In this document: one piece after another, positions 1-56,639 of the stretch
Position numbering within the stretch: the first letter of the stretch is position 1
Layout: every line of letters begins with the position of its first letter
From: Clostridia bacterium
GTDB lineage: Bacteria; Bacillota; Clostridia; Oscillospirales; Acutalibacteraceae
Direction of reading: 5' to 3'
Assembly (NCBI GenBank): GCA_017407755.1
Contig: JAFQVY010000019.1
Span: forward strand, 1 to 56,639
Length of the DNA: 56,639 nt
Program-made: the position numbers and the translations under genes
The notes under the pieces: model-generated
What the model was told of the DNA's origin: nothing
Databases searched by the model: none
What the model saw: the letters and a program-made list of their open reading frames with translations, nothing else

Positions 1-686
1 ATATCGTTGTCACGACGGTAAACGTTTGCACGGGGGTTGTCCCATGAACGGAATACAGCCTCAACAGCACCCATAAGCTGCTCCTTGGGGTCTGTGGGGA
101 ACTCTTTACCAATCTTATTCTTGTACTCAGCCTTGAACTGGCCTGCAAGAGTCTGAAGGTCCTCAGCTGTAAGCTCGATATCCTGAGTTACACCCTTAGC
201 TTCCTTCATTTCGTCGATAAGCTCCTCGAAGTACTTCTTACCAACCTCCATAACAACGTCGGAGTACATCTGGATAAATCTTCTGTAGCAGTCCCAAGCC
301 CAACGAGCGTTGCCGGACTTAGTAGCCATAACGTTAACAACATCCTCGTTAAGACCGAGGTTAAGGATTGTGTCCATCATACCGGGCATAGATGCACGAG
401 CACCGGAACGTACGGAAACGAGAAGGGGATTCTCAAGATCGCCGAACTTCTTGCCTGTGATCTCTTCCATCTTTACGATGTACTCCATGATCTGTGCCTG
501 AATTTCGTCGTTAATCTTGCGACCGTCCTCGTAGTACTGTGTGCAAGCCTCTGTGGAAATTGTGAAACCCTGGGGAACGGGAAGACCGAGAGATGTCATC
601 TCTGCAAGGTTAGCACCCTTACCGCCAAGAATTTCACGCATTGTTGCGTTACCCTCTGAGAAGAGGTAAACATACTTGTGGCTCAT
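1..686 (-). CDS. ppdK: Pyruvate, phosphate dikinase, N-terminal part (gene runs off the window)
   Basis: The 228 visible codons encode the N-terminal nucleotide-binding part of pyruvate, phosphate dikinase, which interconverts PEP, AMP and PPi with pyruvate, ATP and phosphate in glycolysis of many anaerobes. Visible family motifs are the start MSHKYVYLFSEGNATMREIL, GGKGANLAEMTSLGLPVPQGF near residue 22, SVRSGARASMPGMMDTILNL near residue 100 and AVFRSWDNPRANVYRR near residue 210. The ATG at 686 has a GGAGG site just upstream. The C-terminal phosphohistidine and PEP domains lie beyond position 1. It is transcribed divergently from the glmU-like gene and has its own promoter and a structured leader. 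Confidence 0.95.
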   Translation of the reverse strand, partial: MSHKYVYLFSEGNATMREILGGKGANLAEMTSLGLPVPQGFTISTEACTQYYEDGRKINDEIQAQIMEYIVKMEEITGKKFGDLENPLLVSVRSGARASMPGMMDTILNLGLNEDVVNVMATKSGNARWAWDCYRRFIQMYSDVVMEVGKKYFEELIDEMKEAKGVTQDIELTAEDLQTLAGQFKAEYKNKIGKEFPTDPKEQLMGAVEAVFRSWDNPRANVYRRDND

Positions 687-723
687 TTGAAAAACCTCCA
701 ATTAAATAATATGTGTAATAATA

Positions 724-784
724 GGCAGCAGAAGTTAAAACTGCCTCGCATTTACGGCGGAACTTCCCCGCCTAACCATGCCTA
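724..784 (-). promoter_or_regulatory. Structured 5' leader of ppdK (candidate cis-regulatory RNA)
   Basis: In the RNA direction the leader contains two adjacent hairpins: GGCGG/CCGCC (756-772) and GGCAG/CTGCC (724-745). The first loop carries GAAGUU and the second AACUUC, which are perfectly complementary and could kiss. The 5' end UAGGCA (779-784) can also pair with UGCCUA (722-727), which would break the second hairpin. The predicted transcript start from the upstream -10 box falls near 784, exactly at this arm. I do not recognise a known riboswitch class. Confidence 0.45.
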
Positions 785-790
785 AAAGTT

Positions 791-799
791 ATTATAACA
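791..799 (-). promoter_or_regulatory. ppdK promoter, extended -10
   Basis: On the minus strand this reads TGTTATAAT, a consensus -10 hexamer (791-796) with a TGn extension. The -35 region about 17 bp upstream is poor (TGGCAT), which is usual for extended -10 promoters. It lies about 105 bp upstream of the ppdK start. Confidence 0.5.
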
Positions 800-924
800 A
801 ATAAAGTTTAAAAATGCCACATTTTTTTGAAACTATTTTGACAAAAAATGTAACCAATATTTGAAAATTAATCGTAACAATTTGTTTATCTATAACAAAA
901 ATCAAAAAAAGTGGGCAAAGCACC

Positions 925-952
925 TTGAAAAATCTGATTTTTATGCGATAAT
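925..952 (+). promoter_or_regulatory. Promoter of the glmU-like/prs operon
   Basis: TTGAAA (925-930), a 16-bp spacer and GATAAT (947-952), with TGC directly before the -10 (extended -10). It sits about 75 bp upstream of the chosen start at 1026, which argues against the longer reading frame beginning at 861. The rest of 687-1025 holds the ppdK leader and promoter and otherwise only AT-rich sequence. Confidence 0.5.
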
Positions 953-1025
953 GTTAATATCTGTTATTACGCTCAGCTTGTGCGAAGCGTTTTCCTTTAA
1001 TATATTAAGACGAGGAGCTGTGTTT

Positions 1026-1775
1026 ATGAGCAAATGTGCACTTATCCTTGCAGGCGGCGAAGGCAAAAGAATGAAAAGCCTTAAGCCAAAAACCCTTTGT
1101 GAGGTTCTCTCAAAACCTATGCTTCAGTGGGTTATTGATGCAGTCAAAGGTGCAGGTATTGATAAAATTTGTGTTATCAAAGGCTTTGCCAAAGAGTACA
1201 TAGACGAATACCTCAAAACCCTGTCATATCCTGTTGAGACAGCTTATCAGGCAGAACGTCTGGGAACAGGTCACGCCGTTATGATGGCTAAGGACTTTTT
1301 AAAGGAAAACAAGGGCTCTGTTGTAATCTTAGGCGGTGACGCTCCTTTTATGGACGCCGACACTATCAAAAACGCTTACGACGAACACCTTAAAACCGAT
1401 GCTCAGGCAACTGTTATTTCTGCCCTGATTGACGACCCTCAGGGGTATGGCAGAATTACAAGAGAAGCAGACGGCTCGCTTAAAGCAATAGTTGAGCAAA
1501 AGGACGCCGATGAAGAAACACTCCAGATAAAAGAAATCAACTCCGGCGGATATTGGTTTGATACAGAAGGCTTACTTTCTGTGCTTGACAGAATTACATC
1601 AGATAACAACGCCAAGGAATACTACCTGCCCGATGCTTTGAAGCTTCTTATTGCTGACGGCAAGCGTGTTTCCGTTTACGTTGCAGAAAATCCCGACACT
1701 GTTTTGGGTGCTAATGACCCTGAGCAGTTGAAGGGACTTGAAGAAATCGCCAAAGCCAAGGGCTACGGCGTATAA
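1026..1775 (+). CDS. glmU: GlmU-type nucleotidyltransferase, uridylyltransferase domain only
   Basis: A 249-residue sugar nucleotidyltransferase matching the N-terminal pyrophosphorylase half of GlmU, which makes UDP-GlcNAc from GlcNAc-1-P and UTP for peptidoglycan. Seen: the ALILAGGEGKRMKS nucleotide loop at residues 5-18, AYQAERLGTGHAVMMA near 75, VVILGGDAPFMD near 98, and EINSGGYWFD followed by AKEYYLPDALKLL and VLGANDPEQL near the end. The left-handed beta-helix acetyltransferase half of canonical GlmU (about 450 residues) is absent, since the frame stops at 1775. The start at 1026 is chosen because GAGGAG precedes it and the promoter lies upstream. It sits in the canonical glmU place before prs, pth and mfd. 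The symbol is by position and domain; the single-domain form may have altered specificity. Confidence 0.8.
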   Translation: MSKCALILAGGEGKRMKSLKPKTLCEVLSKPMLQWVIDAVKGAGIDKICVIKGFAKEYIDEYLKTLSYPVETAYQAERLGTGHAVMMAKDFLKENKGSVVILGGDAPFMDADTIKNAYDEHLKTDAQATVISALIDDPQGYGRITREADGSLKAIVEQKDADEETLQIKEINSGGYWFDTEGLLSVLDRITSDNNAKEYYLPDALKLLIADGKRVSVYVAENPDTVLGANDPEQLKGLEEIAKAKGYGV

Positions 1776-1818
1776 AATCAGCAAACTCTATTATTCTATA
1801 TAAAGGGGACTTAAACGT

Positions 1819-2775
1819 ATGAATTTTCACGGTAAGGACATTAAGATTTTCGCAGGTAACTCAAACCCCAGCGTTGCTCAGGGTATTGCAGGCTGCCTTG
1901 GTATTCCTCTGGGCAAAAGCAGCTGCACTAAATTCAGCGACGGTGAGATTTCCGTTTCTCTTCACGAATCTGTTCGTGGCAGTGAGTGCTTTGTAGTTCA
2001 GTCTACCTGCACACCTGTAAACGACAACCTTATGGAAATGCTTATTATGATTGACGCTTTAAAGCGTGCATCTGCCGCAAGCATTACCGCTGTTATGCCC
2101 TACTTCGGCTATGCCCGTCAGGATAGAAAAGCTAAGGCAAGAGATCCGATTTCAGCAAAGCTTTGTGCTGACCTTATTACTGCCGCAGGTGCTGACAGAG
2201 TTCTTACAATGGACCTTCACGCTAACCAGATTCAGGGCTTCTTCAACATTCCCGTTGACCACCTTTTCGGTGCTCCTATGCTTGCAAACCACATGAAGAA
2301 GAAAATCGGCAAAGACCCTGAGGGCTTTGTTGTTGTATCTCCTGACCTTGGTTCAGTTACACGTTCAAGAAACTTCGCCGCAAAAATCGGTTGCCCCCTT
2401 GCAATTATCGACAAGCGCAGACCTAAGGCTAACGTTTCCGAGGTTATGAACATCATCGGTGACATTGAGGGCAAGAAGGTAATCCTTGTTGACGATATGA
2501 TTGACACAGCAGGTACACTTTGCAACGCTGCTCAGGCAGTTATCGACAACGGTGCTCTTGAGGTTTACGCTTGTGCTACACACGCTGTTCTTTCAGGCCC
2601 CGCCACAGAGAGAATCAAGAACTCTGTTATCAAGGAGCTTATCCTTCTTGACACTGTTCCCGTTCCTGAGGAAAATATGCTTGACAAGTACACTGTTCTT
2701 CCTGTTGCTCCTGTATTCGCAGAAGCTATTGAGAGAATTTTCGCTGACAAGCCTGTTTCTCCCCTCTTTGCTTAA
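1819..2775 (+). CDS. prs: Ribose-phosphate pyrophosphokinase
   Basis: PRPP synthetase of 318 residues, the usual length. It makes phosphoribosyl pyrophosphate from ribose-5-phosphate and ATP for nucleotide, His, Trp and NAD synthesis. Seen: KIFAGNSNPSVAQGIA at the start, FSDGEISVSLHESVRG near 40, the YFGYARQDRKAKARDPISAK loop near 95, DLHANQIQGFF near 133, and the PRPP loop VILVDDMIDTAGTL near 220. An AAAGGGGAC site precedes the ATG. It lies 43 bp after the glmU-like gene, so the two are probably co-transcribed, ending at the hairpin at 2794. Confidence 0.97.
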   Translation: MNFHGKDIKIFAGNSNPSVAQGIAGCLGIPLGKSSCTKFSDGEISVSLHESVRGSECFVVQSTCTPVNDNLMEMLIMIDALKRASAASITAVMPYFGYARQDRKAKARDPISAKLCADLITAAGADRVLTMDLHANQIQGFFNIPVDHLFGAPMLANHMKKKIGKDPEGFVVVSPDLGSVTRSRNFAAKIGCPLAIIDKRRPKANVSEVMNIIGDIEGKKVILVDDMIDTAGTLCNAAQAVIDNGALEVYACATHAVLSGPATERIKNSVIKELILLDTVPVPEENMLDKYTVLPVAPVFAEAIERIFADKPVSPLFA

Positions 2776-2793
2776 TTTAAAACCAAAATCAAC

Positions 2794-2830
2794 GGCGGCT
2801 CGGACTTTGGTCTTTGCCGCCTTTATTTTC
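2794..2830 (+). terminator. Intrinsic terminator after prs
   Basis: GGCGGC (2794-2799) pairs with GCCGCC (2816-2821), with an inner GAC/GTC, followed by TTTATTTT. It lies between prs and pth and may only partly stop readthrough. Confidence 0.65.
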
Positions 2831-2847
2831 CTTGAAAGGGGATTTTT

Positions 2848-3441
2848 ATGTTCTTAAAATCCAAGTTTTCCTCTTCAATCGAATATATTATTGTAGGTTT
2901 GGGAAACCCCGGCAAGCAATACGAAAATACCCGTCACAACTGCGGTTTTATGGCACTTGACCGCCTTGCAGAAAAAGAAAACTGCAAAATAAACAAAATC
3001 CGCTTTAAATCCACCACAGGCGAGTGTACTATTTCGGGTCATCGCTGTCTTCTGATGAAACCTTCAACATTTATGAATCTTTCGGGTCAGGCAGTAGTGG
3101 AGGCTATGAATTTCTACAAAATTCCCCCTGAAAATGTAGTTATAATGTTTGACGACATATCTCTTGACGTAGGCAGAATCCGAATCAGACGAAGCGGCTC
3201 TGACGGCGGTCAGAACGGTATGAAAAATATTATCTATTTAAGCGGAAGCGACAAATTCCCCAGAGTTAAAATCGGTATCGGCAAAAAGCCTCACCCCGAC
3301 TACGACCTTAAAGACTGGGTGCTCTCACGTTTTTCAAAAGATGATATGAAAACCTTAAACCAGGTTTTTGACAATGCCGCCGAGTCCGCCGCATTAATTG
3401 TAGAAGGCAAAACCGATTTGGCTATGCAGAAATTTAACTGA
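2848..3441 (+). CDS. pth: Peptidyl-tRNA hydrolase
   Basis: A 197-residue Pth that releases peptides from prematurely dropped peptidyl-tRNAs. Seen: IVGLGNPGKQYENTRHNCGF (residues 15-34) with the catalytic His in TRHN, LMKPSTFMNLSGQAV near 70 carrying the substrate-binding Asn, MFDDISLDVGRIRIRRSGSD near 100 and GGQNGMKNII following it. AAAGGGGA precedes the ATG. Position between prs and mfd is the conserved Firmicutes order (B. subtilis spoVC). Confidence 0.96.
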   Translation: MFLKSKFSSSIEYIIVGLGNPGKQYENTRHNCGFMALDRLAEKENCKINKIRFKSTTGECTISGHRCLLMKPSTFMNLSGQAVVEAMNFYKIPPENVVIMFDDISLDVGRIRIRRSGSDGGQNGMKNIIYLSGSDKFPRVKIGIGKKPHPDYDLKDWVLSRFSKDDMKTLNQVFDNAAESAALIVEGKTDLAMQKFN

Positions 3442-3463
3442 TGCTTTCAATAAATAATTTTAA

Positions 3464-3513
3464 GCTCGCAAATACCCCCTCAAAGGGTACTGCGAGCCGT
3501 TACCCTTTGGAGG
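3464..3513 (+). promoter_or_regulatory. Competing hairpins over the mfd ribosome-binding site
   Basis: Two exclusive stems can form. Stem A pairs GCTCGCA (3464-3470) with TGCGAGC (3491-3497), with TACCC/GGGTA inside. Stem B pairs CAAAGGGTA (3481-3489) with TACCCTTTG (3501-3509), a perfect 9 bp whose last base is the first G of the GGAGG site (3509-3513) of mfd. Neither is followed by a T-run, so control of translation or processing is more likely than termination. Confidence 0.45.
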
Positions 3514-3517
3514 AAAT

Positions 3518-6500
3518 ATGAATTTCATCTTCGATTTATTCAAAAATTTAAAGCCCTACAAAGCTTTAAGCTCTGCTCTTAACACCCCCTGTGCAGTTGG
3601 TGCAACGGGGCTTTCGGGCGTGCACAAGGCAAGCGTGATTTTTAGCCTTTGCAAAGAAAAAAGCTTGAAGGCTTTTTGTATATGTGCCGATGAGCGTGAG
3701 GCAAATACCCTTTGCGACGACCTTAACGCTATGGGTATGAAGGTGCTTTTTTATCCTTACCGCGATTTTACCTTTCAGAACGTAAGCGGTGTTTCCCACG
3801 ACGACGAAAGAAAACGCCTCGGTGTACTTATGAGCTTACTCTCAGAGGAATGCGACGGTGTCATTACCTGTCCTGACGCCGCCGCTCAGTATACAATTCC
3901 TCCCTGTGCTTTGGCAGACGCCACCCTTAACATTCGTGTGGGCAAAGCTATTTCTACAGACGCCTGCACAAAGGCACTTACCCTTTTAGGCTACGAAAGA
4001 TGCGATGCTTTAGAGGGCGAGGGTCAGTTTGCACTCAGAGGCGGAATTTTAGACTTCTTTCCGCCGGGCTTTGAAAATCCTGTGCGAGCAGAATTCTGGG
4101 GCGACGAAATCGACTCATTAAGTTACTTTGACATCATAACTCAGCGAAGAACAGAGTCAGTAGAGCACGTTACCCTTTGTCCTTCTTCTGAGGTTATCAT
4201 AAGCGACAGAGAGGAGCTTGCGAAAAAAATCGAAAAGAAAGCCTCATATTTAAGAGCCGAATCCTCTAAAAAAGCAAAAGAGGTTCTTTACCTTGAAGCA
4301 GATGCCTTAAGGCAGGGACTTTATCTTTCAAACAAAGACAAGTTTATCCACTTGGTTTACGAGAAAACTGCAACACTTTTTGATTATATAGACGACTCAT
4401 TCATAAGCTTTATTTCAGAGCACACTGCCGTTAAAGACAGAGTTGCAGGTACAGAGTTCCGCTTTTCTGAGGATATGCCCGAATATTTTGCCGAAGGTAC
4501 TCTCTGCCGCGGCTTCGACAGTTACTTTATAAGCTGGCAGGACTCTATAGAAAAATTAAAGGAAAGCACCACGGTTTATCTTGACAACTTCCCCCACGGC
4601 TCTTACGAGCTTCCTTTAAAAGCTTTGGAAAACTTCAGTTTAAGACTTCTGCCGCCATTTAGCGGACAGGTTGCAACCTTGGTGTCTGACCTTGAATCAA
4701 GCGGCAGCGAAAATTATGCCACCGTGCTTTTATGCAGTACCAAAAAAGCTGCCGAAAACATTACCGAGCTTTTAAAAGAGCAGGGCAAAAAAGCAATCCT
4801 CTGGACAATGGGCGACACCTTGACCAAAGGCTATATTCACGTTAGCGAAGGCATACTTTCGGGAGGCTTTGAAATTAGTGAGGAAAGCTTTATGCTCTTT
4901 ACTCAGAGCACCACTCAGGTTAAGCTTCAAAAAAAGCACAAGCTTCCCAAAGACGGTCAGGCGATTTACAGCCTCTCGGAGCTTTCTGTAGGCGATTACG
5001 TGGTACATACAATCCACGGTGTAGGCATTTTCGGCGGCATTACTAAGCTTGACTCCCACGGGATTGTCAAGGATTACATAAAAATTTCTTATGCAAAGGG
5101 TGACGTGCTTTATGTGCCTGTTACTCAGCTTGACTTAGTGGCAAAATACATCGGTCCCAAGGAAAACTCTGCCGTTAAGCTTAACCGCTTAGGCTCAGGA
5201 GATTTCCAAAAAACCAAAGCAAGAGTAAAAAAGGCAGTAAAGGATATGGCAAAAGAGCTCATTGCCCTTTACACAAAAAGAATGCAGGCACAGGGTCACG
5301 CTTTTTCAAGCGACACCGAGTGGCAAAGGGATTTTGAGGCTCGATTTGAATATGAAGAAACCCCCGACCAGTTAAGATGCAGTGATGAAATCAAGGGCGA
5401 TATGGAAAGAACCGCCCCCATGGACAGACTTCTTTGCGGTGACGTTGGCTTTGGCAAAACCGAGGTTGCCCTTCGTGCCGCTTTCAAGTGTGTTTCTGAC
5501 TCTAAGCAATGTGCACTTCTTTGCCCGACAACAATACTTGCGTGGCAGCATTTTCAGACTATCTCAAAGCGTTTTGAGGGTTACCCCATAAGAATACAGC
5601 TTCTTTCGCGTTTTAGAAGCAAAGAGCAACAAACAGAAATTTTAAAACAGCTTAAGCGTGGCGAAATCGACCTTGTTGTAGGCACTCACCGCCTTGTGCA
5701 AAAGGACGTTGAATTCCGAGACTTAGGACTTGTAATTATAGACGAGGAGCAACGCTTTGGTGTTGCACAAAAAGAAAGGCTTAAAGAGGCTTATCCAAAT
5801 GTTGACGTCCTTACTCTTTCTGCAACTCCTATCCCCCGCACACTTAATATGGCAATGAGCGGTATCCGCGATATGTCGGTTTTAGAAGAAGCTCCCCAAA
5901 ACCGCTACCCTGTTCAGACCTATGTTTTGGAGCACGAGCAGGCAATTATAAACGAGGCTATCCGCCGAGAGCTTCGCCGCGGCGGTCAGGTGTTTTACCT
6001 TCACAACAATGTTGAGTCAATTGAGGCAAAAGCCGCACGGCTTTCTTCCCAGATTCCCGAAGCTTCAATCGGCGTAGGTCACGGCAAAATGAGCGAGCAA
6101 CAGCTTTCCAAAGTATGGGGAGATATGCTGGAGCAGAAAATCGACGTTTTAGTCTGCACCACTATTATTGAAACAGGCGTTGACATTTCTAACGCCAACA
6201 CCTTGATTATTGAAAACGCCGACCGTTTCGGACTTTCTCAGCTTCATCAGCTGAGAGGGCGAATCGGCAGGTCTAACAGGCGTGCCTATGCCTACCTTAC
6301 ATTTACAAAAGCCAAGGTGCTCTCAGAAATTTCTCAGAAGCGTCTTACTGCTATCCGTGAATTTACGGAGTTCGGCTCAGGCTTTAAGATTGCTATGCGA
6401 GACTTGGAATTAAGAGGTGCAGGCAACATATTGGGAGCTCAGCAACACGGCCACATGGAAGACGTAGGATATGATATGTACCTAAAGCTTTTAGGCGATG

Positions 6501-6973
6501 CAGTTAAAGAAGAAAAAGGCGAGCTTCCCACAACCCGCGAGGACAAGGACTGCCTTGTGGATATTTCCCTTGCGGCGCATATTCCCGAAAGCTACATCGA
6601 AAGCCTTACTCTGCGCCTTGACGTGTATAAGCTTATTGCCGACATAAACACCAAAGAAGATGCGACGGACGTTATCGACGAGCTTATTGACCGCTTCGGC
6701 GATGTTCCAAAGTCGGTTATGGGTCTTATTGAAATTGCTTTAATCAGAAACAAAGCCGCCGATATGGGCATTTATGAAATTAAGCAAAACGACACAAGCG
6801 TACTGCTTTATGTAAAAGACATAAAAAGTCCCGAAATTATAAATCTTATCTGCGAGCAAAAAGGAAACGCCCTCTTAAGTGCAGGGTCTAAGCCCTATGT
6901 TGCGGTTAAGCTTAAAAGCAAAACCGACCCCTTAAGTGCTCTCAGAGGCGTTTTTAAAACCGGACTTTTCTGA
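3518..6973 (+). CDS. mfd: Transcription-repair coupling factor
   Basis: A 1151-residue Mfd, full length for the family. It is an ATP-driven translocase that displaces RNA polymerase stalled at lesions and recruits UvrA. Order of domains seen: UvrB-like N-terminal region (about 1-350), RNA-polymerase-interacting CarD-like domain starting near 487 ([17 protein letters not shown]), Walker [17 protein letters not shown] near 642, DEEQ box [13 protein letters not shown] near 742, [13 protein letters not shown] near 770, the helicase C motifs [17 protein letters not shown] and QLRGRIGRS near 885-920, and the C-terminal TRCF domain. GGAGG precedes the ATG. The leader carries alternative hairpins. 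Confidence 0.97.
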
Positions 6974-7010
6974 CGGTTTGCTGAAAATTCTGTTTATTTT
7001 CTTATTTATA

Positions 7011-7039
7011 TTGAATTTTTCTGTCGGTTTGTGTATAAT
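7011..7039 (+). promoter_or_regulatory. Sigma-A-type promoter of the PrsA-like gene
   Basis: TTGAAT (7011-7016), a 17-bp spacer and a perfect TATAAT (7034-7039), in the gap after mfd and 43 bp upstream of the ATG at 7082. Confidence 0.75.
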
Positions 7040-7081
7040 TTAGTGTGATTTATTTTAAAAGTAACGAAAGGGGTTTTCCCG

Positions 7082-8230
7082 ATGAATAACTTTAAAAGAA
7101 TATGTGCTTTACTGTTGGCACTGATTATGGTTATGGGGCTTTCTGCCTGTAGCAGAAAACCAAGCTGGAGCTATAAAACCGACACTGCAAGCTACGCCGA
7201 GGGTGTATATATTTACTCGCTTTTCTCAGCTTATAATGAAGCTTACAGCATCCTCCAGTCAAAGTTAGGCGACAAATTCGATTCTACTTCCACTATTCTT
7301 GACATCGCCTCTACCTTTGATGAAACAGGCGAAGAAGTGCTTTGTGAAGATTGGATTAAAAGTCAGGCTGACATTATTACAAAAAACCTTGCAGCTATAG
7401 ATGAAAAGATTGCCGAGTATGGCATTACCCTTGACAAAACTCAGGTTGAAAGTGCCCGCGAGCTTGCAAAAGAGGACTGGTACTTAGGTCCTTACTATGA
7501 ATACTACGTTGCCTCAGGATATGAAGCGACCTCTTATGAGGATATGCTTTCCCCCTACGGCGTTTCCTTTGACAGCTTCTTCACCTCATCTTACCTGGCA
7601 AGCGTAAAGCAAAGTGCTATTTTTGACCACCTTTACGGCAAGGGCGGCGAAGAGGAAGTAAGCGACGAGGCAATCACAGAATATTTCACCGACAATTACA
7701 CAAGCTATGCTTACTTTGTGGTTAACCTTTATGAAACTTCAATCGACAGCGAAACAAACCAGCAGGTTTACCATCCGTATTCTGACGAACTTATAAAAGA
7801 AACCGAAAATGACCTTGAGTCCTATGCAAAGCTTATTAACTCAGGCACACCTTACTCTGAGGTTATGTACAGATATATGAAGGCACACAACCTGTCAGAT
7901 GACCCCAGTGTTAAAAATATCGAAAACCTTGAAGCCTCCTCTTTAGGTGAAGATGTTTTAGATGCACTTAACACCCTTAAAGAGGGCAATGCAACCTACC
8001 TTAAGGTAGGAAGCGGCGACACTTCGGTTATGTACTTTATTTCAAAGTTTGATATCGAAAGCGAAGCAAACGACTACTTAAGTAAAGACGGCAACCGCCA
8101 CACAATTCTTCAGGCACTTAAATCTGAGGACTTCGGCAACTACCTTAACGACATAACCGAAAGCGTAGAGGTTGACGTTAACGAAAAAATTATCGAAAAA
8201 TACAACCCCGCTATGTTTGAAAACCTTTAA
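7082..8230 (+). CDS. PrsA/SurA-like extracytoplasmic foldase lipoprotein
   Basis: A 382-residue predicted lipoprotein: a cationic start, hydrophobic segment 8-20 and lipobox LSAC with the acylated Cys at 23. The middle (about 60-190) is helical and charged, like the chaperone region of PrsA/SurA_N proteins, with EDWIKSQADIITKNLAAIDE and a long acidic stretch before an FTDNYTSYAYFVVN segment. The later part could be a degenerate parvulin domain, but I see no clear catalytic set, so isomerase activity is doubtful. Position after mfd is typical of clostridial PrsA homologues. It would act outside the membrane in folding secreted proteins. The next gene follows after 20 bp with its own GGGAGG site, so they are likely co-transcribed. 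Confidence 0.6.
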   Translation: MNNFKRICALLLALIMVMGLSACSRKPSWSYKTDTASYAEGVYIYSLFSAYNEAYSILQSKLGDKFDSTSTILDIASTFDETGEEVLCEDWIKSQADIITKNLAAIDEKIAEYGITLDKTQVESARELAKEDWYLGPYYEYYVASGYEATSYEDMLSPYGVSFDSFFTSSYLASVKQSAIFDHLYGKGGEEEVSDEAITEYFTDNYTSYAYFVVNLYETSIDSETNQQVYHPYSDELIKETENDLESYAKLINSGTPYSEVMYRYMKAHNLSDDPSVKNIENLEASSLGEDVLDALNTLKEGNATYLKVGSGDTSVMYFISKFDIESEANDYLSKDGNRHTILQALKSEDFGNYLNDITESVEVDVNEKIIEKYNPAMFENL

Positions 8231-8250
8231 TTTTTCAGGGAGGTAATAAT

Positions 8251-8967
8251 ATGAAAAAAAGGCTGATTATTTCTGTTCTTTTACTGCTTATTTTCTGTGC
8301 CTTGCCTTTAACGGCTTTTGCAGAAACATTTCCAATGGAAGACATCACTCCCACTGAGGACGTTATAGCAACTGAAGATCCTTTTTACACAGAAGTGCCC
8401 ATAGACACAGGCGCTTACACAGACCCCTACTATCCCACTGACCCTATTGATACCGGAGTTGTTGACACTACTCCCACAGATTACACCGAGCCTGCAACAG
8501 GCGAAACAACTTTCCCTGAAGAAACCACTGCCCCTGTTACAGAGGTTCACACAAATCCCCCTGCACCAACCGAGCCTGACGAAAACTCCACTTACTCTGA
8601 CTATGTAAGTCCCGACCCTGTTTATACTCCTGCTGACCAGGATTTTCAGGAAAACGACTGGCAGGAAATCAAGCTCGACCTTAAAGCTGACCCCGTAGCA
8701 GGCAAGCAAAGCTTTGAAGGTATTCAGAAGAACAACTCAAGAGGCAACGACAGTATCGCAGGCTTCCTTATTGCAGGTATAATTCTTATTTTCCTTTCTA
8801 TTGCAGGCTTTACTTTTGTATTCATTTATAACCCTTACAAAAAGAAAAAAGCCCCCGCTAAGGCAGGCGCAAGATACGCCCAACCTCAGAAGCAGCAAAG
8901 AAACACACGCCCTCAGCAACCAAACCGCCGCACCTATAATCCCGACGATTACAACGACGGCTTCTGA
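8251..8967 (+). CDS. Secreted-then-anchored Thr/Pro-rich membrane protein, unknown function
   Basis: 238 residues with no family I recognise. A signal peptide (1-24, ending LTAFA) is followed by a low-complexity, acidic Thr/Pro/Asp-rich region (25-150) with many TD, TE and DP steps. Then come a single membrane helix (IAGFLIAGIILIFLSIAGF, about 170-190) and a strongly basic cytoplasmic tail (KKKKAPAKAGARY, then Gln/Arg/Asn-rich). This is type I membrane topology with a stalk-like exterior. It probably shares the PrsA-like transcript and ends at the shared terminator at 8976. Confidence 0.6.
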   Translation: MKKRLIISVLLLLIFCALPLTAFAETFPMEDITPTEDVIATEDPFYTEVPIDTGAYTDPYYPTDPIDTGVVDTTPTDYTEPATGETTFPEETTAPVTEVHTNPPAPTEPDENSTYSDYVSPDPVYTPADQDFQENDWQEIKLDLKADPVAGKQSFEGIQKNNSRGNDSIAGFLIAGIILIFLSIAGFTFVFIYNPYKKKKAPAKAGARYAQPQKQQRNTRPQQPNRRTYNPDDYNDGF

Positions 8968-8975
8968 TAAAAACT

Positions 8976-9008
8976 ACTCCCGAAGTTAAAACTTCGGGAG
9001 TTTCTTTT
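8976..9008. terminator. Bidirectional terminator between convergent genes
   Basis: A 12-bp perfect stem, ACTCCCGAAGTT (8976-8987) with AACTTCGGGAGT (8990-9001). TTTCTTTTT follows on the plus strand and a TTTTTAT run on the minus strand, so it can end both the 8251 gene and the 9008 gene. Confidence 0.8.
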
Positions 9009-10597
9009 TAATATTCAAGTCCTGCAATAAATTTCTGAATTGCCGTGGCATCTCTTATGTTTACCTTACCGTCACCGTTAAAGTCAGAAGCTTCAAGTTC
9101 AAGCTCAGGTATACTGTGCTCGCTCATCTCATAGCCTGCCAGTCGCTTCTGAATTCTCGTTGCATCTTTTATGGTGATTTTGTTGTCATAGTCCACATTG
9201 CCGATAAGGAGATAATGTCCTGTTGTGGGGTAGTCAATCATTTCTAAAAATCTTTCAATGTTGTCGGGATAAGCCTCAAAGGCATCTTCCAAATTATAAA
9301 CCTTATCCTCGCTTGTGGCGTATACAAAATAGCCAAGGTCGTAGGGTGCATAGGTTTTCTCGTTTGCTACAGCGTAATTACCAATTCGCTTTACACAAGG
9401 TGTCTCGTCAATGGTGCTTTCTGCCGCAAGCACCATTACAAAATCAGGGGTTGCTTCGTTAGTATGACGAATTGAAGGACTGATTTGTCTGTATAAATGC
9501 TGCCAGCTTTCACCCATAATGTCAATATCAAGAAGCTCTAAAATCCTCTTGCCCCACTGACCGTAAATGGAAGTTCCGCCGGTAAGCTTTACAACCTCAT
9601 CAAGTTCGGTTATAAGCCCCTGAGTATATGCTTCGTAAAGAGTGTAAACCTTGCCCTCAGGACTTAAAGCATAAATAGCTACCGAGTTGTTTTCGCCAAT
9701 TCCGTAGGGAGCACCGCTTGTAAAATAGTAATCGCCAATTTGCTCCTGAGCTATTATTGCAGGATACATATAGTGGCTGAAATAAGCGTGGAAAATCTCA
9801 TAATCCCCGACACTTCCTAAAGGCTCACAGTAAATACTTTCGCCCTCCTGAGGATTATAGCCGTATCTGTCGCCAAAGGCGTAAAGGCACTTGTGCATAA
9901 GGGATAAATCTACGTCCTCATTAATTCTGTGATATTCAAAATTACTTATACCGTGGCTAAGAGAAACGCCCATTATCAAATCTTCATTCAAAGCTTCTTC
10001 AAGGGTATAAATCTCATCGTTTGTGCTTACATAAATGCCTAAATCATAGGGCGAAAAAGTAGCACTTCTGTGGTAGCAGTAATTGTCGATAATCACGTTA
10101 CAAGACATATTAAGGGGTTCTTCCCAGCTTGTGGCGGCAAACAACACCGTGCCGTCGTGGTACTTATCCGTTTTTTCAATCATTACCTGAGCATTATAGG
10201 AAGGCTTTCCAAGCTTTTGAACACAGTAGTCGTAAAAATCTTCCTTAAGCTCTGCTTTATAATCGTTTTTGGTGCCGTCGTTAAAAACCAAGGTACCGTA
10301 GTAACCTACGGCAAAAGAAAAGGTGTAGATGTAACCGTAGCCGTCTACGTATTCTCTATTAAGCTTTACACCGGGGTAGGTCATACTGTCTTCATAATCC
10401 TCCGACCTGCCTCCTGTAGCATACACATAAACATTATCCCAATACTCCGTATTTTTAAAGCCGTAGGTTTCAACACCCGGCTCTCCATCTTTGGAAGGGA
10501 TAAAAAAGTAATCTGTGCTTTCTTCGGCGTTTACAAAAAGTGCCGACATTCCCGTTAAAAGCGTTAACGCTAAAATAAAAGATAAAACTTTTTTCAT
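9008..10597 (-). CDS. Secreted CBM26-like dockerin protein
   Basis: 529 residues. Signal peptide 1-24. Residues 50-118 resemble the starch-binding CBM26 family: YWDNVYVYATGG, then YPGVKL, YGYIYTFSF and TLVFNDGT, matching its VYVYA / WPGV / IFNDG pattern. Three further related modules follow near 175-213, 288-340 and 408-455, each with a Gly-rich strand, a YVxxxxEIYTLEEAL-like segment and a helix. Residues 465-529 are a type I dockerin: two Ca-binding repeats, GNVDYDNKITIKDATRIQKR and DFNGDGKVNIRDATAIQKF. I see no catalytic domain. The dockerin would dock the protein to a cohesin scaffold outside the cell. It is paralogous to the product of the gene at 30746 and shares its unusual promoter. 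An AAGGAGA site precedes the ATG. Confidence 0.85.
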   Translation of the reverse strand: MKKVLSFILALTLLTGMSALFVNAEESTDYFFIPSKDGEPGVETYGFKNTEYWDNVYVYATGGRSEDYEDSMTYPGVKLNREYVDGYGYIYTFSFAVGYYGTLVFNDGTKNDYKAELKEDFYDYCVQKLGKPSYNAQVMIEKTDKYHDGTVLFAATSWEEPLNMSCNVIIDNYCYHRSATFSPYDLGIYVSTNDEIYTLEEALNEDLIMGVSLSHGISNFEYHRINEDVDLSLMHKCLYAFGDRYGYNPQEGESIYCEPLGSVGDYEIFHAYFSHYMYPAIIAQEQIGDYYFTSGAPYGIGENNSVAIYALSPEGKVYTLYEAYTQGLITELDEVVKLTGGTSIYGQWGKRILELLDIDIMGESWQHLYRQISPSIRHTNEATPDFVMVLAAESTIDETPCVKRIGNYAVANEKTYAPYDLGYFVYATSEDKVYNLEDAFEAYPDNIERFLEMIDYPTTGHYLLIGNVDYDNKITIKDATRIQKRLAGYEMSEHSIPELELEASDFNGDGKVNIRDATAIQKFIAGLEY

Positions 10598-10623
10598 ACA
10601 AATTCTCCTTTCAAGACCTTTGT

Positions 10624-10660
10624 ACTTATTAGACGTGAAAGCTTTACTTTTCTCACACCA
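10624..10660 (-). promoter_or_regulatory. ECF-type promoter of the dockerin gene
   Basis: On the minus strand: TGGTGTGAG (10652-10660), a 16-bp spacer, then CGTCTAATAAGT (to 10624). The same two blocks with the same spacing occur at 30686 before the paralogous dockerin gene. A CGTCTA -10 with 16-bp spacing is characteristic of ECF sigma factors. A TATAAT also sits just upstream on this strand (10663-10668), so a sigma-A start cannot be excluded. Confidence 0.65.
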
Positions 10661-10743
10661 AAATTATACCATTTTTTTAGAAATTCAAACAATTCGTATA
10701 AATACCCAAAAAACTTAAATTTGTTTTGTTCAATTTCACAGAC

Positions 10744-10773
10744 AAAAGGCGGCTTCAAACGAAACCGCCTTTT
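10744..10773 (-). terminator. Terminator of the phage operon
   Basis: AAAAGGCGG (10744-10752) pairs with CCGCCTTTT (10765-10773). On the minus strand the stem ends in TTTTGTC. The T-run is short, so strength is uncertain. Confidence 0.5.
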
Positions 10774-10775
10774 CG

Positions 10776-11195
10776 CTATTTTATCATAACAACCTTATAC
10801 TGCACGCCGTTTTCGTTAAGACTGCCGCTTACGGTAAAGCCTTTCCCCGAAGCCGAAACGCTGAGCCCTACGCTGGCACCAAGCCCTACATAGCCCATAG
10901 CTGAATATCCGCCTGAAAGCACCTTACCGCTTGCAAAAACCGCAATATAGCGAAAGCTTTCGGTAAGAGTAACGGTTTTTGACGCTTCGCCCGTACCCGT
11001 GTAAATATAGGTCATAAGCAAATCCTTAAGGTATCTCTTTTCCTCGGCCGTAACGTGGATAGCCGAGTTATTGACGTGATTTCCAATAGCCGTATCTATA
11101 GCTAAATTATCGCTGTTAAAATCATTTCTCATGGGTCGGTCGGTTTCTACCCACTGATTAAGTTTTAAATTAGTCGTTTTATTTGTTGATGGCAT
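10776..11195 (-). CDS. Short tail fibre / receptor-binding protein
   Basis: 139 residues. The N-terminus TTNLKLNQWVETDRPMRNDF followed by NSDNLAIDTAI, and HVTAEEKRYLKDLL after it, is the common baseplate-attachment module of Firmicutes phage tail fibres. The rest is a Gly/Ser-rich beta region (SGGYSAMGYVGLGASVG) suited to a trimeric tip. It is the last gene of the operon, as fibres usually are, and much shorter than typical fibres, with no chaperone domain seen. Confidence 0.65.
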   Translation of the reverse strand: MPSTNKTTNLKLNQWVETDRPMRNDFNSDNLAIDTAIGNHVNNSAIHVTAEEKRYLKDLLMTYIYTGTGEASKTVTLTESFRYIAVFASGKVLSGGYSAMGYVGLGASVGLSVSASGKGFTVSGSLNENGVQYKVVMIK

Positions 11196-11207
11196 AGTTT
11201 ACTCCTT

Positions 11208-11774
11208 TCACACAAGATAATCTATTTTTTCCCAAGTATAGCCTTTGCTGTCGATACTTAAAAAGGTGTTGTTATGTGCATCGGACTCAGACCAGTCAAA
11301 GCCCCAAAAAACCACGTCCCAATTCAGGTGAGCAGGCAAAAGCACCTTAGCCTGTGACAAAATCCACTCACGCTCAGGCAATGAGTAAACGTCCTCTGTA
11401 AGATTAAGCACAAGCCTTTGCTCCTTGGGGTATTCCTCAACTCTACCCTCAACGCCCATAAGCTTCATAAGCCTCTCAAAGCCTTTGAGGGTAAAGTCGC
11501 CTGCACCAAAGCTTAGTCTTTCAGTAAGCATCTCACGTCGCTTTTCAAGTGGCAAATCCTCTCGCACATTGCCAACTAATCGCTCTGTGTTTTCAATGCC
11601 GAAATCCTCTGCGGTTTCTATAAAGGCTTCTTTCAGAAGGGTGTCAAGCGTGTCTCTTAAACTGTCAAGCCCCACTGCAAAAGCTGCCAGCTCAGCGTAA
11701 ACAATACTGCCCTTATTAAGATTATAAACTCCTAAGGGACTGAGCTTATTTATCATTGATTCAAGGCTTCTCAT
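11208..11774 (-). CDS. Baseplate protein, DUF2313 / XkdU-YmfQ family
   Basis: 188 residues. Pattern typical of YmfQ/XkdU proteins: a helical N-terminus (SMINKLSPLGVYNL, ELAAFAVGLDSLRDTLDTLL), then IENTERLVGNVREDLPLEKR and REMLTERLSFGAGDFTLKGF, and a C-terminal beta part ending in a Trp-rich WDVVFWGFDW. In myophages this protein sits beside baseplate J at the particle edge. Its ATG overlaps the stop of the J gene by 4 bp (ATGA), implying translational coupling. Confidence 0.75.
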   Translation of the reverse strand: MRSLESMINKLSPLGVYNLNKGSIVYAELAAFAVGLDSLRDTLDTLLKEAFIETAEDFGIENTERLVGNVREDLPLEKRREMLTERLSFGAGDFTLKGFERLMKLMGVEGRVEEYPKEQRLVLNLTEDVYSLPEREWILSQAKVLLPAHLNWDVVFWGFDWSESDAHNNTFLSIDSKGYTWEKIDYLV

Positions 11775-12835
11775 TCGCTACCTCTTATAATAGAAATGGT
11801 TCCGGGTACCGGAAACAATGTTTTCTCAGCTTCAAAATCCCCGTTAAGCCCTGCCACAAAATTAAAGGCTTTAACACCCGGCGTATGGTACACAATTTCA
11901 GACACCTGACACAAGCGTACCCCTGCACCTACACCTCGGTGCGCAATAAAATCCGAAATGTTTTTTCGGCATCTGTCTTTAACATCGTCAAAACCGTATC
12001 CCTCTTGCAGAATAACTTCAAGGTACAAATCAACAGGAGAAGGCTGTGCCTTTTTTACAAGGACGTCAACATTAACCTCTCGCTCTTTGGAAAGCAAGCT
12101 CTGCACCGAGGTAAGAGTTTCGTCGGAAACAACACTGCCATCCCCTGCTATGTAAACGTCTACGGTGCCACTGCCTCTGCCAAGAGCGACTGCAGATGCA
12201 GAACTTACTCCGTTTACTCCCTCAGCTAATGCTTCATAATAGGCACAGTTAGTTGAATTGGCAGGAAATCTTATGCTGTTCTGAATTCTTTCTCTCAGAC
12301 TTTCGTCGCTTTCAGCATCACATCCGCCTGTAAATGCTTCGCTGTTTTCAACCAAGTCAATACCTGCGGGGGGAGTTATCATCACCGAGATTTTCCCCTT
12401 AAGCACGTTGTATTCTCTGCCTGTGCCAATGCTTTTTGCACTTACGGTAACCGAAAGCTCACCTGCAAAAAGCACAGCATCCTTAGTAGTTTCAAATCTT
12501 AACAGCGAGCCGAATGTAGCCACAATAGTGCCCTTGGGGATACTTACGTTTTCTGAAAGTGCTTCACTTACCGAGAAAGTAACCTCGCCAAAAGCAGGCG
12601 TTGCCTCACGCCTTAAGAGTCCTCGCTCTTTAGCGTGCATATCAAGATATTCCCCCTGTGCAGTAGAGACAAACATCTGTCTTTTAAGCCACATCAGATT
12701 CACTGCACTTGAGTAAATTTCACCGGCAACAACCCTTAGTCTTATGCCGATGTCAGAGTTTTCAAAGGGAGTTATACCTGAAAGCTCCGTATATTTATCT
12801 GTCATACTTTGTAAAATGTCATCATAGCTCTGCAT
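11771..12835 (-). CDS. Baseplate assembly protein J family (XkdT-like)
   Basis: 354 residues, usual length for the family that forms baseplate wedges in myophages and contractile injection systems. Seen: MQSYDDILQSMTDKYTELSG and FENSDIGIRLRVVAGEIYSS at the start, RQMFVSTAQGEYLDMHAKER near 52 and RREATPAFGEVTFSV near 75, FTGGCDAESDESLRERIQNS near 165, and TVDVYIAGDGSVVSDETL near 225. AGGTGA precedes the ATG, which overlaps the preceding gp25-like frame. Confidence 0.88.
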   Translation of the reverse strand: MQSYDDILQSMTDKYTELSGITPFENSDIGIRLRVVAGEIYSSAVNLMWLKRQMFVSTAQGEYLDMHAKERGLLRREATPAFGEVTFSVSEALSENVSIPKGTIVATFGSLLRFETTKDAVLFAGELSVTVSAKSIGTGREYNVLKGKISVMITPPAGIDLVENSEAFTGGCDAESDESLRERIQNSIRFPANSTNCAYYEALAEGVNGVSSASAVALGRGSGTVDVYIAGDGSVVSDETLTSVQSLLSKEREVNVDVLVKKAQPSPVDLYLEVILQEGYGFDDVKDRCRKNISDFIAHRGVGAGVRLCQVSEIVYHTPGVKAFNFVAGLNGDFEAEKTLFPVPGTISIIRGSE

Positions 12836-13166
12836 TTATAGTCACCTGCGCCCTTCTTGTTTCATTAATGCCCCTGAGTAAAAGCCACACAAGCAGCTTT
12901 CCTCCAGCGACTTTTTCAATTTTTTCAACCTCGGCATCAAAGTCTTCTGTATCCGCAAGGGTTTCTCTGATAAGCATAGTAGCGGTTTTTTCGTTATCTG
13001 CCAAGTAAAGCTCTGTACCCAAATCCTTGTTATATATAAAACTGCCCTTTTTGATTTTTGCACAAAGCACCGTGCGGGCAAGCAGTGCATCAATACCCTT
13101 TGCGAAAATATAATTACCGTTTTCAGCAACGGCTATATCTCCGTCTGAAATCAAAATATCCGTCAA
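12822..13166 (-). CDS. gp25/XkdS-like baseplate protein (DUF2634 type)
   Basis: 114 residues beginning at a TTG with AGGTGA upstream. Composition and order match the small gp25-like lysozyme-fold wedge protein before baseplate J: DGDIAVAENGNYIFAKGIDA, LLARTVLCAKIKKGSFIYNK, then DLGTELYLADN. It overlaps the spike gene upstream by 4 bp and the J gene downstream by 14 bp. Function is assigned from size, pattern and position. Confidence 0.65.
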   Translation of the reverse strand: MTDILISDGDIAVAENGNYIFAKGIDALLARTVLCAKIKKGSFIYNKDLGTELYLADNEKTATMLIRETLADTEDFDAEVEKIEKVAGGKLLVWLLLRGINETRRAQVTINAEL

Positions 13167-13501
13167 AGGCTCACCTGCTTTCCGTTAATAAGCACCGAGC
13201 CGTCATTTTTAAGCACAATGCTGGCACCACCCTGAGAGTAAAGCATAAGCTCGCCGCGGCTAAGCTTTAAAGGCACCTGTGACACCACACCTACACAAGC
13301 CTCTCCGCCGTCAAAGGGCACAATAACCGCACCCTCGCCTACAGGAGGCACGTAGGCTATGCCGTAAGGTGCCACCACCGCCACGTCTCTGTGCTGGGTC
13401 GAGGCATCCACCTGTACGCTTTTTACGCTTGACGCCGTAATACTGCCCTTGGTAGCAGGACTTACCGACTTTTCTTTATTTAAAAATGATGTTAGCCACA
13501 A
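13163..13501 (-). CDS. Baseplate spike / gpV-like protein (XkdR position)
   Basis: 112 residues, TTG start with AGGAG 8 bp upstream. It has an OB-fold-like beta core (HRDVAVVAPYGIAYVPPVGE, GAVIVPFDGGEACVGVVSQV) and a C-terminal GGASIVLKNDGSVLINGKQV segment. Short repeats of that kind form the beta-helical needle in phage spikes. It sits between the hub and gp25-like genes, where the spike is expected. Confidence 0.68.
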   Translation of the reverse strand: MWLTSFLNKEKSVSPATKGSITASSVKSVQVDASTQHRDVAVVAPYGIAYVPPVGEGAVIVPFDGGEACVGVVSQVPLKLSRGELMLYSQGGASIVLKNDGSVLINGKQVSL

Positions 13502-13503
13502 AA

Positions 13504-14415
13504 CTATTTCTCCTTTCGCTTAAGTGTAAGCTTTGTATACTCGCCGTCTTTGCCAAAATAGTATTTTAAAGCCGAAACATAAAGCTCTTCTTCAATACTT
13601 TCTACCTTTGCCGTTTTGCCTAAAGCATCGCCTAAACAGCCTCTGCAAACCGCCTCGGCATAAAAGCTTTTTGCCTTTGCCTGAGATAAAATTTTGTCGG
13701 CATCTTCCACTGAAGACGAGCTCGTTGAGCTTGCATTCAGATATCTTATTTTGTTTATACCCTCATTTTCGGCATCATTATCGGCAATAAAGCTTATGTA
13801 TCCTTCGCCTTCTTTAAGCTTCAGATACACCCTTGATACCCTTGAATGTCTTAAATTATAGGTTTTAAGGCTTTCCAAAAGAATACCCTCGCCGCCTAAA
13901 ATAAGCTTATCTGTATTCTCTTTACCGCTAATATAAAGCGCTTTGCCCTCACATCTTGGAAAGGCACCATAAACTTTTTCTGCAAACCTTTTTATAACAG
14001 AAAAGCAGGACACACCCTTGCCAACGGTAAAGCGTCCGTTAAACTCTTTGTTTTCGCCTCTAAGCTCAAAACCAAAGGGCTTTGCATAGCGATTAAAAAC
14101 ATCCTGTGCCGAAGGGTTGAGAAAGCTCATTGGATATGCTTCGCTGTCTATAAGAAGCGAAGCAGAGCTGCGTGCCACAAGCTGAGTAACAAAGCTTTTT
14201 CCAAAGCTTTCTATCTGCTCGTCAACCTCAGCCTCAAAAACAAGGCTTTCACCTTTTAAAACCTCAATCTGCTTCAAAAGAGGAAACCCTGTGCCCGAAA
14301 GCGTAAGCTCCACGCTATCCGCCGGTGCATCTTCTTCTGCTTTTAAAGTAAGGCTCAGGGGTATTCCCAGATGCAGTTTTTCACCCTTTATGTCAATTGC
14401 ATTTATAGTCAGCAT
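13504..14415 (-). CDS. Baseplate hub / late control D-like protein (XkdQ type)
   Basis: 303 residues from the ATG at 14415, chosen because GGGAG precedes it; the longer frame begins at a TTG inside that site. Beta-rich N-terminus (LHLGIPLSLTLKAEEDAPAD, SVELTLSGTGFPLLKQIEVL), then the hub signature PSAQDVFNRYAKPFGFELRG near 107 and KGVSCFSVIKRFAEKVYGAF near 135. This protein would cap the tube channel and hold the spike. It overlaps the LysM gene stop by 7 bp. Confidence 0.75.
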   Translation of the reverse strand: MLTINAIDIKGEKLHLGIPLSLTLKAEEDAPADSVELTLSGTGFPLLKQIEVLKGESLVFEAEVDEQIESFGKSFVTQLVARSSASLLIDSEAYPMSFLNPSAQDVFNRYAKPFGFELRGENKEFNGRFTVGKGVSCFSVIKRFAEKVYGAFPRCEGKALYISGKENTDKLILGGEGILLESLKTYNLRHSRVSRVYLKLKEGEGYISFIADNDAENEGINKIRYLNASSTSSSSVEDADKILSQAKAKSFYAEAVCRGCLGDALGKTAKVESIEEELYVSALKYYFGKDGEYTKLTLKRKEK

Positions 14416-14924
14416 ATTCTGATCTCCCAACCCGCTTCAAGCTCATCTGTGCGGCGAACAAAGGGATTTAAGTCTACTAAATTTTCAACTTTTACACCGT
14501 ATGCATAGGCAATATCAAAAAGAGTTTCACCCTTTGATACCTTGTGGGTTTTTACAAAAGCTTTTGCCGCTTTAGAGTCTGCCTCAACAAATGTAAAGCT
14601 GTAGCATATTTTGTCAGGTGTTACATCCGCAAGAACTGACAAAGAGGTAAAAAAAGCCTCCATAGGCTTTATCTCAGGCAACGAAAGTATCCCCTTGCCG
14701 CCTTGTGACTGCAAAGCATAAAGCTTTGCATACTGCTCTAAGCAGTCTTTGCCTTTTATTTCTCCCTTACCTTTGATAATTCTGCATTTCTTGCCCAGAC
14801 TTTCAAGCTTTTCACCGCTATAAGGCAAGATATAGTTAACGGTATTCTGCTGGCTTAAAACCTCAATAGAAAGAGGATTGCACCAAAAAGTAAAACCCTT
14901 GTATCTCATTAAAGCAAGCTTCAT
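14409..14924 (-). CDS. LysM-containing baseplate protein (XkdP-like)
   Basis: 171 residues. Residues 1-120 follow the XkdP N-terminal pattern (MRYKGFTFWCNPLSIEVLSQ, LESLGKKCRIIKGKGEIKG, IKPMEAFFTSLSVLADVTPD, YSFTFVEA). Residues 126-171 are a LysM domain (HKVSKGETLFDIAYAYGVKV, LVDLNPFVRRTDELEAGWEI). In PBSX-like phages this gene follows the tape measure; here a 31-codon gene and a 238-residue protein take that place. AAGGAG precedes the ATG. Confidence 0.82.
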   Translation of the reverse strand: MKLALMRYKGFTFWCNPLSIEVLSQQNTVNYILPYSGEKLESLGKKCRIIKGKGEIKGKDCLEQYAKLYALQSQGGKGILSLPEIKPMEAFFTSLSVLADVTPDKICYSFTFVEADSKAAKAFVKTHKVSKGETLFDIAYAYGVKVENLVDLNPFVRRTDELEAGWEIRIC

Positions 14925-14935
14925 ACTACCACTCC

Positions 14936-15031
14936 TTAATTTTCAAAATCTGCCGAGTACCGCCTGCTGTCACGCTGAAGCTCCAGACTAAGATTTTCCG
15001 CAAAGGTTTCTTCCAAAATTTCGTTATTCAT
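14936..15031 (-). CDS. Phage micro-ORF, 31 residues, unknown
   Basis: An ATG at 15031 with AGAGG upstream opens a 31-codon frame ending at the TAA at 14936. The product is acidic and helical (MNNEILEETFAENLSLELQR at the start). It overlaps the stop of the upstream tail gene by 8 bp, and the AAGGAG of the LysM gene lies at its end. It thus fits the coupled layout of the operon and fills the only gap. By position it could be a remnant or minimal tail-assembly chaperone; that is a guess. Confidence 0.55.
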   Translation of the reverse strand: MNNEILEETFAENLSLELQRDSRRYSADFEN

Positions 15032-15740
15032 AACATACCTCTTTCGCTTTTATTTCATAAGAAAACCTGAGATTTCCCCATTTGCTCAATTCACGCGTTA
15101 CGTGGCTTACTTTGCACTCTTTGTAAATTTCTTTTGAATTTTCAAAGCAAAGCTTAAGGGTAAATGTGTCCGAAAGCTTTAAAGCGGTACGTGTCTGAAG
15201 CTTTATGAAAAATCCATTTTTCCCTGTATTTTCATAAGAATATCCGTTTAAAAGCGAAGGGCATTTCTCTAAAAGCTCTTCGCTTTCTATTTCAAATGAA
15301 ACAACATTCTTAACTAAAGCGTCATCTATATAAACACTGCACGCCGTATCCGCTACGCTTATATCTTCGACCGTAACCTTAATATCGCAAAAAAGAGAAG
15401 CGTTTGTTTCGTTGTACTGAGGCTCCTGTATCTCAATACTGCTGACACTCAGGTTTTCTCTGATTGCCTCTGAAATCCACAACGCTACCTCAGAAACCCG
15501 CTTGCCCCCTGCCCCAAAAGGGGCAAGAAGGCAAAGCTTAAACTCTGTGCTTATTTCAGGCTCAGAGCCTTCATAATTTTTAAGATATTTTGATTTACCC
15601 AAACCTATGGATAAAGTAAAGGAGCAGACAGGGTTCTGGGATATTTCGCGTTTATTTGAATATATACATACAACTGACGAAAGCTCAGCCTTAGACTTAA
15701 CCGCAGCGGCTATGTCTTTCATAACAATATCAGGCTTCAT
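15024..15740 (-). CDS. Tail terminator/neck protein, possibly fused to a tube-like domain
   Basis: 238 residues from the ATG at 15740 with AGAGGAGG upstream. The first half (to about 118) has the mixed helix/strand pattern of small tail-completion proteins (MKPDIVMKDIAAAVKSKAEL, GGKRVSEVALWISEAIRENL). The second half is all-beta, with VYIDDALVKNVVSFEIESEE and a final KWGNLRFSYEIKAKEV, loosely resembling tail-tube proteins, which end in a similar strand. If so, it would supply the only tube-like domain of the cassette. No family assigned with certainty. Confidence 0.45.
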   Translation of the reverse strand: MKPDIVMKDIAAAVKSKAELSSVVCIYSNKREISQNPVCSFTLSIGLGKSKYLKNYEGSEPEISTEFKLCLLAPFGAGGKRVSEVALWISEAIRENLSVSSIEIQEPQYNETNASLFCDIKVTVEDISVADTACSVYIDDALVKNVVSFEIESEELLEKCPSLLNGYSYENTGKNGFFIKLQTRTALKLSDTFTLKLCFENSKEIYKECKVSHVTRELSKWGNLRFSYEIKAKEVCYE

Positions 15741-16089
15741 AAAAATCCTCCTCTGAAGGTTCATTATAGGGCGTAAGCACCGCCCAAGTGTAAAGTGCCT
15801 TTGATTTTATACTTACAGTTTCACTGCGTTTTAAAATATACCTTTTACCTCCGCCTTCAATAAAAGCGTCGCCAAGAACCGGAAGGTTTATTTCAGGGGG
15901 GCAAATAAGCAGATAATGACCTCCGTCAAAAAATCCGTCGGGCAGTTGTTTTCCGCCTAAGTAGAGTTTATTTTTATAAAGCAAAGGCTCTATAATGCCC
16001 TTAACAAAAAACCTTCCCTTCAAAGCGTTAACGGTTATACTTTCACCGTACCTTTTAAGCTCGTTAGAAACATTTCTGTAAATGCTCAA
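15730..16089 (-). CDS. Head closure / head-tail connector protein
   Basis: 119 residues, beta-rich (ITVNALKGRFFVKGIIEPLL, GKQLPDGFFDGGHYLLICPP, RYILKRSETVSIKSKALYTW). Size, fold pattern and position right after the gp6-like connector suit a head-closure protein of the SPP1 gp16 / XkdH type. The ATG overlaps the upstream stop (ATGA). Confidence 0.55.
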   Translation of the reverse strand: MSIYRNVSNELKRYGESITVNALKGRFFVKGIIEPLLYKNKLYLGGKQLPDGFFDGGHYLLICPPEINLPVLGDAFIEGGGKRYILKRSETVSIKSKALYTWAVLTPYNEPSEEDFYEA

Positions 16090-16454
16090 GCCTTTACCCT
16101 CCCAAAATAAAAGGAAGAATCCTTAAGCACATCAGAAAGAGCCGCACATTCAGCCTCAAAAAGTCTTTTGGCTGCTTCAAGCTTTTTGTCATTTGCAGTA
16201 AATTTAACTTCGCCTGCCTGAAAACTCTCAGCCTCACAAACAGATGTGTAAAGGCAATACTTATAAAACGCCAAAGCAGCTGCTGCGTATGAAAGCCTTA
16301 GACGCCTGTCTTCGCTCAAGGTGTTTTCAGTCACCTTCAGCTTAGCTCTTATATCCTCAATAGCCTCTTTGCAAAGTTCCCCGTAACGGCTTAAGTCTTC
16401 GCCGTCAAGCTCACTTAAAAGCTTAAAGCGTCTTAAACAATCGTAAAAACTCAA
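16086..16454 (-). CDS. Head-tail connector, gp6-like adaptor
   Basis: 122 residues, TTG start with GAGGTGA upstream, largely helical (YGELCKEAIEDIRAKLKVTE, RLRLSYAAAALAFYKYCLYT, AAKRLFEAECAALSDVLKDS). This is the usual form of the adaptor under the portal (XkdG/gp6 position) directly after the capsid gene. Confidence 0.6.
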   Translation of the reverse strand: MSFYDCLRRFKLLSELDGEDLSRYGELCKEAIEDIRAKLKVTENTLSEDRRLRLSYAAAALAFYKYCLYTSVCEAESFQAGEVKFTANDKKLEAAKRLFEAECAALSDVLKDSSFYFGRVKA

Positions 16455-16467
16455 GCTCTGTCACCTC

Positions 16468-17484
16468 TTAGTATGTAAGCTTCTTTGCGGCGTCCTTATA
16501 AATCTTTGCAAAACCTGCAACAGATGTAATTGCGGCACGCTCAAGCTGACGGTCAATAAGCTTGTCGTAATCTGTTACTACGTCGCCTGCAACCACCATT
16601 TCAAGTGCACAGTTCTTGTCCATACCGATAATAAGGTCTGAGTCAATTGCCTGTGTGTGAATAAGATTTGCACCTAAGGGTGTAACCATTTTGCCTGTGC
16701 CGTGGAAAGTCTGACCTGCATTAGCATCCTTAAGCTCATTAGCTTCCAAAAGCTTCTGCATTGCACCTGTGGGAGCTAAAATTGTATTAAGCTCGTAAGG
16801 AGTAAGACCTGCCCAAAGAGACACAAGGTCACTGTAGGTAAGCTTACCGGCTTGTGCAGATACAATACCCTCACAAGGATTATTGTTGCCGTCGCCGTTT
16901 AAAAGCACGTCAACAGCATCCTTAAGCTGAGCACGGGCAATGTAAGCACCAATCTGCTTTAAGGTTACCGTAAAAAGGTCAAGACGCTGAAAACGTAATG
17001 CCTCGTAGGAAGAAACAAGCATTCTGCCGCGTTTCTTAAGCTTTACAAGGTTTTCCTGAGTACTTACCTTGGTTTCGGGGATATATGAGCCCTCGTTTAC
17101 CACGAGAAGGCTCTTGTCCTGTTCAGAAGGAGTGGAAGTGATGCTTCTGTAATCCATACCTGAAATCTTTGTTTTTGCGGCAATAATGCTTGAGAGCACG
17201 TCTGCCTCGGCAATACCCTGACGTACAGCTCTGCTTACATACTCAGGGAAAAGTGCGGCAGAGTCAGTTGTCTGGAAGAATTTTTCAACCTTATCGGAAG
17301 CCGCACCGCTTACCTTAATATCAAAACGCTTAAGCTGACGTGAAAAAGCATCTAAGCCCTCAAGCTCTGTGCCGACGTAATTTACAGAAGGGTCCAGCTC
17401 CTCTAAAACCTCAGTCATACTTTTGCCAAGGTTTGAGTACATACCCTTTTCTAAAGAAATATTTTCATAAAATGCCATATTCAT
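16468..17484 (-). CDS. Major capsid protein (HK97-fold type)
   Basis: 338 residues. Alternating helix and strand segments with VSRAVRQGIAEADVLSSIIA near 83, LKKRGRMLVSSYEALRFQRL near 147, VTLKQIGAYIARAQLKDAVD near 172 and an ITSVAGFAKIYKDA C-terminus. This matches the phage capsid class found downstream of a decoration protein and protease. A second ATG at 17478 is better spaced from the GGAGG (9 versus 3 bp) and may be the real start. It lacks an N-terminal scaffold of its own; the protease gene probably carries that role. Confidence 0.78.
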   Translation of the reverse strand: MNMAFYENISLEKGMYSNLGKSMTEVLEELDPSVNYVGTELEGLDAFSRQLKRFDIKVSGAASDKVEKFFQTTDSAALFPEYVSRAVRQGIAEADVLSSIIAAKTKISGMDYRSITSTPSEQDKSLLVVNEGSYIPETKVSTQENLVKLKKRGRMLVSSYEALRFQRLDLFTVTLKQIGAYIARAQLKDAVDVLLNGDGNNNPCEGIVSAQAGKLTYSDLVSLWAGLTPYELNTILAPTGAMQKLLEANELKDANAGQTFHGTGKMVTPLGANLIHTQAIDSDLIIGMDKNCALEMVVAGDVVTDYDKLIDRQLERAAITSVAGFAKIYKDAAKKLTY

Positions 17485-17496
17485 ATACCTCCAAAA

Positions 17497-17829
17497 TTAA
17501 AGAATAACGCCGATTGAATCGGTATCTGTTGACACTACAAGGCATTCCCTGCCCTGAGCATCAAACTGAACGCTTTTGTCAGAAGCCGCAGAAAAAGTCT
17601 GGTAGCCTACGTTAACTGCACCCTCAACAGGGATTTCGGCATAGCCCTTAATCTGCACTGCCGCATAACCCTCTCGCACGTTTACACAAACGCCAACAAC
17701 CTTGTCGCCCTCAGTACAGGCACCGACGGTGTTGTCGTCAATAAGCTTTACAAGTGTGCCCTTTTCAACAGTAGAGTCTGCTTCAAAGGTCACTGTATTT
17801 TCACAAAATCCGTTAAATCCGATGTTCAT
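17497..17829 (-). CDS. Capsid decoration-like protein
   Basis: 110 residues, nearly all beta, with VTFEADSTVEKGTLVKLIDD and GCTEGDKVVGVCVNVREGYA-type patterns (ACTEGDKVVGVCVNVREG). This recalls DUF2190-like or head-decoration proteins encoded just upstream of the capsid gene. It would stabilise the capsid surface. Assignment rests on pattern and position. Confidence 0.6.
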   Translation of the reverse strand: MNIGFNGFCENTVTFEADSTVEKGTLVKLIDDNTVGACTEGDKVVGVCVNVREGYAAVQIKGYAEIPVEGAVNVGYQTFSAASDKSVQFDAQGRECLVVSTDTDSIGVIL

Positions 17830-17840
17830 AATTACCTCCG

Positions 17841-18818
17841 TTAAATTGTAAATTCATTGTTTTTAGAAGCCTTGCTTCTTTCTTTTTTGCCGCTGTAAAG
17901 CTGAGGCTTTAAAGGGAGCACGCCCTCAGCCTTTTTTGCATAGGCCGAAATAAACTCCTTAAGCTGAGCTGTGTCAAGTGAAGACATAGCCGCCTTTACT
18001 GTGCTTTCTGAAATCATAGGCTCAGTAAGTGCCATAAGTCTTGTAAACTCGGCTTCTAAGCTTAATCTGTATTCTCTGCCGGCCTTGGCATTTTTCTCAA
18101 GCTCCTTGATATAGTCAAAAAGCTTCGCACATTCAGCCTTTGTAAAAGCAACCTCGCTTCTTTTTTCAAGGCTTTTCATTATACCTTCCACAGTTTTTTC
18201 ATTCCTTTTGTCAAGCTTTTTAAAAGACTTTGTAACCCCTGCCTCACGCTGAGCAGGTACCGCCACAAAGCTCCATTCGTAAGCATCATAAGGGCTCATA
18301 AGCTCTGCATAGCAAAGCTTGTCGCCATAGATTTTGCCCTTTGTGTGATTGCAACCAACATCCGAGTAAGCCTTACCGCACACTGAGCAAACGCTCTCAG
18401 AAACGGCACAGCCTACGCTTACCTCTTTTCTTATACCGCTGTCAATAGAAATAATAGTCTCTCTGTTTCCCTCGGTATTGGGAATATAGGCTTTTGCAGT
18501 AAGCCTGAAATAGTCATCCCCCGTCAGGGTTTTCTTACCCTCAACCGCCTCTACCTTACACATAAAAATTCGCGCGGTCTGGTTTTTGCTTTTGCTTTCG
18601 TGGTCAACAATACCTGTTTTACCTACAAAAAGCTTTTCAAGCTCAAACAGAGATTCCACCGTAAAACGCTCAAAGTCCCTGTCAACGTCGTTGTCGCAAA
18701 GGGTAAGAGAAAAAACATAAACCTCATCGGCAGTAAAAGGGCGTCTTGTATATTTGTTTATAAGCTCAAGCTCTTCTGCAGTCGGCTTTGAATTGGAAAT
18801 TTTAGTATCTTCTGTCAA
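17841..18818 (-). CDS. Prohead protease with C-terminal scaffold-like region
   Basis: 325 residues, TTG start overlapping the portal stop (TTGA) with GGAGG upstream. The N-terminal part (VYVFSLTLCDNDVDRDFERF, LFVGKTGIVDHESKSKNQTA) resembles capsid maturation proteases, with a candidate catalytic His in VDHE and an SVGCAV segment near 133. A CSVCGKAYSDVGCNH Cys/His cluster near 140 could bind zinc. From about 200 the chain is charged and helical (MKSLEKRSEVAFTKAECAKL), like an internal scaffold. Serine nucleophile not proven. Confidence 0.62.
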   Translation of the reverse strand: MTEDTKISNSKPTAEELELINKYTRRPFTADEVYVFSLTLCDNDVDRDFERFTVESLFELEKLFVGKTGIVDHESKSKNQTARIFMCKVEAVEGKKTLTGDDYFRLTAKAYIPNTEGNRETIISIDSGIRKEVSVGCAVSESVCSVCGKAYSDVGCNHTKGKIYGDKLCYAELMSPYDAYEWSFVAVPAQREAGVTKSFKKLDKRNEKTVEGIMKSLEKRSEVAFTKAECAKLFDYIKELEKNAKAGREYRLSLEAEFTRLMALTEPMISESTVKAAMSSLDTAQLKEFISAYAKKAEGVLPLKPQLYSGKKERSKASKNNEFTI

Positions 18819-19957
18819 TTTTTCGCCTCCAGTTCTTTTTCAAGGCACATCGCCTCGGCGTTAATCTTTCTCGCATTAGCAAGCTCCACCTCGTCCATAA
18901 GGCTTATGTTGCTCCAGTTAACCTCAAAGGGCGAAAGAATTCCCATAAGCCTTAAATGCATAGAACAAATCCTTTTAATAACAGGTGTCAGAACACTTCT
19001 GAAATATTCAAGCTCGCTTGTTAAAATATCTGCCTGCACGCTGCTCATTCGCTCTGTGCTTGACCAGGAAAGTCCCAGCAAAAAGGGCGGAATCGAGAGT
19101 TTTGACACAATCTGCTCTAAGATGTGCTTAATGGGAATATCGCACTCCAGCTCCTGATTATCAGCACCTATAACCTTAATTCCCACATCACCCACACAAA
19201 CAAAATCGTAAACTCCGCTTTTGTCGCGCATAGCCTTGCTCCATTCAGCAGCTATGGCTTTTGCACGCTCCTGAGGGTTAGCAATGTCCCCCTCAGAAGG
19301 CTTATAGGTAACTGCATAACGGATATTGCCGATACGGTCAAAGTTTTTGCCGATAGAACCTAAAATCTTAAGCAAAATTGAGCTTACAAAAGGCAGTCCT
19401 CTTAAAATGGGCGTACCCTGAAGCGAGCCTGCCTCAGGAGAAAGCAAGGTAACCGAAAGAAGCTGCTGAAAAGGAAGCTCAATATTTTCTCCAACGCTCT
19501 TTTTAAACACCTTAACCTCCAAAGGGGAGTCGCCCTCTTTAAGCTCAATGTCTTCAACGTTTGCATTATAAAGAGCGTAAACGCCTTTAGCGTCGGCATA
19601 GGGTATCATTTCACCTACAGCCTCGCCAAAGGTCAGCAAATCCTCAAGATAAGTCCACACAAAATTTTTAAGTCCAAAAGCTGTTGCGCCCACCTTAACG
19701 TTTTCTGAAAAATCCCTCAACACCTTTTCGCACTCAGGGTCAGCAGAGCTAAGCTCAAACTCGCCCACAAGACGGACAATCTTGTTAATTGCCGCATCTA
19801 TAATGGGCACTGCTTCCCTTAAAGCTCTGTACATTTCTCTTTCGGCAAAGGCAGTCTGCCTGTTTAAAACCGAGAAAGGATGTGCCGTATAGCTGCCGCT
19901 TTGTGCTGTTTGCACCGCGGCATACTGTGCCTTATTTTTCTTAGAAAATAATCTCAC
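18815..19957 (-). CDS. Portal protein
   Basis: 380 residues from a GTG at 19957, chosen because AGGAGG lies 7 bp upstream; the longer frame to 19990 has no site. Typical portal pattern: REAVPIIDAAINKIVRLVGE near 50, WTYLEDLLTFGEAVGEMIP near 97, SKLSIPPFLLGLSWSSTERM near 280 followed by SSVQADILTSELEYFRSVL, and an acidic helical C-terminus. It forms the DNA entry ring where terminase docks. It overlaps the terminase large gene by 17 bp. Confidence 0.85.
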   Translation of the reverse strand: MRLFSKKNKAQYAAVQTAQSGSYTAHPFSVLNRQTAFAEREMYRALREAVPIIDAAINKIVRLVGEFELSSADPECEKVLRDFSENVKVGATAFGLKNFVWTYLEDLLTFGEAVGEMIPYADAKGVYALYNANVEDIELKEGDSPLEVKVFKKSVGENIELPFQQLLSVTLLSPEAGSLQGTPILRGLPFVSSILLKILGSIGKNFDRIGNIRYAVTYKPSEGDIANPQERAKAIAAEWSKAMRDKSGVYDFVCVGDVGIKVIGADNQELECDIPIKHILEQIVSKLSIPPFLLGLSWSSTERMSSVQADILTSELEYFRSVLTPVIKRICSMHLRLMGILSPFEVNWSNISLMDEVELANARKINAEAMCLEKELEAKN

Positions 19958-21212
19958 AGCCTGTCCTCCTGTCAGCGGCAAGTGCAACAAACGAGTCGCC
20001 GCCGCTATTTAAAATAGTTGTGACAAAATATCTTATGTCGTCCATAGCGTGGTCGTTTTCCTTAACGGGTACGTCATCACCGCTTAAAGCCCAGCGGTAA
20101 AGCGAAAACTCCCTTACCGAATTTTCGCAGTTTTTACATATTCTTACCCTGCCTTCTTTAAGTGCTGAGGACACCTGCCTTACTCCGTCAGTAACCGAGT
20201 TTTTGGCAGGAATTACAGAATACTCACCTTTTCTCTTAATAAGCTCAATAAAGCTTGCCGCCGACGGGTCAACTACCACACACTTTACCCGTCTTGCGCC
20301 TATGAGCTTTTTAAGTGCCTCGTAGTGCTCCTCGTCTGTACGCTGAGCACCCTCAAGGCGTGAACTGTAATAATACTCGTCAATTCTATACCACACCCCC
20401 TCCTTTTTGCCCCAAAGCCCGAAGGAAGCAGGATTAACCGTGCCATAGTCACAGCTGACACAGTAATCCTCAAAAGGAGGCTGAGGTTTATCCCAAAAGG
20501 CATCCTCACTTGCCATAAAGGGATAAACTGCACCTTCAAGCTCTACCCATTCGCCTTTAATGAACCGCCTGTAAAAGGTGCCCGTATAAAGACGCTTGTA
20601 CCTCTCAACGGTTTCTTTGCTCAGAGAGGGATTGTCCTTCATAGTAAAATGCAGGTACAAAGCGTTTTTTTGCTCACACTTTTTAATCCACTCCTGATAA
20701 AACCAGTGGGCAGGGTATTCGGGGTTGCAATTGAACCAGAATTTGGAGCCGGAAACCGAGCACCTTGCCAGAGCCTGCTCAACAAATGACCGCGGCATCA
20801 GGGCAACCTCATCAAGCAACACCCCGCTTAGGGTCATACCCTGAATAAGTGAAGCGGAGGCTTCATCCTTACCGCCGAAAAGGTAAAAGCGGTTAACCCT
20901 TGTGCCGTAAGAAATCAGCAAAAGATTTGAGGAAATCTTCTGCTCCACCTCAAAACCCAGACCTTTCAGTACCGATAGTATAGGACTCACAACATTTCGC
21001 CTTGCTGAGCGTATCGTCTTTGAGCATATAGCAAAAGCAGCATCAGAAAATCGGTAAAACGCCCATGCAATAAATGAAATTCCCATCGCAAAGGTTTTGC
21101 CCGACCTGACTGCTCCGTCGCATATAACTGCATCACGACTCTTTTCCTTCGAGTCCTCACACCACCAGCTCATTACCTTGAGCTGTTTTTCTGACAATGC
21201 TTCAATACTCAT
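19941..21212 (-). CDS. Terminase large subunit (PBSX/Terminase_6 type)
   Basis: 423 residues. ATPase half: Walker A VICDGAVRSGKTFAMGISF near residue 30, Walker B SGVLLDEVALMPRSF near 130, and an SKFWFNCNPEYPAHWFYQEW coupling motif near 150. Nuclease half: VSCDYGTVNPASFGLWGKKE near 228, CVVVDPSAASFIELIKRKG near 285 and a DHAMDDIRYF motif near the end, carrying the acidic metal ligands. All key residues look intact, so DNA packaging activity is plausible. ATG overlaps the small subunit stop. Confidence 0.92.
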   Translation of the reverse strand: MSIEALSEKQLKVMSWWCEDSKEKSRDAVICDGAVRSGKTFAMGISFIAWAFYRFSDAAFAICSKTIRSARRNVVSPILSVLKGLGFEVEQKISSNLLLISYGTRVNRFYLFGGKDEASASLIQGMTLSGVLLDEVALMPRSFVEQALARCSVSGSKFWFNCNPEYPAHWFYQEWIKKCEQKNALYLHFTMKDNPSLSKETVERYKRLYTGTFYRRFIKGEWVELEGAVYPFMASEDAFWDKPQPPFEDYCVSCDYGTVNPASFGLWGKKEGVWYRIDEYYYSSRLEGAQRTDEEHYEALKKLIGARRVKCVVVDPSAASFIELIKRKGEYSVIPAKNSVTDGVRQVSSALKEGRVRICKNCENSVREFSLYRWALSGDDVPVKENDHAMDDIRYFVTTILNSGGDSFVALAADRRTGCEIIF

Positions 21213-21694
21213 CTTTTTTCCTGCTCTTTTTCTTCAAGCATTCGTGCACTGTGGCAAATAGCCTCATAAAGCGAAGCCGCCCCGTCTGCCTCAATGCCCT
21301 CGCTGAGTTTTTCAAGAGCCTTCATGCGGTCAAAGAATTTTATCTCCATAGAGCCGTCTTTGGGTCTTTTAATCTCTGACACCGAGTATAGGTCCATTTT
21401 CCTCAGATGTTCGGGGGTAGGATTTTCCATATAAAGCAAGGAAACCGCGTCGGCAATACTGCCAAATGCAAGCCTCTGATATCCCACCGCCGCCATTTTT
21501 GACATAGCTTTTCTCTGCAAAGAGCAAAGCCTGCCAATTTCGTCGGCAATGTCTGCTCTTGATAAAAGCTCGTTTCCAAGCTTTGCAAAATCCCCTGTAA
21601 AACCCGCCTTTTCTGCCGATGCGGCAGAATCAGCAAGGCTTAAATAGAGCCTGCAAAATTCTTTTTCCTTTGATGAAAGACCTTTCTTTTTCAT
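21209..21694 (-). CDS. Terminase small subunit
   Basis: 161 residues from the ATG at 21694 with GGAGGAG upstream; the open frame continues to 21988 but without a start signal. Helical DNA-binding protein of the Terminase_2 kind: GLSSKEKEFCRLYLSLADSA near 5, SAEKAGFTGDFAKLGNELLS, then IADEIGRLCSLQRKAM, and PKDGSMEIKFFDRMKALEKL near 115. First gene of the phage operon; it would choose the DNA that is packaged. Confidence 0.85.
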   Translation of the reverse strand: MKKKGLSSKEKEFCRLYLSLADSAASAEKAGFTGDFAKLGNELLSRADIADEIGRLCSLQRKAMSKMAAVGYQRLAFGSIADAVSLLYMENPTPEHLRKMDLYSVSEIKRPKDGSMEIKFFDRMKALEKLSEGIEADGAASLYEAICHSARMLEEKEQEKR

Positions 21695-21737
21695 CTGACT
21701 CCTCCTTTCTGTTTCACCTATACCCCTAAAAAAAGAA

Positions 21738-21797
21738 AAAATTGCATAAAAACATGCAATTTTCTGTACCTTATCAAAAATTTTTATTTTTTTGCAA
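21738..21797 (-). promoter_or_regulatory. Candidate promoter and leader hairpin of the phage operon
   Basis: Minus strand: TTGCAA (21792-21797), 16 bp, GATAAG (21770-21775) as a weak promoter. Directly downstream AAAATTGCAT pairs with ATGCAATTTT (21738-21763), followed by a T-rich TTTTTCTTT run: an intrinsic-terminator shape between the promoter and the first gene. It would block or attenuate expression of the whole phage cassette. Confidence 0.4.
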
Positions 21798-21854
21798 AAA
21801 AACAAGGGGATTTTTCCTAAATAGCCCTCATATAAATTGCTGAGGTGTTTACAA

Positions 21855-22631
21855 ATGAAAATTTTTTCACTTACCAAAAAAGAAATCTTAGCCGCAATGG
21901 GTGCATTTCTCATTGCAGGTGCGGCACTTTCAGTAGGCGGTGCCACCGTTAACAAAGCAGTCACCGCCGCCTCAACTGTGAGAGACATTCCTATCTACTC
22001 TGTAGAAACAGAAGAAAAAAAGGTGGCAATTTCCTTTGATGCCGCTTGGGGAAACGAGCAGACAAGCGAGCTTCTTGATATACTTGAACAATATAACGTA
22101 AAAGCAACCTTCTTTCTTGTGGGCCAGTGGGTAGACAATTACCCCGACTCGGTAAAGGAAATCGCAGCCAAAGGCCACGATGTAGAAAACCACTCAGACA
22201 CCCACGCCCATTTGCCGGAGCTTTCACTGGAAGGTATGAAAACTGAAATTGTAAACTGCAACGAAAAAATAAGAGCACTTACAGGTAAGTGCCCTACTCT
22301 TTTCCGCCCGCCTTACGGAGACTACAACAACGACGTTGTAGGTACCGTCAAAGACCTTGATATGTACTGTATTCAGTGGGATGTGGACAGTCTTGATTGG
22401 AAAGATTTATCCGCCGCAGACATAACCCAAAGAGTTACAAGCAAACTCCAAAACGGTTCCATAGTCCTTCTTCACAATGGTGCAAAAAACACCCCTGAGG
22501 CCCTGCCTTCAATTATAGAAGGCATAAAAGCTCAGGGGTATGAATTAGTACCGATTTCAGAGCTTGTGCCAAAAGGCACTTACCAAACCGACCACGAAGG
22601 CAGAATGAATATTGTAAGCTCAGAAAACTAA
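21855..22631 (+). CDS. pdaB: Polysaccharide deacetylase, PdaB-like (sporulation)
   Basis: 258 residues from the ATG at 21855 (TGAGGTG upstream). An N-terminal membrane anchor (about 13-33, AAMGAFLIAGAALSVGGAT) precedes a NodB domain: VAISFDAAWGNEQTSELLDI near 57 carries the catalytic Asp, ATFFLVGQWVDNYPDSV follows, VENHSDTHAHLP near 107 carries the metal-binding His pair, then FRPPYGDYNNDV near 150, WDVDSLDWKD near 178 and IVLLHNG near 208. Closest in layout to PdaB of spore formers, which modifies forespore peptidoglycan. Symbol by resemblance. Divergent from the phage cassette. Confidence 0.8.
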   Translation: MKIFSLTKKEILAAMGAFLIAGAALSVGGATVNKAVTAASTVRDIPIYSVETEEKKVAISFDAAWGNEQTSELLDILEQYNVKATFFLVGQWVDNYPDSVKEIAAKGHDVENHSDTHAHLPELSLEGMKTEIVNCNEKIRALTGKCPTLFRPPYGDYNNDVVGTVKDLDMYCIQWDVDSLDWKDLSAADITQRVTSKLQNGSIVLLHNGAKNTPEALPSIIEGIKAQGYELVPISELVPKGTYQTDHEGRMNIVSSEN

Positions 22632-22654
22632 CATAAATTTCCATTCATATATAA

Positions 22655-22876
22655 AACCCAAAAGTCCATAATACTATTGCGGTGAGAAAAGCGAAGGCTT
22701 TAAACCGCATGATATACGGACGGAAAGCGTAAAAGCGGAAGTTTTTTAGGAAGCTTTTGTGTAAGTGTTTAAGTATTTATGTTATAAGTTTCGTTTGATT
22801 TATTTCACGCCTTTATGTTTTCCGTCCTCAGGTTACAAACATAAAAAATCGCAGTGAGCAAACTCACTGCGATTTC
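22655..22876 (+). ncRNA. Probable structured noncoding RNA, class not recognised
   Basis: No gene fits here, yet complementary segments are dense. GCGGT-type stem: TGCGGT (22678-22683)/ACCGCA (22704-22709), capped by AAGC-GAAG-GCTT. Long-range helix: GGACGGAAA (22718-22726)/TTTCCGTCC (22819-22827), extended by GCGT (22727)/ACGC (22807). Alternatives: GTCC (22664)/GGAC (22718), CGTAAAAGC (22728)/GCTTTTGTG (22753), TTTATGTTT (22812)/AAACATAAA (22837). A strong terminator closes it. The promoter is not evident; it may be processed from the pdaB transcript. Strand is inferred, as the terminator works both ways. Confidence 0.5.
22846..22876. terminator. Bidirectional intrinsic terminator
   Basis: 13-bp perfect stem AAATCGCAGTGAG (22846-22858)/CTCACTGCGATTT (22863-22875) with loop CAAA. 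TTTCTTTTT follows on plus and a TTTTTTATG run on minus, serving both the RNA upstream and the lipoprotein gene at 22880. Confidence 0.85.
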
Positions 22877-22879
22877 TTT

Positions 22880-23287
22880 TTAAGCTTTTTCAAAAGTATA
22901 CTTTACGCCGTCCTTGTCGGTCGCAACAAGGTCTTTGCCGTCGATTACAACTGTGTAGGCGTATTCAGCCTTGTCGTTAAACACATAAACCTTAAGATTA
23001 CCTTCGCCGTCGTAGTTGTATGTACAAACGGTAGAAGTTCTTACATCGCCCTGAATTTTAGTCTGATGCAATGTAGTGTTTGCAAAGAACTGCCACTCCA
23101 TATCGGTTGTGGGTGAAACCATCTTCCAAATGCCGATAATATCAGAACCTGAGGGAACGAAGGAATCAAATTCCTCTAAATCCGCATAAATGTTTTCTAC
23201 AGGTTTGTTTTCATCGTTGCAAGCCGAAAGAGCACACACGGAGAACATAAGGCATAAAACAAGTGCTAAGCTAAAAAATCTTTTCAT
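22880..23287 (-). CDS. Small lipoprotein with lipocalin-like/DUF5640-type domain
   Basis: 135 residues from the ATG at 23287 (GAGGTGAC upstream). Signal peptide with lipobox LSAC, acylated Cys at 23. The mature part opens acidic, then GSDIIGIWKMVSPTTDMEW and a run of beta strands (FFANTTLHQTKI, VCTYNYDGEGNLKVYVF, YTVVIDGKDLVATDKDGVKY). This is the pattern of small secreted lipocalin-like proteins annotated DUF5640 in clostridia. Function unknown. It has its own sigma-A promoter. Confidence 0.65.
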   Translation of the reverse strand: MKRFFSLALVLCLMFSVCALSACNDENKPVENIYADLEEFDSFVPSGSDIIGIWKMVSPTTDMEWQFFANTTLHQTKIQGDVRTSTVCTYNYDGEGNLKVYVFNDKAEYAYTVVIDGKDLVATDKDGVKYTFEKA

Positions 23288-23315
23288 AAATGTCACCTCA
23301 AAATATGATAAATAG

Positions 23316-23344
23316 ATTATACAACACAAAATCGCTTAAAGCAA
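23316..23344 (-). promoter_or_regulatory. Promoter of the small lipoprotein
   Basis: Minus strand TTGCTT (23339-23344), 17-bp spacer, TATAAT (23316-23321), just after the stop of the amidohydrolase gene. Confidence 0.65.
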
Positions 23345-23347
23345 GGG

Positions 23348-24142
23348 TTATTTGATTTTTAATATTTTTGCGGCGTTTTCATAAAGGATTTTCTCACGCT
23401 CAGCATCAGTTAGCTTCACCGCCATAAAACGCTCAAGCTCGCCCTTTGTGTCCCACATTGGAAAATCCGTGCCGAAAAGAAGCCTGTCCGAGCCAAAGGT
23501 ATGAATAAGCTCCTCAAACTTTTCAGGCGTTGTAAAACCCGATGTAGAGGAGGTGTCCACCATGCAGTTTTCCTCCCCCAAAAGAAACTCAACACCCTCG
23601 TCATAAACAGACCAACCGCCGAAATGAGCACCTATTACCAAAAGGTTCGGAAACATTCGGCAAATCCTCCTTATTCTTCTGGGGTGAGAATAGTCATAGC
23701 GGTAGTCCCCTGCATGCAAAAGCAAAGGAAGTTTTCCCTGCATATAGTCGTAAGCTTCTAAAAGCCTTTCGTCATCAACGTTAAACTGCTGGGTATCAGG
23801 ATGAAGTTTAATACCCTTAAGCCCCATTGAAATGCACCTGTCGATTTCCTCTATTTTATTATCATAATCCTGATGCAAAGAGCCGAAAGCATAGATACTG
23901 CCCTTGTTTTCCAATGCCATTTTAGCAACATAATCGTTAACGATCTCAACCTGATGAGGGGTTGTAGCCACAGCGTGGATAACACAGGTGTCAATACCTG
24001 CTTCTTTATGAGAGGCTAAAAGCTCATCAAGAGTGCCTGTACGCTCCATAACCTGAAAGTCGTAAAATTCCCCTACGGCGTCCGTCGCCTTTCGGGCAAT
24101 CTTTTCGGGATATATATGATTGTGAAAGTCTATTATTTTCAT
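23348..24142 (-). CDS. Metal-dependent amidohydrolase (ACMSD-like TIM barrel)
   Basis: 264 residues. Metal site HxH in IIDFHNHIYPEKIA at residues 3-16, LKGIKLHPDTQQFNVDD near 128, LLLHAGDYRYDYSHPRRI near 150, IGAHFGGWSVYDEGV near 180 and LLFGTDFPMWD near 232 with the conserved Asp. These are the amidohydrolase_2 ligands. The substrate cannot be told. Followed on the same strand by the lipoprotein, which has its own promoter. AGAGGTGA precedes the ATG. Confidence 0.85.
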   Translation of the reverse strand: MKIIDFHNHIYPEKIARKATDAVGEFYDFQVMERTGTLDELLASHKEAGIDTCVIHAVATTPHQVEIVNDYVAKMALENKGSIYAFGSLHQDYDNKIEEIDRCISMGLKGIKLHPDTQQFNVDDERLLEAYDYMQGKLPLLLHAGDYRYDYSHPRRIRRICRMFPNLLVIGAHFGGWSVYDEGVEFLLGEENCMVDTSSTSGFTTPEKFEELIHTFGSDRLLFGTDFPMWDTKGELERFMAVKLTDAEREKILYENAAKILKIK

Positions 24143-24174
24143 AAGAGTTCACCTCTGTTAACTGCATTTCTATG

Positions 24175-24200
24175 AAAAAAGCACTTGCCGTAGCAAGTGC
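24175..24200 (-). terminator. Terminator of tRNA-Arg
   Basis: GCACTTGC (24181-24188)/GCAAGTGC (24193-24200) with loop CGTA. On the minus strand it is followed by TTTTTTCAT, just past the tRNA 3' end. A T7 run on the other side makes it bidirectional. Confidence 0.8.
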
Positions 24201-24206
24201 TTTTTT

Positions 24207-24283
24207 TGGCGCGCTGCGGGGGACTCGAACCCTCGACCTACTGGTTCGTAGCCAGTTACTCTATCCAACTGAGCTAGCAGCGC
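24207..24283 (-). tRNA. tRNA-Arg(ACG), CCA encoded
   Basis: Minus strand: acceptor GCGCTGC pairs with GCAGCGC, then discriminator G and encoded CCA. Anticodon stem ACTGG/CCAGT with loop CTACGAA gives anticodon ACG (read as ICG, Arg CGN). T arm GAGGGTTCGAGTCCCCC and D arm AGCTCAGTTGGATAGAGT are canonical. Confidence 0.97.
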
Positions 24284-24309
24284 ATAAGCGGTTTTATCGA
24301 CCGCTAAAT

Positions 24310-24338
24310 ATATTAACACATCCATTTTGAAAATGCAA
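24310..24338 (-). promoter_or_regulatory. tRNA-Arg promoter
   Basis: Minus strand TTGCAT (24333-24338), 17-bp spacer, TAATAT (24310-24315), about 27 bp from the tRNA 5' end. Confidence 0.65.
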
Positions 24339-24367
24339 GTGTAAATATGCCTAAATCTTAAAAATAA

Positions 24368-25771
24368 TTACTCAAAAAATGAGAAAAATGCACGATAAGC
24401 CATATAAATGTCAACTTTTGAGATAATTTCAAAGGGTGCATGCATAGAAAGCACAGGCACACCGAGGTCAACTGTGTCAACATTCATATTTGCAATGTAC
24501 TTTGCAATAGTACCGCCGCCGCCAAGGTCAACTCGACCAAGCTCGCCAACCTGCCAGAGAATGTCGTTTTTCTCAAGCATAGCTCTGATTTCGCCCATAT
24601 ATTCGGCAGAAGCGTCGCTTGTGCCGCCCTTGCCGCCGTGGCCTGTGTACTTGGAAATTACAACACCGCGGTTGAGATAGCTTGAGTTTCTGCCCTCAAA
24701 AGCACTTGCATAAGTGGGGTCAAAAGCCGCATTAACATCAGCAGAAAGGCACTTGCTGAGAGTCAATGCATGATAACCCTCAACGCCCTCAGCCTTTGCA
24801 AGGTCGTAAATAAAGTATCTTAAGAAATCGCTCTGCATACCTGTGTTGCCGTCAGAACCTGTTTCCTCTTTGTCGCAAAGAACGGTAATTGCGGTGTACT
24901 CAGGCTCTTTTGTATCAATAGCCGCCATAATTGCAGGATAAGCACAGCATTTATCGTCGTGACCGTAGCCGCCGATAAGACTTCTGTCAAAGCCTACGTC
25001 TTTTGTTTTATAAGTGGGCACAAGGCAAAGCTCAGCAGAAAGGAAATCGCTTTCTGTAATGCCGTACTTCTCATTTAAAATGCTCATTACGTTAAGCTTA
25101 ACAAGCTCGCCCTCGTCCTCGTCGCTATAGGGACGTGAGCCTACAAGCACGTTAAGGTCTTCACCGTCAAAAGCCTTATTAAGAGGCTTTGTTACCTGCT
25201 CGTAAGCAAGGTGAGGCAAAAGGTCGGAAATGCAAAGCACAGGGTCAGACTCGTCTTCGCCGAAGTTAACCTTAACGTTTGTGCCGTCAACAAGAGAAAC
25301 CACACCGTGAAGAGCCAAAGGCATAGCAAGCCATTGGTATTTTCTGATACCGCCGTAGTAGTGAGTTTTAAAAAGTGCAAGGTCATTTGCCTCATAAAGA
25401 GGATTGGGCTTTAAGTCAATTCTTGGGGAGTCGATGTGAGCAATAGCAAGTCTTGTGCCCTCAGAAACACCCTTTTTACCCATAACAGCCGCAATGAGTG
25501 CCTTGCCGCGGTTGTTCATATAAACCTTATCGCCTGCACTATATTTTTTGCCGCACTCATATTCGGTAAAGCCGTTAGCCTCTAAAAGCTTAATGGAATA
25601 TTCAACTGCATCACGCTCTGTCTTTGAGTTATCAAGGAAAACCTTGTAATCCTCGCACCAAGCATCAGCCTTTGCAATTTCGTCACAGGAAAGCTTTTTG
25701 ATGCCGATTTTTGTGCCTAAAAGCAATTTTTCCTTTAATTCTTTTGTTTTTGAAGTTTCTTTATCACACAT
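24368..25771 (-). CDS. apeB: M18 family zinc aminopeptidase
   Basis: 467 residues, typical for M18 aspartyl aminopeptidases, which trim N-terminal acidic residues in the cytoplasm as large assemblies. Metal and catalytic motifs seen: AIAHIDSPRIDLKPNP near 108, GGYGHDDKCCAYPAI near 268, VLCDKEETGSDGNTGMQSDF near 298, and LGVPVLSMHAPFEIISKVD near 438 with the last His ligand. GGAGG precedes the ATG. The symbol follows the clostridial ApeB-like member of the family; exact specificity is inferred. Confidence 0.9.
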   Translation of the reverse strand: MCDKETSKTKELKEKLLLGTKIGIKKLSCDEIAKADAWCEDYKVFLDNSKTERDAVEYSIKLLEANGFTEYECGKKYSAGDKVYMNNRGKALIAAVMGKKGVSEGTRLAIAHIDSPRIDLKPNPLYEANDLALFKTHYYGGIRKYQWLAMPLALHGVVSLVDGTNVKVNFGEDESDPVLCISDLLPHLAYEQVTKPLNKAFDGEDLNVLVGSRPYSDEDEGELVKLNVMSILNEKYGITESDFLSAELCLVPTYKTKDVGFDRSLIGGYGHDDKCCAYPAIMAAIDTKEPEYTAITVLCDKEETGSDGNTGMQSDFLRYFIYDLAKAEGVEGYHALTLSKCLSADVNAAFDPTYASAFEGRNSSYLNRGVVISKYTGHGGKGGTSDASAEYMGEIRAMLEKNDILWQVGELGRVDLGGGGTIAKYIANMNVDTVDLGVPVLSMHAPFEIISKVDIYMAYRAFFSFFE

Positions 25772-25794
25772 AATTTTTTACCTCCGTTTATTAT

Positions 25795-25823
25795 ATATTA
25801 TCACAGCACACCGTGATTTTCAA
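25795..25823 (-). promoter_or_regulatory. Promoter of the M18 aminopeptidase
   Basis: Minus strand TTGAAA (25818-25823), 17-bp spacer, TAATAT (25795-25800). The spacer is filled by an imperfect palindrome (TCAC...GTGA, 25801-25816), a possible operator. Confidence 0.5.
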
Positions 25824-26428
25824 TATTCATTCTCAGTAAAATAAAGCTCCTGATACTTTACTAAAGCACCCTCAATTTTCGCTACGTAATTAGAGGTTTC
25901 ACCGTAAGGAATATTATAAAGTGTAACCCCGTCTAAGCTGTACATATCGTTTTCAAGCCAGCCTTCAACTGCACCGATACCTGCATTATACGCCGCACAA
26001 GCAGTATAAATATCGCCAAAATGTGAGTAAAGCCAACTTAGGTAGTATGCCCCGTAATCAATATTTATAAAAGGGTCATAAAGGTCGTCAATATTATATT
26101 CTTCGCCGCGCTTTTCGCAAAGCCAGCTATAGGTTTCGGGCATAATCTGCATAAGGCCCCGTGCCCCTACCGAGGAGGTTGCTCTTTCGTCAAATCTGCT
26201 TTCGGCATAAATTACCGACGAAATCAGCTCAGGCTCAAGATTGTATTTTTCGCCTGCATCTAAAATTTCCTGCTCATATTTTAAGGGGTATAAACTGTGC
26301 TCAATGCCAAGGCGGATTTTCGAAAACATATCGCTATAAATAAAAACCGCCGCACAAAGAATAATCAAAAGTGCAATCACCGCAAAGCCAACACAGCCCG
26401 ACTTTTTCTTTTTTCGTTTTTTACTCAT
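25820..26428 (-). CDS. Membrane-anchored lytic transglycosylase (SLT domain)
   Basis: 202 residues from the ATG at 26428 (AAGGAG upstream), overlapping the coaE stop by 8 bp. A basic N-terminus (KKRKKKKSG), one membrane helix (about 13-32), then an SLT/goose-lysozyme domain: LISSVIYAESRFDERATSSV near 75 with the catalytic Glu in YAES, GARGLMQIMPETYSWL near 95, DPFINIDYGAYYLSWLY near 128 and TACAAYNAGIGAVEGW near 152. It would cleave peptidoglycan outside the membrane. Confidence 0.9.
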   Translation of the reverse strand: MSKKRKKKKSGCVGFAVIALLIILCAAVFIYSDMFSKIRLGIEHSLYPLKYEQEILDAGEKYNLEPELISSVIYAESRFDERATSSVGARGLMQIMPETYSWLCEKRGEEYNIDDLYDPFINIDYGAYYLSWLYSHFGDIYTACAAYNAGIGAVEGWLENDMYSLDGVTLYNIPYGETSNYVAKIEGALVKYQELYFTENEY

Positions 26429-27029
26429 CAAAAAGCTCCTTCGAGAGTTTTTCGGCTGTCTTTCTGAGCTTCGCCTCGGTTTCGTTGTTTTCTATTATAA
26501 AATCAGATTTTGCGGTGTAAAACTCGTCCGACTGCTGAGCGTTGAGCCTGAGCATAGCTTCCTCAAGATTTAAGCCATCTCTTTTCATTATCCTTTGTAC
26601 CCTCACGCTTTTATCTGCAATTACAGACACAATGAGCGAGCACATAGCGTCAAGTCCGCTTTCAATCAGGGTAGGTGCATCAAACACAACTGCTTCTGCC
26701 CCCTGCTTTTTTAAAGTTTCAAACTCTTCTTGTGCAAGCTTTGCAATAACAGGGTGAGTAGCTTTGTTTAGCTTTTGGGTGTTTTCTTTTGAAGAAAACG
26801 CCGCCTTTGCCAATGCCTTTCTTATAACCTCGCCGTCTTCATCGAAAATACCTTTTCCGAAAGCTTCAGCAAGGCTTTTCTTGCACTCGTCAGTTTTAAG
26901 TGCCTTGTGGGCAAGCTCGTCGGCATTTATAACCGAAACGCCAAAGCTTTCAAAAGCCTTCGACACCGTGCTTTTGCCTGCACCGGACTGACCCGTAAGT
27001 CCGATTATTTTAAAATTTTTATCAGTCAA
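26421..27029 (-). CDS. coaE: Dephospho-CoA kinase
   Basis: 202 residues. Start taken as the TTG at 27029: GAGGTGA ends 6 bp upstream, whereas the TTG at 27035 touches that site. P-loop IIGLTGQSGAGKSTVSKAFE near residue 8, the VINADELAHKAL motif near 33, AVVFDAPTLIESGLDAM near 110 and VQRIMKRDGLNLEEAMLRL near 145. Last step of CoA synthesis. It overlaps the sua5 stop by 8 bp, within the hflX-prfA-sua5 run. Confidence 0.93.
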   Translation of the reverse strand: MTDKNFKIIGLTGQSGAGKSTVSKAFESFGVSVINADELAHKALKTDECKKSLAEAFGKGIFDEDGEVIRKALAKAAFSSKENTQKLNKATHPVIAKLAQEEFETLKKQGAEAVVFDAPTLIESGLDAMCSLIVSVIADKSVRVQRIMKRDGLNLEEAMLRLNAQQSDEFYTAKSDFIIENNETEAKLRKTAEKLSKELFDE

Positions 27030-28050
27030 GGTCAATCACCTCAAAACCTGCGGCACGGATAAGCCTGTTTAAAACCGCCATACCCAAGCCCTCTTGTGAC
27101 GGGCAGCGTACAAAAGCAGTTTTAATGCCCTCAAGCTCATCAACCATTCGCAAAGAAGCAAAAAGGTTATGTGCCTGAGCCTCTAAATCCGCCTTGCTTC
27201 CCATAGAAATTTTAGGAATATTTATAAAAGCCTCGTCCTCTTTGTAGCAAAGTGCTACGGTAGCTTCTGCATTCTGCTTGTTTACAAAATCCCGGAAAGC
27301 TTTGTCGCTTCCCCGCACAAGACAAACCCTTGCCTTAGGCGAATAATGCTTATACTTCATACCCGGGCTTAAAGCGGTTTCGCCCTCTTTCAATTTATTG
27401 AGCACCGCATCGGCAACCTCAACCTTATCGTAAACGGCTTTTAAATCCTCAACCGTTACTCCGCCGGGGCGAAGAACAGTAACAACCTCGTCTTCTATGC
27501 TTACAACCGTGCTTTCCAAGCCAACCTTGCACTCACCGCCGTCAACAATGGCAGGAATTTTTCCCTTCATATCATTATAAACGTGCATAGCAGTTGTTGG
27601 ACTGGGACTGCCCGAAATGTTGGCAGAAGGAGCGGCTAAAGGGCAACCCGATGCCTTAATAAGCCGTCTTGCATTAATATCCGCAGGAAGCCTTACGGCA
27701 ACGGTAGAAAGTCCTCCTGTGGTAATTGAAGGCACATTTTCTGATTTTGGCATAATAATCGTAAGAGGGGCAGGCCAGAATTTTTCTGCCAAAAGCCTTG
27801 CAACAGAAGGCACCTTGCTTACAAGTGAGAATTTTTCTATGTCGTCAAAGTCCGCTATATGTACAATAAGAGGATTATCTGATGGTCTGCCCTTTGCCTC
27901 AAAAATTCTTTTAACCGCTTCTTCGTCAAGGGCATTTGCCGCCAAGCCGTAAACCGTTTCTGTGGGCATACCAACTACACCGCCCTCTTTTATAAAAGAA
28001 GCGGCAAGCTCTATATCCTCTGCACTTGTTTTCAGTAAAAGTGTATCCAT
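27022..28050 (-). CDS. L-threonylcarbamoyladenylate synthase (Sua5 type)
   Basis: 342 residues. YrdC domain 1-200: GGVVGMPTETVYGLAANALD near 24, KRIFEAKGRPSDNPLIVHIA near 45 and APSANISGSPSPTTA near 140. Linker SPGMKYKHYSPKARVCLV near 235 and a C-terminal Sua5 domain. It makes threonylcarbamoyl-AMP for the t6A37 modification of ANN-decoding tRNAs. It lies 1 bp after prfA, the usual Firmicutes partner (ywlC in B. subtilis). Confidence 0.93.
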   Translation of the reverse strand: MDTLLLKTSAEDIELAASFIKEGGVVGMPTETVYGLAANALDEEAVKRIFEAKGRPSDNPLIVHIADFDDIEKFSLVSKVPSVARLLAEKFWPAPLTIIMPKSENVPSITTGGLSTVAVRLPADINARRLIKASGCPLAAPSANISGSPSPTTAMHVYNDMKGKIPAIVDGGECKVGLESTVVSIEDEVVTVLRPGGVTVEDLKAVYDKVEVADAVLNKLKEGETALSPGMKYKHYSPKARVCLVRGSDKAFRDFVNKQNAEATVALCYKEDEAFINIPKISMGSKADLEAQAHNLFASLRMVDELEGIKTAFVRCPSQEGLGMAVLNRLIRAAGFEVIDLD

Positions 28051-28051
28051 C

Positions 28052-29131
28052 TTAATTTTTTTCCATACTTTCCTTTAACTTTTCTGCTCTGTCAGCGGCA
28101 ACAAGAGGGTCTATAAGCTGAGAAAGATTTCCGCTGAGAACCTCAGAAAGCTTATAAATAGTAAGCCCTATCCTGTGGTCAGTTACTCTGTTTTCATGGT
28201 AATTATAAGTGCGGATTCGCTCGCTTCTGTCGCCTGTACCAACCTGACTTTTTCTCTCAGCCGCAATAGAGCCTGCCTGTTTTTCCTGCTCTTCCTGCAA
28301 AAGGCGGCTTTTTAAAACTTTGAGAGCCTTATCTTTGTTTTTGTACTGGCTTCTCTCGTCCTGACACTCAACCACTGTACCTGTCGGAATGTGAGTTATT
28401 CGTATAGCACTTGAGGTTTTGTTAATATGCTGACCGCCAGCACCTGAGCTTCTGAATGTGTCAATCTTCAAATCATTGGGATTAATTTCAAGCTCAACGT
28501 CGTCAGCTTCGGGAAGCACCGCCACCGTAACTGTAGAGGTGTGAATTCTGCCCCCAGACTCGGTTTCGGGCACACGCTGAACCCTGTGCACGCCCCGCTC
28601 GTATTTTAAACGTGAAAAAGCACCCAAGCCCTCTATCATAAAGGAAATTTCCTTATATCCGCCAAGCTCCGTGGCATTTTCGTAGATAATATCGTGGCTG
28701 TACCCCATACTTTCGCCGTACATAGAGTACATTCTGTAAAGAACGCCGGCAAAAAGTGCCGCCTCCTCACCGCCTGCTCCTGCTCGGATTTCAACAATAA
28801 CATTTTTGTCGTCGTTGTGGTCTTTGGGAAGAAGCAAAATTTTAAGCTCGTTTTCCAAAGCCTCTGCCTGAGTTTTGCTTTCACTAAGCTCTGCCTGTGC
28901 AAGCTCCTTAAGCTCAGCATCAACTCCTGCTGTATCTAAAATTTCAAGAGCATCTTTTTCGCTTTCTCTTGCCGCCTTAAGCTTTTTGTAGGCTTCGACA
29001 ATGGGCTCTATAGACTTAAGCTCCATCATTATTTTTTTAAGCTTGTCGCCGTCTGCTGCAACCTCAGGCATACAAAGCTCCGCGTTTAGCTCCTCTGCTC
29101 TTTTTTCAAAAACACTTATTCTTTCAAACAA
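28052..29131 (-). CDS. prfA: Peptide chain release factor 1
   Basis: 359 residues with TTG start; AAGGTGA lies 4 bp upstream and overlaps the DUF951 stop. GGQ motif in SSGAGGQHINKTSSAIRITH near 228, stop-codon recognition PETESGGRIHTS region near 187, EIRAGAGGEEAALFAGVLYR near 113. Releases peptides at UAA/UAG. No in-frame stop or frameshift seen. Confidence 0.96.
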   Translation of the reverse strand: MFERISVFEKRAEELNAELCMPEVAADGDKLKKIMMELKSIEPIVEAYKKLKAARESEKDALEILDTAGVDAELKELAQAELSESKTQAEALENELKILLLPKDHNDDKNVIVEIRAGAGGEEAALFAGVLYRMYSMYGESMGYSHDIIYENATELGGYKEISFMIEGLGAFSRLKYERGVHRVQRVPETESGGRIHTSTVTVAVLPEADDVELEINPNDLKIDTFRSSGAGGQHINKTSSAIRITHIPTGTVVECQDERSQYKNKDKALKVLKSRLLQEEQEKQAGSIAAERKSQVGTGDRSERIRTYNYHENRVTDHRIGLTIYKLSEVLSGNLSQLIDPLVAADRAEKLKESMEKN

Positions 29132-29140
29132 AAAATCACC

Positions 29141-29317
29141 TTATTTTATGATTTTCTTAATATTTTTCTCAACCTTTACTCTGGGCAGATAAACCTCGTG
29201 GCTACAACCCTTGCAAAGGATTTTAAAGTCCGCACCGATTCTTGTCACTTCAAACAAATTGCTTCCGCAAGGGTGAGGCTTTTTCATCTCTAACGTATCG
29301 CCAACTTTAATGTCCAT
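29141..29317 (-). CDS. DUF951 family small protein
   Basis: 58 residues from the ATG at 29317 (GGAGGAG upstream). Pattern of DUF951: MDIKVGDTLEMKKPHPCGSN, then FEVTRIGADFKILCKGCSHE and VYLPRVKVEKNIKK, with CG/CKGC cysteines that may bind metal. Function not known. It overlaps the hflX stop and precedes prfA with the same strand. Confidence 0.85.
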   Translation of the reverse strand: MDIKVGDTLEMKKPHPCGSNLFEVTRIGADFKILCKGCSHEVYLPRVKVEKNIKKIIK

Positions 29318-29318
29318 A

Positions 29319-30572
29319 CTACTCCTCCAGTGCAAAGTCCCTTACCTTAAACCAGAACTGCTCGTCAACAATTGCCTCTACCTCAATACCCTCTGCTGTA
29401 TACTCCTCAGAAATCAAGGTGCAGTTTTTGCGGATATCCGAAGCTAAACCGCCTTTGTCAAAGGGCAAAAGAAGCTTAACCCTCTTAACCCTTACGGGCA
29501 AATTATCTTCAATCGCCGAAAGAAGCTTTTCTATACCCTCGCCTGTTTTGGCACTGATGCGGACATATTCCTTGCTTTCGCCGTGAAGTCCCACGGTGTC
29601 GTCGATATCGCACTTATTAAGCACCGAAATAATGGGGGTATCTCCGCAACCAAGCTCTGTGAGCAAATCCTTTGTAACCTCAAGGTGAAGCCTTGCCTCA
29701 AGAGAGCTTGCATCGCAAACGTTAAGGATAATATCCGCCTGTGCGGCTTCCTCCAAAGTAGACTTAAATGCCTCAACAAGATGATGAGGCAGTCTCCGTA
29801 CAAAGCCAACAGTGTCAATAAGCATAACCGAAACGCCGTTTGGAAGCTTTAAAGCTCGCGACGTTGGGTCAAGGGTTGCAAAAAGCTTATCCTCGGCCAA
29901 AACTCCTGCCTCGGTAAGATAGTTCATCAAAGTAGACTTTCCTGCATTTGTATAGCCAACAATTGCAACGGTAATGACTCCGTCTTTGTCTCTTCTTTTT
30001 CTGAGCTGTTCTCTGTGATGCTCAACGTCCTTAAGCTGGTCCTTAAGAGTTTCCATTTTACGCCTGATGTGACGCCTGTCAGTCTCTAATTTAGTTTCAC
30101 CGGGTCCTCGCGTGCCGATACCGCCGCCAAGACGAGAGAGCTCAATGCCTTTACCTGTAAGGCGGGGCAGCATATACTGAAGCTGAGCAAGCTCAACCTG
30201 CAACTTACCCTCCCTGCTTCTTGCACGAATAGCAAAAATATCAAGAATAAGCATTGTGCGGTCAATAACTCTTACGTCGGTTTCACGCTCAATATTTCTT
30301 ATCTGAGTAGGGCTTAACTCCATATCAAAAATTATCAAATCAATGTCGTTATTCTGACAGTATTCCTTGATTTCCTCAAGCTTGCCGCTGCCTACACAGG
30401 TGGCAGTGTCTGGCTTTTGAAGCTTCTGGCTAATACTTGCCACCGCCTCAGCCCCTGAGCTTTCTGCAAGCTCAAAAAGCTCCGAAAGAGAGCTTTCGGC
30501 GTCAAAGTCGCCCGTATCTACACTGACAAGCAGTGCCCTTGTGATTTTTTCCTCGGTGCTTATAAGCTCCAT
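29319..30572 (-). CDS. hflX: Ribosome-associated GTPase HflX
   Basis: 417 residues. N-terminal HflX domain with FDMELSPTQIRNIERETDVR near 100 and RLGGGIGTRGPGETKLETDR near 165. G domain: G1 VAIVGYTNAGKSTLMNYLTE near 200, G2/G3 FATLDPTSRALKLP and LIDTVGFVRRLPHHLVEAF near 230-255, G4 ISVLNKCDIDD near 320. Splits stalled 70S ribosomes. First gene of its run, with its own promoter. Confidence 0.95.
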   Translation of the reverse strand: MELISTEEKITRALLVSVDTGDFDAESSLSELFELAESSGAEAVASISQKLQKPDTATCVGSGKLEEIKEYCQNNDIDLIIFDMELSPTQIRNIERETDVRVIDRTMLILDIFAIRARSREGKLQVELAQLQYMLPRLTGKGIELSRLGGGIGTRGPGETKLETDRRHIRRKMETLKDQLKDVEHHREQLRKRRDKDGVITVAIVGYTNAGKSTLMNYLTEAGVLAEDKLFATLDPTSRALKLPNGVSVMLIDTVGFVRRLPHHLVEAFKSTLEEAAQADIILNVCDASSLEARLHLEVTKDLLTELGCGDTPIISVLNKCDIDDTVGLHGESKEYVRISAKTGEGIEKLLSAIEDNLPVRVKRVKLLLPFDKGGLASDIRKNCTLISEEYTAEGIEVEAIVDEQFWFKVRDFALEE

Positions 30573-30604
30573 ATAACCCTCCGAAAAATAACAATATATA
30601 ATTA

Positions 30605-30633
30605 ATTATACCCTAAACGCCCGATTTTGTAAA
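30605..30633 (-). promoter_or_regulatory. hflX operon promoter
   Basis: Minus strand TTTACA (30628-30633), 17-bp spacer, TATAAT (30605-30610). Confidence 0.75.
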
Positions 30634-30685
30634 CATTTTAATGCAAAATACGGCTTTCTGAAAAAAGTAAAAAAATTTTAAAAAA

Positions 30686-30716
30686 TGGTGTGAGTTTTTC
30701 TTAAAACTTACGTCTA
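30686..30716 (+). promoter_or_regulatory. ECF-type promoter of the second dockerin gene
   Basis: TGGTGTGAG (30686-30694), 16-bp spacer, CGTCTA (30711-30716) continuing AATAAGT. Blocks and spacing are identical to those at 10624-10660, while the spacers differ. No sigma-A -10 with a fitting -35 is seen nearby. Confidence 0.7.
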
Positions 30717-30745
30717 ATAAGTGAAAGCATAAAGGAGGTGTCAAT

Positions 30746-31750
30746 ATGAAAAAATTAATTGCTATTTTGCTTGTGGTGCTGATTTTTTCCTCAGGCACCT
30801 TGGCAGTTTCCGCTAACGGCTCTGAAAACCTTACAGAAAAATGCACCTCGGCCTTTGCACAGTACAAAAACTACACCCCCTCTGCCACTACTTATATCCA
30901 GTGCACAGTCTTAGGTGAAATCGGCGAATATGCAGTTTTTCGTGCTCGGATTATAGACACAGAGTGTGCATATCCCTGCATCTGTTCAGAGCAAATTATC
31001 GGCAACTATAAATTTATGCACGGCTACATAATCGGCCCTAAAGATAACCCTACAGGACTTTATGTCCTTACACCTGAGGGTGAGGTTATTTCGGCACTTG
31101 AAGCTTTTAATCAAAACCTTGTTACCGACGAAGCCCTTGCAGAAGTTGCAGGCGGCACCTATTATTCTTTATTCGACCCTGAAAATATTTATAAGTACGA
31201 AGAAATTATTGTTCCTAAACTAAAGGAAGAAATTTCCGACCCCTTTGCCGATATAAAAGGCTACAAAGAGCTTTACGAACACTACAATAATAAAGGTGAG
31301 CCTGAGTATGTACTTATCTACCTGCCTGCGCCGCTGTTTTATTCAATGCCTGTAGCAGATTTAGTTGGCGACTGCGTCTTTTACGGCGATATGGGAGGTA
31401 TTCCCTTTACCTATGACTACGGCGTTTATGTTCCTAAAACAGGGGAAATTTATGACCTTATTCACGCTTTTGAGCTTGAAATTGAAGGAATCGAAAAAGC
31501 TTTAGGCTATGTTTACTATAACGCCCTTATGGGAGACTGTGACTCAGACAAGAAACTTACCATAAAGGACGCCACTTACTTGCAGAAATGCTTGGCAGGT
31601 ATTGAAGAATTCAGAAAAGACGACGAAATCATAGTTTTTCTGTATGAAGAAAATCCCCCTGCACGTTTCATTTCCGACTATAACCGAGACGGTGAGCGAA
31701 ACATAAAAGATGCCACAGCAATACAGAAAAAGCTTGCAAAAATAGCATAA
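30746..31750 (+). CDS. Secreted dockerin protein, paralogue of the 9008 gene product
   Basis: 334 residues. Signal peptide 1-23. Residues 51-140 align with residues 259-345 of the 529-residue protein (LGEIGEYAVF / LGSVGDYEIF; GLYVLTPEGEVISALEAFNQ / AIYALSPEGKVYTLYEAYTQ), and a second related module spans about 185-255 (YDYGVYVPKTGEIYDLIHAF). Residues 261-334 are a type I dockerin with repeats DCDSDKKLTIKDATYLQKC and DYNRDGERNIKDATAIQKK, separated by a longer linker than usual. No CBM or catalytic domain seen. AGGAGGTG precedes the ATG. Confidence 0.82.
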   Translation: MKKLIAILLVVLIFSSGTLAVSANGSENLTEKCTSAFAQYKNYTPSATTYIQCTVLGEIGEYAVFRARIIDTECAYPCICSEQIIGNYKFMHGYIIGPKDNPTGLYVLTPEGEVISALEAFNQNLVTDEALAEVAGGTYYSLFDPENIYKYEEIIVPKLKEEISDPFADIKGYKELYEHYNNKGEPEYVLIYLPAPLFYSMPVADLVGDCVFYGDMGGIPFTYDYGVYVPKTGEIYDLIHAFELEIEGIEKALGYVYYNALMGDCDSDKKLTIKDATYLQKCLAGIEEFRKDDEIIVFLYEENPPARFISDYNRDGERNIKDATAIQKKLAKIA

Positions 31751-31772
31751 ACTCCTACGGGAGTGAAGCATA

Positions 31773-31815
31773 AAAGCCTCACAGGAAGGAAAGCGTCCTG
31801 TGGGGCTTTCTTATT
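31773..31815 (+). terminator. Terminator of the second dockerin gene
   Basis: AAGCCTCACAGGA pairs with TCCTGTGGGGCTT (stem arms 31774-31786 and 31796-31808), followed by TCTTATT. Confidence 0.75.
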
Positions 31816-31829
31816 ATAAATAAAAAAAC

Positions 31830-31859
31830 TTGCCATAACATACCAAAGTGTGCTATACT
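31830..31859 (+). promoter_or_regulatory. proBA promoter
   Basis: TTGCCA (31830-31835), 18-bp spacer, TATACT (31854-31859) with TGC before it (extended -10). Confidence 0.65.
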
Positions 31860-31894
31860 AAACATAATTGTAAAATGGGAAAAGATGTGATTTT

Positions 31895-32683
31895 ATGAGG
31901 GCAAAAAGAATAGTTATTAAGGTAGGCACTTCCACCCTTACATACTCAAACGGAAAAATCAACTACCGCCGTATTGAGGCACTTTGCAAGGTGCTTTCTG
32001 ATTTACAAAATCAGGGCAGAGACATAATCCTTGTTTCCTCAGGTGCTATCGGTGTAGGTATGGGCAAGTTAGGTCTTCCCGCTCGTCCCGACACCACAAG
32101 AGAAAAGCAGGCTTTAGCCGCTCTTGGCCAGTGTGAGCTTATGTATATGTACGACAAGCTTTTCGGCGAATACAACCACATGGTAGCACAGGTGCTTTTA
32201 ACAAGAGATGCCGTAGACTCAGAGCATAAAAAGGAAAATGTCTTAAACACCTTCAACACCTTGCTTCAGATGAATATTATCCCCATAGTCAACGAAAACG
32301 ACACCGTGGCTATTGATGAGCTTCAGGGTAACAACTTCGGCGACAACGATATGCTTTCAGCCATTGTTGCGAAGCTTGTGGGTGCAGACTTGCTTATTAT
32401 TCTTACCGATATTGACGGACTTTACGACAAAGACCCCAGAAAGTTTAAAGACGCCATAAAGATTGATGTAGTTGAAGAAATTTCTGAGGAAATAGTTGAG
32501 CACGCCGGCGGCTCAGGCTCTAATCGCGGCACAGGCGGCATGGCTACCAAAATTCAAGCGGCTAAATATGTAACTGAAGCAGGCATCAACTGCTCTGTAA
32601 TAGGCGGCGACGAGCCTAAAAGAATTTATGACCTTTTAGAGGGCGAAAAAATCGGTACACTCTTTAAGGCAAAGGAGAATTGA
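31895..32683 (+). CDS. proB: Glutamate 5-kinase, short form
   Basis: 262 residues: the amino-acid-kinase domain alone, without the C-terminal PUA domain of E. coli-type ProB. Seen: RIVIKVGTSTLTY near 5, IILVSSGAIGVGMGKLGL near 45, IPIVNENDTVAIDELQ near 128, FGDNDMLSAIVAKLVGADLL near 148, and GTGGMATKIQAAKYVTEAG near 208. First step of proline synthesis. PUA-less forms are common in Clostridia. It forms an operon with proA. Confidence 0.93.
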   Translation: MRAKRIVIKVGTSTLTYSNGKINYRRIEALCKVLSDLQNQGRDIILVSSGAIGVGMGKLGLPARPDTTREKQALAALGQCELMYMYDKLFGEYNHMVAQVLLTRDAVDSEHKKENVLNTFNTLLQMNIIPIVNENDTVAIDELQGNNFGDNDMLSAIVAKLVGADLLIILTDIDGLYDKDPRKFKDAIKIDVVEEISEEIVEHAGGSGSNRGTGGMATKIQAAKYVTEAGINCSVIGGDEPKRIYDLLEGEKIGTLFKAKEN

Positions 32684-32685
32684 TT

Positions 32686-33930
32686 ATGACAACTTTAGAA
32701 ATGATGGGCAAAAAAGCAAAAGAGGTTGCAAGAGTTCTTGCCACCGCAGGTGCTTTAAAAGACAAGGCGCTTTTATCTATTGCCGACGCCCTTATAGAAA
32801 ATACTGACTATATTTTGGAAGAGAACAAAAAGGACTTAGAGGCAGGAAAACAGGCAGGCCTTACAAATGCTCTTTTAGACCGCCTCGCTCTTTCCTCTGA
32901 GCGTATCAAGGGTATGGCAGAGGGTGCCCGTCAGGTAGCAAGCCTTGCTGACCCTTGCGGCAAAATTATTTCCGGCGGCAAACTTAAAAACGGACTTGAG
33001 GTTACAAAGGTAACTGTTCCTTTAGGCGTAATCGGAATTATCTACGAAGCTCGCCCCAATGTTACAGCAGACTCCGCTGTGCTCTGCCTTAAATCGGGCA
33101 ACGCCGTAATTCTTCGCGGCGGCAAAGAGGCAATTAACTCCAACAAAGCCGTAGCAACCGTTATGCGAAAGGCAATTGAGCTTGCAGGTCTTCCTGCAGA
33201 CTCAGTTCAGCTTATTGAGGACACAAGCCGCCAGAGCTCTATTGAGCTTATGGGCCTTTCCGATTACCTTGACGTGCTTATTCCCCGTGGTGGCAGAGGT
33301 CTTATTAAAGCAACTGTAGAAAACGCCAAAGTGCCTGTTATTGAGACAGGCGTTGGCAACTGCCACGTTTATGTTGACGAATATGCCGACCTCGACATGG
33401 CGGCTGAGATTATTTATAATGCAAAAACCTCCCGTCCCTCTGTTTGCAACGCCATTGAAACAATCCTTGTTCATAAAAACGTTGCCGAAAAAGCGCTGCC
33501 CCTTATTAAGGCTAAGCTCGACGAAAAAAACGTAGAGCTGAGAGGCTGCGAAAAAACTATGGAAATTTTAGGCAGTAGCGTTAAACCTGCAACCGACGAA
33601 GACTACGCCACCGAATACCTCGATTACATCTTAGCCGTAAAGGTTGTAAACTGCATAAACTGTGCCCTTGAGCACATTTCAAAGTACTCCTCAGGCCACA
33701 GTGAATGCATTGTAACCGAAAACTATACAAATGCTGAAAAGTTCTTAAATACTGTTGATGCGGCGGCAGTTTACGTTAACGCTTCCACCCGTTTTACCGA
33801 CGGCGGCGAATTCGGCTTAGGTGCTGAAATCGGCATTTCAACACAAAAACTCCATGCCCGCGGCCCTATGGGTATCAATGAGCTTACGAGCATGAAGTTT
33901 ATTATCAAAGGCAATGGTCAGGTTCGCTGA
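32686..33930 (+). CDS. proA: Gamma-glutamyl phosphate reductase
   Basis: 414 residues from the ATG at 32686 (AAGGAGAA upstream, overlapping the proB stop). Aldehyde-dehydrogenase fold with IGIIYEARPNVTADSAVLCL near 118, LIPRGGRGLIKATVENAKVP near 200, the catalytic Cys in RPSVCNAIETILVH near 252 and STRFTDGGEFGLGAEIGIST near 368. Second step of proline synthesis. Confidence 0.95.
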   Translation: MTTLEMMGKKAKEVARVLATAGALKDKALLSIADALIENTDYILEENKKDLEAGKQAGLTNALLDRLALSSERIKGMAEGARQVASLADPCGKIISGGKLKNGLEVTKVTVPLGVIGIIYEARPNVTADSAVLCLKSGNAVILRGGKEAINSNKAVATVMRKAIELAGLPADSVQLIEDTSRQSSIELMGLSDYLDVLIPRGGRGLIKATVENAKVPVIETGVGNCHVYVDEYADLDMAAEIIYNAKTSRPSVCNAIETILVHKNVAEKALPLIKAKLDEKNVELRGCEKTMEILGSSVKPATDEDYATEYLDYILAVKVVNCINCALEHISKYSSGHSECIVTENYTNAEKFLNTVDAAAVYVNASTRFTDGGEFGLGAEIGISTQKLHARGPMGINELTSMKFIIKGNGQVR

Positions 33931-33932
33931 CC

Positions 33933-34160
33933 TCATATTATGATGTAAAGAAGTGCCAGCACCAATTCGGTGTTGGAGCTTTCTTGGGACAAAAGCATAA
34001 TCAACAGAAGTACAAGAAGCTTTTCCTTGTCTTTAAAAAGGCCTGCCAAAGGGTCTTGGGGCTTAGGTTCAGCAGGCTCTGCAGGTTCGTTTTTTTCAGG
34101 TTTGGCTACCGACTGCATCTGGCTTACCCTGCGGCGTGCCTCCTCTGCTATTTTATCCAA
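33933..34160 (-). CDS. Small protein with hydrophobic C-terminus, unknown
   Basis: 75 residues, TTG start overlapping the preceding stop by 8 bp with a GGGGGTGGGG site. A charged N-terminus (MDKIAEEARRRVSQMQ), a Pro/Glu/Lys stretch (EPAEPAEPKPQDP), then a C-terminal run LLVLLLIMLLSQESSNTELV ending ALLYIII: two short hydrophobic segments split by a polar turn. Third gene of a coupled trio of unknown function. Confidence 0.6.
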   Translation of the reverse strand: MDKIAEEARRRVSQMQSVAKPEKNEPAEPAEPKPQDPLAGLFKDKEKLLVLLLIMLLSQESSNTELVLALLYIII

Positions 34161-34485
34161 TGCCCCACCCCCTTAAAAGCGGCAAAAGCTTCATAACCTT
34201 AAGCATCTTGCCTGCTTGCTCAAGTCTTTCGCGTCTTGGCTCACTTAAAAAGGGTCTTAATGCATTTAAAAGGCAACTGACCTCGTCGTCTTTGCTCATA
34301 TCTGCCAAAAGAGGGGCAAGTCGCATAAGCGTGCTTGTCATATCATCGCTCTGATTTATAAAAGGCATACTTTTAGGCGGCGTATTGCCCGTATCAAGCC
34401 CTAAGGCAGAGCCTAAGGACTTAAGCTTCATTACAGCCTCAGGGTCAGAAAGTATCCCCGAAAGCTTATCTTCAAGCCCTGCCAT
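34153..34485 (-). CDS. Small helical protein, unknown
   Basis: 110 residues, starts inside the TAATG junction with the preceding gene. Helical: MAGLEDKLSGILSDPEAVMK, LKSLGSALGL, then DMTSTLMRLAPLLADMSKDD and LLNALRPFLSEPRRERLEQA. It carries a DPEAVMKL motif like the DPEL/NPEL segment of its neighbour. No family recognised. Confidence 0.65.
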   Translation of the reverse strand: MAGLEDKLSGILSDPEAVMKLKSLGSALGLDTGNTPPKSMPFINQSDDMTSTLMRLAPLLADMSKDDEVSCLLNALRPFLSEPRRERLEQAGKMLKVMKLLPLLRGWGIG

Positions 34486-34718
34486 TAAAGGTCAAGCTTT
34501 CTTAAAATTTCCTGTACCGACTTATCTTCCATCAATTTTTTTGTAAGTTCAGGATTTGAGAGAATTGAATTTACCTTTGAACGCTGGTCTTGGTTTAAAG
34601 AATTAAGCACCGAGTTTACGTCTCCTGTTTTCATGCTTTTCAATACCTCGTCACTGCTTTTGCCCATTTTCCCCGAAAGCATTTTTGCGATATTTTCCAT
34701 TTGTTTATCGTTTGCCAT
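34485..34718 (-). CDS. Small helical protein, unknown
   Basis: 77 residues from the ATG at 34718 (TGAGGTG upstream). Helical and charged: QMENIAKMLSGKMGKSSDEV, LNSLNQDQRSKVNSILSNPE, KSVQEILRKLDL. First gene of three that overlap head to tail, divergent from the phosphoesterase at 34777. No family recognised. Confidence 0.65.
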   Translation of the reverse strand: MANDKQMENIAKMLSGKMGKSSDEVLKSMKTGDVNSVLNSLNQDQRSKVNSILSNPELTKKLMEDKSVQEILRKLDL

Positions 34719-34776
34719 ATATAACACCTCAATTAAATTTATGATTACACAGTTTATATTATGACTTGGTGAATTT

Positions 34777-35241
34777 ATGAAACTCCTTGTTTTATCCGAC
34801 ACACACGGCGACGTGTTTTCACTTAAAGAAGCAATAAAGGCAAGAAATGAAGCCGAGGTTATTATTCACTGCGGCGACGGCAACTCTGAGTTTGAAAGCA
34901 TAAAGCCCCTTTATCCTCACAAGCATTTTATCGGCGTAAAAGGCAACTGCGACTTTTGCTCTGATGCCTCTAATATCGAAACCATAACCTTAGAGGGCAA
35001 AAAAATTTTTATTACTCACGGCCATCTTTATAACGCCAAATACGGGCTTTTCAATCTCGTTTGTGCCGCAAGAGAGGCAAATGCCGATTTACTGCTTTTT
35101 GGCCATACACATAACCCCCTAAAAGACTATGACGACGGTCTTTATATTGTAAATCCCGGCTCCTGCCACGGATACAATGCAAGCTATGCCTATATAGACG
35201 TAACCGAAAAAGGCATTGTCGCAAGCCATTTTAAACTGTAA
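34777..35241 (+). CDS. YfcE/MJ0936-type metallophosphoesterase
   Basis: 154 residues, usual for the family. Metal motifs: VLSDTHGD (5-12), IHCGDGNSEFE near 30, VKGNCD near 53, FITHGHLYNAKYG near 75 and LLFGHTHNPL near 107. All dimetal ligands are present. Likely a cytoplasmic phosphodiesterase of unknown substrate. Confidence 0.9.
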   Translation: MKLLVLSDTHGDVFSLKEAIKARNEAEVIIHCGDGNSEFESIKPLYPHKHFIGVKGNCDFCSDASNIETITLEGKKIFITHGHLYNAKYGLFNLVCAAREANADLLLFGHTHNPLKDYDDGLYIVNPGSCHGYNASYAYIDVTEKGIVASHFKL

Positions 35242-35298
35242 ATAATATACTGTAGAAAATTTCGTTTTCTTATGATAAAATAGAAAGGGTGAGGAAAT

Positions 35299-36162
35299 TT
35301 GAACTTTGAAAACTTTGAAAAAAACGAAAACGTCAAAGCCGAGCTTAACGCTCTTGAAAAAAGCCGTCGGTTTCCTCACGCTCTTATAATAAACGGCGGA
35401 AACAACGAAAGCAGAGAAAGCCTTTCAATTCTTCTCTCAAAATGGGCGGTCTGCAAAAACGAGGACAAGCCTTGCTCTGAGTGTATCCCCTGCCAAAAGG
35501 CAGAAAAAGGCGTGCACCCTGACATTTATTTTGCAAAAGGTTCAGGTAAAACCGATGTAATAGCAGTTGAGGAAATCCGCAACATCACCCGTGCCTGTTC
35601 AATTATTGCAAACGAAGCCGACACAAAGGTTTTTGTCATAAAAGACGCTGACAAGCGAATGGGAGTTGAGGCTTTAAACGCCTTTTTAAAAACATTGGAG
35701 GAACCCCCTCAGGCGATTTTATTTTTGCTTACTACCGAAGATGCAGGCGTACTTCCCGAAACGGTGCTTTCTCGGTGTACGGTGCTTAATTTAGAGCAAA
35801 GCTCAGGCTTTTCTGAAGAAACTTTAGAAAAAGCAAAGCAAATACTTTTAAACATAACAGAGCTTAACGAAATAAGTCTTTTAAAAAGCACCTCTGTACT
35901 TAACGACAAATCAAAAGCCTTGGAGCTTTTGCCTGCAATGAGGGCGATTTTAAGCGACGCTTTGTCCCTTACGGTAAGTGACGAAACCTTGCTTTCAAAA
36001 GAATACTCGGAAACCTTAAGCACAAAGCTTACCAAAAAGAAATTAATCGGTCTTATTGAGACTGTAAATTATGCAATATATACTATAAGCCGCAACGTAA
36101 ACTTAAGCCTTATGAGCACGTGGATTTGCGGCGAATTCAGGAGGATAACATGGCAGAAGTAG
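35299..36162 (+). CDS. holB: DNA polymerase III delta-prime subunit
   Basis: 287 residues, TTG start with GTGAGG upstream. Clamp-loader fold: RRFPHALIINGG near 23 with a degenerate P-loop (NGGNNESRES), as expected for delta prime. The zinc-cysteine set lies in CKNEDKPCSECIPCQ near 52, IRNITRACSIIANEADTKVF near 95, GVEALNAFLKTLEEPPQAIL near 122 and SRCTVL near 157. It stands first in the conserved holB-ricT-trmN6-rsmI order. Confidence 0.9.
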   Translation: MNFENFEKNENVKAELNALEKSRRFPHALIINGGNNESRESLSILLSKWAVCKNEDKPCSECIPCQKAEKGVHPDIYFAKGSGKTDVIAVEEIRNITRACSIIANEADTKVFVIKDADKRMGVEALNAFLKTLEEPPQAILFLLTTEDAGVLPETVLSRCTVLNLEQSSGFSEETLEKAKQILLNITELNEISLLKSTSVLNDKSKALELLPAMRAILSDALSLTVSDETLLSKEYSETLSTKLTKKKLIGLIETVNYAIYTISRNVNLSLMSTWICGEFRRITWQK

Positions 36163-37019
36163 TAGGTGTACGCTTCAAAGAAGTTGGTAAAATATATTAT
36201 TTTGACCCCACAGATATTAAATTCGAACAGGATGAAATGGTTATCGTTGAAACTGCCCGCGGTGTAGAATGCGGTCAGATTGCCTCAACAAATCACGATG
36301 TTGCTGACGAAGAAATCGTTCATCCCTTAAAAAAGATTATCCGAAAAGCCACAAAGGCAGACATAAAACGTCTTGAGGCAAACCGTGAACTTGAAAAGAA
36401 AGCTCTGGAAATCTGCGAGAAAAAAGTTTTAGAGCACAATCTTGATATGAAGCTTGTAAACGTTGAATACACCTTTGACAATTCAAAGCTTCTTTTCTAC
36501 TTTACCGCCGACGGCAGAGTGGACTTCAGAGCTTTGGTAAAAGACCTTGCCTCTGTTTTCAAGACCCGAATTGAGCTAAGGCAGATTGGCGTAAGAGACG
36601 AAGCAAAAATGCTTGGCGGTTTAGGCGTTTGCGGCAGACCCTTCTGTTGCTCAAGCTTTTTAGGAGACTTCCAGCCTGTTTCCATCAAAATGGCAAAAGA
36701 CCAAGGGCTTTCTCTTTCTCCCGTTAAAATTTCAGGCACCTGCGGCAGACTTATGTGCTGCTTAAAGTACGAAGAAGAGGCATATCTTGACCTTATCAAG
36801 AATACTCCTAAATACGGTGCAATTGTTAAAACTCCTTTAGGCAAGGGCAGGGTTGTGGAAGTAAGCCTTGTTACAGGCACACTTAAGGTTCACATGGACA
36901 ACACCCCCGAAGAAGCCGCTCCTCAGGTATTTAAGGTTAAAGAAGTCAAGCTTCTTAAAGACGGTTTTACTAAAAAAATCAGTAAAGAAGAAGCCGAAGA
37001 CCTTAAAAATCTTGAATAA
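36150..37019 (+). CDS. ricT: PSP1-domain protein RicT (YaaT)
   Basis: 289 residues from the ATG at 36150 (AGGAG upstream), overlapping holB by 13 bp. PSP1 pattern with GVCGRPFCCSSFLGDFQPVS near 165 and GTCGRLMCCLKYEEEAYLD near 205; these cysteines bind Fe-S clusters in the B. subtilis YlbF-YmcA-YaaT complex, which acts in mRNA maturation and sporulation. The frame from 36120 lacks a start site. Confidence 0.92.
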   Translation: MAEVVGVRFKEVGKIYYFDPTDIKFEQDEMVIVETARGVECGQIASTNHDVADEEIVHPLKKIIRKATKADIKRLEANRELEKKALEICEKKVLEHNLDMKLVNVEYTFDNSKLLFYFTADGRVDFRALVKDLASVFKTRIELRQIGVRDEAKMLGGLGVCGRPFCCSSFLGDFQPVSIKMAKDQGLSLSPVKISGTCGRLMCCLKYEEEAYLDLIKNTPKYGAIVKTPLGKGRVVEVSLVTGTLKVHMDNTPEEAAPQVFKVKEVKLLKDGFTKKISKEEAEDLKNLE

Positions 37020-37042
37020 TTTAGGGAAAAACGTAAAAACAA

Positions 37043-37070
37043 TTGCATTTTCAGAAAATTATGCTACAAT
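37043..37070 (+). promoter_or_regulatory. Ferredoxin promoter
   Basis: TTGCAT (37043-37048), 16-bp spacer, TACAAT (37065-37070) with TGC before it. Confidence 0.6.
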
Positions 37071-37100
37071 ATAAGCGATACTAATTAAGGAGGTTCTCTC

Positions 37101-37271
37101 ATGGCATACATTATCAATGATGACTGCATCTCTTGCGGCGCTTGCGTTGACGAGTGTCCTTGCGGTGCTATCTCCGAGGGCGACGGCAAGTATGTAATCG
37201 ACGCTGACGCTTGTGCTGATTGCGGTGCTTGTGCTGACGCATGCCCTGTTGGTGCTCCCACAGCGGAGTAA
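37101..37271 (+). CDS. 2[4Fe-4S] ferredoxin
   Basis: 56 residues, AGGAGG upstream of the ATG. Two CxxCxxCxxxCP motifs: CISCGACVDECPCGA (9-23) and CADCGACADACPVGAP (38-53), the clostridial ferredoxin with low-potential clusters. It has its own promoter and terminator and so is an independent unit set between ricT and trmN6. Confidence 0.95.
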   Translation: MAYIINDDCISCGACVDECPCGAISEGDGKYVIDADACADCGACADACPVGAPTAE

Positions 37272-37292
37272 TTTCCAAATTACTTACAAGAT

Positions 37293-37325
37293 GCCGCACT
37301 CCTAAAAGAGTGTGGCTTTCTTTTA
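37293..37325 (+). terminator. Ferredoxin terminator
   Basis: GCCGCACTC (37293-37301)/GAGTGTGGC (37308-37316) followed by TTTCTTTTA. Confidence 0.8.
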
Positions 37326-37350
37326 TTATAAGCTTAAAGGAGGATTAAGC

Positions 37351-38109
37351 GTGCTAAAATCCAACGAACATTTTGAGCCTTTGGGAAACGGCATCGAGGT
37401 TATCGTTTCTCCTACCCATCACTTTACCACAGACACCATACTGCTGGCTCACTTTGCAAATCCCAAAAAGAATGCAAAATGTGTTGACTTAGGCTCAGGC
37501 TGCGGTACAATTCCTCTTTTGTGGTCTCGTTTTGACAAAAACTTAAGCATCACCGCCGTAGAAATTCAAGAAGACGGCGCTGATATGATTAAAAGAAGTG
37601 TTGAGCACAACAAGCTTTCAGAAAGCTTAACTCCCCTTTTGGCAGATTTAAGAGACCTTAAGGGAAAAATTCCCTTTGGCTACTTTGACGTTGTTACCTG
37701 CAATCCCCCTTACAAAATTGCAGGCGGCGGTATTACCAACTTTGAAGAGGGCAAGCTTTTGGCACGTCACGAAAGCACCTGCACAATGGAAGATGTAGTT
37801 AAAACCGCCTCAAAGCTTTTGCAGTTTTCGGGCACTTTCAGTATGTGCCAACGCCCCGAAAGGCTTACGGACGCCCTTACACTAATGAGAAAATACGACC
37901 TGGAGCCTAAAGAGCTTCGCTTGGTTCAAGGCAAGGCAGACAAAAAGCCCAAGCTTTTCCTTTTAAAGGGCAAAAAAGGCGGCAAAGAGGGTTATCTTGA
38001 GGTTTTACCAACACTGATTATCGAAAACATCGACGGCACCTTTACTGATGAAATGAACGAAATTTATGGCTGTTACCAGCAAAACAAAGGGAGGCAGAAA
38101 AATGGTTGA
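37351..38109 (+). CDS. trmN6: tRNA1(Val) (adenine-N6)-methyltransferase, TrmN6/YabB-like
   Basis: 252 residues from a GTG at 37351 with AAAGGAGG upstream; the frame to 37312 overlaps the ferredoxin terminator. SAM motif CVDLGSGCGTIPLLWSRFD near 44, acidic turn ITAVEIQEDGADM near 68, and N6-adenine signature VVTCNPPYKIAGG near 115. Conserved neighbour of rsmI. Confidence 0.88.
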   Translation: MLKSNEHFEPLGNGIEVIVSPTHHFTTDTILLAHFANPKKNAKCVDLGSGCGTIPLLWSRFDKNLSITAVEIQEDGADMIKRSVEHNKLSESLTPLLADLRDLKGKIPFGYFDVVTCNPPYKIAGGGITNFEEGKLLARHESTCTMEDVVKTASKLLQFSGTFSMCQRPERLTDALTLMRKYDLEPKELRLVQGKADKKPKLFLLKGKKGGKEGYLEVLPTLIIENIDGTFTDEMNEIYGCYQQNKGRQKNG

Positions 38110-38932
38110 AGCTAAAACCCTATATGTTGTAGGCACACCTATCGGCAACTTGGGTGATTTATCCCCAAGAGCCGCTGAAATCTTATCAGAGGTTGACTTT
38201 ATTGCCGCTGAGGATACCCGTGTAACCTTAAAGCTTTTAAATCACTTAGGCATCAAAAAACCACTGGTAAGCTACTTTGAACACAACAAAGCAATGAAAA
38301 CTGCCGAAATCTGTCGTCGCATTATAAACGGCGAAAGCTGTGCTGTTGTTTCCGATGCAGGTATGCCCTGTATTTCTGACCCCGGTGAAGATTTAGTAAG
38401 AGAATGCGGTAATTTAGGCATAAAAACCGTAGTTGTTCCCGGCCCATCGGCACTTATTTCTGCCCTTTGTGTGTCGGGGCTTTCAACAGGCCGCTTTACC
38501 TTTGAAGGCTTTGTTTCAGTAAATAAAAAGAGCCGAAAAGAACACCTTGAGTCTCTTTTAAACGAAAATCGTACTATGATTTTTTACGAAGCACCTCATA
38601 AGCTTTCAAATACCCTCAAAGACTTTTACGCGTATTTTGGCGAAAGAAAACTTACTATTGTCCGTGAGATTACCAAAATCCACGAGGAGGTTATCCGCAC
38701 AGACACAAAAACCGCCGCAGAAACTATTGACGAAAATCCCCTTAAAGGCGAAATTGTTCTTGTTTTGGAGGGTAAAGCTAAAGAAGAAAAAGCACAGATG
38801 ACCTTAGAAGAAGCCGTCTTGCTTGCAGATAAATTTATATCAGAGGGCGACAAATCTTCAGACGCCGCAAAAAAAGCCGCTCTTAAAAGCGGGCTTAAGA
38901 AAAACGAAATTTACAGGGAGCTTACAAAATGA
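38102..38932 (+). CDS. rsmI: 16S rRNA C1402 2'-O-methyltransferase
   Basis: 276 residues from the ATG at 38102 (GGGAGG upstream), overlapping trmN6 by 8 bp. Tetrapyrrole-methylase fold: LYVVGTPIGNLGDLSPRAAE near 6, AAEDTRVTLKLLNHLGI near 37, AVVSDAGMPCISDPGEDLVR near 80, VVPGPSALISALCVSGL near 113 and FEGFV. Modifies the decoding centre with RsmH. Confidence 0.94.
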   Translation: MVEAKTLYVVGTPIGNLGDLSPRAAEILSEVDFIAAEDTRVTLKLLNHLGIKKPLVSYFEHNKAMKTAEICRRIINGESCAVVSDAGMPCISDPGEDLVRECGNLGIKTVVVPGPSALISALCVSGLSTGRFTFEGFVSVNKKSRKEHLESLLNENRTMIFYEAPHKLSNTLKDFYAYFGERKLTIVREITKIHEEVIRTDTKTAAETIDENPLKGEIVLVLEGKAKEEKAQMTLEEAVLLADKFISEGDKSSDAAKKAALKSGLKKNEIYRELTK

Positions 38933-40197
38933 CTTATCAGGAAGCACTGGAAAAAATACATTCTTTAAATAAATTCGGCTCTCGCCCCGGACTTGACAGA
39001 GTTAAGCGCTTGCTCTCAGACATGGGAAATCCTCAGGATAGCACAAAGTTTATCCACGTTGCAGGCACCAACGGCAAAGGCTCTGTGTGTGCAATTCTTT
39101 CTTCTGTGCTTAAAAGCGCAGGATATAAAACAGGTCTTTTTATTTCCCCTTTTATCACCGATTTTAGCGAAAGAATTCAGATAAACTCCGCTCCCATTCC
39201 TCATACTGACCTTGCAAAGCTTACGAAATATGTGTTTTCATTTGTAGAAAAGCTTAATAAAGAGGACATCATAATTACTGAATTTGAGTTTGTAACTGCC
39301 CTTTGCTTTGAATACTTCAAACGAGAAAAAGTTGACCTTGCCGTTCTTGAAACAGGACTTGGAGGATTACTTGACTGCACCAACGTTATAAACGAAAACC
39401 TGTGCTCTGTGATTACAAGCATAAGCCTTGACCACACCGATATTTTAGGCGAAACTCTGGAAGAAATCGCAGAGCAGAAATGCGGAATTATCAAAGACAA
39501 CTGTCCTGTAATTTCCAGTGAGCAAAACGAAAATGCCGCAAGAGTCATTAAAAACTCTGCCATACGCCACAACTCACCCCTGCTTTTTTCCACCGACATT
39601 AAATTAACTCCCACAAAGGAAAGTATAGACGGCACCACCCTTGACTTTAACGGTACCACTTTAGAGCTTAGCCTTATCGGCGAGCATCAGGTGCAAAACG
39701 CCCGTACTGCTTTGTCAGCTTTAGCGGTGCTTACTAAAGATGCAAACATAAAAATCAGCAAACAAGCCATAAAAGAAGGCTTTAAAAACGCTGTGAATCC
39801 GGCACGTTTTGAGGTGCTTTCAAAGGAACCTCTTATTATTTTAGACGGTGCTCATAACTCAGACGGTATGCTGGCGTTTTCAAAGGCAGTTAAAAAATAC
39901 ACCCCCAACAAAAGGCGTGTGCTTCTTATGGGAATGCTTTCAGACAAAGACTCCCTTACTTCCTGCAAGTATATTGAGGGGCTTTTTGACAAGGTTTTCA
40001 CCGTGCCTGTATCAAATCCAAGAAGCAGAAGCAGCGAGGATATAGCGGCTATAGTTAAGAATTATATAGAAAACGTCGAAGTCTGCCAAACTCCCCTTGA
40101 AGGCTTAGAAAAAGCCAAAAACGAAGATGCCGCCCTTTTTATCTGCGGCTCACTTTACCTTGCAGGTGAACTAAGACCCTATATTTTAAAAAAATAA
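38929..40197 (+). CDS. folC: Folylpolyglutamate synthase / dihydrofolate synthase
   Basis: 422 residues, Mur-ligase family. ATP loop FIHVAGTNGKGSVCAILSSV near 42, LFISPFITDFSERIQI near 72, AVLETGLGGLLDCTNVI near 138, SISLDHTDILG near 163, and LILDGAHNSDGMLAF near 303. Adds glutamates to folates. ATG overlaps the rsmI stop (ATGA). Confidence 0.93.
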   Translation: MTYQEALEKIHSLNKFGSRPGLDRVKRLLSDMGNPQDSTKFIHVAGTNGKGSVCAILSSVLKSAGYKTGLFISPFITDFSERIQINSAPIPHTDLAKLTKYVFSFVEKLNKEDIIITEFEFVTALCFEYFKREKVDLAVLETGLGGLLDCTNVINENLCSVITSISLDHTDILGETLEEIAEQKCGIIKDNCPVISSEQNENAARVIKNSAIRHNSPLLFSTDIKLTPTKESIDGTTLDFNGTTLELSLIGEHQVQNARTALSALAVLTKDANIKISKQAIKEGFKNAVNPARFEVLSKEPLIILDGAHNSDGMLAFSKAVKKYTPNKRRVLLMGMLSDKDSLTSCKYIEGLFDKVFTVPVSNPRSRSSEDIAAIVKNYIENVEVCQTPLEGLEKAKNEDAALFICGSLYLAGELRPYILKK

Positions 40198-40226
40198 ATT
40201 TTCCGACAACAGAATAACTTAAAAAA

Positions 40227-40270
40227 ATATGCCCATACTTAATAAAATAGGTATGGGCATATATTATTTT
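40227..40270 (+). terminator. Terminator-like hairpin between folC and spoIIA
   Basis: 12-bp stem ATATGCCCATAC (40227-40238)/GTATGGGCATAT (40251-40262) followed by TATTATTTT. No clear sigma-H or sigma-A promoter for spoIIA is visible around it. Confidence 0.6.
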
Positions 40271-40284
40271 AAGGATGTGTAAAA

Positions 40285-40587
40285 ATGCTGGAGCTCGAAT
40301 TTAACAACTCGGTGCTTACAGCTCACCTTTCGGGGGAGCTTGACCACCACTCGGCGGCGGTAATCCGCAAAAAAATCGACTCAAAAACCGAAGCTTTAAA
40401 GCCTAAAACCCTTAAGCTTGATTATAAAGATGTTCAGTTTATGGACTCTTCGGGCATAGGGCTTATAATGGGCAGATACCGCCAGATGTCACTTATAGGC
40501 GGCAATGTAGAGGTTACCAACGTGCCGCCTCATTTAAAGCGGATGTTTTCCCTTTCGGGAATTGATACTCTGGGGGTGATGAAATGA
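40285..40587 (+). CDS. spoIIAA: Anti-sigma F factor antagonist
   Basis: 100-residue STAS protein. The phosphorylatable Ser lies in VQFMDSSGIGLIMGRYRQM near 54. When unphosphorylated it binds SpoIIAB and frees sigma F in the forespore. AAGGATG precedes the ATG. First gene of the intact spoIIAA-AB-sigF operon. Confidence 0.95.
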   Translation: MLELEFNNSVLTAHLSGELDHHSAAVIRKKIDSKTEALKPKTLKLDYKDVQFMDSSGIGLIMGRYRQMSLIGGNVEVTNVPPHLKRMFSLSGIDTLGVMK

Positions 40588-41018
40588 AATGTATTAATGA
40601 AGTAAAGTTTAAATTCCCTGCCAAAAGCAGCAACGAAGCCTTCGCACGAGGTGCCGTATCCGCCTTTATAATGCAGCTTGACCCCACCATAAGCGAGCTT
40701 TCAGATATAAAAACCTCAGTCTCCGAGGCAGTAACAAACTCCATTGTTCACGGCTATTTGGGCAAAGGCGGAGAGATTTACATAACCGTAAAAATCTTCG
40801 AAGAAAACATTGTTTCTATAAAAATCCGCGACAAGGGCTGCGGTATTGAAGATATCGAAAAAGCAATGGAGCCTCTTTTCACCACTGGCGGCGACGAGCG
40901 TGCAGGCCTTGGCTTTGCGGTAATGCAAAGCTTTATGGACAGTATAAAGGTTACCTCAAAAATAGGCAAAGGCACAACCGTAACCCTTAAAAAGAGAATT
41001 ACTAAAAATGACCCTTAA
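40584..41018 (+). CDS. spoIIAB: Anti-sigma F factor / serine kinase
   Basis: 144 residues, GHKL kinase: N box SEAVTNSIVHGYLG near 48, G1 box IRDKGCGIEDIEKAMEP near 82, lid and G2 GGDERAGLGFAVMQSFMDSI near 105, and KIGKGTTVTLKKRI at the end. It holds sigma F and phosphorylates SpoIIAA. Overlaps spoIIAA by 4 bp. Confidence 0.95.
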   Translation: MKCINEVKFKFPAKSSNEAFARGAVSAFIMQLDPTISELSDIKTSVSEAVTNSIVHGYLGKGGEIYITVKIFEENIVSIKIRDKGCGIEDIEKAMEPLFTTGGDERAGLGFAVMQSFMDSIKVTSKIGKGTTVTLKKRITKNDP

Positions 41019-41673
41019 AGAAAAACACAAAAGGATTGAAGAAAACTTAGGCTTAGTGCACTCGGTTGCCAAAAAATTCTTGGGCAAGGGGATTGACTAC
41101 GAAGACATTGTCGCCGCAGGCTGTATCGGACTTATTAAGGCGATTGACAACTTCGACGAAACCAAAGGCTTTAAGCTTTCTACCTATGCCGTGCCTGCCA
41201 TTTTAGGCGAAATCAAACGAATCTGGCGTGACGGCGGCAGTGTAAAGGTAAGCAGAAAAATCAAAGAGCTTTCCTTAAAAGCTGCTCGCCTTAACGAGCA
41301 GAACCTTAAAGAAATGGGGAGAGAGCTTACCATAAGCGAGCTAAGCCTTAAGCTTAATGTAAGCCATGAAGAAATCGCCGAGGCACTTTCTTCTTCAAGA
41401 CTTCCCTTGTCCTTAAGCTATCATAACGATGACAATGAGGAGCAGGAGCTTATAATCCCCGTAAGCTCTGTTGAAGAGTCTCTTACCGAAAAACTTACTC
41501 TTGAAAAGGCACTTTCAGAGCTTGAAGAAAACGACCGTTTGCTTATTAATCTTAGATATTTCAAAAACAAAACCCAGTCTGAAACTGCAAAAATCCTGAA
41601 CACCACACAGGTGCAGATAAGTCGAAAAGAGAAAAAAATTCTTGCCTCATTACGAATTAAAATGAGCGCATAA
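41008..41673 (+). CDS. sigF: RNA polymerase sigma-F (forespore)
   Basis: 221 residues. Region 2 YEDIVAAGCIGLIKAIDNFD and FKLSTYAVPAILGEIKRIWR (30-75), region 3 with GRELTISELSLKLNVSHEEI near 105, region 4 NLRYFKNKTQSETAKILNTT and QVQISRKEKKILASLR. First compartment-specific sigma factor in spore formation. Overlaps spoIIAB by 11 bp. Confidence 0.95.
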   Translation: MTLKEKHKRIEENLGLVHSVAKKFLGKGIDYEDIVAAGCIGLIKAIDNFDETKGFKLSTYAVPAILGEIKRIWRDGGSVKVSRKIKELSLKAARLNEQNLKEMGRELTISELSLKLNVSHEEIAEALSSSRLPLSLSYHNDDNEEQELIIPVSSVEESLTEKLTLEKALSELEENDRLLINLRYFKNKTQSETAKILNTTQVQISRKEKKILASLRIKMSA

Positions 41674-41675
41674 AA

Positions 41676-41701
41676 GCCGTTCCCACAGGAACGGCTTTTT
41701 C
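41676..41701. terminator. Terminator between convergent sigF and the polysaccharide operon
   Basis: GCCGTTCC (41676-41683)/GGAACGGC (41688-41695) with loop CACA, then TTTTTC on plus and TTTTAT on minus. Confidence 0.8.
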
Positions 41702-42889
41702 TTATCTTTTAGAGCCAATCTGCTCTAAGAAATCTTTTTCGTTTTGTGCTTTTGAAACGTCGGCAGTTGCAATTTGTTTAAGGTTTCTAAGCCCTGAGCG
41801 TTTGCCCGCTTTAAAAATATGCACACACCAGCCGACAGGCAGTAAATAAGGCTTTCCGTTAAAGAAGGGGTATATACGCCTAATTTCTCTGTAAGGAGGG
41901 AAAATGTGGCTTAAAATTACAGAAAATTTTCCTGCCTTACCCTTTTCATCAATAGACTGTCTTACCTCAGCATTTACGGTATCTTCCTTTGCCTGCTTGC
42001 CGAACACTCCGCCTCTGAAGGTGAATCTGCAAAACTCTTCATACACTTCTTCGCTCATAGGCTCCAAAGGCTTGATTTTACAGCCAAACCACCTTGAGCA
42101 AAGGAAAAGCACCGAGTCAAAAAACCTTTCAAGCTCACACTCTCTGAGAATTTCTCTTACTTTGTCAAAATCAAGACTATCCCCAAGTTTATTAAGCAAA
42201 AGGGCAATGTCCATATACATTCTTACACCTGCACCGGCAGTGTAGACGTGCTTTTCAATGTGGCTTATAAGATAGCAAAGATGAAGCTCGTCTTCGAATT
42301 CATAAGTCAGTCCGCTCAAGGGCTTTGTGTGCTCCCAGAAATTATTCATATACTCTGAGCCCTGTGTTTTTTCGGAATTGAGAGTGGTATGGAACTCATA
42401 TCGCTCAAGGTCCTTTTTATAAGCGTACACCTCGCCGCCGTCCATAAGCTCCCACTTATATCCTAAACTGCACATCAGGTTGTGGCTTTTTTCCCTTAAA
42501 TTCTTTGGAATAATTATGTCTATGTCACCGTATGTTCTAAGCTCCGGAACAGGATAAAACTCTTTAACCACCAAGCCTTTGATGACTATATGGGGAATTT
42601 TCTCTTGAGAGAGCCTTTCAAAAAGCTTTTGTGCATATACTTCTTTACGCACAAGCTGAGTAATGGTTTTGTCAAAAATAAGTGCAAACCTGTCCTCGGC
42701 ACTTATAATGTCGTTTTTGCCGTATTTTTGCAGAATATGACCTACAATACCGGACACAGACTGCTTTTTTGAAATCTCATAAAGCAACGAAGCATCATAT
42801 TCAGTTGTAATCTCAGGCTCACGCCCGTTAATAAAGGCTGAAAGAATTTCAATCAGCAATTTTTCGGTATTGTTCAATGTTTTTTCCAC
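41702..42889 (-). CDS. NTP_transf_5-family nucleotidyltransferase-like protein
   Basis: 395 residues. The core IPHIVIKGLVVKEFYPVPEL then RTYGDIDIIIPKNLRE (near 94-130), with GDIDI as the metal Asp pair, is the signature of the uncharacterised nucleotidyltransferases (PF14907-like) found in surface-polysaccharide clusters. DLERYEFHTTLN near 165 and ELHLCYLISHIEKHVYTAG near 205 also fit. Last gene of the operon; the transferred group is unknown. Confidence 0.7.
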   Translation of the reverse strand: MEKTLNNTEKLLIEILSAFINGREPEITTEYDASLLYEISKKQSVSGIVGHILQKYGKNDIISAEDRFALIFDKTITQLVRKEVYAQKLFERLSQEKIPHIVIKGLVVKEFYPVPELRTYGDIDIIIPKNLREKSHNLMCSLGYKWELMDGGEVYAYKKDLERYEFHTTLNSEKTQGSEYMNNFWEHTKPLSGLTYEFEDELHLCYLISHIEKHVYTAGAGVRMYMDIALLLNKLGDSLDFDKVREILRECELERFFDSVLFLCSRWFGCKIKPLEPMSEEVYEEFCRFTFRGGVFGKQAKEDTVNAEVRQSIDEKGKAGKFSVILSHIFPPYREIRRIYPFFNGKPYLLPVGWCVHIFKAGKRSGLRNLKQIATADVSKAQNEKDFLEQIGSKR

Positions 42890-44016
42890 CTATACAGTTT
42901 ATTTGCACTAACGCGTCTTATTTTTGCCGCTAAAGACAAACCGCAATATTTTGATATAAGCCTGTCAAATTCAAGCCTATACATATCTTTATAAAACCTG
43001 TCCTTTAGCGGATTAACCTTTGTAGGCACATTTAACGGCTTGTTTCTTTTTAGAACCTCCGGACTCAAGGCTTCGCTTATTAACTTATCCTTTACATTTG
43101 AATAAAGAACGTTGCCCTTTTCTGTGTTTATAAGCACAAGGCTTAACCCCCTGCCGTCACAGAGCTCTTTTTTGCTTGGAGAATCATTCCATGCATCCCC
43201 CAAGGTTATGTCGCTGACTCGCTTAAGCCCTGTAAAAGCACAGTTATTACAGCTGCTTCTAAGCGAAATATTGGTAACAAAGCTAAGCAAATAGGGATCT
43301 TCTGTAATATTCTTTCTGTAGCTTGTACCGTCAGTAAACTCAGCTTTCAGACTATACACGTGCCAGCCCTCTGTTTTGTCTCTGAAGGAAATGCTTTTAA
43401 ACTTCCTTCCTTTCGAAATAAAATCTCTGTACTTTTCAAACAGCAACGGAGACGATACCCCGTGACAAATGAAATCAACTGTGTAAAGAGTACCTGTATT
43501 TATATTATCGGTAATGTTTTTTAAAGCCGCAATCTGGCAAGGAGTACCCGAAAACAAAACTATTTTGCCGTTTTTAAGCTCATCTGCCGCCTTTTGAGCC
43601 GCTAATAAGAACTGACTTTGCACATATTTTGAACCGCGAATAAGCTTTAAGTCTTCCTTTTTGTCAATTTTTATATGGCAAACATTGAAGCCTTCATCAA
43701 AACCTGCACCAAAGACCACTCCTCCGTTCTGAAGCACATATTCTGACAAAACAGAAAATGCACCGCCAGAGGAGCTTGCTTCTACAATAGCTTTGTCTGC
43801 CGCTTTTGCGGCATATAGCTTAAAAACCCCGGTTGTTTCTGCAAAAGTACAAAGCGGACAAACCTTTTCGCATCTTTGACAATCAGAACACAAAGAACTG
43901 TTTACAACAGGGTGCAGAAAGCCGCAGGTATCTCTTGTTAATACAAGAGCACCTGTAACACAAGCGCTTACACAAGCACCACAGCCTGTACATAAACTAC
44001 TCTTTGGCAGCTCCAT
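42874..44016 (-). CDS. FrhB-like iron-sulfur oxidoreductase of polysaccharide clusters
   Basis: 380 residues from the ATG at 44016 (AGGAG 9 bp upstream; a GTG at 44022 is worse spaced). N-terminal ferredoxin-like domain with CTGCGACVSACVTGAL and CSDCQRCEKVCPLC, then FrhB/FdhB beta-subunit domains: EASSSGGAFSVLSEYVLQNG near 75, RGSKYVQSQFLLAAQKAADE near 128 and VLFSGTPCQIAALKN near 152, VDFICHGVSSPLLFEKY near 180. Such genes commonly sit next to a pyruvyltransferase in exopolysaccharide loci; the reaction is not known. Confidence 0.8.
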   Translation of the reverse strand: MELPKSSLCTGCGACVSACVTGALVLTRDTCGFLHPVVNSSLCSDCQRCEKVCPLCTFAETTGVFKLYAAKAADKAIVEASSSGGAFSVLSEYVLQNGGVVFGAGFDEGFNVCHIKIDKKEDLKLIRGSKYVQSQFLLAAQKAADELKNGKIVLFSGTPCQIAALKNITDNINTGTLYTVDFICHGVSSPLLFEKYRDFISKGRKFKSISFRDKTEGWHVYSLKAEFTDGTSYRKNITEDPYLLSFVTNISLRSSCNNCAFTGLKRVSDITLGDAWNDSPSKKELCDGRGLSLVLINTEKGNVLYSNVKDKLISEALSPEVLKRNKPLNVPTKVNPLKDRFYKDMYRLEFDRLISKYCGLSLAAKIRRVSANKLYRWKKH

Positions 44017-44018
44017 TA

Positions 44019-45530
44019 TCACTTTCTCCTTTTTATAATACCTGATATAAATGATTTTTCCTCTTTGTTAAAACCAAACCAGAAAAGACACACCAGAAGG
44101 GAAACAGTAAACACCGAACCCTTTATCAAAAGTCCTTTAAGATTTGTATCCAAAGTCAAAGCAAAAGGTAAACTTACCGCAGAAGCCAATAGCAATGAGG
44201 GCAAAATGCCCTTTAACACCTGAGAACATAAAAGCTTAAACTTTATTCCCAGAGTCTTAACATAGTATATGTTCATAACTATAACGGAGCCCGCAAGCGT
44301 AGCTATAGCTGTGCCTACAGGTGCACCGATTTCACCGAATAAATGCACCAACAAAACAGTAAGTCCGACATTAAACACCGCAACACCTGCAAGCACCACA
44401 GAGCGTACCAGGCGCTTGTTCATAGCGTCAAGCACAGAAACGATTACTCCGTTAAAATAAACTAAAAAGTAGGGTATCATTACAATTATAGCAATAATCC
44501 ACGAAAAAGCGTATTCTTCACCGACCCAAACATTTATAAAGTCTCTGCCGCAAAGCAAAAAACCGCATAAAACTGCACCGCTGGCAAGAGTTTGAACCCT
44601 TGAGGGAGCAATCATCGCTTTGGTTATAGCTTCTCCATCGGGCTTTTTTGAAGCAAACATTCGGCTGAATTTTGGTAAAAACACCGCCATTGCCGCCGTA
44701 GAAACTGACGAAAATACCGAAAAAACCTGCATTGCCACTGAGTAGCGTGTTGTACTTTCAGGGCCTATCATTATACCCAAAACAGTTATATCGACCTTGG
44801 TATTTACCTGATTGACAATAGATTGCAAAAAAACCGCAAGTGCAAATAATAATGACGAGGTAAATATCTCTTTATCAAACGAGTAAAGCTTCCACCTTAC
44901 CTTTAAGGGGAAAACCAAATAACAAACATTAAATATAAGCAATGCCACCGACAACACAAGGTCAACACCAACAATAATAACGCTGTCGGTTTTAAAGGAA
45001 AACAGCAAAACAATAAGAAAAGCCTTTAAAAAAGTTCTTAATATCTGCCAAAGATTGTTTACTGCAAATTTCTCATAGGCATTGATAACACCCTGAAAGG
45101 TTTGGGCTATAAGTGTAACAAACACGTTTCCTGCAACAAAAAGATAAAGTACCTTTGCTTTTTCGATTTGCTCAGTTGTCATACTGTTTGAATAGATGCT
45201 TTCTATAAAAGCATAAAGCACCATTGCCGCAATTAGTATTATCAGCCCCAATGTCGCAGTAATCACAAGACAGGTAGCGATATAATTTTTTTCGCTTTTT
45301 TTATCTTTATTGGCAAGTGCAATAGACACGTAACGAGTCATAACGGTGCCTGTACCGAAGTTTATCAGCACCAAATATCCTGCAAAAGACGACATCATCT
45401 GATAAACGCCGTATTCGCTGTCACCTAAACTTTTGATAAGAAAAGGCGTTAAAAATATGTTAACAGCAACAAGCAAAAGACTATTTGCATAGGAAAGTAT
45501 CATTCCTATTTTTCTCTGAGATTTTTGCAT
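44019..45530 (-). CDS. Polysaccharide flippase (Wzx-like, MOP superfamily)
   Basis: 503 residues, about 12-14 hydrophobic helices. Family pattern at the start: LTPFLIKSLGDSEYGVYQMM near 28, YLVLINFGTGTVMTRYVS near 52; a second half with similar helices and a short loop VWVGEEYAFSWIIA near 335. It would flip lipid-linked repeat units across the membrane. Confidence 0.88.
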   Translation of the reverse strand: MQKSQRKIGMILSYANSLLLVAVNIFLTPFLIKSLGDSEYGVYQMMSSFAGYLVLINFGTGTVMTRYVSIALANKDKKSEKNYIATCLVITATLGLIILIAAMVLYAFIESIYSNSMTTEQIEKAKVLYLFVAGNVFVTLIAQTFQGVINAYEKFAVNNLWQILRTFLKAFLIVLLFSFKTDSVIIVGVDLVLSVALLIFNVCYLVFPLKVRWKLYSFDKEIFTSSLLFALAVFLQSIVNQVNTKVDITVLGIMIGPESTTRYSVAMQVFSVFSSVSTAAMAVFLPKFSRMFASKKPDGEAITKAMIAPSRVQTLASGAVLCGFLLCGRDFINVWVGEEYAFSWIIAIIVMIPYFLVYFNGVIVSVLDAMNKRLVRSVVLAGVAVFNVGLTVLLVHLFGEIGAPVGTAIATLAGSVIVMNIYYVKTLGIKFKLLCSQVLKGILPSLLLASAVSLPFALTLDTNLKGLLIKGSVFTVSLLVCLFWFGFNKEEKSFISGIIKRRK

Positions 45531-45533
45531 ACC

Positions 45534-46709
45534 TTATTTCAAATACCTTTCCATAAGCACACCTGCCTGCTTCTCAACCGTTTTTACATAGTCAGGCATA
45601 AAGCTTTTATAATGAGCCTTAATTTTTTCTTCGTTCTTCATAATTACAGAAAATTTATTGTAAATATCAGCTTTATTTTCAATATCTTTGTAAGACAAAA
45701 CATAATCCTGGGCATTTCTAAAAATATCAGCAGCTATTCCAACCGACTTCATTGAATACCCTAACGCCAACGCGGGCACTTCGCTTGAATATGCCGCAAT
45801 AATCGAATGAGTCCTTGCGCCTACAAAAAACCGACATTTTGAAATTATGTATTTAAGCTCTGTGCAAGACAAATCAGCCTCAACAGCACATATTCTGTCT
45901 TTGTAAAAAGAAAGCTTTTTCAAAAGCTTTTTATGTAAAGCCAAGTCCCCTGAGCACTTCTGCACATTATAAACATGAGGAATAAAGCAAACATTCATAT
46001 CCGTTTCGTTAATGATTTTTTCAACAAGGTAGCATACAGCTTCTAAGGTTTTCTGACTGCTCACATAGCAGCTGACATTTATTCCCACAGTGTTGCCTTC
46101 AACAAATCCTTGTGGCAGTGAGGTTTTTTCTGTTTCAAGAGTAAATGCAGGGTCACAACAGCAAAGGATTCTGCTTTCATTAACGCCAACCTTTTTAAGT
46201 GCATTTACTGTCATACTTTCTCTTGCAACAATAACATCATATCTCAAAAGGTCTCTGATTACATCCTTGCCAAATCTGTCGGCTTCTACCGTGCACCCCC
46301 ACAACACAGAATATGCACCCTTTTTTTCGCAATACTTATTGAGTGCCATACTTACCGTGGGGGTAGAGTAGCAATATATATCTCCGCCGATATTCAAAAC
46401 AAGAGCTTCTTGCGAGATTTTACTCCAAAGCGTTTTTTGTATTATATTCTGACCTGCAAGCTTGCTTTTGAATACTTTCCGCACCGCCGCAGAAATAGCT
46501 CGCTGAGCTTTATTTTTGTATTCGCCATAGGGCAACAGCTCTGCTATTTTATCAATACCTCTTGCTTTATCCTGCACTGGAGCAAAGGTAGCCAGCATAG
46601 CTTTGTCTTCAAACCCTGCTTTATTAAAAATTCCTATAGTAGAACGGACTATTGCTTCGCAGCCTCTGTTATCGCTGCCTGTATGCCCGCAAAGAAAAAG
46701 CTTATTCAT
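45534..46709 (-). CDS. Polysaccharide pyruvyl transferase family protein
   Basis: 391 residues. FLCGHTGSDNRGCEAIVRST near residue 5, LNIGGDIYCYSTPTVSMALN near 118, VIVARESMTVNALKKVGV near 165 and CRFFVGARTHSIIAAYSSEV near 293 (RTHS-type motif). The family adds ketal pyruvate from PEP to sugars. It overlaps the preceding gene by 4 bp and sits beside the FrhB-like gene, its usual partner. Confidence 0.82.
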   Translation of the reverse strand: MNKLFLCGHTGSDNRGCEAIVRSTIGIFNKAGFEDKAMLATFAPVQDKARGIDKIAELLPYGEYKNKAQRAISAAVRKVFKSKLAGQNIIQKTLWSKISQEALVLNIGGDIYCYSTPTVSMALNKYCEKKGAYSVLWGCTVEADRFGKDVIRDLLRYDVIVARESMTVNALKKVGVNESRILCCCDPAFTLETEKTSLPQGFVEGNTVGINVSCYVSSQKTLEAVCYLVEKIINETDMNVCFIPHVYNVQKCSGDLALHKKLLKKLSFYKDRICAVEADLSCTELKYIISKCRFFVGARTHSIIAAYSSEVPALALGYSMKSVGIAADIFRNAQDYVLSYKDIENKADIYNKFSVIMKNEEKIKAHYKSFMPDYVKTVEKQAGVLMERYLK

Positions 46710-47857
46710 TTCTTATACCACTTGTTCTTAATAATTTCTGCCCTTGACATAGGGCCGCTTTCAAATTTAACGCTACTCTTGTTTTCGCTTTTTACAAACT
46801 CCATAAACCTCTGAGCGGCAAGCTTTGGGCAATAGTCGTCTTTGATGGTTTTTATGGCATTTTCTCCCAAAGCTTTTCGCAGATTACCGTCTTTTGCAAG
46901 CATTAAGAGCTTTTCGTTAAAATCCTTTTGAGAGCCGTATTTATATACTATGCCGTTTTTGCCGTCTTCAACAAGATAAGGCACCGAGCCTATGGCACTG
47001 CTTGCAAGCACGGCACAGCCTGAGCTCATTGCCTCATTAAGCACTGCTCCCCAACCCTCATAGAAATTGCTTGTAAAAAGGAAAACGTCGCTTTTGCTCA
47101 TAGCTTTTCTTACCGACTCAGGGGGCATAGAGCCTAAAAAGTTAACCTTATCGCGTAAGCGATATTTTTCACTTAAGGCTTTCAGCTTGTCAGATTCTTC
47201 ACCTTCGCCTATAAAATCAAGCTGAAAATCCACCCCGACCTTATTAAGAAAACGGCACGCCTTTAAGGCGGTATCAGCACGTTTCCAGTCTAACATTCTG
47301 CCTGTCCATAAAATTTTAAGCCTGTTATTATCCCGACTTTCATAACCGTCAGAAAAATCCACTTCAGGAAAATATCCCCATTTGTAGCACTTATCCAAGG
47401 GAAATCCTAAAAGCGACACATCGCGGGAAAGAAAGGCACCTAAACAAAGGATATAGTAGTTGTCCTTTGCATAACGGGTTGTGCGGTTTCTGATTTTTTT
47501 TGCAAGAGGAGGATAAAATCTGCGCCAAGCACCCTTTTTAAAAAATCTTTCAGAAGCCAAAAACGAAAGCTTGCCTTCCTTCATTCTAAGCTCAATATAT
47601 TTATCAGGACATGCTCCGAAAATCACCGCATCGGCATTTATAAGTATTTCTCTTATTTTTTTTGATGGGGTACTTTTGTCGTATGTTCTTATTACAAAGT
47701 CATACTGACAGTTCATATCGGCATAACCAAGGCTTAATCTATCACTTGGTATGGGTCTTGTTGCAATAAAATAAAACTCATCACAATTTTCCTTTAATTC
47801 ATTACAAAGCATAAGCTGATGATGGTTAAGAAAATTTGACACCATTACAACCGTCAA
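46706..47857 (-). CDS. Glycosyltransferase family 4
   Basis: 383 residues from a TTG at 47857 (GGGGGT 7 bp upstream); the GTG at 47866 overlaps that site. GT-B fold: VVMVSNFLNHHQLMLCNEL at the start, ILWTGRMLDWKRADTALKA near 198, NFLGSMPPESVRKAMSKSDV near 255 and FYEGWGAVLNEAMSSGCAVL near 280 with the EX7E motif. Retaining sugar transferase in repeat-unit assembly. Confidence 0.85.
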   Translation of the reverse strand: MTVVMVSNFLNHHQLMLCNELKENCDEFYFIATRPIPSDRLSLGYADMNCQYDFVIRTYDKSTPSKKIREILINADAVIFGACPDKYIELRMKEGKLSFLASERFFKKGAWRRFYPPLAKKIRNRTTRYAKDNYYILCLGAFLSRDVSLLGFPLDKCYKWGYFPEVDFSDGYESRDNNRLKILWTGRMLDWKRADTALKACRFLNKVGVDFQLDFIGEGEESDKLKALSEKYRLRDKVNFLGSMPPESVRKAMSKSDVFLFTSNFYEGWGAVLNEAMSSGCAVLASSAIGSVPYLVEDGKNGIVYKYGSQKDFNEKLLMLAKDGNLRKALGENAIKTIKDDYCPKLAAQRFMEFVKSENKSSVKFESGPMSRAEIIKNKWYKK

Positions 47858-47884
47858 AGCAGTCACCCCCGTTTACCGTTTATT

Positions 47885-48952
47885 TTAATTCCAATAAAAT
47901 TCATAAGTACCGTATTGCTGAGTAACCCTGTAGCAAAACAAAGCGATGCAAAGTCCCACTGAAATTGCCGTAGCAATTTTCCGCTCTGACATCAGCTTTT
48001 GTCTGCCCAAAACTGCAGGCAGCAATACCGCAATTACAGATGAAAAATAAAAGCTGATACGCTCCACAACCGTTGTGTTGTACCTTAAAGCATACAAACA
48101 AAGCCCAAATGTAAGGAGCTTGATTTCAAAGGAATACTCCTCTACAAAGGATTTATCATATCTCCACACAATATAGCAAAGAATAAGCGTGGCAATGTAT
48201 ATAAGAATGGGAATTAACCCTCCAAAAGCGTTTCCTCGGAATTGTCCTGCCTCATACACTCTGCCCATAACGTCATTTCCAAAATCAACAATATCGTCAA
48301 TAAACAGCAATATAACCAGTACTGACATTAAACAGAAAATGAAAAAACCTTTGCCGACCCTAAACTGTCTTATAATAAATACAACTACAAACACCCATGC
48401 GGTGGTATGAATGGTTGCCGCCAAAGCTATAGCAATCAAGCCCATGATATCATACAAAAAACTTCGTTTTTTCAAAAGCTCCAAAGCAACAAGACAAATA
48501 CAAATAGCAAATGCCTGTCTGAAGGCGGTCAGGAAAAATTGCCAAGGGCCAACACAAATATAAACAACTACCGCAAAAAAGATATTGTCCACATTTCTGT
48601 ACAGATACCAAAGAATCACTCCGTTACAAAAAGCCGCCTGAAAATATAAAATAAATCTGTCCCATGGCACAAGCCACGCTAAAATATCGTTTAATATTAA
48701 GTAGCCGTGCTCCATTGAATGGGTATCCAGAAGCTCATCTAACGGCAAAGCAATAGCCCTTCTATACCATTTAACATAACCGACAATGTCGCCGCTTGAG
48801 GCACTTAAGTCACTTCTGCTGCCTAAAACAAAAACAAGTATGCCGAAGGCTAAACCTAAAAATATTAGTTTTTTCTTTTTTTCGCCTAAAGCATCAGGCA
48901 ATATAAACCATATTGCAATAATGCTTCCCAGCATTAAAAGCCAAACTAACAT
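47885..48952 (-). CDS. EpsG/Wzy-like polysaccharide polymerase
   Basis: 355 residues with about ten hydrophobic helices, AAGGAG before the ATG. The pattern LGSRSDLSASSGDIVGYVKW near 43, a conserved RSDxxxxGDxxxY, is typical of EpsG-family polymerases; AFRQAFAICICLVALELLKK near 143 also fits. It would join repeat units outside the membrane. Confidence 0.82.
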   Translation of the reverse strand: MLVWLLMLGSIIAIWFILPDALGEKKKKLIFLGLAFGILVFVLGSRSDLSASSGDIVGYVKWYRRAIALPLDELLDTHSMEHGYLILNDILAWLVPWDRFILYFQAAFCNGVILWYLYRNVDNIFFAVVVYICVGPWQFFLTAFRQAFAICICLVALELLKKRSFLYDIMGLIAIALAATIHTTAWVFVVVFIIRQFRVGKGFFIFCLMSVLVILLFIDDIVDFGNDVMGRVYEAGQFRGNAFGGLIPILIYIATLILCYIVWRYDKSFVEEYSFEIKLLTFGLCLYALRYNTTVVERISFYFSSVIAVLLPAVLGRQKLMSERKIATAISVGLCIALFCYRVTQQYGTYEFYWN

Positions 48953-48972
48953 AAAAACTCCTTAAATTCTTA

Positions 48973-50157
48973 CTATAACCCTTTATATATATCCAGATAT
49001 TTTTCAAAACAACTAAGAGCTTTAAATTTCAACGCCTGTGCTCTGCAGTCTTCCTTGTTGATTGTGCCCTTCTTTACTTTCAAAACAGCTTCATAAAGCC
49101 CCTCTACATCTCCCTTTTTCACCTGATAACCGCTTTTTTCGCTTTGAGCTTCTGCAGAACCGCCTGAAATATAGGTAACTACAGGTGTGGCGCAAGAGAT
49201 AGCCTCTATATTAACCGTAGGGAAATTATCCTGCAAAGTAGGATTAACAAAAACATCTGCCATTGAATAAATCTTCGCAAGCTTTTTATCGTCTGATGTC
49301 CTTTTCAAGGGGATTATATTAGACGGTATGTTTTCGGGATTTTCTTCAAGGCTTAGTAAAACAATAACCTCGTCTTCTGAAAGCATTTCTGAAAGCTTTA
49401 AAAAAGCCTCTCCGCCTTTGTAGCTTTTAAAATTACTAACTATTCCTAAAATAACAAATTTATTATCTATACCCAGTTCTTTTCGTATGTCGGATACAAC
49501 AGGTGAAAAGACTTCTGTATCAATACCGTTGTGCAAAGCAGTAACTGGGTAGGCACCTAAAAACGACTTTTTTGTAAGGTCTCTGAGCCAGTTTGAAGGA
49601 GTAACAATATGTAAACGGGAAACTCCGTTAAAAAGCTCTCTTTTTGCCTTGTAGTTTTCTTTTGACCTGTCAAAAAACAAAGATATGGGATATTTCTTCT
49701 TAAGCTGACACTTGTAGCAGCCTGTTTTCCATTTTTCACAGCCCGCTATATCGAAATGTGCACAATGGCCTGTAAAAGCCCAACAATCGTGCAGTGTCCA
49801 CACCACGGGTATATCGTGCTTTTTAATGTATTCAAACAAAAGCTTTATATTTATATAATGACCGTGAATATTATGCAGATGTATAATATCCGGTTCAACC
49901 CTATCAATCCACTTAAGCAGCCTTTTGGTTGCCGTTTTATTGTAAAAACCATGCTTGCCGAAAAGCCTTGTTAAAAGAATATTTGCTTTCATATAAAGCT
50001 TTGAGCTCATAACAAAGATATTTTCGCCCTGCTCTTCGCTTTCACCGCAGGCAATATAGGGGTCTATGCCGTTTTCTCTTTGTATATCCGCAAGCTGCTT
50101 TACAATTCTGCCGGTGCTTTTTATAGGATAAACCGAATTTATCTGTAAAACTTTCAT
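48973..50157 (-). CDS. Glycosyltransferase family 4
   Basis: 394 residues from the ATG at 50157 (GGGAG upstream). VLQINSVYPIKSTGRIVKQL at the start, PDIIHLHNIHGHYINIKLLF near 85, VVWTLHDCWAFTGHCAHFDI near 110 with a CEKWKTGCYKCQ cluster, and NPTLQDNFPTVNIEAISCAT near 310 with EX7E-like motif. Typical capsule transferase. Confidence 0.85.
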   Translation of the reverse strand: MKVLQINSVYPIKSTGRIVKQLADIQRENGIDPYIACGESEEQGENIFVMSSKLYMKANILLTRLFGKHGFYNKTATKRLLKWIDRVEPDIIHLHNIHGHYINIKLLFEYIKKHDIPVVWTLHDCWAFTGHCAHFDIAGCEKWKTGCYKCQLKKKYPISLFFDRSKENYKAKRELFNGVSRLHIVTPSNWLRDLTKKSFLGAYPVTALHNGIDTEVFSPVVSDIRKELGIDNKFVILGIVSNFKSYKGGEAFLKLSEMLSEDEVIVLLSLEENPENIPSNIIPLKRTSDDKKLAKIYSMADVFVNPTLQDNFPTVNIEAISCATPVVTYISGGSAEAQSEKSGYQVKKGDVEGLYEAVLKVKKGTINKEDCRAQALKFKALSCFEKYLDIYKGL

Positions 50158-50158
50158 T

Positions 50159-51478
50159 TTATACTCCCTGCTCAGCCAAATCACAAAGGGTCTTTTTAAA
50201 GTTGTCTAAAATAGCCTTGGCGTCGTGGTTTCTTACTGCTAAGTCAAAGGCTTTTTTACCATATTGCTTAATTAGCTCAGGATTATCACAAAGCCTTATC
50301 AGGCTTGCCTCTATGTCTTTATAATCGGTAACAGTTATTGCCGCATCCTCTTTAATAAGGTAATCCATAGGCGCAATTTCCTTGCTTCCAAGTGCAAAAA
50401 TACATTTTCCGCTTTTAAAATAGTCGGTAATCTTTGTAGAAAAAGAAAGTCTTGCGGCGTTATAGTGCTTTTTGTCAAGGGACTCGGCAAAAACCAGCAC
50501 ATCAGCATTTTCCTGAATTTTCTCAAGCTCTGCTTTATCTACACTTCCCATAAAAGAACAGCCCTTCTGACTCATCGCCTTAAGAAAATCCTTATTAGGA
50601 CTTTGGGGTGCATAAACCTCAAAGCTTATCTTTACATCCTGCCGGTTTATTTTGGAAACTGCCTGAGCAATTTTCATAAGCGCCTTGTCTCTGCCGATAA
50701 TAAGCTTACCTGCATAAACCATTTTCAAAGGAGTATTTACCTCAGGCTCTTTAAACTCAAGGTTTGAAAAATCTATGGCTCTTGTAAGATACTCAGTGTC
50801 TTTTCCAAAAAGGGATTTGCACTCTTCTTTGGTTTTGGGTGCAATTACGAAAAGCTTTTGGCAGGATTTTATCATATCAATTGTTTTAGTTCTCAGCCAA
50901 AAGCGGTGTATGTAAGCAAAAAGATTTTTACCGCAGATTTTGTAGGAAAAATTATCGTCTGCAAGATAACACACCACCGGCTTTTTGGTGTATTTTGCAA
51001 TATAATTCTGAAGCCTCGCCATGTAAACCACAGGGTATATGGGCATAAACAAAACATCCGGAGAGACTTTGTCTAAAAACTCATCAAGCTCTTTTGTTTT
51101 CCACTTGCCCATTGCCCACACCAAATCTCTGCAAAGGGTCATAAACCAGCTATGGCGTTTTCTTGCTTTTTTGTATCTCTGCTGTTCTTTTTTAAGCTCC
51201 TTGTCTTCATTTGTGTCAAGGTTTTTGCTATTAAAAACAGGCTGTGCGGTTTTAGTTTGGCGCTTATAAATGCTTTTGATTATTGCATTCTCGTTAATCC
51301 GCAAAAACTCGTCGCAAACAGGTGTACAGGGCACACCTGCTCTGGTATATATCTGAGCAAGTCTGTCCTTTTCCCAGCATGCAAAAATCTCAGGCAACGT
51401 ACGTATTGCACTGTCGTCACGCCAAACATTTATGTTTACTGATAAAACCTTTGGCAAAGGCTTTTTTATCTCTGACAT
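50159..51478 (-). CDS. Glycosyltransferase (GT-B, group 1-like)
   Basis: 439 residues. VLSVNINVWRDDSAIRTLPE at the start, SPDVLFMPIYPVVYMARLQN near 135, LFVIAPKTKEECKSLFGKD near 212, MVYAGKLIIGRDKALMKIAQ near 250, LVFAESLDKKHYNAARLSFS near 325 and TDYFKSGKCIFALGSKEIAP near 348. Sugar donor unknown. It starts 10 bp after the fusion gene. Confidence 0.78.
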   Translation of the reverse strand: MSEIKKPLPKVLSVNINVWRDDSAIRTLPEIFACWEKDRLAQIYTRAGVPCTPVCDEFLRINENAIIKSIYKRQTKTAQPVFNSKNLDTNEDKELKKEQQRYKKARKRHSWFMTLCRDLVWAMGKWKTKELDEFLDKVSPDVLFMPIYPVVYMARLQNYIAKYTKKPVVCYLADDNFSYKICGKNLFAYIHRFWLRTKTIDMIKSCQKLFVIAPKTKEECKSLFGKDTEYLTRAIDFSNLEFKEPEVNTPLKMVYAGKLIIGRDKALMKIAQAVSKINRQDVKISFEVYAPQSPNKDFLKAMSQKGCSFMGSVDKAELEKIQENADVLVFAESLDKKHYNAARLSFSTKITDYFKSGKCIFALGSKEIAPMDYLIKEDAAITVTDYKDIEASLIRLCDNPELIKQYGKKAFDLAVRNHDAKAILDNFKKTLCDLAEQGV

Positions 51479-51488
51479 TTAATTCACC

Positions 51489-54107
51489 TTAAGATACTGT
51501 TTTCTCGCTGTTGCTAACTATCTGAGAAACACATTCAATAACGGTTTTTCTGTTTTCTTCAAACTGCTCTGCGGTCCAGGTGCTTGTTTCGCTTTCACGT
51601 CTGCGCAAAGCCGATATTTCTCTTGTCATATTTTCCACAGGGCGGCTGCCGCTTACTTCGTGGCGGAAGGTACGGGAAAGTATTGCACAGGTAGAACCTA
51701 AACGCTTATGCTCGCCGATTACATACTCACTCTTAAGCTGACCTTCACCGATTTTTGCAATACCGCCAAAGCCGTAAGGAACACCCTTTGCCTTGAATTT
51801 TTTGCAAAGTCTTTCAACGGTTCCGTCGGCAAGAAGTTCAAACATAAAGCTCATATTATAACTTAAATGCAAATCGTTAAGACCTATGTAAACCTCGGAT
51901 ATACCGTCAAGAGCTAAGATTTCATCAACCTTTTCAACTGCCTCAGCCGTTTCAAAAAGCAACACCGTAGGTACTCTGCCGTCAACATAGTCAAGAAAAG
52001 TTTTTACCTCTTCTACAGTTTTAAAGTAAGGCAGCATAATAACGTCGGCACCGTCATCTACTATTCTGTCGATTTCTGCCTTGAGACCTTCGTGAACAGG
52101 ATTACATCTTACAAGAAGCTGAGATTTATTTACTACATCTCTGAGCCTTTTTACATCATCAAGGCTTGAATGGGAAACAACCGTATCAAGATGCCCCTGA
52201 CGCTCATATTTTCCGATTATCTCCAAATCAAGAAAAATTCTGTCAACACCTGCAGTCTGGGCAGTCTTAGCAGCCTCAGGGTCAGCAGTAAGATACATAA
52301 GCTTGATTTTATTTTTGTTAACCGCTAAAAGCCTGCAGTAAAATTCGTAAATATTCTGAAGCATAACAGGGCGTGCAAAATATTTTTCAACCCTTTTTCT
52401 GCCGTTTTCGCCATAATACTCTCTGAGCTCACTGTTATTCATAAGCTCAACCATTTTATCAAGCAGCGCCTTGTCGCTGTGAGAAGGCACTAAAACACCG
52501 CTGACTAAGTTTTCAATAACCTCGCTGGGGCCGGGAATATCCGTTGTAATAATGGGAAGCTTCATCGCCATAGCCTCCTGAAGCACCATTGAAAAGCCTT
52601 CGCGATAGCTTGGGTGCACCAGTAAATCGCAGGCAGCCATATACTTTGCTACCTCTTTAGGTGCTACGTTTCCTGTGATTATTACATTACTTGAGCCTTT
52701 TGCCCACTCCATAAGCTCTTTATCAGGGGAATTTATGGTGTCCTCCATACCAACCAAAAATAGCCTTGTATTGCTGTTTTTATATGTAAGTGCACGGTAA
52801 GCACTCAAAAGCTCCCCCACGCCTTTGTCTTTATTAAGCCTGCCCACATATCCAAAAACAAAGGTGTCTTTTGAGATATCGTAGCTTTTTCTGATTTCAG
52901 CTCTGTATTCTTCTCTTTTATTTATATTGTAGACCTTAAAATCAACGCCGATGGTACCGCCCTTGCCGATTACCTCGATTTTCTCTTTTTTACAAAGCTT
53001 TTCGCTTACGGCAAGCTCCAGATTCTTGTTGCTTACGGCATAAATCTTAGTGGCACCGTTACAGATGTATTTTTCAAGAGCTTTGAAAAACTTTCTTTTT
53101 AATCCTTCAAAGCCAACGTATCTTATGCCCCACTGCCCGTAAACTCTTACAGGTATTTTCTTAAAACCCTTTGCAAGGGTACAGCAAATTGCGGCATTAG
53201 GCGAAGAATACTGAATTGCATCAAACCTGCCTTCTTTAAAAATCTTTTTCATTGCCTTTGTGCTTCTTAAAAGTGAAGAAACATTTATGCCGCGCTCAAG
53301 AGGAACCTCAACAACATTGGCAAATTTCCTGTGCCTTTCTTTAAACTCCTCACTCATATCCGCACAAACCACGGTAACCTCAAAGCCTTTTTCTGCAAGG
53401 TTTCTGGCGCTGTCAGAAATAAACCAATCAAAAAATTTGGCAATAGTAGCTACCATGCAAATTCTTATGGGGCGGTTTTCGTTGTCGCTCGAATTTCCCT
53501 CCTGCACACCGCTTGCGGTAAGCACAGAGGTAAAGGTACCGAAAAAGCATTTAACATCAAACCAGAAGCTTAAATTCTTTACATATTCGCCGTCAAGTCT
53601 TGCCTTAATGGCAATAGGCAGTTCGTCTCTGCCGTTAATCTGTGCCCAACCCGAAAGACCGGGGCGTACACTGTTGGCGTTATATTTGTCACGCTCCTCT
53701 ATTAAATCAAACTGATTCCACAAAGCAGGGCGAGGGCCGATAAATGACATTTGACCCAAGAAAATATTAACAAGCTGAGGAAGCTCATCAAGGCTTGCTT
53801 TTCTTAAAAGCTTGCCTATAGGAGTCAGAAACTGCTCAGGGTCTTCAAGAAGATGTGTGGGGATATTAGCATCGGTATCTGTGCTCATAGTGCGGAATTT
53901 GATAATATTAAAATGCTTTTTGTCCTTGCCTACTCTTTTCTGAACAAAAAACGGATTTCCTTTGTCCCAAATAAAAATAAGCAATGAAATTATGATAAAT
54001 ACAGGAAGTAATATCAGCAGAGCCAAAAACGAAAGCCCAATATCAAAAATCCGTTTTACTACGCTATATATCGATTTATTTTTAACAGCCTTGTTTGTAT
54101 TTGCCAT
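51489..54107 (-). CDS. Three-domain fusion: priming sugar-phosphate transferase + GT4 + HpcH/HpaI-type aldolase domain
   Basis: 872 residues from the ATG at 54107 (AAGGCGG upstream). Domain 1 (about 10-205): membrane helix FDIGLSFLALLILLPVFIII, FFVQKRVGKDKKHFNIIKFR with KFRTM, LRKASLDELPQLVNIFLGQM and SFIGPRPALW: the WcaJ/PglC-like priming transferase. Domain 2 (about 222-615): GT4 fold with FVFGYVGRLNKDKGVGELLS and YREGFSMVLQEAMAMKLPII. Domain 3 (about 628-840): LMYLTADPEAAKTAQTAGVD, RIFLDLEIIGKYERQGH, LLVRCNPVHEGLKAEIDRI, VPTVLLFETAEAVEKVDEIL and VYIGLNDLHLSYNM, the metal Glu/Asp pattern of HpcH/HpaI aldolases. First gene of the operon, so synthesis starts here. Confidence 0.87.
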   Translation of the reverse strand: MANTNKAVKNKSIYSVVKRIFDIGLSFLALLILLPVFIIISLLIFIWDKGNPFFVQKRVGKDKKHFNIIKFRTMSTDTDANIPTHLLEDPEQFLTPIGKLLRKASLDELPQLVNIFLGQMSFIGPRPALWNQFDLIEERDKYNANSVRPGLSGWAQINGRDELPIAIKARLDGEYVKNLSFWFDVKCFFGTFTSVLTASGVQEGNSSDNENRPIRICMVATIAKFFDWFISDSARNLAEKGFEVTVVCADMSEEFKERHRKFANVVEVPLERGINVSSLLRSTKAMKKIFKEGRFDAIQYSSPNAAICCTLAKGFKKIPVRVYGQWGIRYVGFEGLKRKFFKALEKYICNGATKIYAVSNKNLELAVSEKLCKKEKIEVIGKGGTIGVDFKVYNINKREEYRAEIRKSYDISKDTFVFGYVGRLNKDKGVGELLSAYRALTYKNSNTRLFLVGMEDTINSPDKELMEWAKGSSNVIITGNVAPKEVAKYMAACDLLVHPSYREGFSMVLQEAMAMKLPIITTDIPGPSEVIENLVSGVLVPSHSDKALLDKMVELMNNSELREYYGENGRKRVEKYFARPVMLQNIYEFYCRLLAVNKNKIKLMYLTADPEAAKTAQTAGVDRIFLDLEIIGKYERQGHLDTVVSHSSLDDVKRLRDVVNKSQLLVRCNPVHEGLKAEIDRIVDDGADVIMLPYFKTVEEVKTFLDYVDGRVPTVLLFETAEAVEKVDEILALDGISEVYIGLNDLHLSYNMSFMFELLADGTVERLCKKFKAKGVPYGFGGIAKIGEGQLKSEYVIGEHKRLGSTCAILSRTFRHEVSGSRPVENMTREISALRRRESETSTWTAEQFEENRKTVIECVSQIVSNSEKTVS

Positions 54108-54167
54108 ACTTGTGCCGCCTTTTCTTTTAAAAATAATACTTATAAATAAATACAAATATACACATTA

Positions 54168-54196
54168 ATACTAACACATTCGGGCGTATATGTAAA
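54168..54196 (-). promoter_or_regulatory. Promoter of the polysaccharide operon
   Basis: Minus strand TTTACA (54191-54196), 17-bp spacer, TAGTAT (54168-54173) with TGT before it. Only promoter seen for the nine genes to 41702. Confidence 0.5.
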
Positions 54197-54211
54197 CCTT
54201 TTTTACAAAAT

Positions 54212-54243
54212 AAAGGCAGAAACCTTTTAAGGTTTCTGCCTTT
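54212..54243 (-). terminator. Terminator of the ECF sigma operon
   Basis: 13-bp stem AAAGGCAGAAACC (54212-54224)/GGTTTCTGCCTTT (54231-54243), then TTTATTTTG on the minus strand. Confidence 0.75.
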
Positions 54244-54257
54244 ATTCATTGCTATAT

Positions 54258-55019
54258 TTATTCTTCATTATGTTTACCATAATTGTGGCGTTTTCCTGTG
54301 CCGCTTTCTTTGCAAGCAGGCAAAGTATTTTCGGGACAGTCGTTTTTATTATCGGCATCATCAAACTCAGCTATCAACTCTCTTATTTCCCGCATACTCA
54401 TATCCCGAATTTGCATTACATCCACATCTATACCCAGCTCTGTGAGCTTTTCATAGGCCCTGTATTTGCCCTTAGATAACCCTAGCTTATGAGCAACCTC
54501 TGATTTTGTATCTTCGTCGAAATAACAATAGGTATTATCACATTTACCCGTGCAGGAATTTATCTGCGACAAAAGTCTTTCTGTCTGGGCGTTGTCACTG
54601 CCAAAAACGCCTATTTCAAGAGTGTCGTTATCCTCCAAAAATACGGCGATTTCTTCGCTTTTTACAATTTTATCAATGGCGTCATAACAGCTTAAATATT
54701 TTATATCCAGTGCCTCTATCAATGCCTTGCCATCTTCATTGTAACTTTCTACAGAAACAACCTTGTCAAAGCGGTTAACAGAAAGCTCAAAAGAAGGGTT
54801 AATGTCAATACTTATACATACCGTAGGCACAAAAAACAGCCATGATCCTGTAGCCGCTAAAATCAGCAAACACGCCGCACAAGACACCCCGAAACGCAAA
54901 GCATTCATAGCTTTGGGTTTATATCCGCTTACTGCTTTAAGTACATTTTGCTTTGTTTTTTCAGCCAAATTTTTATCTGCTTTTATACTGTCAAAAGCAA
55001 TCCGTATTTTATTTTTCAT
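54258..55019 (-). CDS. RsgI-like membrane anti-sigma factor
   Basis: 253 residues from the ATG at 55019 (AGAGGTGA upstream), overlapping the sigma gene by 11 bp. Cytoplasmic N-terminus (1-42), one membrane helix (about 43-65, SCAACLLILAATGSWLFFV), then the RsgI juxtamembrane domain: SIDINPSFELSVNRFDKVV (70-88) with the conserved Asn-Pro (74-75), the site where RsgI-type proteins are reported to self-cleave. The rest is acidic and ends in a Cys/His-rich tail without a recognised ligand-binding module. It lacks a zinc-ZAS motif. It probably holds the ECF sigma until an outside signal arrives. Confidence 0.75.
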   Translation of the reverse strand: MKNKIRIAFDSIKADKNLAEKTKQNVLKAVSGYKPKAMNALRFGVSCAACLLILAATGSWLFFVPTVCISIDINPSFELSVNRFDKVVSVESYNEDGKALIEALDIKYLSCYDAIDKIVKSEEIAVFLEDNDTLEIGVFGSDNAQTERLLSQINSCTGKCDNTYCYFDEDTKSEVAHKLGLSKGKYRAYEKLTELGIDVDVMQIRDMSMREIRELIAEFDDADNKNDCPENTLPACKESGTGKRHNYGKHNEE

Positions 55020-55494
55020 ATCCGTCACCTCTGAGCTTTTCTTTCATAATTTGTTTAGAACGGTTAAGACGGGTATAAATTGTGTTTACGTTTTTGCCTA
55101 AAAGCTTACCGATTTCCAAAGCCGTGTAACCTTCATAATAATACAGATACACAACAATTCTGTATTTTTCAGGCAAAGACTGCACAGCACTAAGCACGTC
55201 ACTATAATCCTCTTGCTCACAGACAGGTTCTTCCACTACCTCTTCAAAGGATGTTGTATGACTTTTAAAAAAGCTCTTAAGTAAGTCTTTACAGGCGTTG
55301 ATTGTAACTCTGATAATCCACGCTTTTTCATGGTCGTCGCTAATAAATTCGGGGCTTTTTAGGGCGTACTTAATAAACACCGTCTGAAATATGTCCTCGG
55401 TGTCCGCATAATTTTTTAAATGCAATATGCAAATACGCTGTACTGTGTCTGCATATTTGTCAATAGCACTAATAACTTCTTGCTCACTACGCAC
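55009..55494 (-). CDS. ECF-family RNA polymerase sigma factor
   Basis: 161 residues, GTG start with AGAGGTAA upstream. Region 2: ADTVQRICILHLKNYADTED, IFQTVFIKYALKSPEFISDD and HEKAWIIRVTINACKDLL (15-75). Region 4: VQSLPEKYRIVVYLYYYEGY, TALEIGKLLGKNVNTIYTRL (103-145). Standard two-domain ECF size. Partner of the anti-sigma downstream. Candidate user of the CGTCTA promoters before both dockerin genes. Confidence 0.93.
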   Translation of the reverse strand: MRSEQEVISAIDKYADTVQRICILHLKNYADTEDIFQTVFIKYALKSPEFISDDHEKAWIIRVTINACKDLLKSFFKSHTTSFEEVVEEPVCEQEDYSDVLSAVQSLPEKYRIVVYLYYYEGYTALEIGKLLGKNVNTIYTRLNRSKQIMKEKLRGDGYEK

Positions 55495-55523
55495 CTTTTT
55501 TACCTCTGTCTTTAAAACTACTC

Positions 55524-55895
55524 TTATCTTCCTCTTCTGCAGACACCTCTGCTATGAAAATTACTATCACCATTGCCGTGGCAACCTTTTTCTTTCGCTC
55601 TGTCTGCATTTTGATTATCGCATATTCCGTCTCCGTTACGGTCCGTAAACCCGCCTAACGCTTCCCGATTATCGCAAACTCCGTTTTGATCCTCGTCAAC
55701 AAAGTTTCTTCCTCTTTCACTCTTGCCGCAGCTTACGTAATTTTCCTCGGCATTCACAGCTTCGCCGGTTTCGCGGTTATCACAAATTCCGTTTGAATTT
55801 TCATCGGCAAAATTTGCACAAACAGCAACCGTTCCCACTGTGCCTGCCAAAATTAACAGTGCAGCCATTAAAATAATTACCAGCATTTTTTTCAT
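55524..55895 (-). CDS. Small secreted protein with EF-hand-like Asp/Asn repeats
   Basis: 123 residues from the ATG at 55895 (AAGGAG upstream). Signal peptide (about 1-26). Three copies of an acidic loop: FADENSNGICDNRETG, FVDEDQNGVCDNREALG and FTDRNGDGICDN, with D-x-D/N-x-N/D-G spacing like calcium loops, each closing with CDN. Cys-rich, basic tail (SRGVCRRGR). 29 bp before the sigma gene, so likely the first gene of its operon; a secreted Ca-binding or sensing role is inferred. Confidence 0.7.
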   Translation of the reverse strand: MKKMLVIILMAALLILAGTVGTVAVCANFADENSNGICDNRETGEAVNAEENYVSCGKSERGRNFVDEDQNGVCDNREALGGFTDRNGDGICDNQNADRAKEKGCHGNGDSNFHSRGVCRRGR

Positions 55896-55911
55896 AATAA
55901 CAACTCCTTTT

Positions 55912-55946
55912 ACTTCTAACACGAATCAAAAAGGAAAATCCTTTCA
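55912..55946 (-). promoter_or_regulatory. Possible autoregulated ECF promoter of the sigma operon
   Basis: Minus strand TGAAAG (55941-55946), 17 bp, CGTGTTAGAAGT (55912-55923). The downstream block matches CGTCTAATAAGT of the dockerin promoters at 9 of 12 positions; the -35 is weaker and spacing 1 bp longer. Confidence 0.35.
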
Positions 55947-56007
55947 AAAAATTTATAGTTTCAGTATATTTTTAATTTTTGCCGCTGTCAACGGTTCAAA
56001 TTACTGT

Positions 56008-56035
56008 TATATCGAGGTTTTTATCTTCATATTAT
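56008..56035 (+). promoter_or_regulatory. Possible sigma-E-type promoter of the spoIIID remnant
   Basis: TTATATC then 14 bp then CATATTAT (56028-56035), close to the sigma-E pattern (ATA, 14 bp, CATACAAT-like). spoIIID is a sigma-E gene in B. subtilis. Confidence 0.35.
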
Positions 56036-56063
56036 TTAAGGAATAAAAGTTGGAGGTTTCTGT

Positions 56064-56216
56064 ATGAAAGAAATCGTTGAAGAAAGAGCCGCTCGCTTAG
56101 GAGAATACATCGTAAAAGAAAACGCCACCGTAAGAGCAACTGCCTGTAAATTCGGCATAAGCAAATCAACTGTTCATACAGAAGTAACAATAACGAACGG
56201 TTTGTGTGGCTGGTAG
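56064..56216 (+). pseudogene. spoIIID: Truncated SpoIIID-like regulator
   Basis: 50 codons, GGAGG upstream of the ATG. MKEIVEERAARLGEYIVKEN, then ATVRATACKFGISKSTVHTE, matches the helix-turn-helix half of SpoIIID, the mother-cell regulator of about 85-90 residues. After VT the sequence leaves the family (ITNGLCGW, stop), so the basic C-terminal part that also binds DNA is missing. Shifting frame past five bases (ataac) gives ERF, as in the family's VTERL, but no more. Probably a broken copy; a short functional form is possible. Confidence 0.65.
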
Positions 56217-56252
56217 CATAAACCCCGCAAAACCGCATAAACAAAGGCTTTT

Positions 56253-56286
56253 CAGCACGGCACACCGCCGTGCTGTTATTTTTTAT
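56253..56286 (+). terminator. Intrinsic terminator
   Basis: CAGCACGGC (56253-56261)/GCCGTGCTG (56267-56275), then TTATTTTTTA. It follows the spoIIID remnant. Confidence 0.75.
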
Positions 56287-56313
56287 CCTAAGGAATATTT
56301 ATAATCGCAACAT

Positions 56314-56360
56314 AAAATCTCGGCTAAAATATGAAACCATAACATTTTAGCCGAGATTTT
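56314..56360. repeat. 17-bp perfect inverted repeat
   Basis: Arms 56314-56330 and 56344-56360 (AAAATCTCGGCTAAAAT and its complement) around a 13-base loop, with T-rich flanks. It may be a second terminator insulating the antitoxin gene. Confidence 0.6.
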
Positions 56361-56397
56361 TTACTTTTTGAAATAACAAAATTTGTAATAAAAGCAC

Positions 56398-56436
56398 TTG
56401 ATAATCCGTTGAAAAAATTGTATACTATTTTCAACG
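56398..56436 (+). promoter_or_regulatory. Promoter and operator palindrome of the AbiEi-like gene
   Basis: TTGATA (56398-56403), 17-bp spacer, TATACT (56421-56426). CGTTGAAAA (56407-56415) and TTTTCAACG (56428-56436) form a perfect 9-bp inverted repeat around the -10, as expected for a self-repressing antitoxin. Confidence 0.6.
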
Positions 56437-56448
56437 AGGTGAACTTAT

Positions 56449-56639
56449 ATGGAACGACCTTCAATTTTATCAGAAATTAAAAAAGAAATTCAGAATGCAA
56501 AAATCGGTACTGTTTTTGTGCCGATTGATTTTGCTTTGATTACAGATAAAAAAACCGCAAGCGTTTCGCTAAGCCGTCTTGAAAAAGAAAAAATTGTTTT
56601 AAAAATAATGCGCGGTATTTATTATAAAGCGGAGTATAA
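56449..56639 (+). CDS. AbiEi / DUF6088-like antitoxin, N-terminal part (runs off the window)
   Basis: 63 codons visible, GAGGTG upstream of the ATG. SILSEIKKEIQNAKIGTVFV, then PIDFALITDKKTASVSLSRL and EKEKIVLKIMRGIYYKAEY follow the winged-helix pattern of AbiEi/DUF6088 proteins (a DF...SLSRL...RGIYY signature). In AbiE systems this protein represses its operon and counters the nucleotidyltransferase toxin AbiEii encoded next. The partner, if present, is outside the window. Confidence 0.7.
   Translation, partial: MERPSILSEIKKEIQNAKIGTVFVPIDFALITDKKTASVSLSRLEKEKIVLKIMRGIYYKAEY

Follow-up and report, generated by a model that had tools for sequence, protein, structure and literature searches.

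A vertically inherited, phage-derived cassette in Acutalibacteraceae is a candidate gene-transfer-agent-like element with a stub tail

What might a phage-derived gene cluster build if it keeps packaging, head and baseplate genes and has almost nothing between them? The window (the whole 56,639-nucleotide stretch of Acutalibacteraceae DNA that was analysed) holds such a cluster, seventeen adjoining minus-strand ORFs at 10776–21694 that run head to tail, none with an internal stop, and encode terminase, portal, capsid, neck, LysM/hub/spike, baseplate and fibre products (Table 1). A first-pass annotation had described seventeen intact, overlapping genes; intact they are, and overlapping by 4–50 nt at some junctions, with gaps of 2–13 nt at others. 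It had further claimed that only a 238-residue protein and a 31-codon gene lie between the neck and the LysM gene, which the coordinates (15730 to 14924) confirm, and that the cassette may make an unusual short-tailed or gene-transfer-agent-like particle. We find a reduced, intact and apparently domesticated cassette that, as judged from sequence, is a candidate for making one. That it is a gene-transfer-agent-like element, domesticated and passed on vertically, which builds a stub-tailed DNA-packaging particle, we give a probability of roughly 0.7.

Table 1. The seventeen ORFs of the cassette, from terminase to fibre, with the basis of each assignment.
Gene	Product	Position	Strand	Basis
A	terminase small subunit (TerS), 161 aa	21209..21694	-	PF03592 3.5e-11, phrog_2606
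B	terminase large subunit (TerL), 423 aa	19941..21212	-	PF03237 9e-18, phrog_2; also PF17289
C	portal protein, start codon uncertain	18815..19990	-	phrog_30703 9e-114; PF04860 below its cut-off
D	XkdF-like, probable prohead protease/scaffold, 325 aa	17841..18818	-	phrog_16951 1.9e-96 (unnamed in PHROGs)
E	decoration/cement-like protein	17497..17829	-	phrog_4588 2.9e-16; PF09956 weak
F	major capsid protein	16468..17484	-	phrog_3922 5e-98; PF25209 1.9e-15
G	head-tail connector 1	16086..16454	-	position; conserved in relatives; no family match
H	head-tail connector 2 / stopper-like	15730..16089	-	position; conserved in relatives; no family match
I	terminator-position domain fused to tail-tube-like domain, 238 aa	15024..15740	-	profile comparisons
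J	31-aa ORF, conserved (D/Q)(S/A)RRY motif, RDSRRY here	14936..15031	-	motif family in relatives
K	LysM hub-adaptor protein, 171 aa	14409..14924	-	PF01476 3.4e-9; PF07157 just below cut-off
L	baseplate hub	13504..14415	-	phrog_177 7.7e-7
M	spike-like protein, Mu gp45-like	13163..13501	-	PF06890 8.4e-5, weak, below its cut-off
N	sheath-initiator/gp25-like	12822..13166	-	PF10934 0.0016, weak, below its cut-off; position
O	baseplate J	11771..12835	-	PF04865 1.6e-51
P	baseplate I / Mu gp48-like	11208..11774	-	phrog_521 2.1e-12; PF10076 4.4e-7, below its cut-off
Q	probable fibre / adsorption protein	10776..11195	-	weak phrog_33092 match at N terminus; position

At the packaging end, the TerS start at 21694 is preceded by a GGAGG-type site. 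In TerL, G33 with residues 36–40 (which we take to be the Walker A motif), D134/E135, D255, D315 and D387/D391 are each conserved in at least 97% of 92 sequences, an alignment that takes in five tail-less loci. This bears out the earlier claim of complete terminase motifs and gives the cassette the complete packaging motor of a gene transfer agent. In the product of gene D, H73, S134 and a Cys/His cluster are conserved, and its probable role as a prohead protease or scaffold is our presumption from position. Further along, the LysM domain alone gives gene K additional matches to PHROG 'endolysin' families, and the fibre gene is present in most, not all, relatives.

The 238-residue protein in the middle appears to be a fusion. 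Its N-terminal half (15354–15740) matched the separate first ORFs of relatives in profile comparisons (hhalign 92.6%, E 4.6e-7), and from its position, with no family match, we infer that it is a terminator. The C-terminal half (15024–15365) matched the separate second ORFs of relatives (hhalign 96.4%, E 1.3e-9), these in turn matched the tubes of sheath-bearing relatives (hhalign 99.0%, E 3.6e-18), and those tubes had three PDB matches in all, every one a tail tube (E 0.07–0.1). Direct profile comparison of the C-terminal half with the sheath-bearing tubes was negative (8.3%), and it is through the chain of comparisons that the protein is predicted to hold a diverged tube-like domain. Pfam gave no match for this protein, for connectors G and H or for the relatives' tube-like ORFs; PHROGs gave nothing beyond weak unnamed matches for the terminator-position ORFs of relatives; and PDB profile searches with the relatives' separate tube-like and terminator-position ORFs returned unrelated matches only. 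An ORF with the motif of gene J adjoins the LysM gene in 32 of 133 scanned loci (many are truncated, and two come from the same record). Of 18 sheath-bearing loci, 11 have the same peptide at the end of a 170–234-residue ORF, and in none of the 18 did we see a gap large enough for a tape measure. The middle, which the first-pass annotation took to be simply missing, is largely explained by the fusion in gene I and the peptide family of gene J.

That annotation had also listed sheath, tube, tape measure, lysis and integration genes as absent, and the diverged tube-like domain is the one part of this that did not hold. Across the whole source genome (a 1.56 Mb draft, 94% complete), which has one TerL and one baseplate J, neither the sheath family PF04984 nor the tape-measure family PF10145 gave a match at 0.01; the tail sheath and tape measure that define a PBSX-type contractile element are thus lacking. 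There is no integrase or replication gene within the cassette, and no direct repeat with a copy on each side of it within 10300–22300. Family searches of the cassette and inspection of its neighbours by eye showed no catalytic lysis gene; none was noticed beside seven loci of sheath-bearing relatives read downstream. The cassette is therefore, like a gene transfer agent, a chromosomal cluster of phage-derived structural genes without replication or integration genes, and it does not show the integrase, replication genes, lysis genes and patchy distribution of an active temperate prophage. We reject the idea that it is one end of a larger prophage, since host-type, non-cassette genes lie on the far sides of the loci read and the sheath and tape-measure families are absent from the genome. 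We also reject a set of defence genes, as PADLOC had no match for seven cassette proteins.

A satellite or small temperate phage could borrow the absent functions from a helper. The cassette is indeed short, many of its relatives were found in a viral-contig collection (80 of 80 retained viral contigs carry both TerL and the cassette's portal family), and downstream neighbours differ in 8 of the 17 genus loci with a complete 3' end, so that the site is not fixed; the other nine share the window's downstream host genes, which include mfd. A satellite of the PICI or P4 type, or a small temperate phage, is nevertheless very improbable, since integrase and flanking repeats were not found, the cassette has its own head and motor, its trees follow the host, and all 70 positive genomes of the order sample have one match each.

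Within the genus, 33 of 36 genomes (the source genome and 32 of 35 others) have one portal and no more, among them all 20 that are at least 90% complete; the three genomes without it are 78–89% complete. It was found in 35 of 43 listed genomes of the family, in 87 of 197 genomes of family f26 at 1e-5 (a single match in 85), in 70 of 394 genomes of an order sample at E 1e-20 (41 of 168 genera) and, at the strict limit of 1e-60, in 8 of 391 genomes of a class sample, all inside the order. Because it is absent from 324 of the 394 order genomes, the cassette is dispensable. Three genomes of 0.7–0.9 Mb carry the portal with no other recognised cassette genes beside it, and in two of them a second site holds others. 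The cassette is also present in a gut commensal isolate, Anaeromassilibacillus sp. An172 (locus L121, contig NZ_NFKS01000003.1), where every gene except the 31-aa one was recognised.

The rpoB tree agrees with the head-gene tree at 13 of 18 splits and with the tail-gene tree at 11 of 16, where 300 shuffles never gave more than 2 for either, with Mantel r of 0.84 and 0.83, respectively. Values of dN/dS across homologous loci, where computable, were 0.02–0.46 (16 genes, 12 hand-picked pairs), indicating purifying selection, with hub and baseplate proteins more variable than head proteins, and 247 of 255 gene slots were intact across the 17 genus loci. Domestication is strongly favoured by this conservation in single copy, by the agreement of the trees and by the purifying selection; the cassette shows the long-term vertical inheritance, in one copy and under selection, that characterises a gene transfer agent.

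These data bear most directly on the possibility that the locus is a decaying prophage remnant, which would account for the lack of integrase, of replication and lysis genes and of much of the tail. Core genes are broken in 2 of 108 relatives' loci, TerL lying in three ORFs in L125 (one of four rows dropped from the 96 of the TerL alignment for having no TerL of 80% length) and the portal in two in L195. Stops fell within the aligned stretch of 3 of 34 portal matches in the genus search, 7 of 70 in the order and 8 of 89 in family f26; in seven of the eight such genomes fetched the portal is nonetheless a single ORF, of 362–405 aa in six and, where it meets a contig end in the seventh, of 294 aa. 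Reading frames that stay intact, dN/dS values far below 1, congruent trees and a single copy across the genus and much of the family nonetheless make decay very improbable, and within the genus we reject it, in keeping with the first-pass annotation; frame-disrupting mutations were sought there and not found.

We compared gene layouts in two sets of loci. In the first (L130–L160; 31 loci, 30 from the genus), 13 were cut, L159 from another family among them, and one lacked core genes; in the second, 55 other loci, four were cut and four lacked core genes. L112 and L117 duplicate L130 and L140, and L231 and L181 are one locus, counted twice in the layout, TerL and sheath-loss tallies, which leaves 54 distinct loci of 55 and, in the hub-only class, 9 of 10. 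All 17 genus loci whose 3' end is complete (at least 1.5 kb past the last cassette gene; two, L144 and L147, are truncated at 5') share the same sheathless layout, and no sheath or tape measure was found elsewhere in the source genome or the genus. Among relatives, sheath, tube or baseplate has been lost repeatedly with the packaging genes kept (six cut tips were pruned from the sheath-loss tree), and in some the whole tail is gone, leaving only a head with intact TerL motifs, a misfit with simple delivery.

This pattern is what might be expected of a capsid kept for a purpose other than transfer, such as DNA export, storage or the programmed release of DNA that neighbours can use, the tail being a vestige. 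Head-only and hub-only relatives retain conserved TerL, portal and capsid residues, and no baseplate J was found elsewhere at 1e-8 in nine genomes of head-only, hub-only or hub-plus-tube types. We consider this account improbable, because hub, spike, gp25, J and I are all retained in the 17 complete genus loci and evolve under purifying selection, and because in L065 a fibre domain is fused to the terminator-position protein, as though binding still mattered.

PBSX of Bacillus subtilis packages host DNA and, like the cassette, has a LysM adaptor, hub, gp25-like, J and I-like proteins; we take its overall gene order from TerS to fibre to be similar too. It also has sheath, tube, chaperone, long tape measure and lysis genes, a set that in the cassette is absent or shrunk to a fused domain. 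The likeness in gene order would suit a PBSX-like killing particle, a DNA-filled head with a stub of tail that attaches to related strains and kills them rather than delivering genes; the LysM and fibre proteins could bind the wall, and the greater variability of hub and baseplate is expected of strain-specific targeting. For FpGTA, the agent of Faecalibacterium, a killing role is likewise raised in PMC12946183. Such a particle is unlikely here, since the sheath family is absent from the source genome and from 17 of 17 genus loci, and since some relatives that have lost hub, spike and baseplate still keep the packaging motor, whereas a killer would keep the reverse.

The alphaproteobacterial gene transfer agents (RcGTA, CcGTA and BaGTA) share with the cassette vertical inheritance, purifying selection and phage-derived head genes, but are siphovirus-like, with a longer tail, and belong to another phylum. 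Podovirus-like short-tailed phages have the very short tail that we propose in functional terms, but the stub here would consist of myovirus-type parts (LysM adaptor, gp25, J and I) rather than podovirus tail proteins. A literature search found no paper on gene transfer agents in Acutalibacteraceae.

As described in PMC12946183, gut relatives package random host fragments of 4.6–8.9 kb in small capsids. FpGTA, from the same bacterial order, resembles the cassette in its short TerS-TerL-portal-scaffold-capsid operon and, in that paper, in having no replication genes; its heads, small, filled with DNA and with no visible tail, are like the particle proposed for the cassette. It differs in that its baseplate and lysis genes form a second operon, whereas here the baseplate lies inside the cassette. 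A Faecalibacterium-type 16S pattern was present in one of six genomes of genus g122 and one of two of g178. The cassette's portal family was absent at 1e-5 from G226 and G264 (g122) and from G437 and G541 (g178), and at 1e-20 from G226, G264, G328 and G375. As judged through these 16S-typed genera rather than FpGTA sequences, portal homology was not found and the two systems appear unrelated or very diverged; identity of the cassette with FpGTA is not upheld.

In our preferred reading of a gene-transfer-agent-like element, a small HK97-type capsid would most likely be filled with DNA, probably fragments of the host chromosome, by the cassette's own terminase. The capsid would be closed by a non-contractile stub tail made up of the neck, one terminator-tube ring, LysM, hub and spike, a gp25-J-I baseplate and the fibre. 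One-to-one fusion of the tube domain to the tail-capping ring would limit the tube to one ring, and sheath and tape measure would then be unneeded; because the tube and terminator-position ORFs are separate in 15 of 17 genus loci, this argument is strictly limited to fused forms. Release would depend on lysis functions encoded outside the cassette. Inheritance from parent to offspring among gut relatives suggests that the cassette is kept as a bacterial tool, probably for passing DNA between cells.

More tentatively, the cassette may belong to an undescribed, order-wide family of host-owned DNA-packaging capsids in which encapsidation is the conserved function and the tail has been dismantled stepwise and convergently, a possibility on which we would hesitate to bet. 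Sheath, tube, baseplate and then everything would have gone in that order, leaving a one-ring, tape-measure-free tail here and, elsewhere, a bare head or a head with a fibre-bearing terminator ring. Recipients would be reached without an injection tail, for example if the capsid opened at the wall and the recipient's own uptake machinery took over. GTA-type packaging is in print for Onthomonas, Ruminococcus callidus and CAG-115, with no operon reported; if the capsid-family reading is true, the cassette, not FpGTA, could underlie it. Cassettes of this type are also filed as viruses, and the one described here would offer candidates for the genes behind the packaging of host DNA that has been measured in human faeces. 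Because sheath, tube and baseplate have been lost by degrees, relatives provide a natural experiment on which tail parts DNA delivery needs, and the fusions may fix tube copy number and show how a tape measure becomes unnecessary.

Our analysis identifies the phage-like cassette as a packaging element of long standing, owned by the host and with a reduced tail. The first-pass annotation had claimed seventeen intact genes, and we confirmed 17 stop-free open reading frames (ORFs) that run head to tail from 21694 to 10776, all on the minus strand. Family searches gave clear names to TerS, TerL, the portal, the capsid, a decoration-like protein, the LysM adaptor, the hub and baseplate J, and weak support to the spike, gp25-like and I-like proteins; the connectors, the 238-aa ORF and the fibre had little or no family match and are named from their position and their relatives. 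No direct repeats bracketing the cassette were found within 10300-22300. Searches of the genome carrying the cassette (1.56 Mb, 94% complete) found a single TerL and a single baseplate J. Neither the sheath nor the tape-measure family of Pfam matched there; the two models gave matches in 3/14 and 7/14 control genomes, respectively.

Features of the window in and around the cassette
Feature	Coordinates	Remarks
Connector H	15730..16089	
238-aa ORF	15024..15740	
31-aa ORF	14936..15031	
Dockerin-type protein	9008-10597	left neighbour of the cassette; dockerin type I match
238-aa and 382-aa proteins		left side, beyond the dockerin-type protein
mfd	3518-6973	left side, beyond the 238-aa and 382-aa proteins
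Polysaccharide deacetylase		right neighbour of the cassette
Relative of the dockerin-type protein	30746-31750	same protein cluster
888-aa ORF	51489-54155	by eye, joined undecaprenyl-sugar transferase, glycosyltransferase and aldolase-like domains; adjoins apparent polysaccharide genes (about 42-54 kb)

The host genes downstream of the cassette, mfd included, were common to 9 of the 17 genus loci that are complete at the 3' end (at least 1.5 kb beyond the last cassette gene). The other eight had different downstream neighbours, indicating that the site of the cassette changed in some branches. The dockerin-type protein sits between the cassette and its conserved mfd-side neighbours, and adjoins the cassette in few relatives only. 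To follow descent, we took as reference an rpoB tree of 21 genus genomes; in the window's genome, rpoB and the cassette are on separate contigs. This tree had 13/18 splits in common with one built from six head and packaging genes (21 genomes) and 11/16 with one built from four tail genes (19 genomes), against at most two after label shuffling; distance correlations with rpoB were 0.84 and 0.83, respectively. The dN/dS comparison of homologous loci proposed in the first-pass annotation gave pairwise values of 0.02-0.46 where computable, for 16 genes in 12 chosen pairs, with dS saturated in some comparisons and the 31-aa gene left out as too short.

Intactness extended across the genus, with 247 of 255 gene slots in the 17 loci held by a single ORF reaching at least 80% of the median length; the remaining eight comprised five fibres that went undetected and three genes lying where a contig begins. 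Among 108 loci (three of them repeats), the broken core genes were TerL in L125, split into three ORFs, and the portal in L195, split into two. Both loci lie outside the genus, and the breaks reflect either assembly errors or early decay. Stops fell inside the aligned portal stretch in 3/34 matches in the genus, 7/70 in the order sample and 8/89 in the family f26, and in eight such genomes that we fetched the portal was still a single ORF in seven, L195 being the exception. We put the probability that the cassette is domesticated and selected at about 0.95.

Within the genus, the portal occurred once in the window's genome and in 32 of 35 others, and in 20/20 genomes at least 90% complete; the three lacking it were 85%, 89% (8% contaminated) and 78% complete. 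In the order sample (E 1e-20), 70 of 394 genomes from 41 of 168 genera had exactly one match each, including 35 of 43 listed genomes of the window's family. At 1e-5, the portal was found in 87/197 genomes of f26, singly in 85. The other two had two partial matches: in G500 these are different parts of the protein, and in G433 they overlap and lie on two contigs, a possible second copy or contamination. Across the class, 8/391 genomes matched at 1e-60, all within the order, although this strict limit would miss weaker relatives outside it; a 26%-identical portal occurs in one Microcystis phage record. Judged from these searches, the close portal family seems confined to one order, most of whose sampled genomes are without it.

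In 15 of the 17 genus loci, the 238-aa protein from the middle of the cassette is represented by two ORFs. Its N-terminal half matched the first (hhalign 92.6%, E 4.6e-7), which is terminator-like by position only, and its C-terminal half matched the second (96.4%, E 1.3e-9). The second ORF in turn matched the one located after the sheath in relatives that have a sheath (99.0%, E 3.6e-18), the sheath being clear in L060 (phrog_279, 1.7e-19). The profile of this post-sheath ORF had three PDB matches in total, all of them tail tubes (E 0.07-0.1), and weak PHROGs tube matches. Compared directly, the window's C-terminal half did not match the tubes of sheath-bearing relatives, so its assignment as a tube follows from this chain of comparisons. 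The 31-aa ORF contains RDSRRY. Of 18 sheath-bearing loci, 11 have a (D/Q/N)(S/A)RRY motif within an ORF of 170-234 aa that lies between tube and LysM, at the C-terminal end where sequences were inspected; it was not found in the other seven. In all 18, tube and LysM are separated by no more than about 1.3 kb, leaving no room for an ORF of the usual tape-measure size. After the last baseplate or fibre gene came non-cassette genes in the seven sheath-bearing loci that we read.

Relatives showed graded tail reduction. All 17 complete genus loci have tube and baseplate and no sheath. The 55 loci outside the genus (54 distinct; four cut, four without core genes) comprised 17 with sheath, tube and baseplate; five with tube and baseplate; eight with a baseplate, sheath and tube being undetected; three with LysM or hub plus tube; ten with LysM or hub only, and four with the head only. 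L177 and L196 have the spike-like and gp25-like genes in reverse order relative to the window. When mapped on a phylogeny built from TerL, portal, the XkdF-like protein D and capsid (support below 0.7 at 16/89 internal nodes), sheath presence changed at least eight times by Fitch counting, or was lost ten times if ancestral under a midpoint root. In L165, LysM directly follows the neck. A single ORF matches connector H and the tube domain in L044 (5416-6120), a fusion different from the window's, and in a head cassette, L065 (5852-6691), the fibre's C-terminal domain is joined to the domain in terminator position, which may be the smallest design to combine a head with receptor binding. The TerL residues that we take to be Walker A, Walker B and nuclease were kept in at least 97% of 92 sequences, including five head-only loci. 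At 1e-8, baseplate J was absent from 9/20 genomes tested, all nine head-only, hub-only or hub-plus-tube. Three genomes of these types (G308, G525 and G470) have J elsewhere, and their tail could come from another locus; in G470 the separate J adjoins a sheath and appears to belong to another prophage. Three small genomes (0.7-0.9 Mb), G484 (L226), G568 (L228) and G501 (L227), had the portal as the sole recognised cassette gene in the fetched stretch. In the two whose surroundings were inspected, it is intact among host-type genes; two of the three have other cassette genes at a second site (L211, L213), with J cut to about 200 residues (half-length). Such genes may amount to a GTA-like set that has been scattered yet kept in minimal genomes.

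FpGTA, the gene transfer agent (GTA) of Faecalibacterium, was compared with the cassette indirectly, via genomes of the genera g122 and g178, which have Faecalibacterium-type 16S. We searched 396 genomes of f26 with a 16S pattern joining what we take to be two Faecalibacterium primers. It matched G1134 (g122; six copies; one of six genomes of the genus) and G437 (g178; one of two). The cassette portal family was not found at 1e-5 in G226 and G264 (g122) or G437 and G541 (g178), a draw inferred from the same list, nor at 1e-20 in G226, G264, G328 and G375, a set defined by handle numbers.

The cassette is most simply explained as encoding a particle that belongs to the host. The terminase would fill a small HK97-type capsid that the neck proteins would close, and the terminator-tube fusion would form one ring, to which LysM adaptor, hub, spike and baseplate would attach. 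Tubes consist of many rings, while a terminator usually makes just one, so a one-to-one fusion would limit the tube to a single ring and leave both tape measure and sheath without a use; we infer this strictly for fused forms only. Tape measures span about 1.5 angstrom per residue, and a 31-residue measure would reach about one ring. Going by its genes, the cassette probably makes DNA-filled capsids, a stub tail is rather likely, and transfer of host DNA has slightly better than even odds. It would work like a GTA, although we do not claim GTA membership for it.

PMC12946183 reports the packaging of random host fragments, of 4.6-8.9 kb where sizes are stated, by Ruminococcaceae, Oscillospiraceae and Christensenellaceae in human faeces, and a packaging operon for Faecalibacterium only. 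By analogy with this packaging in faecal taxa, host DNA is the likely cargo of the cassette. Five unannotated 'Bacteriophage sp.' records contain this portal, and the four that we fetched, MT835952, MT835508, MT835769 and MT836604 (L161-L164), all from Mexican faecal samples, contain all or part of the cassette; in two, the flanking genes are partly common to host loci. These records may come from PMC8361208, a study of enriched particles; in that case, the particle fraction included host DNA flanking the cassette, unless this was a contaminant. A further 80 viral contigs belong to this cassette family; these and the four faecal records may be counted as viruses.
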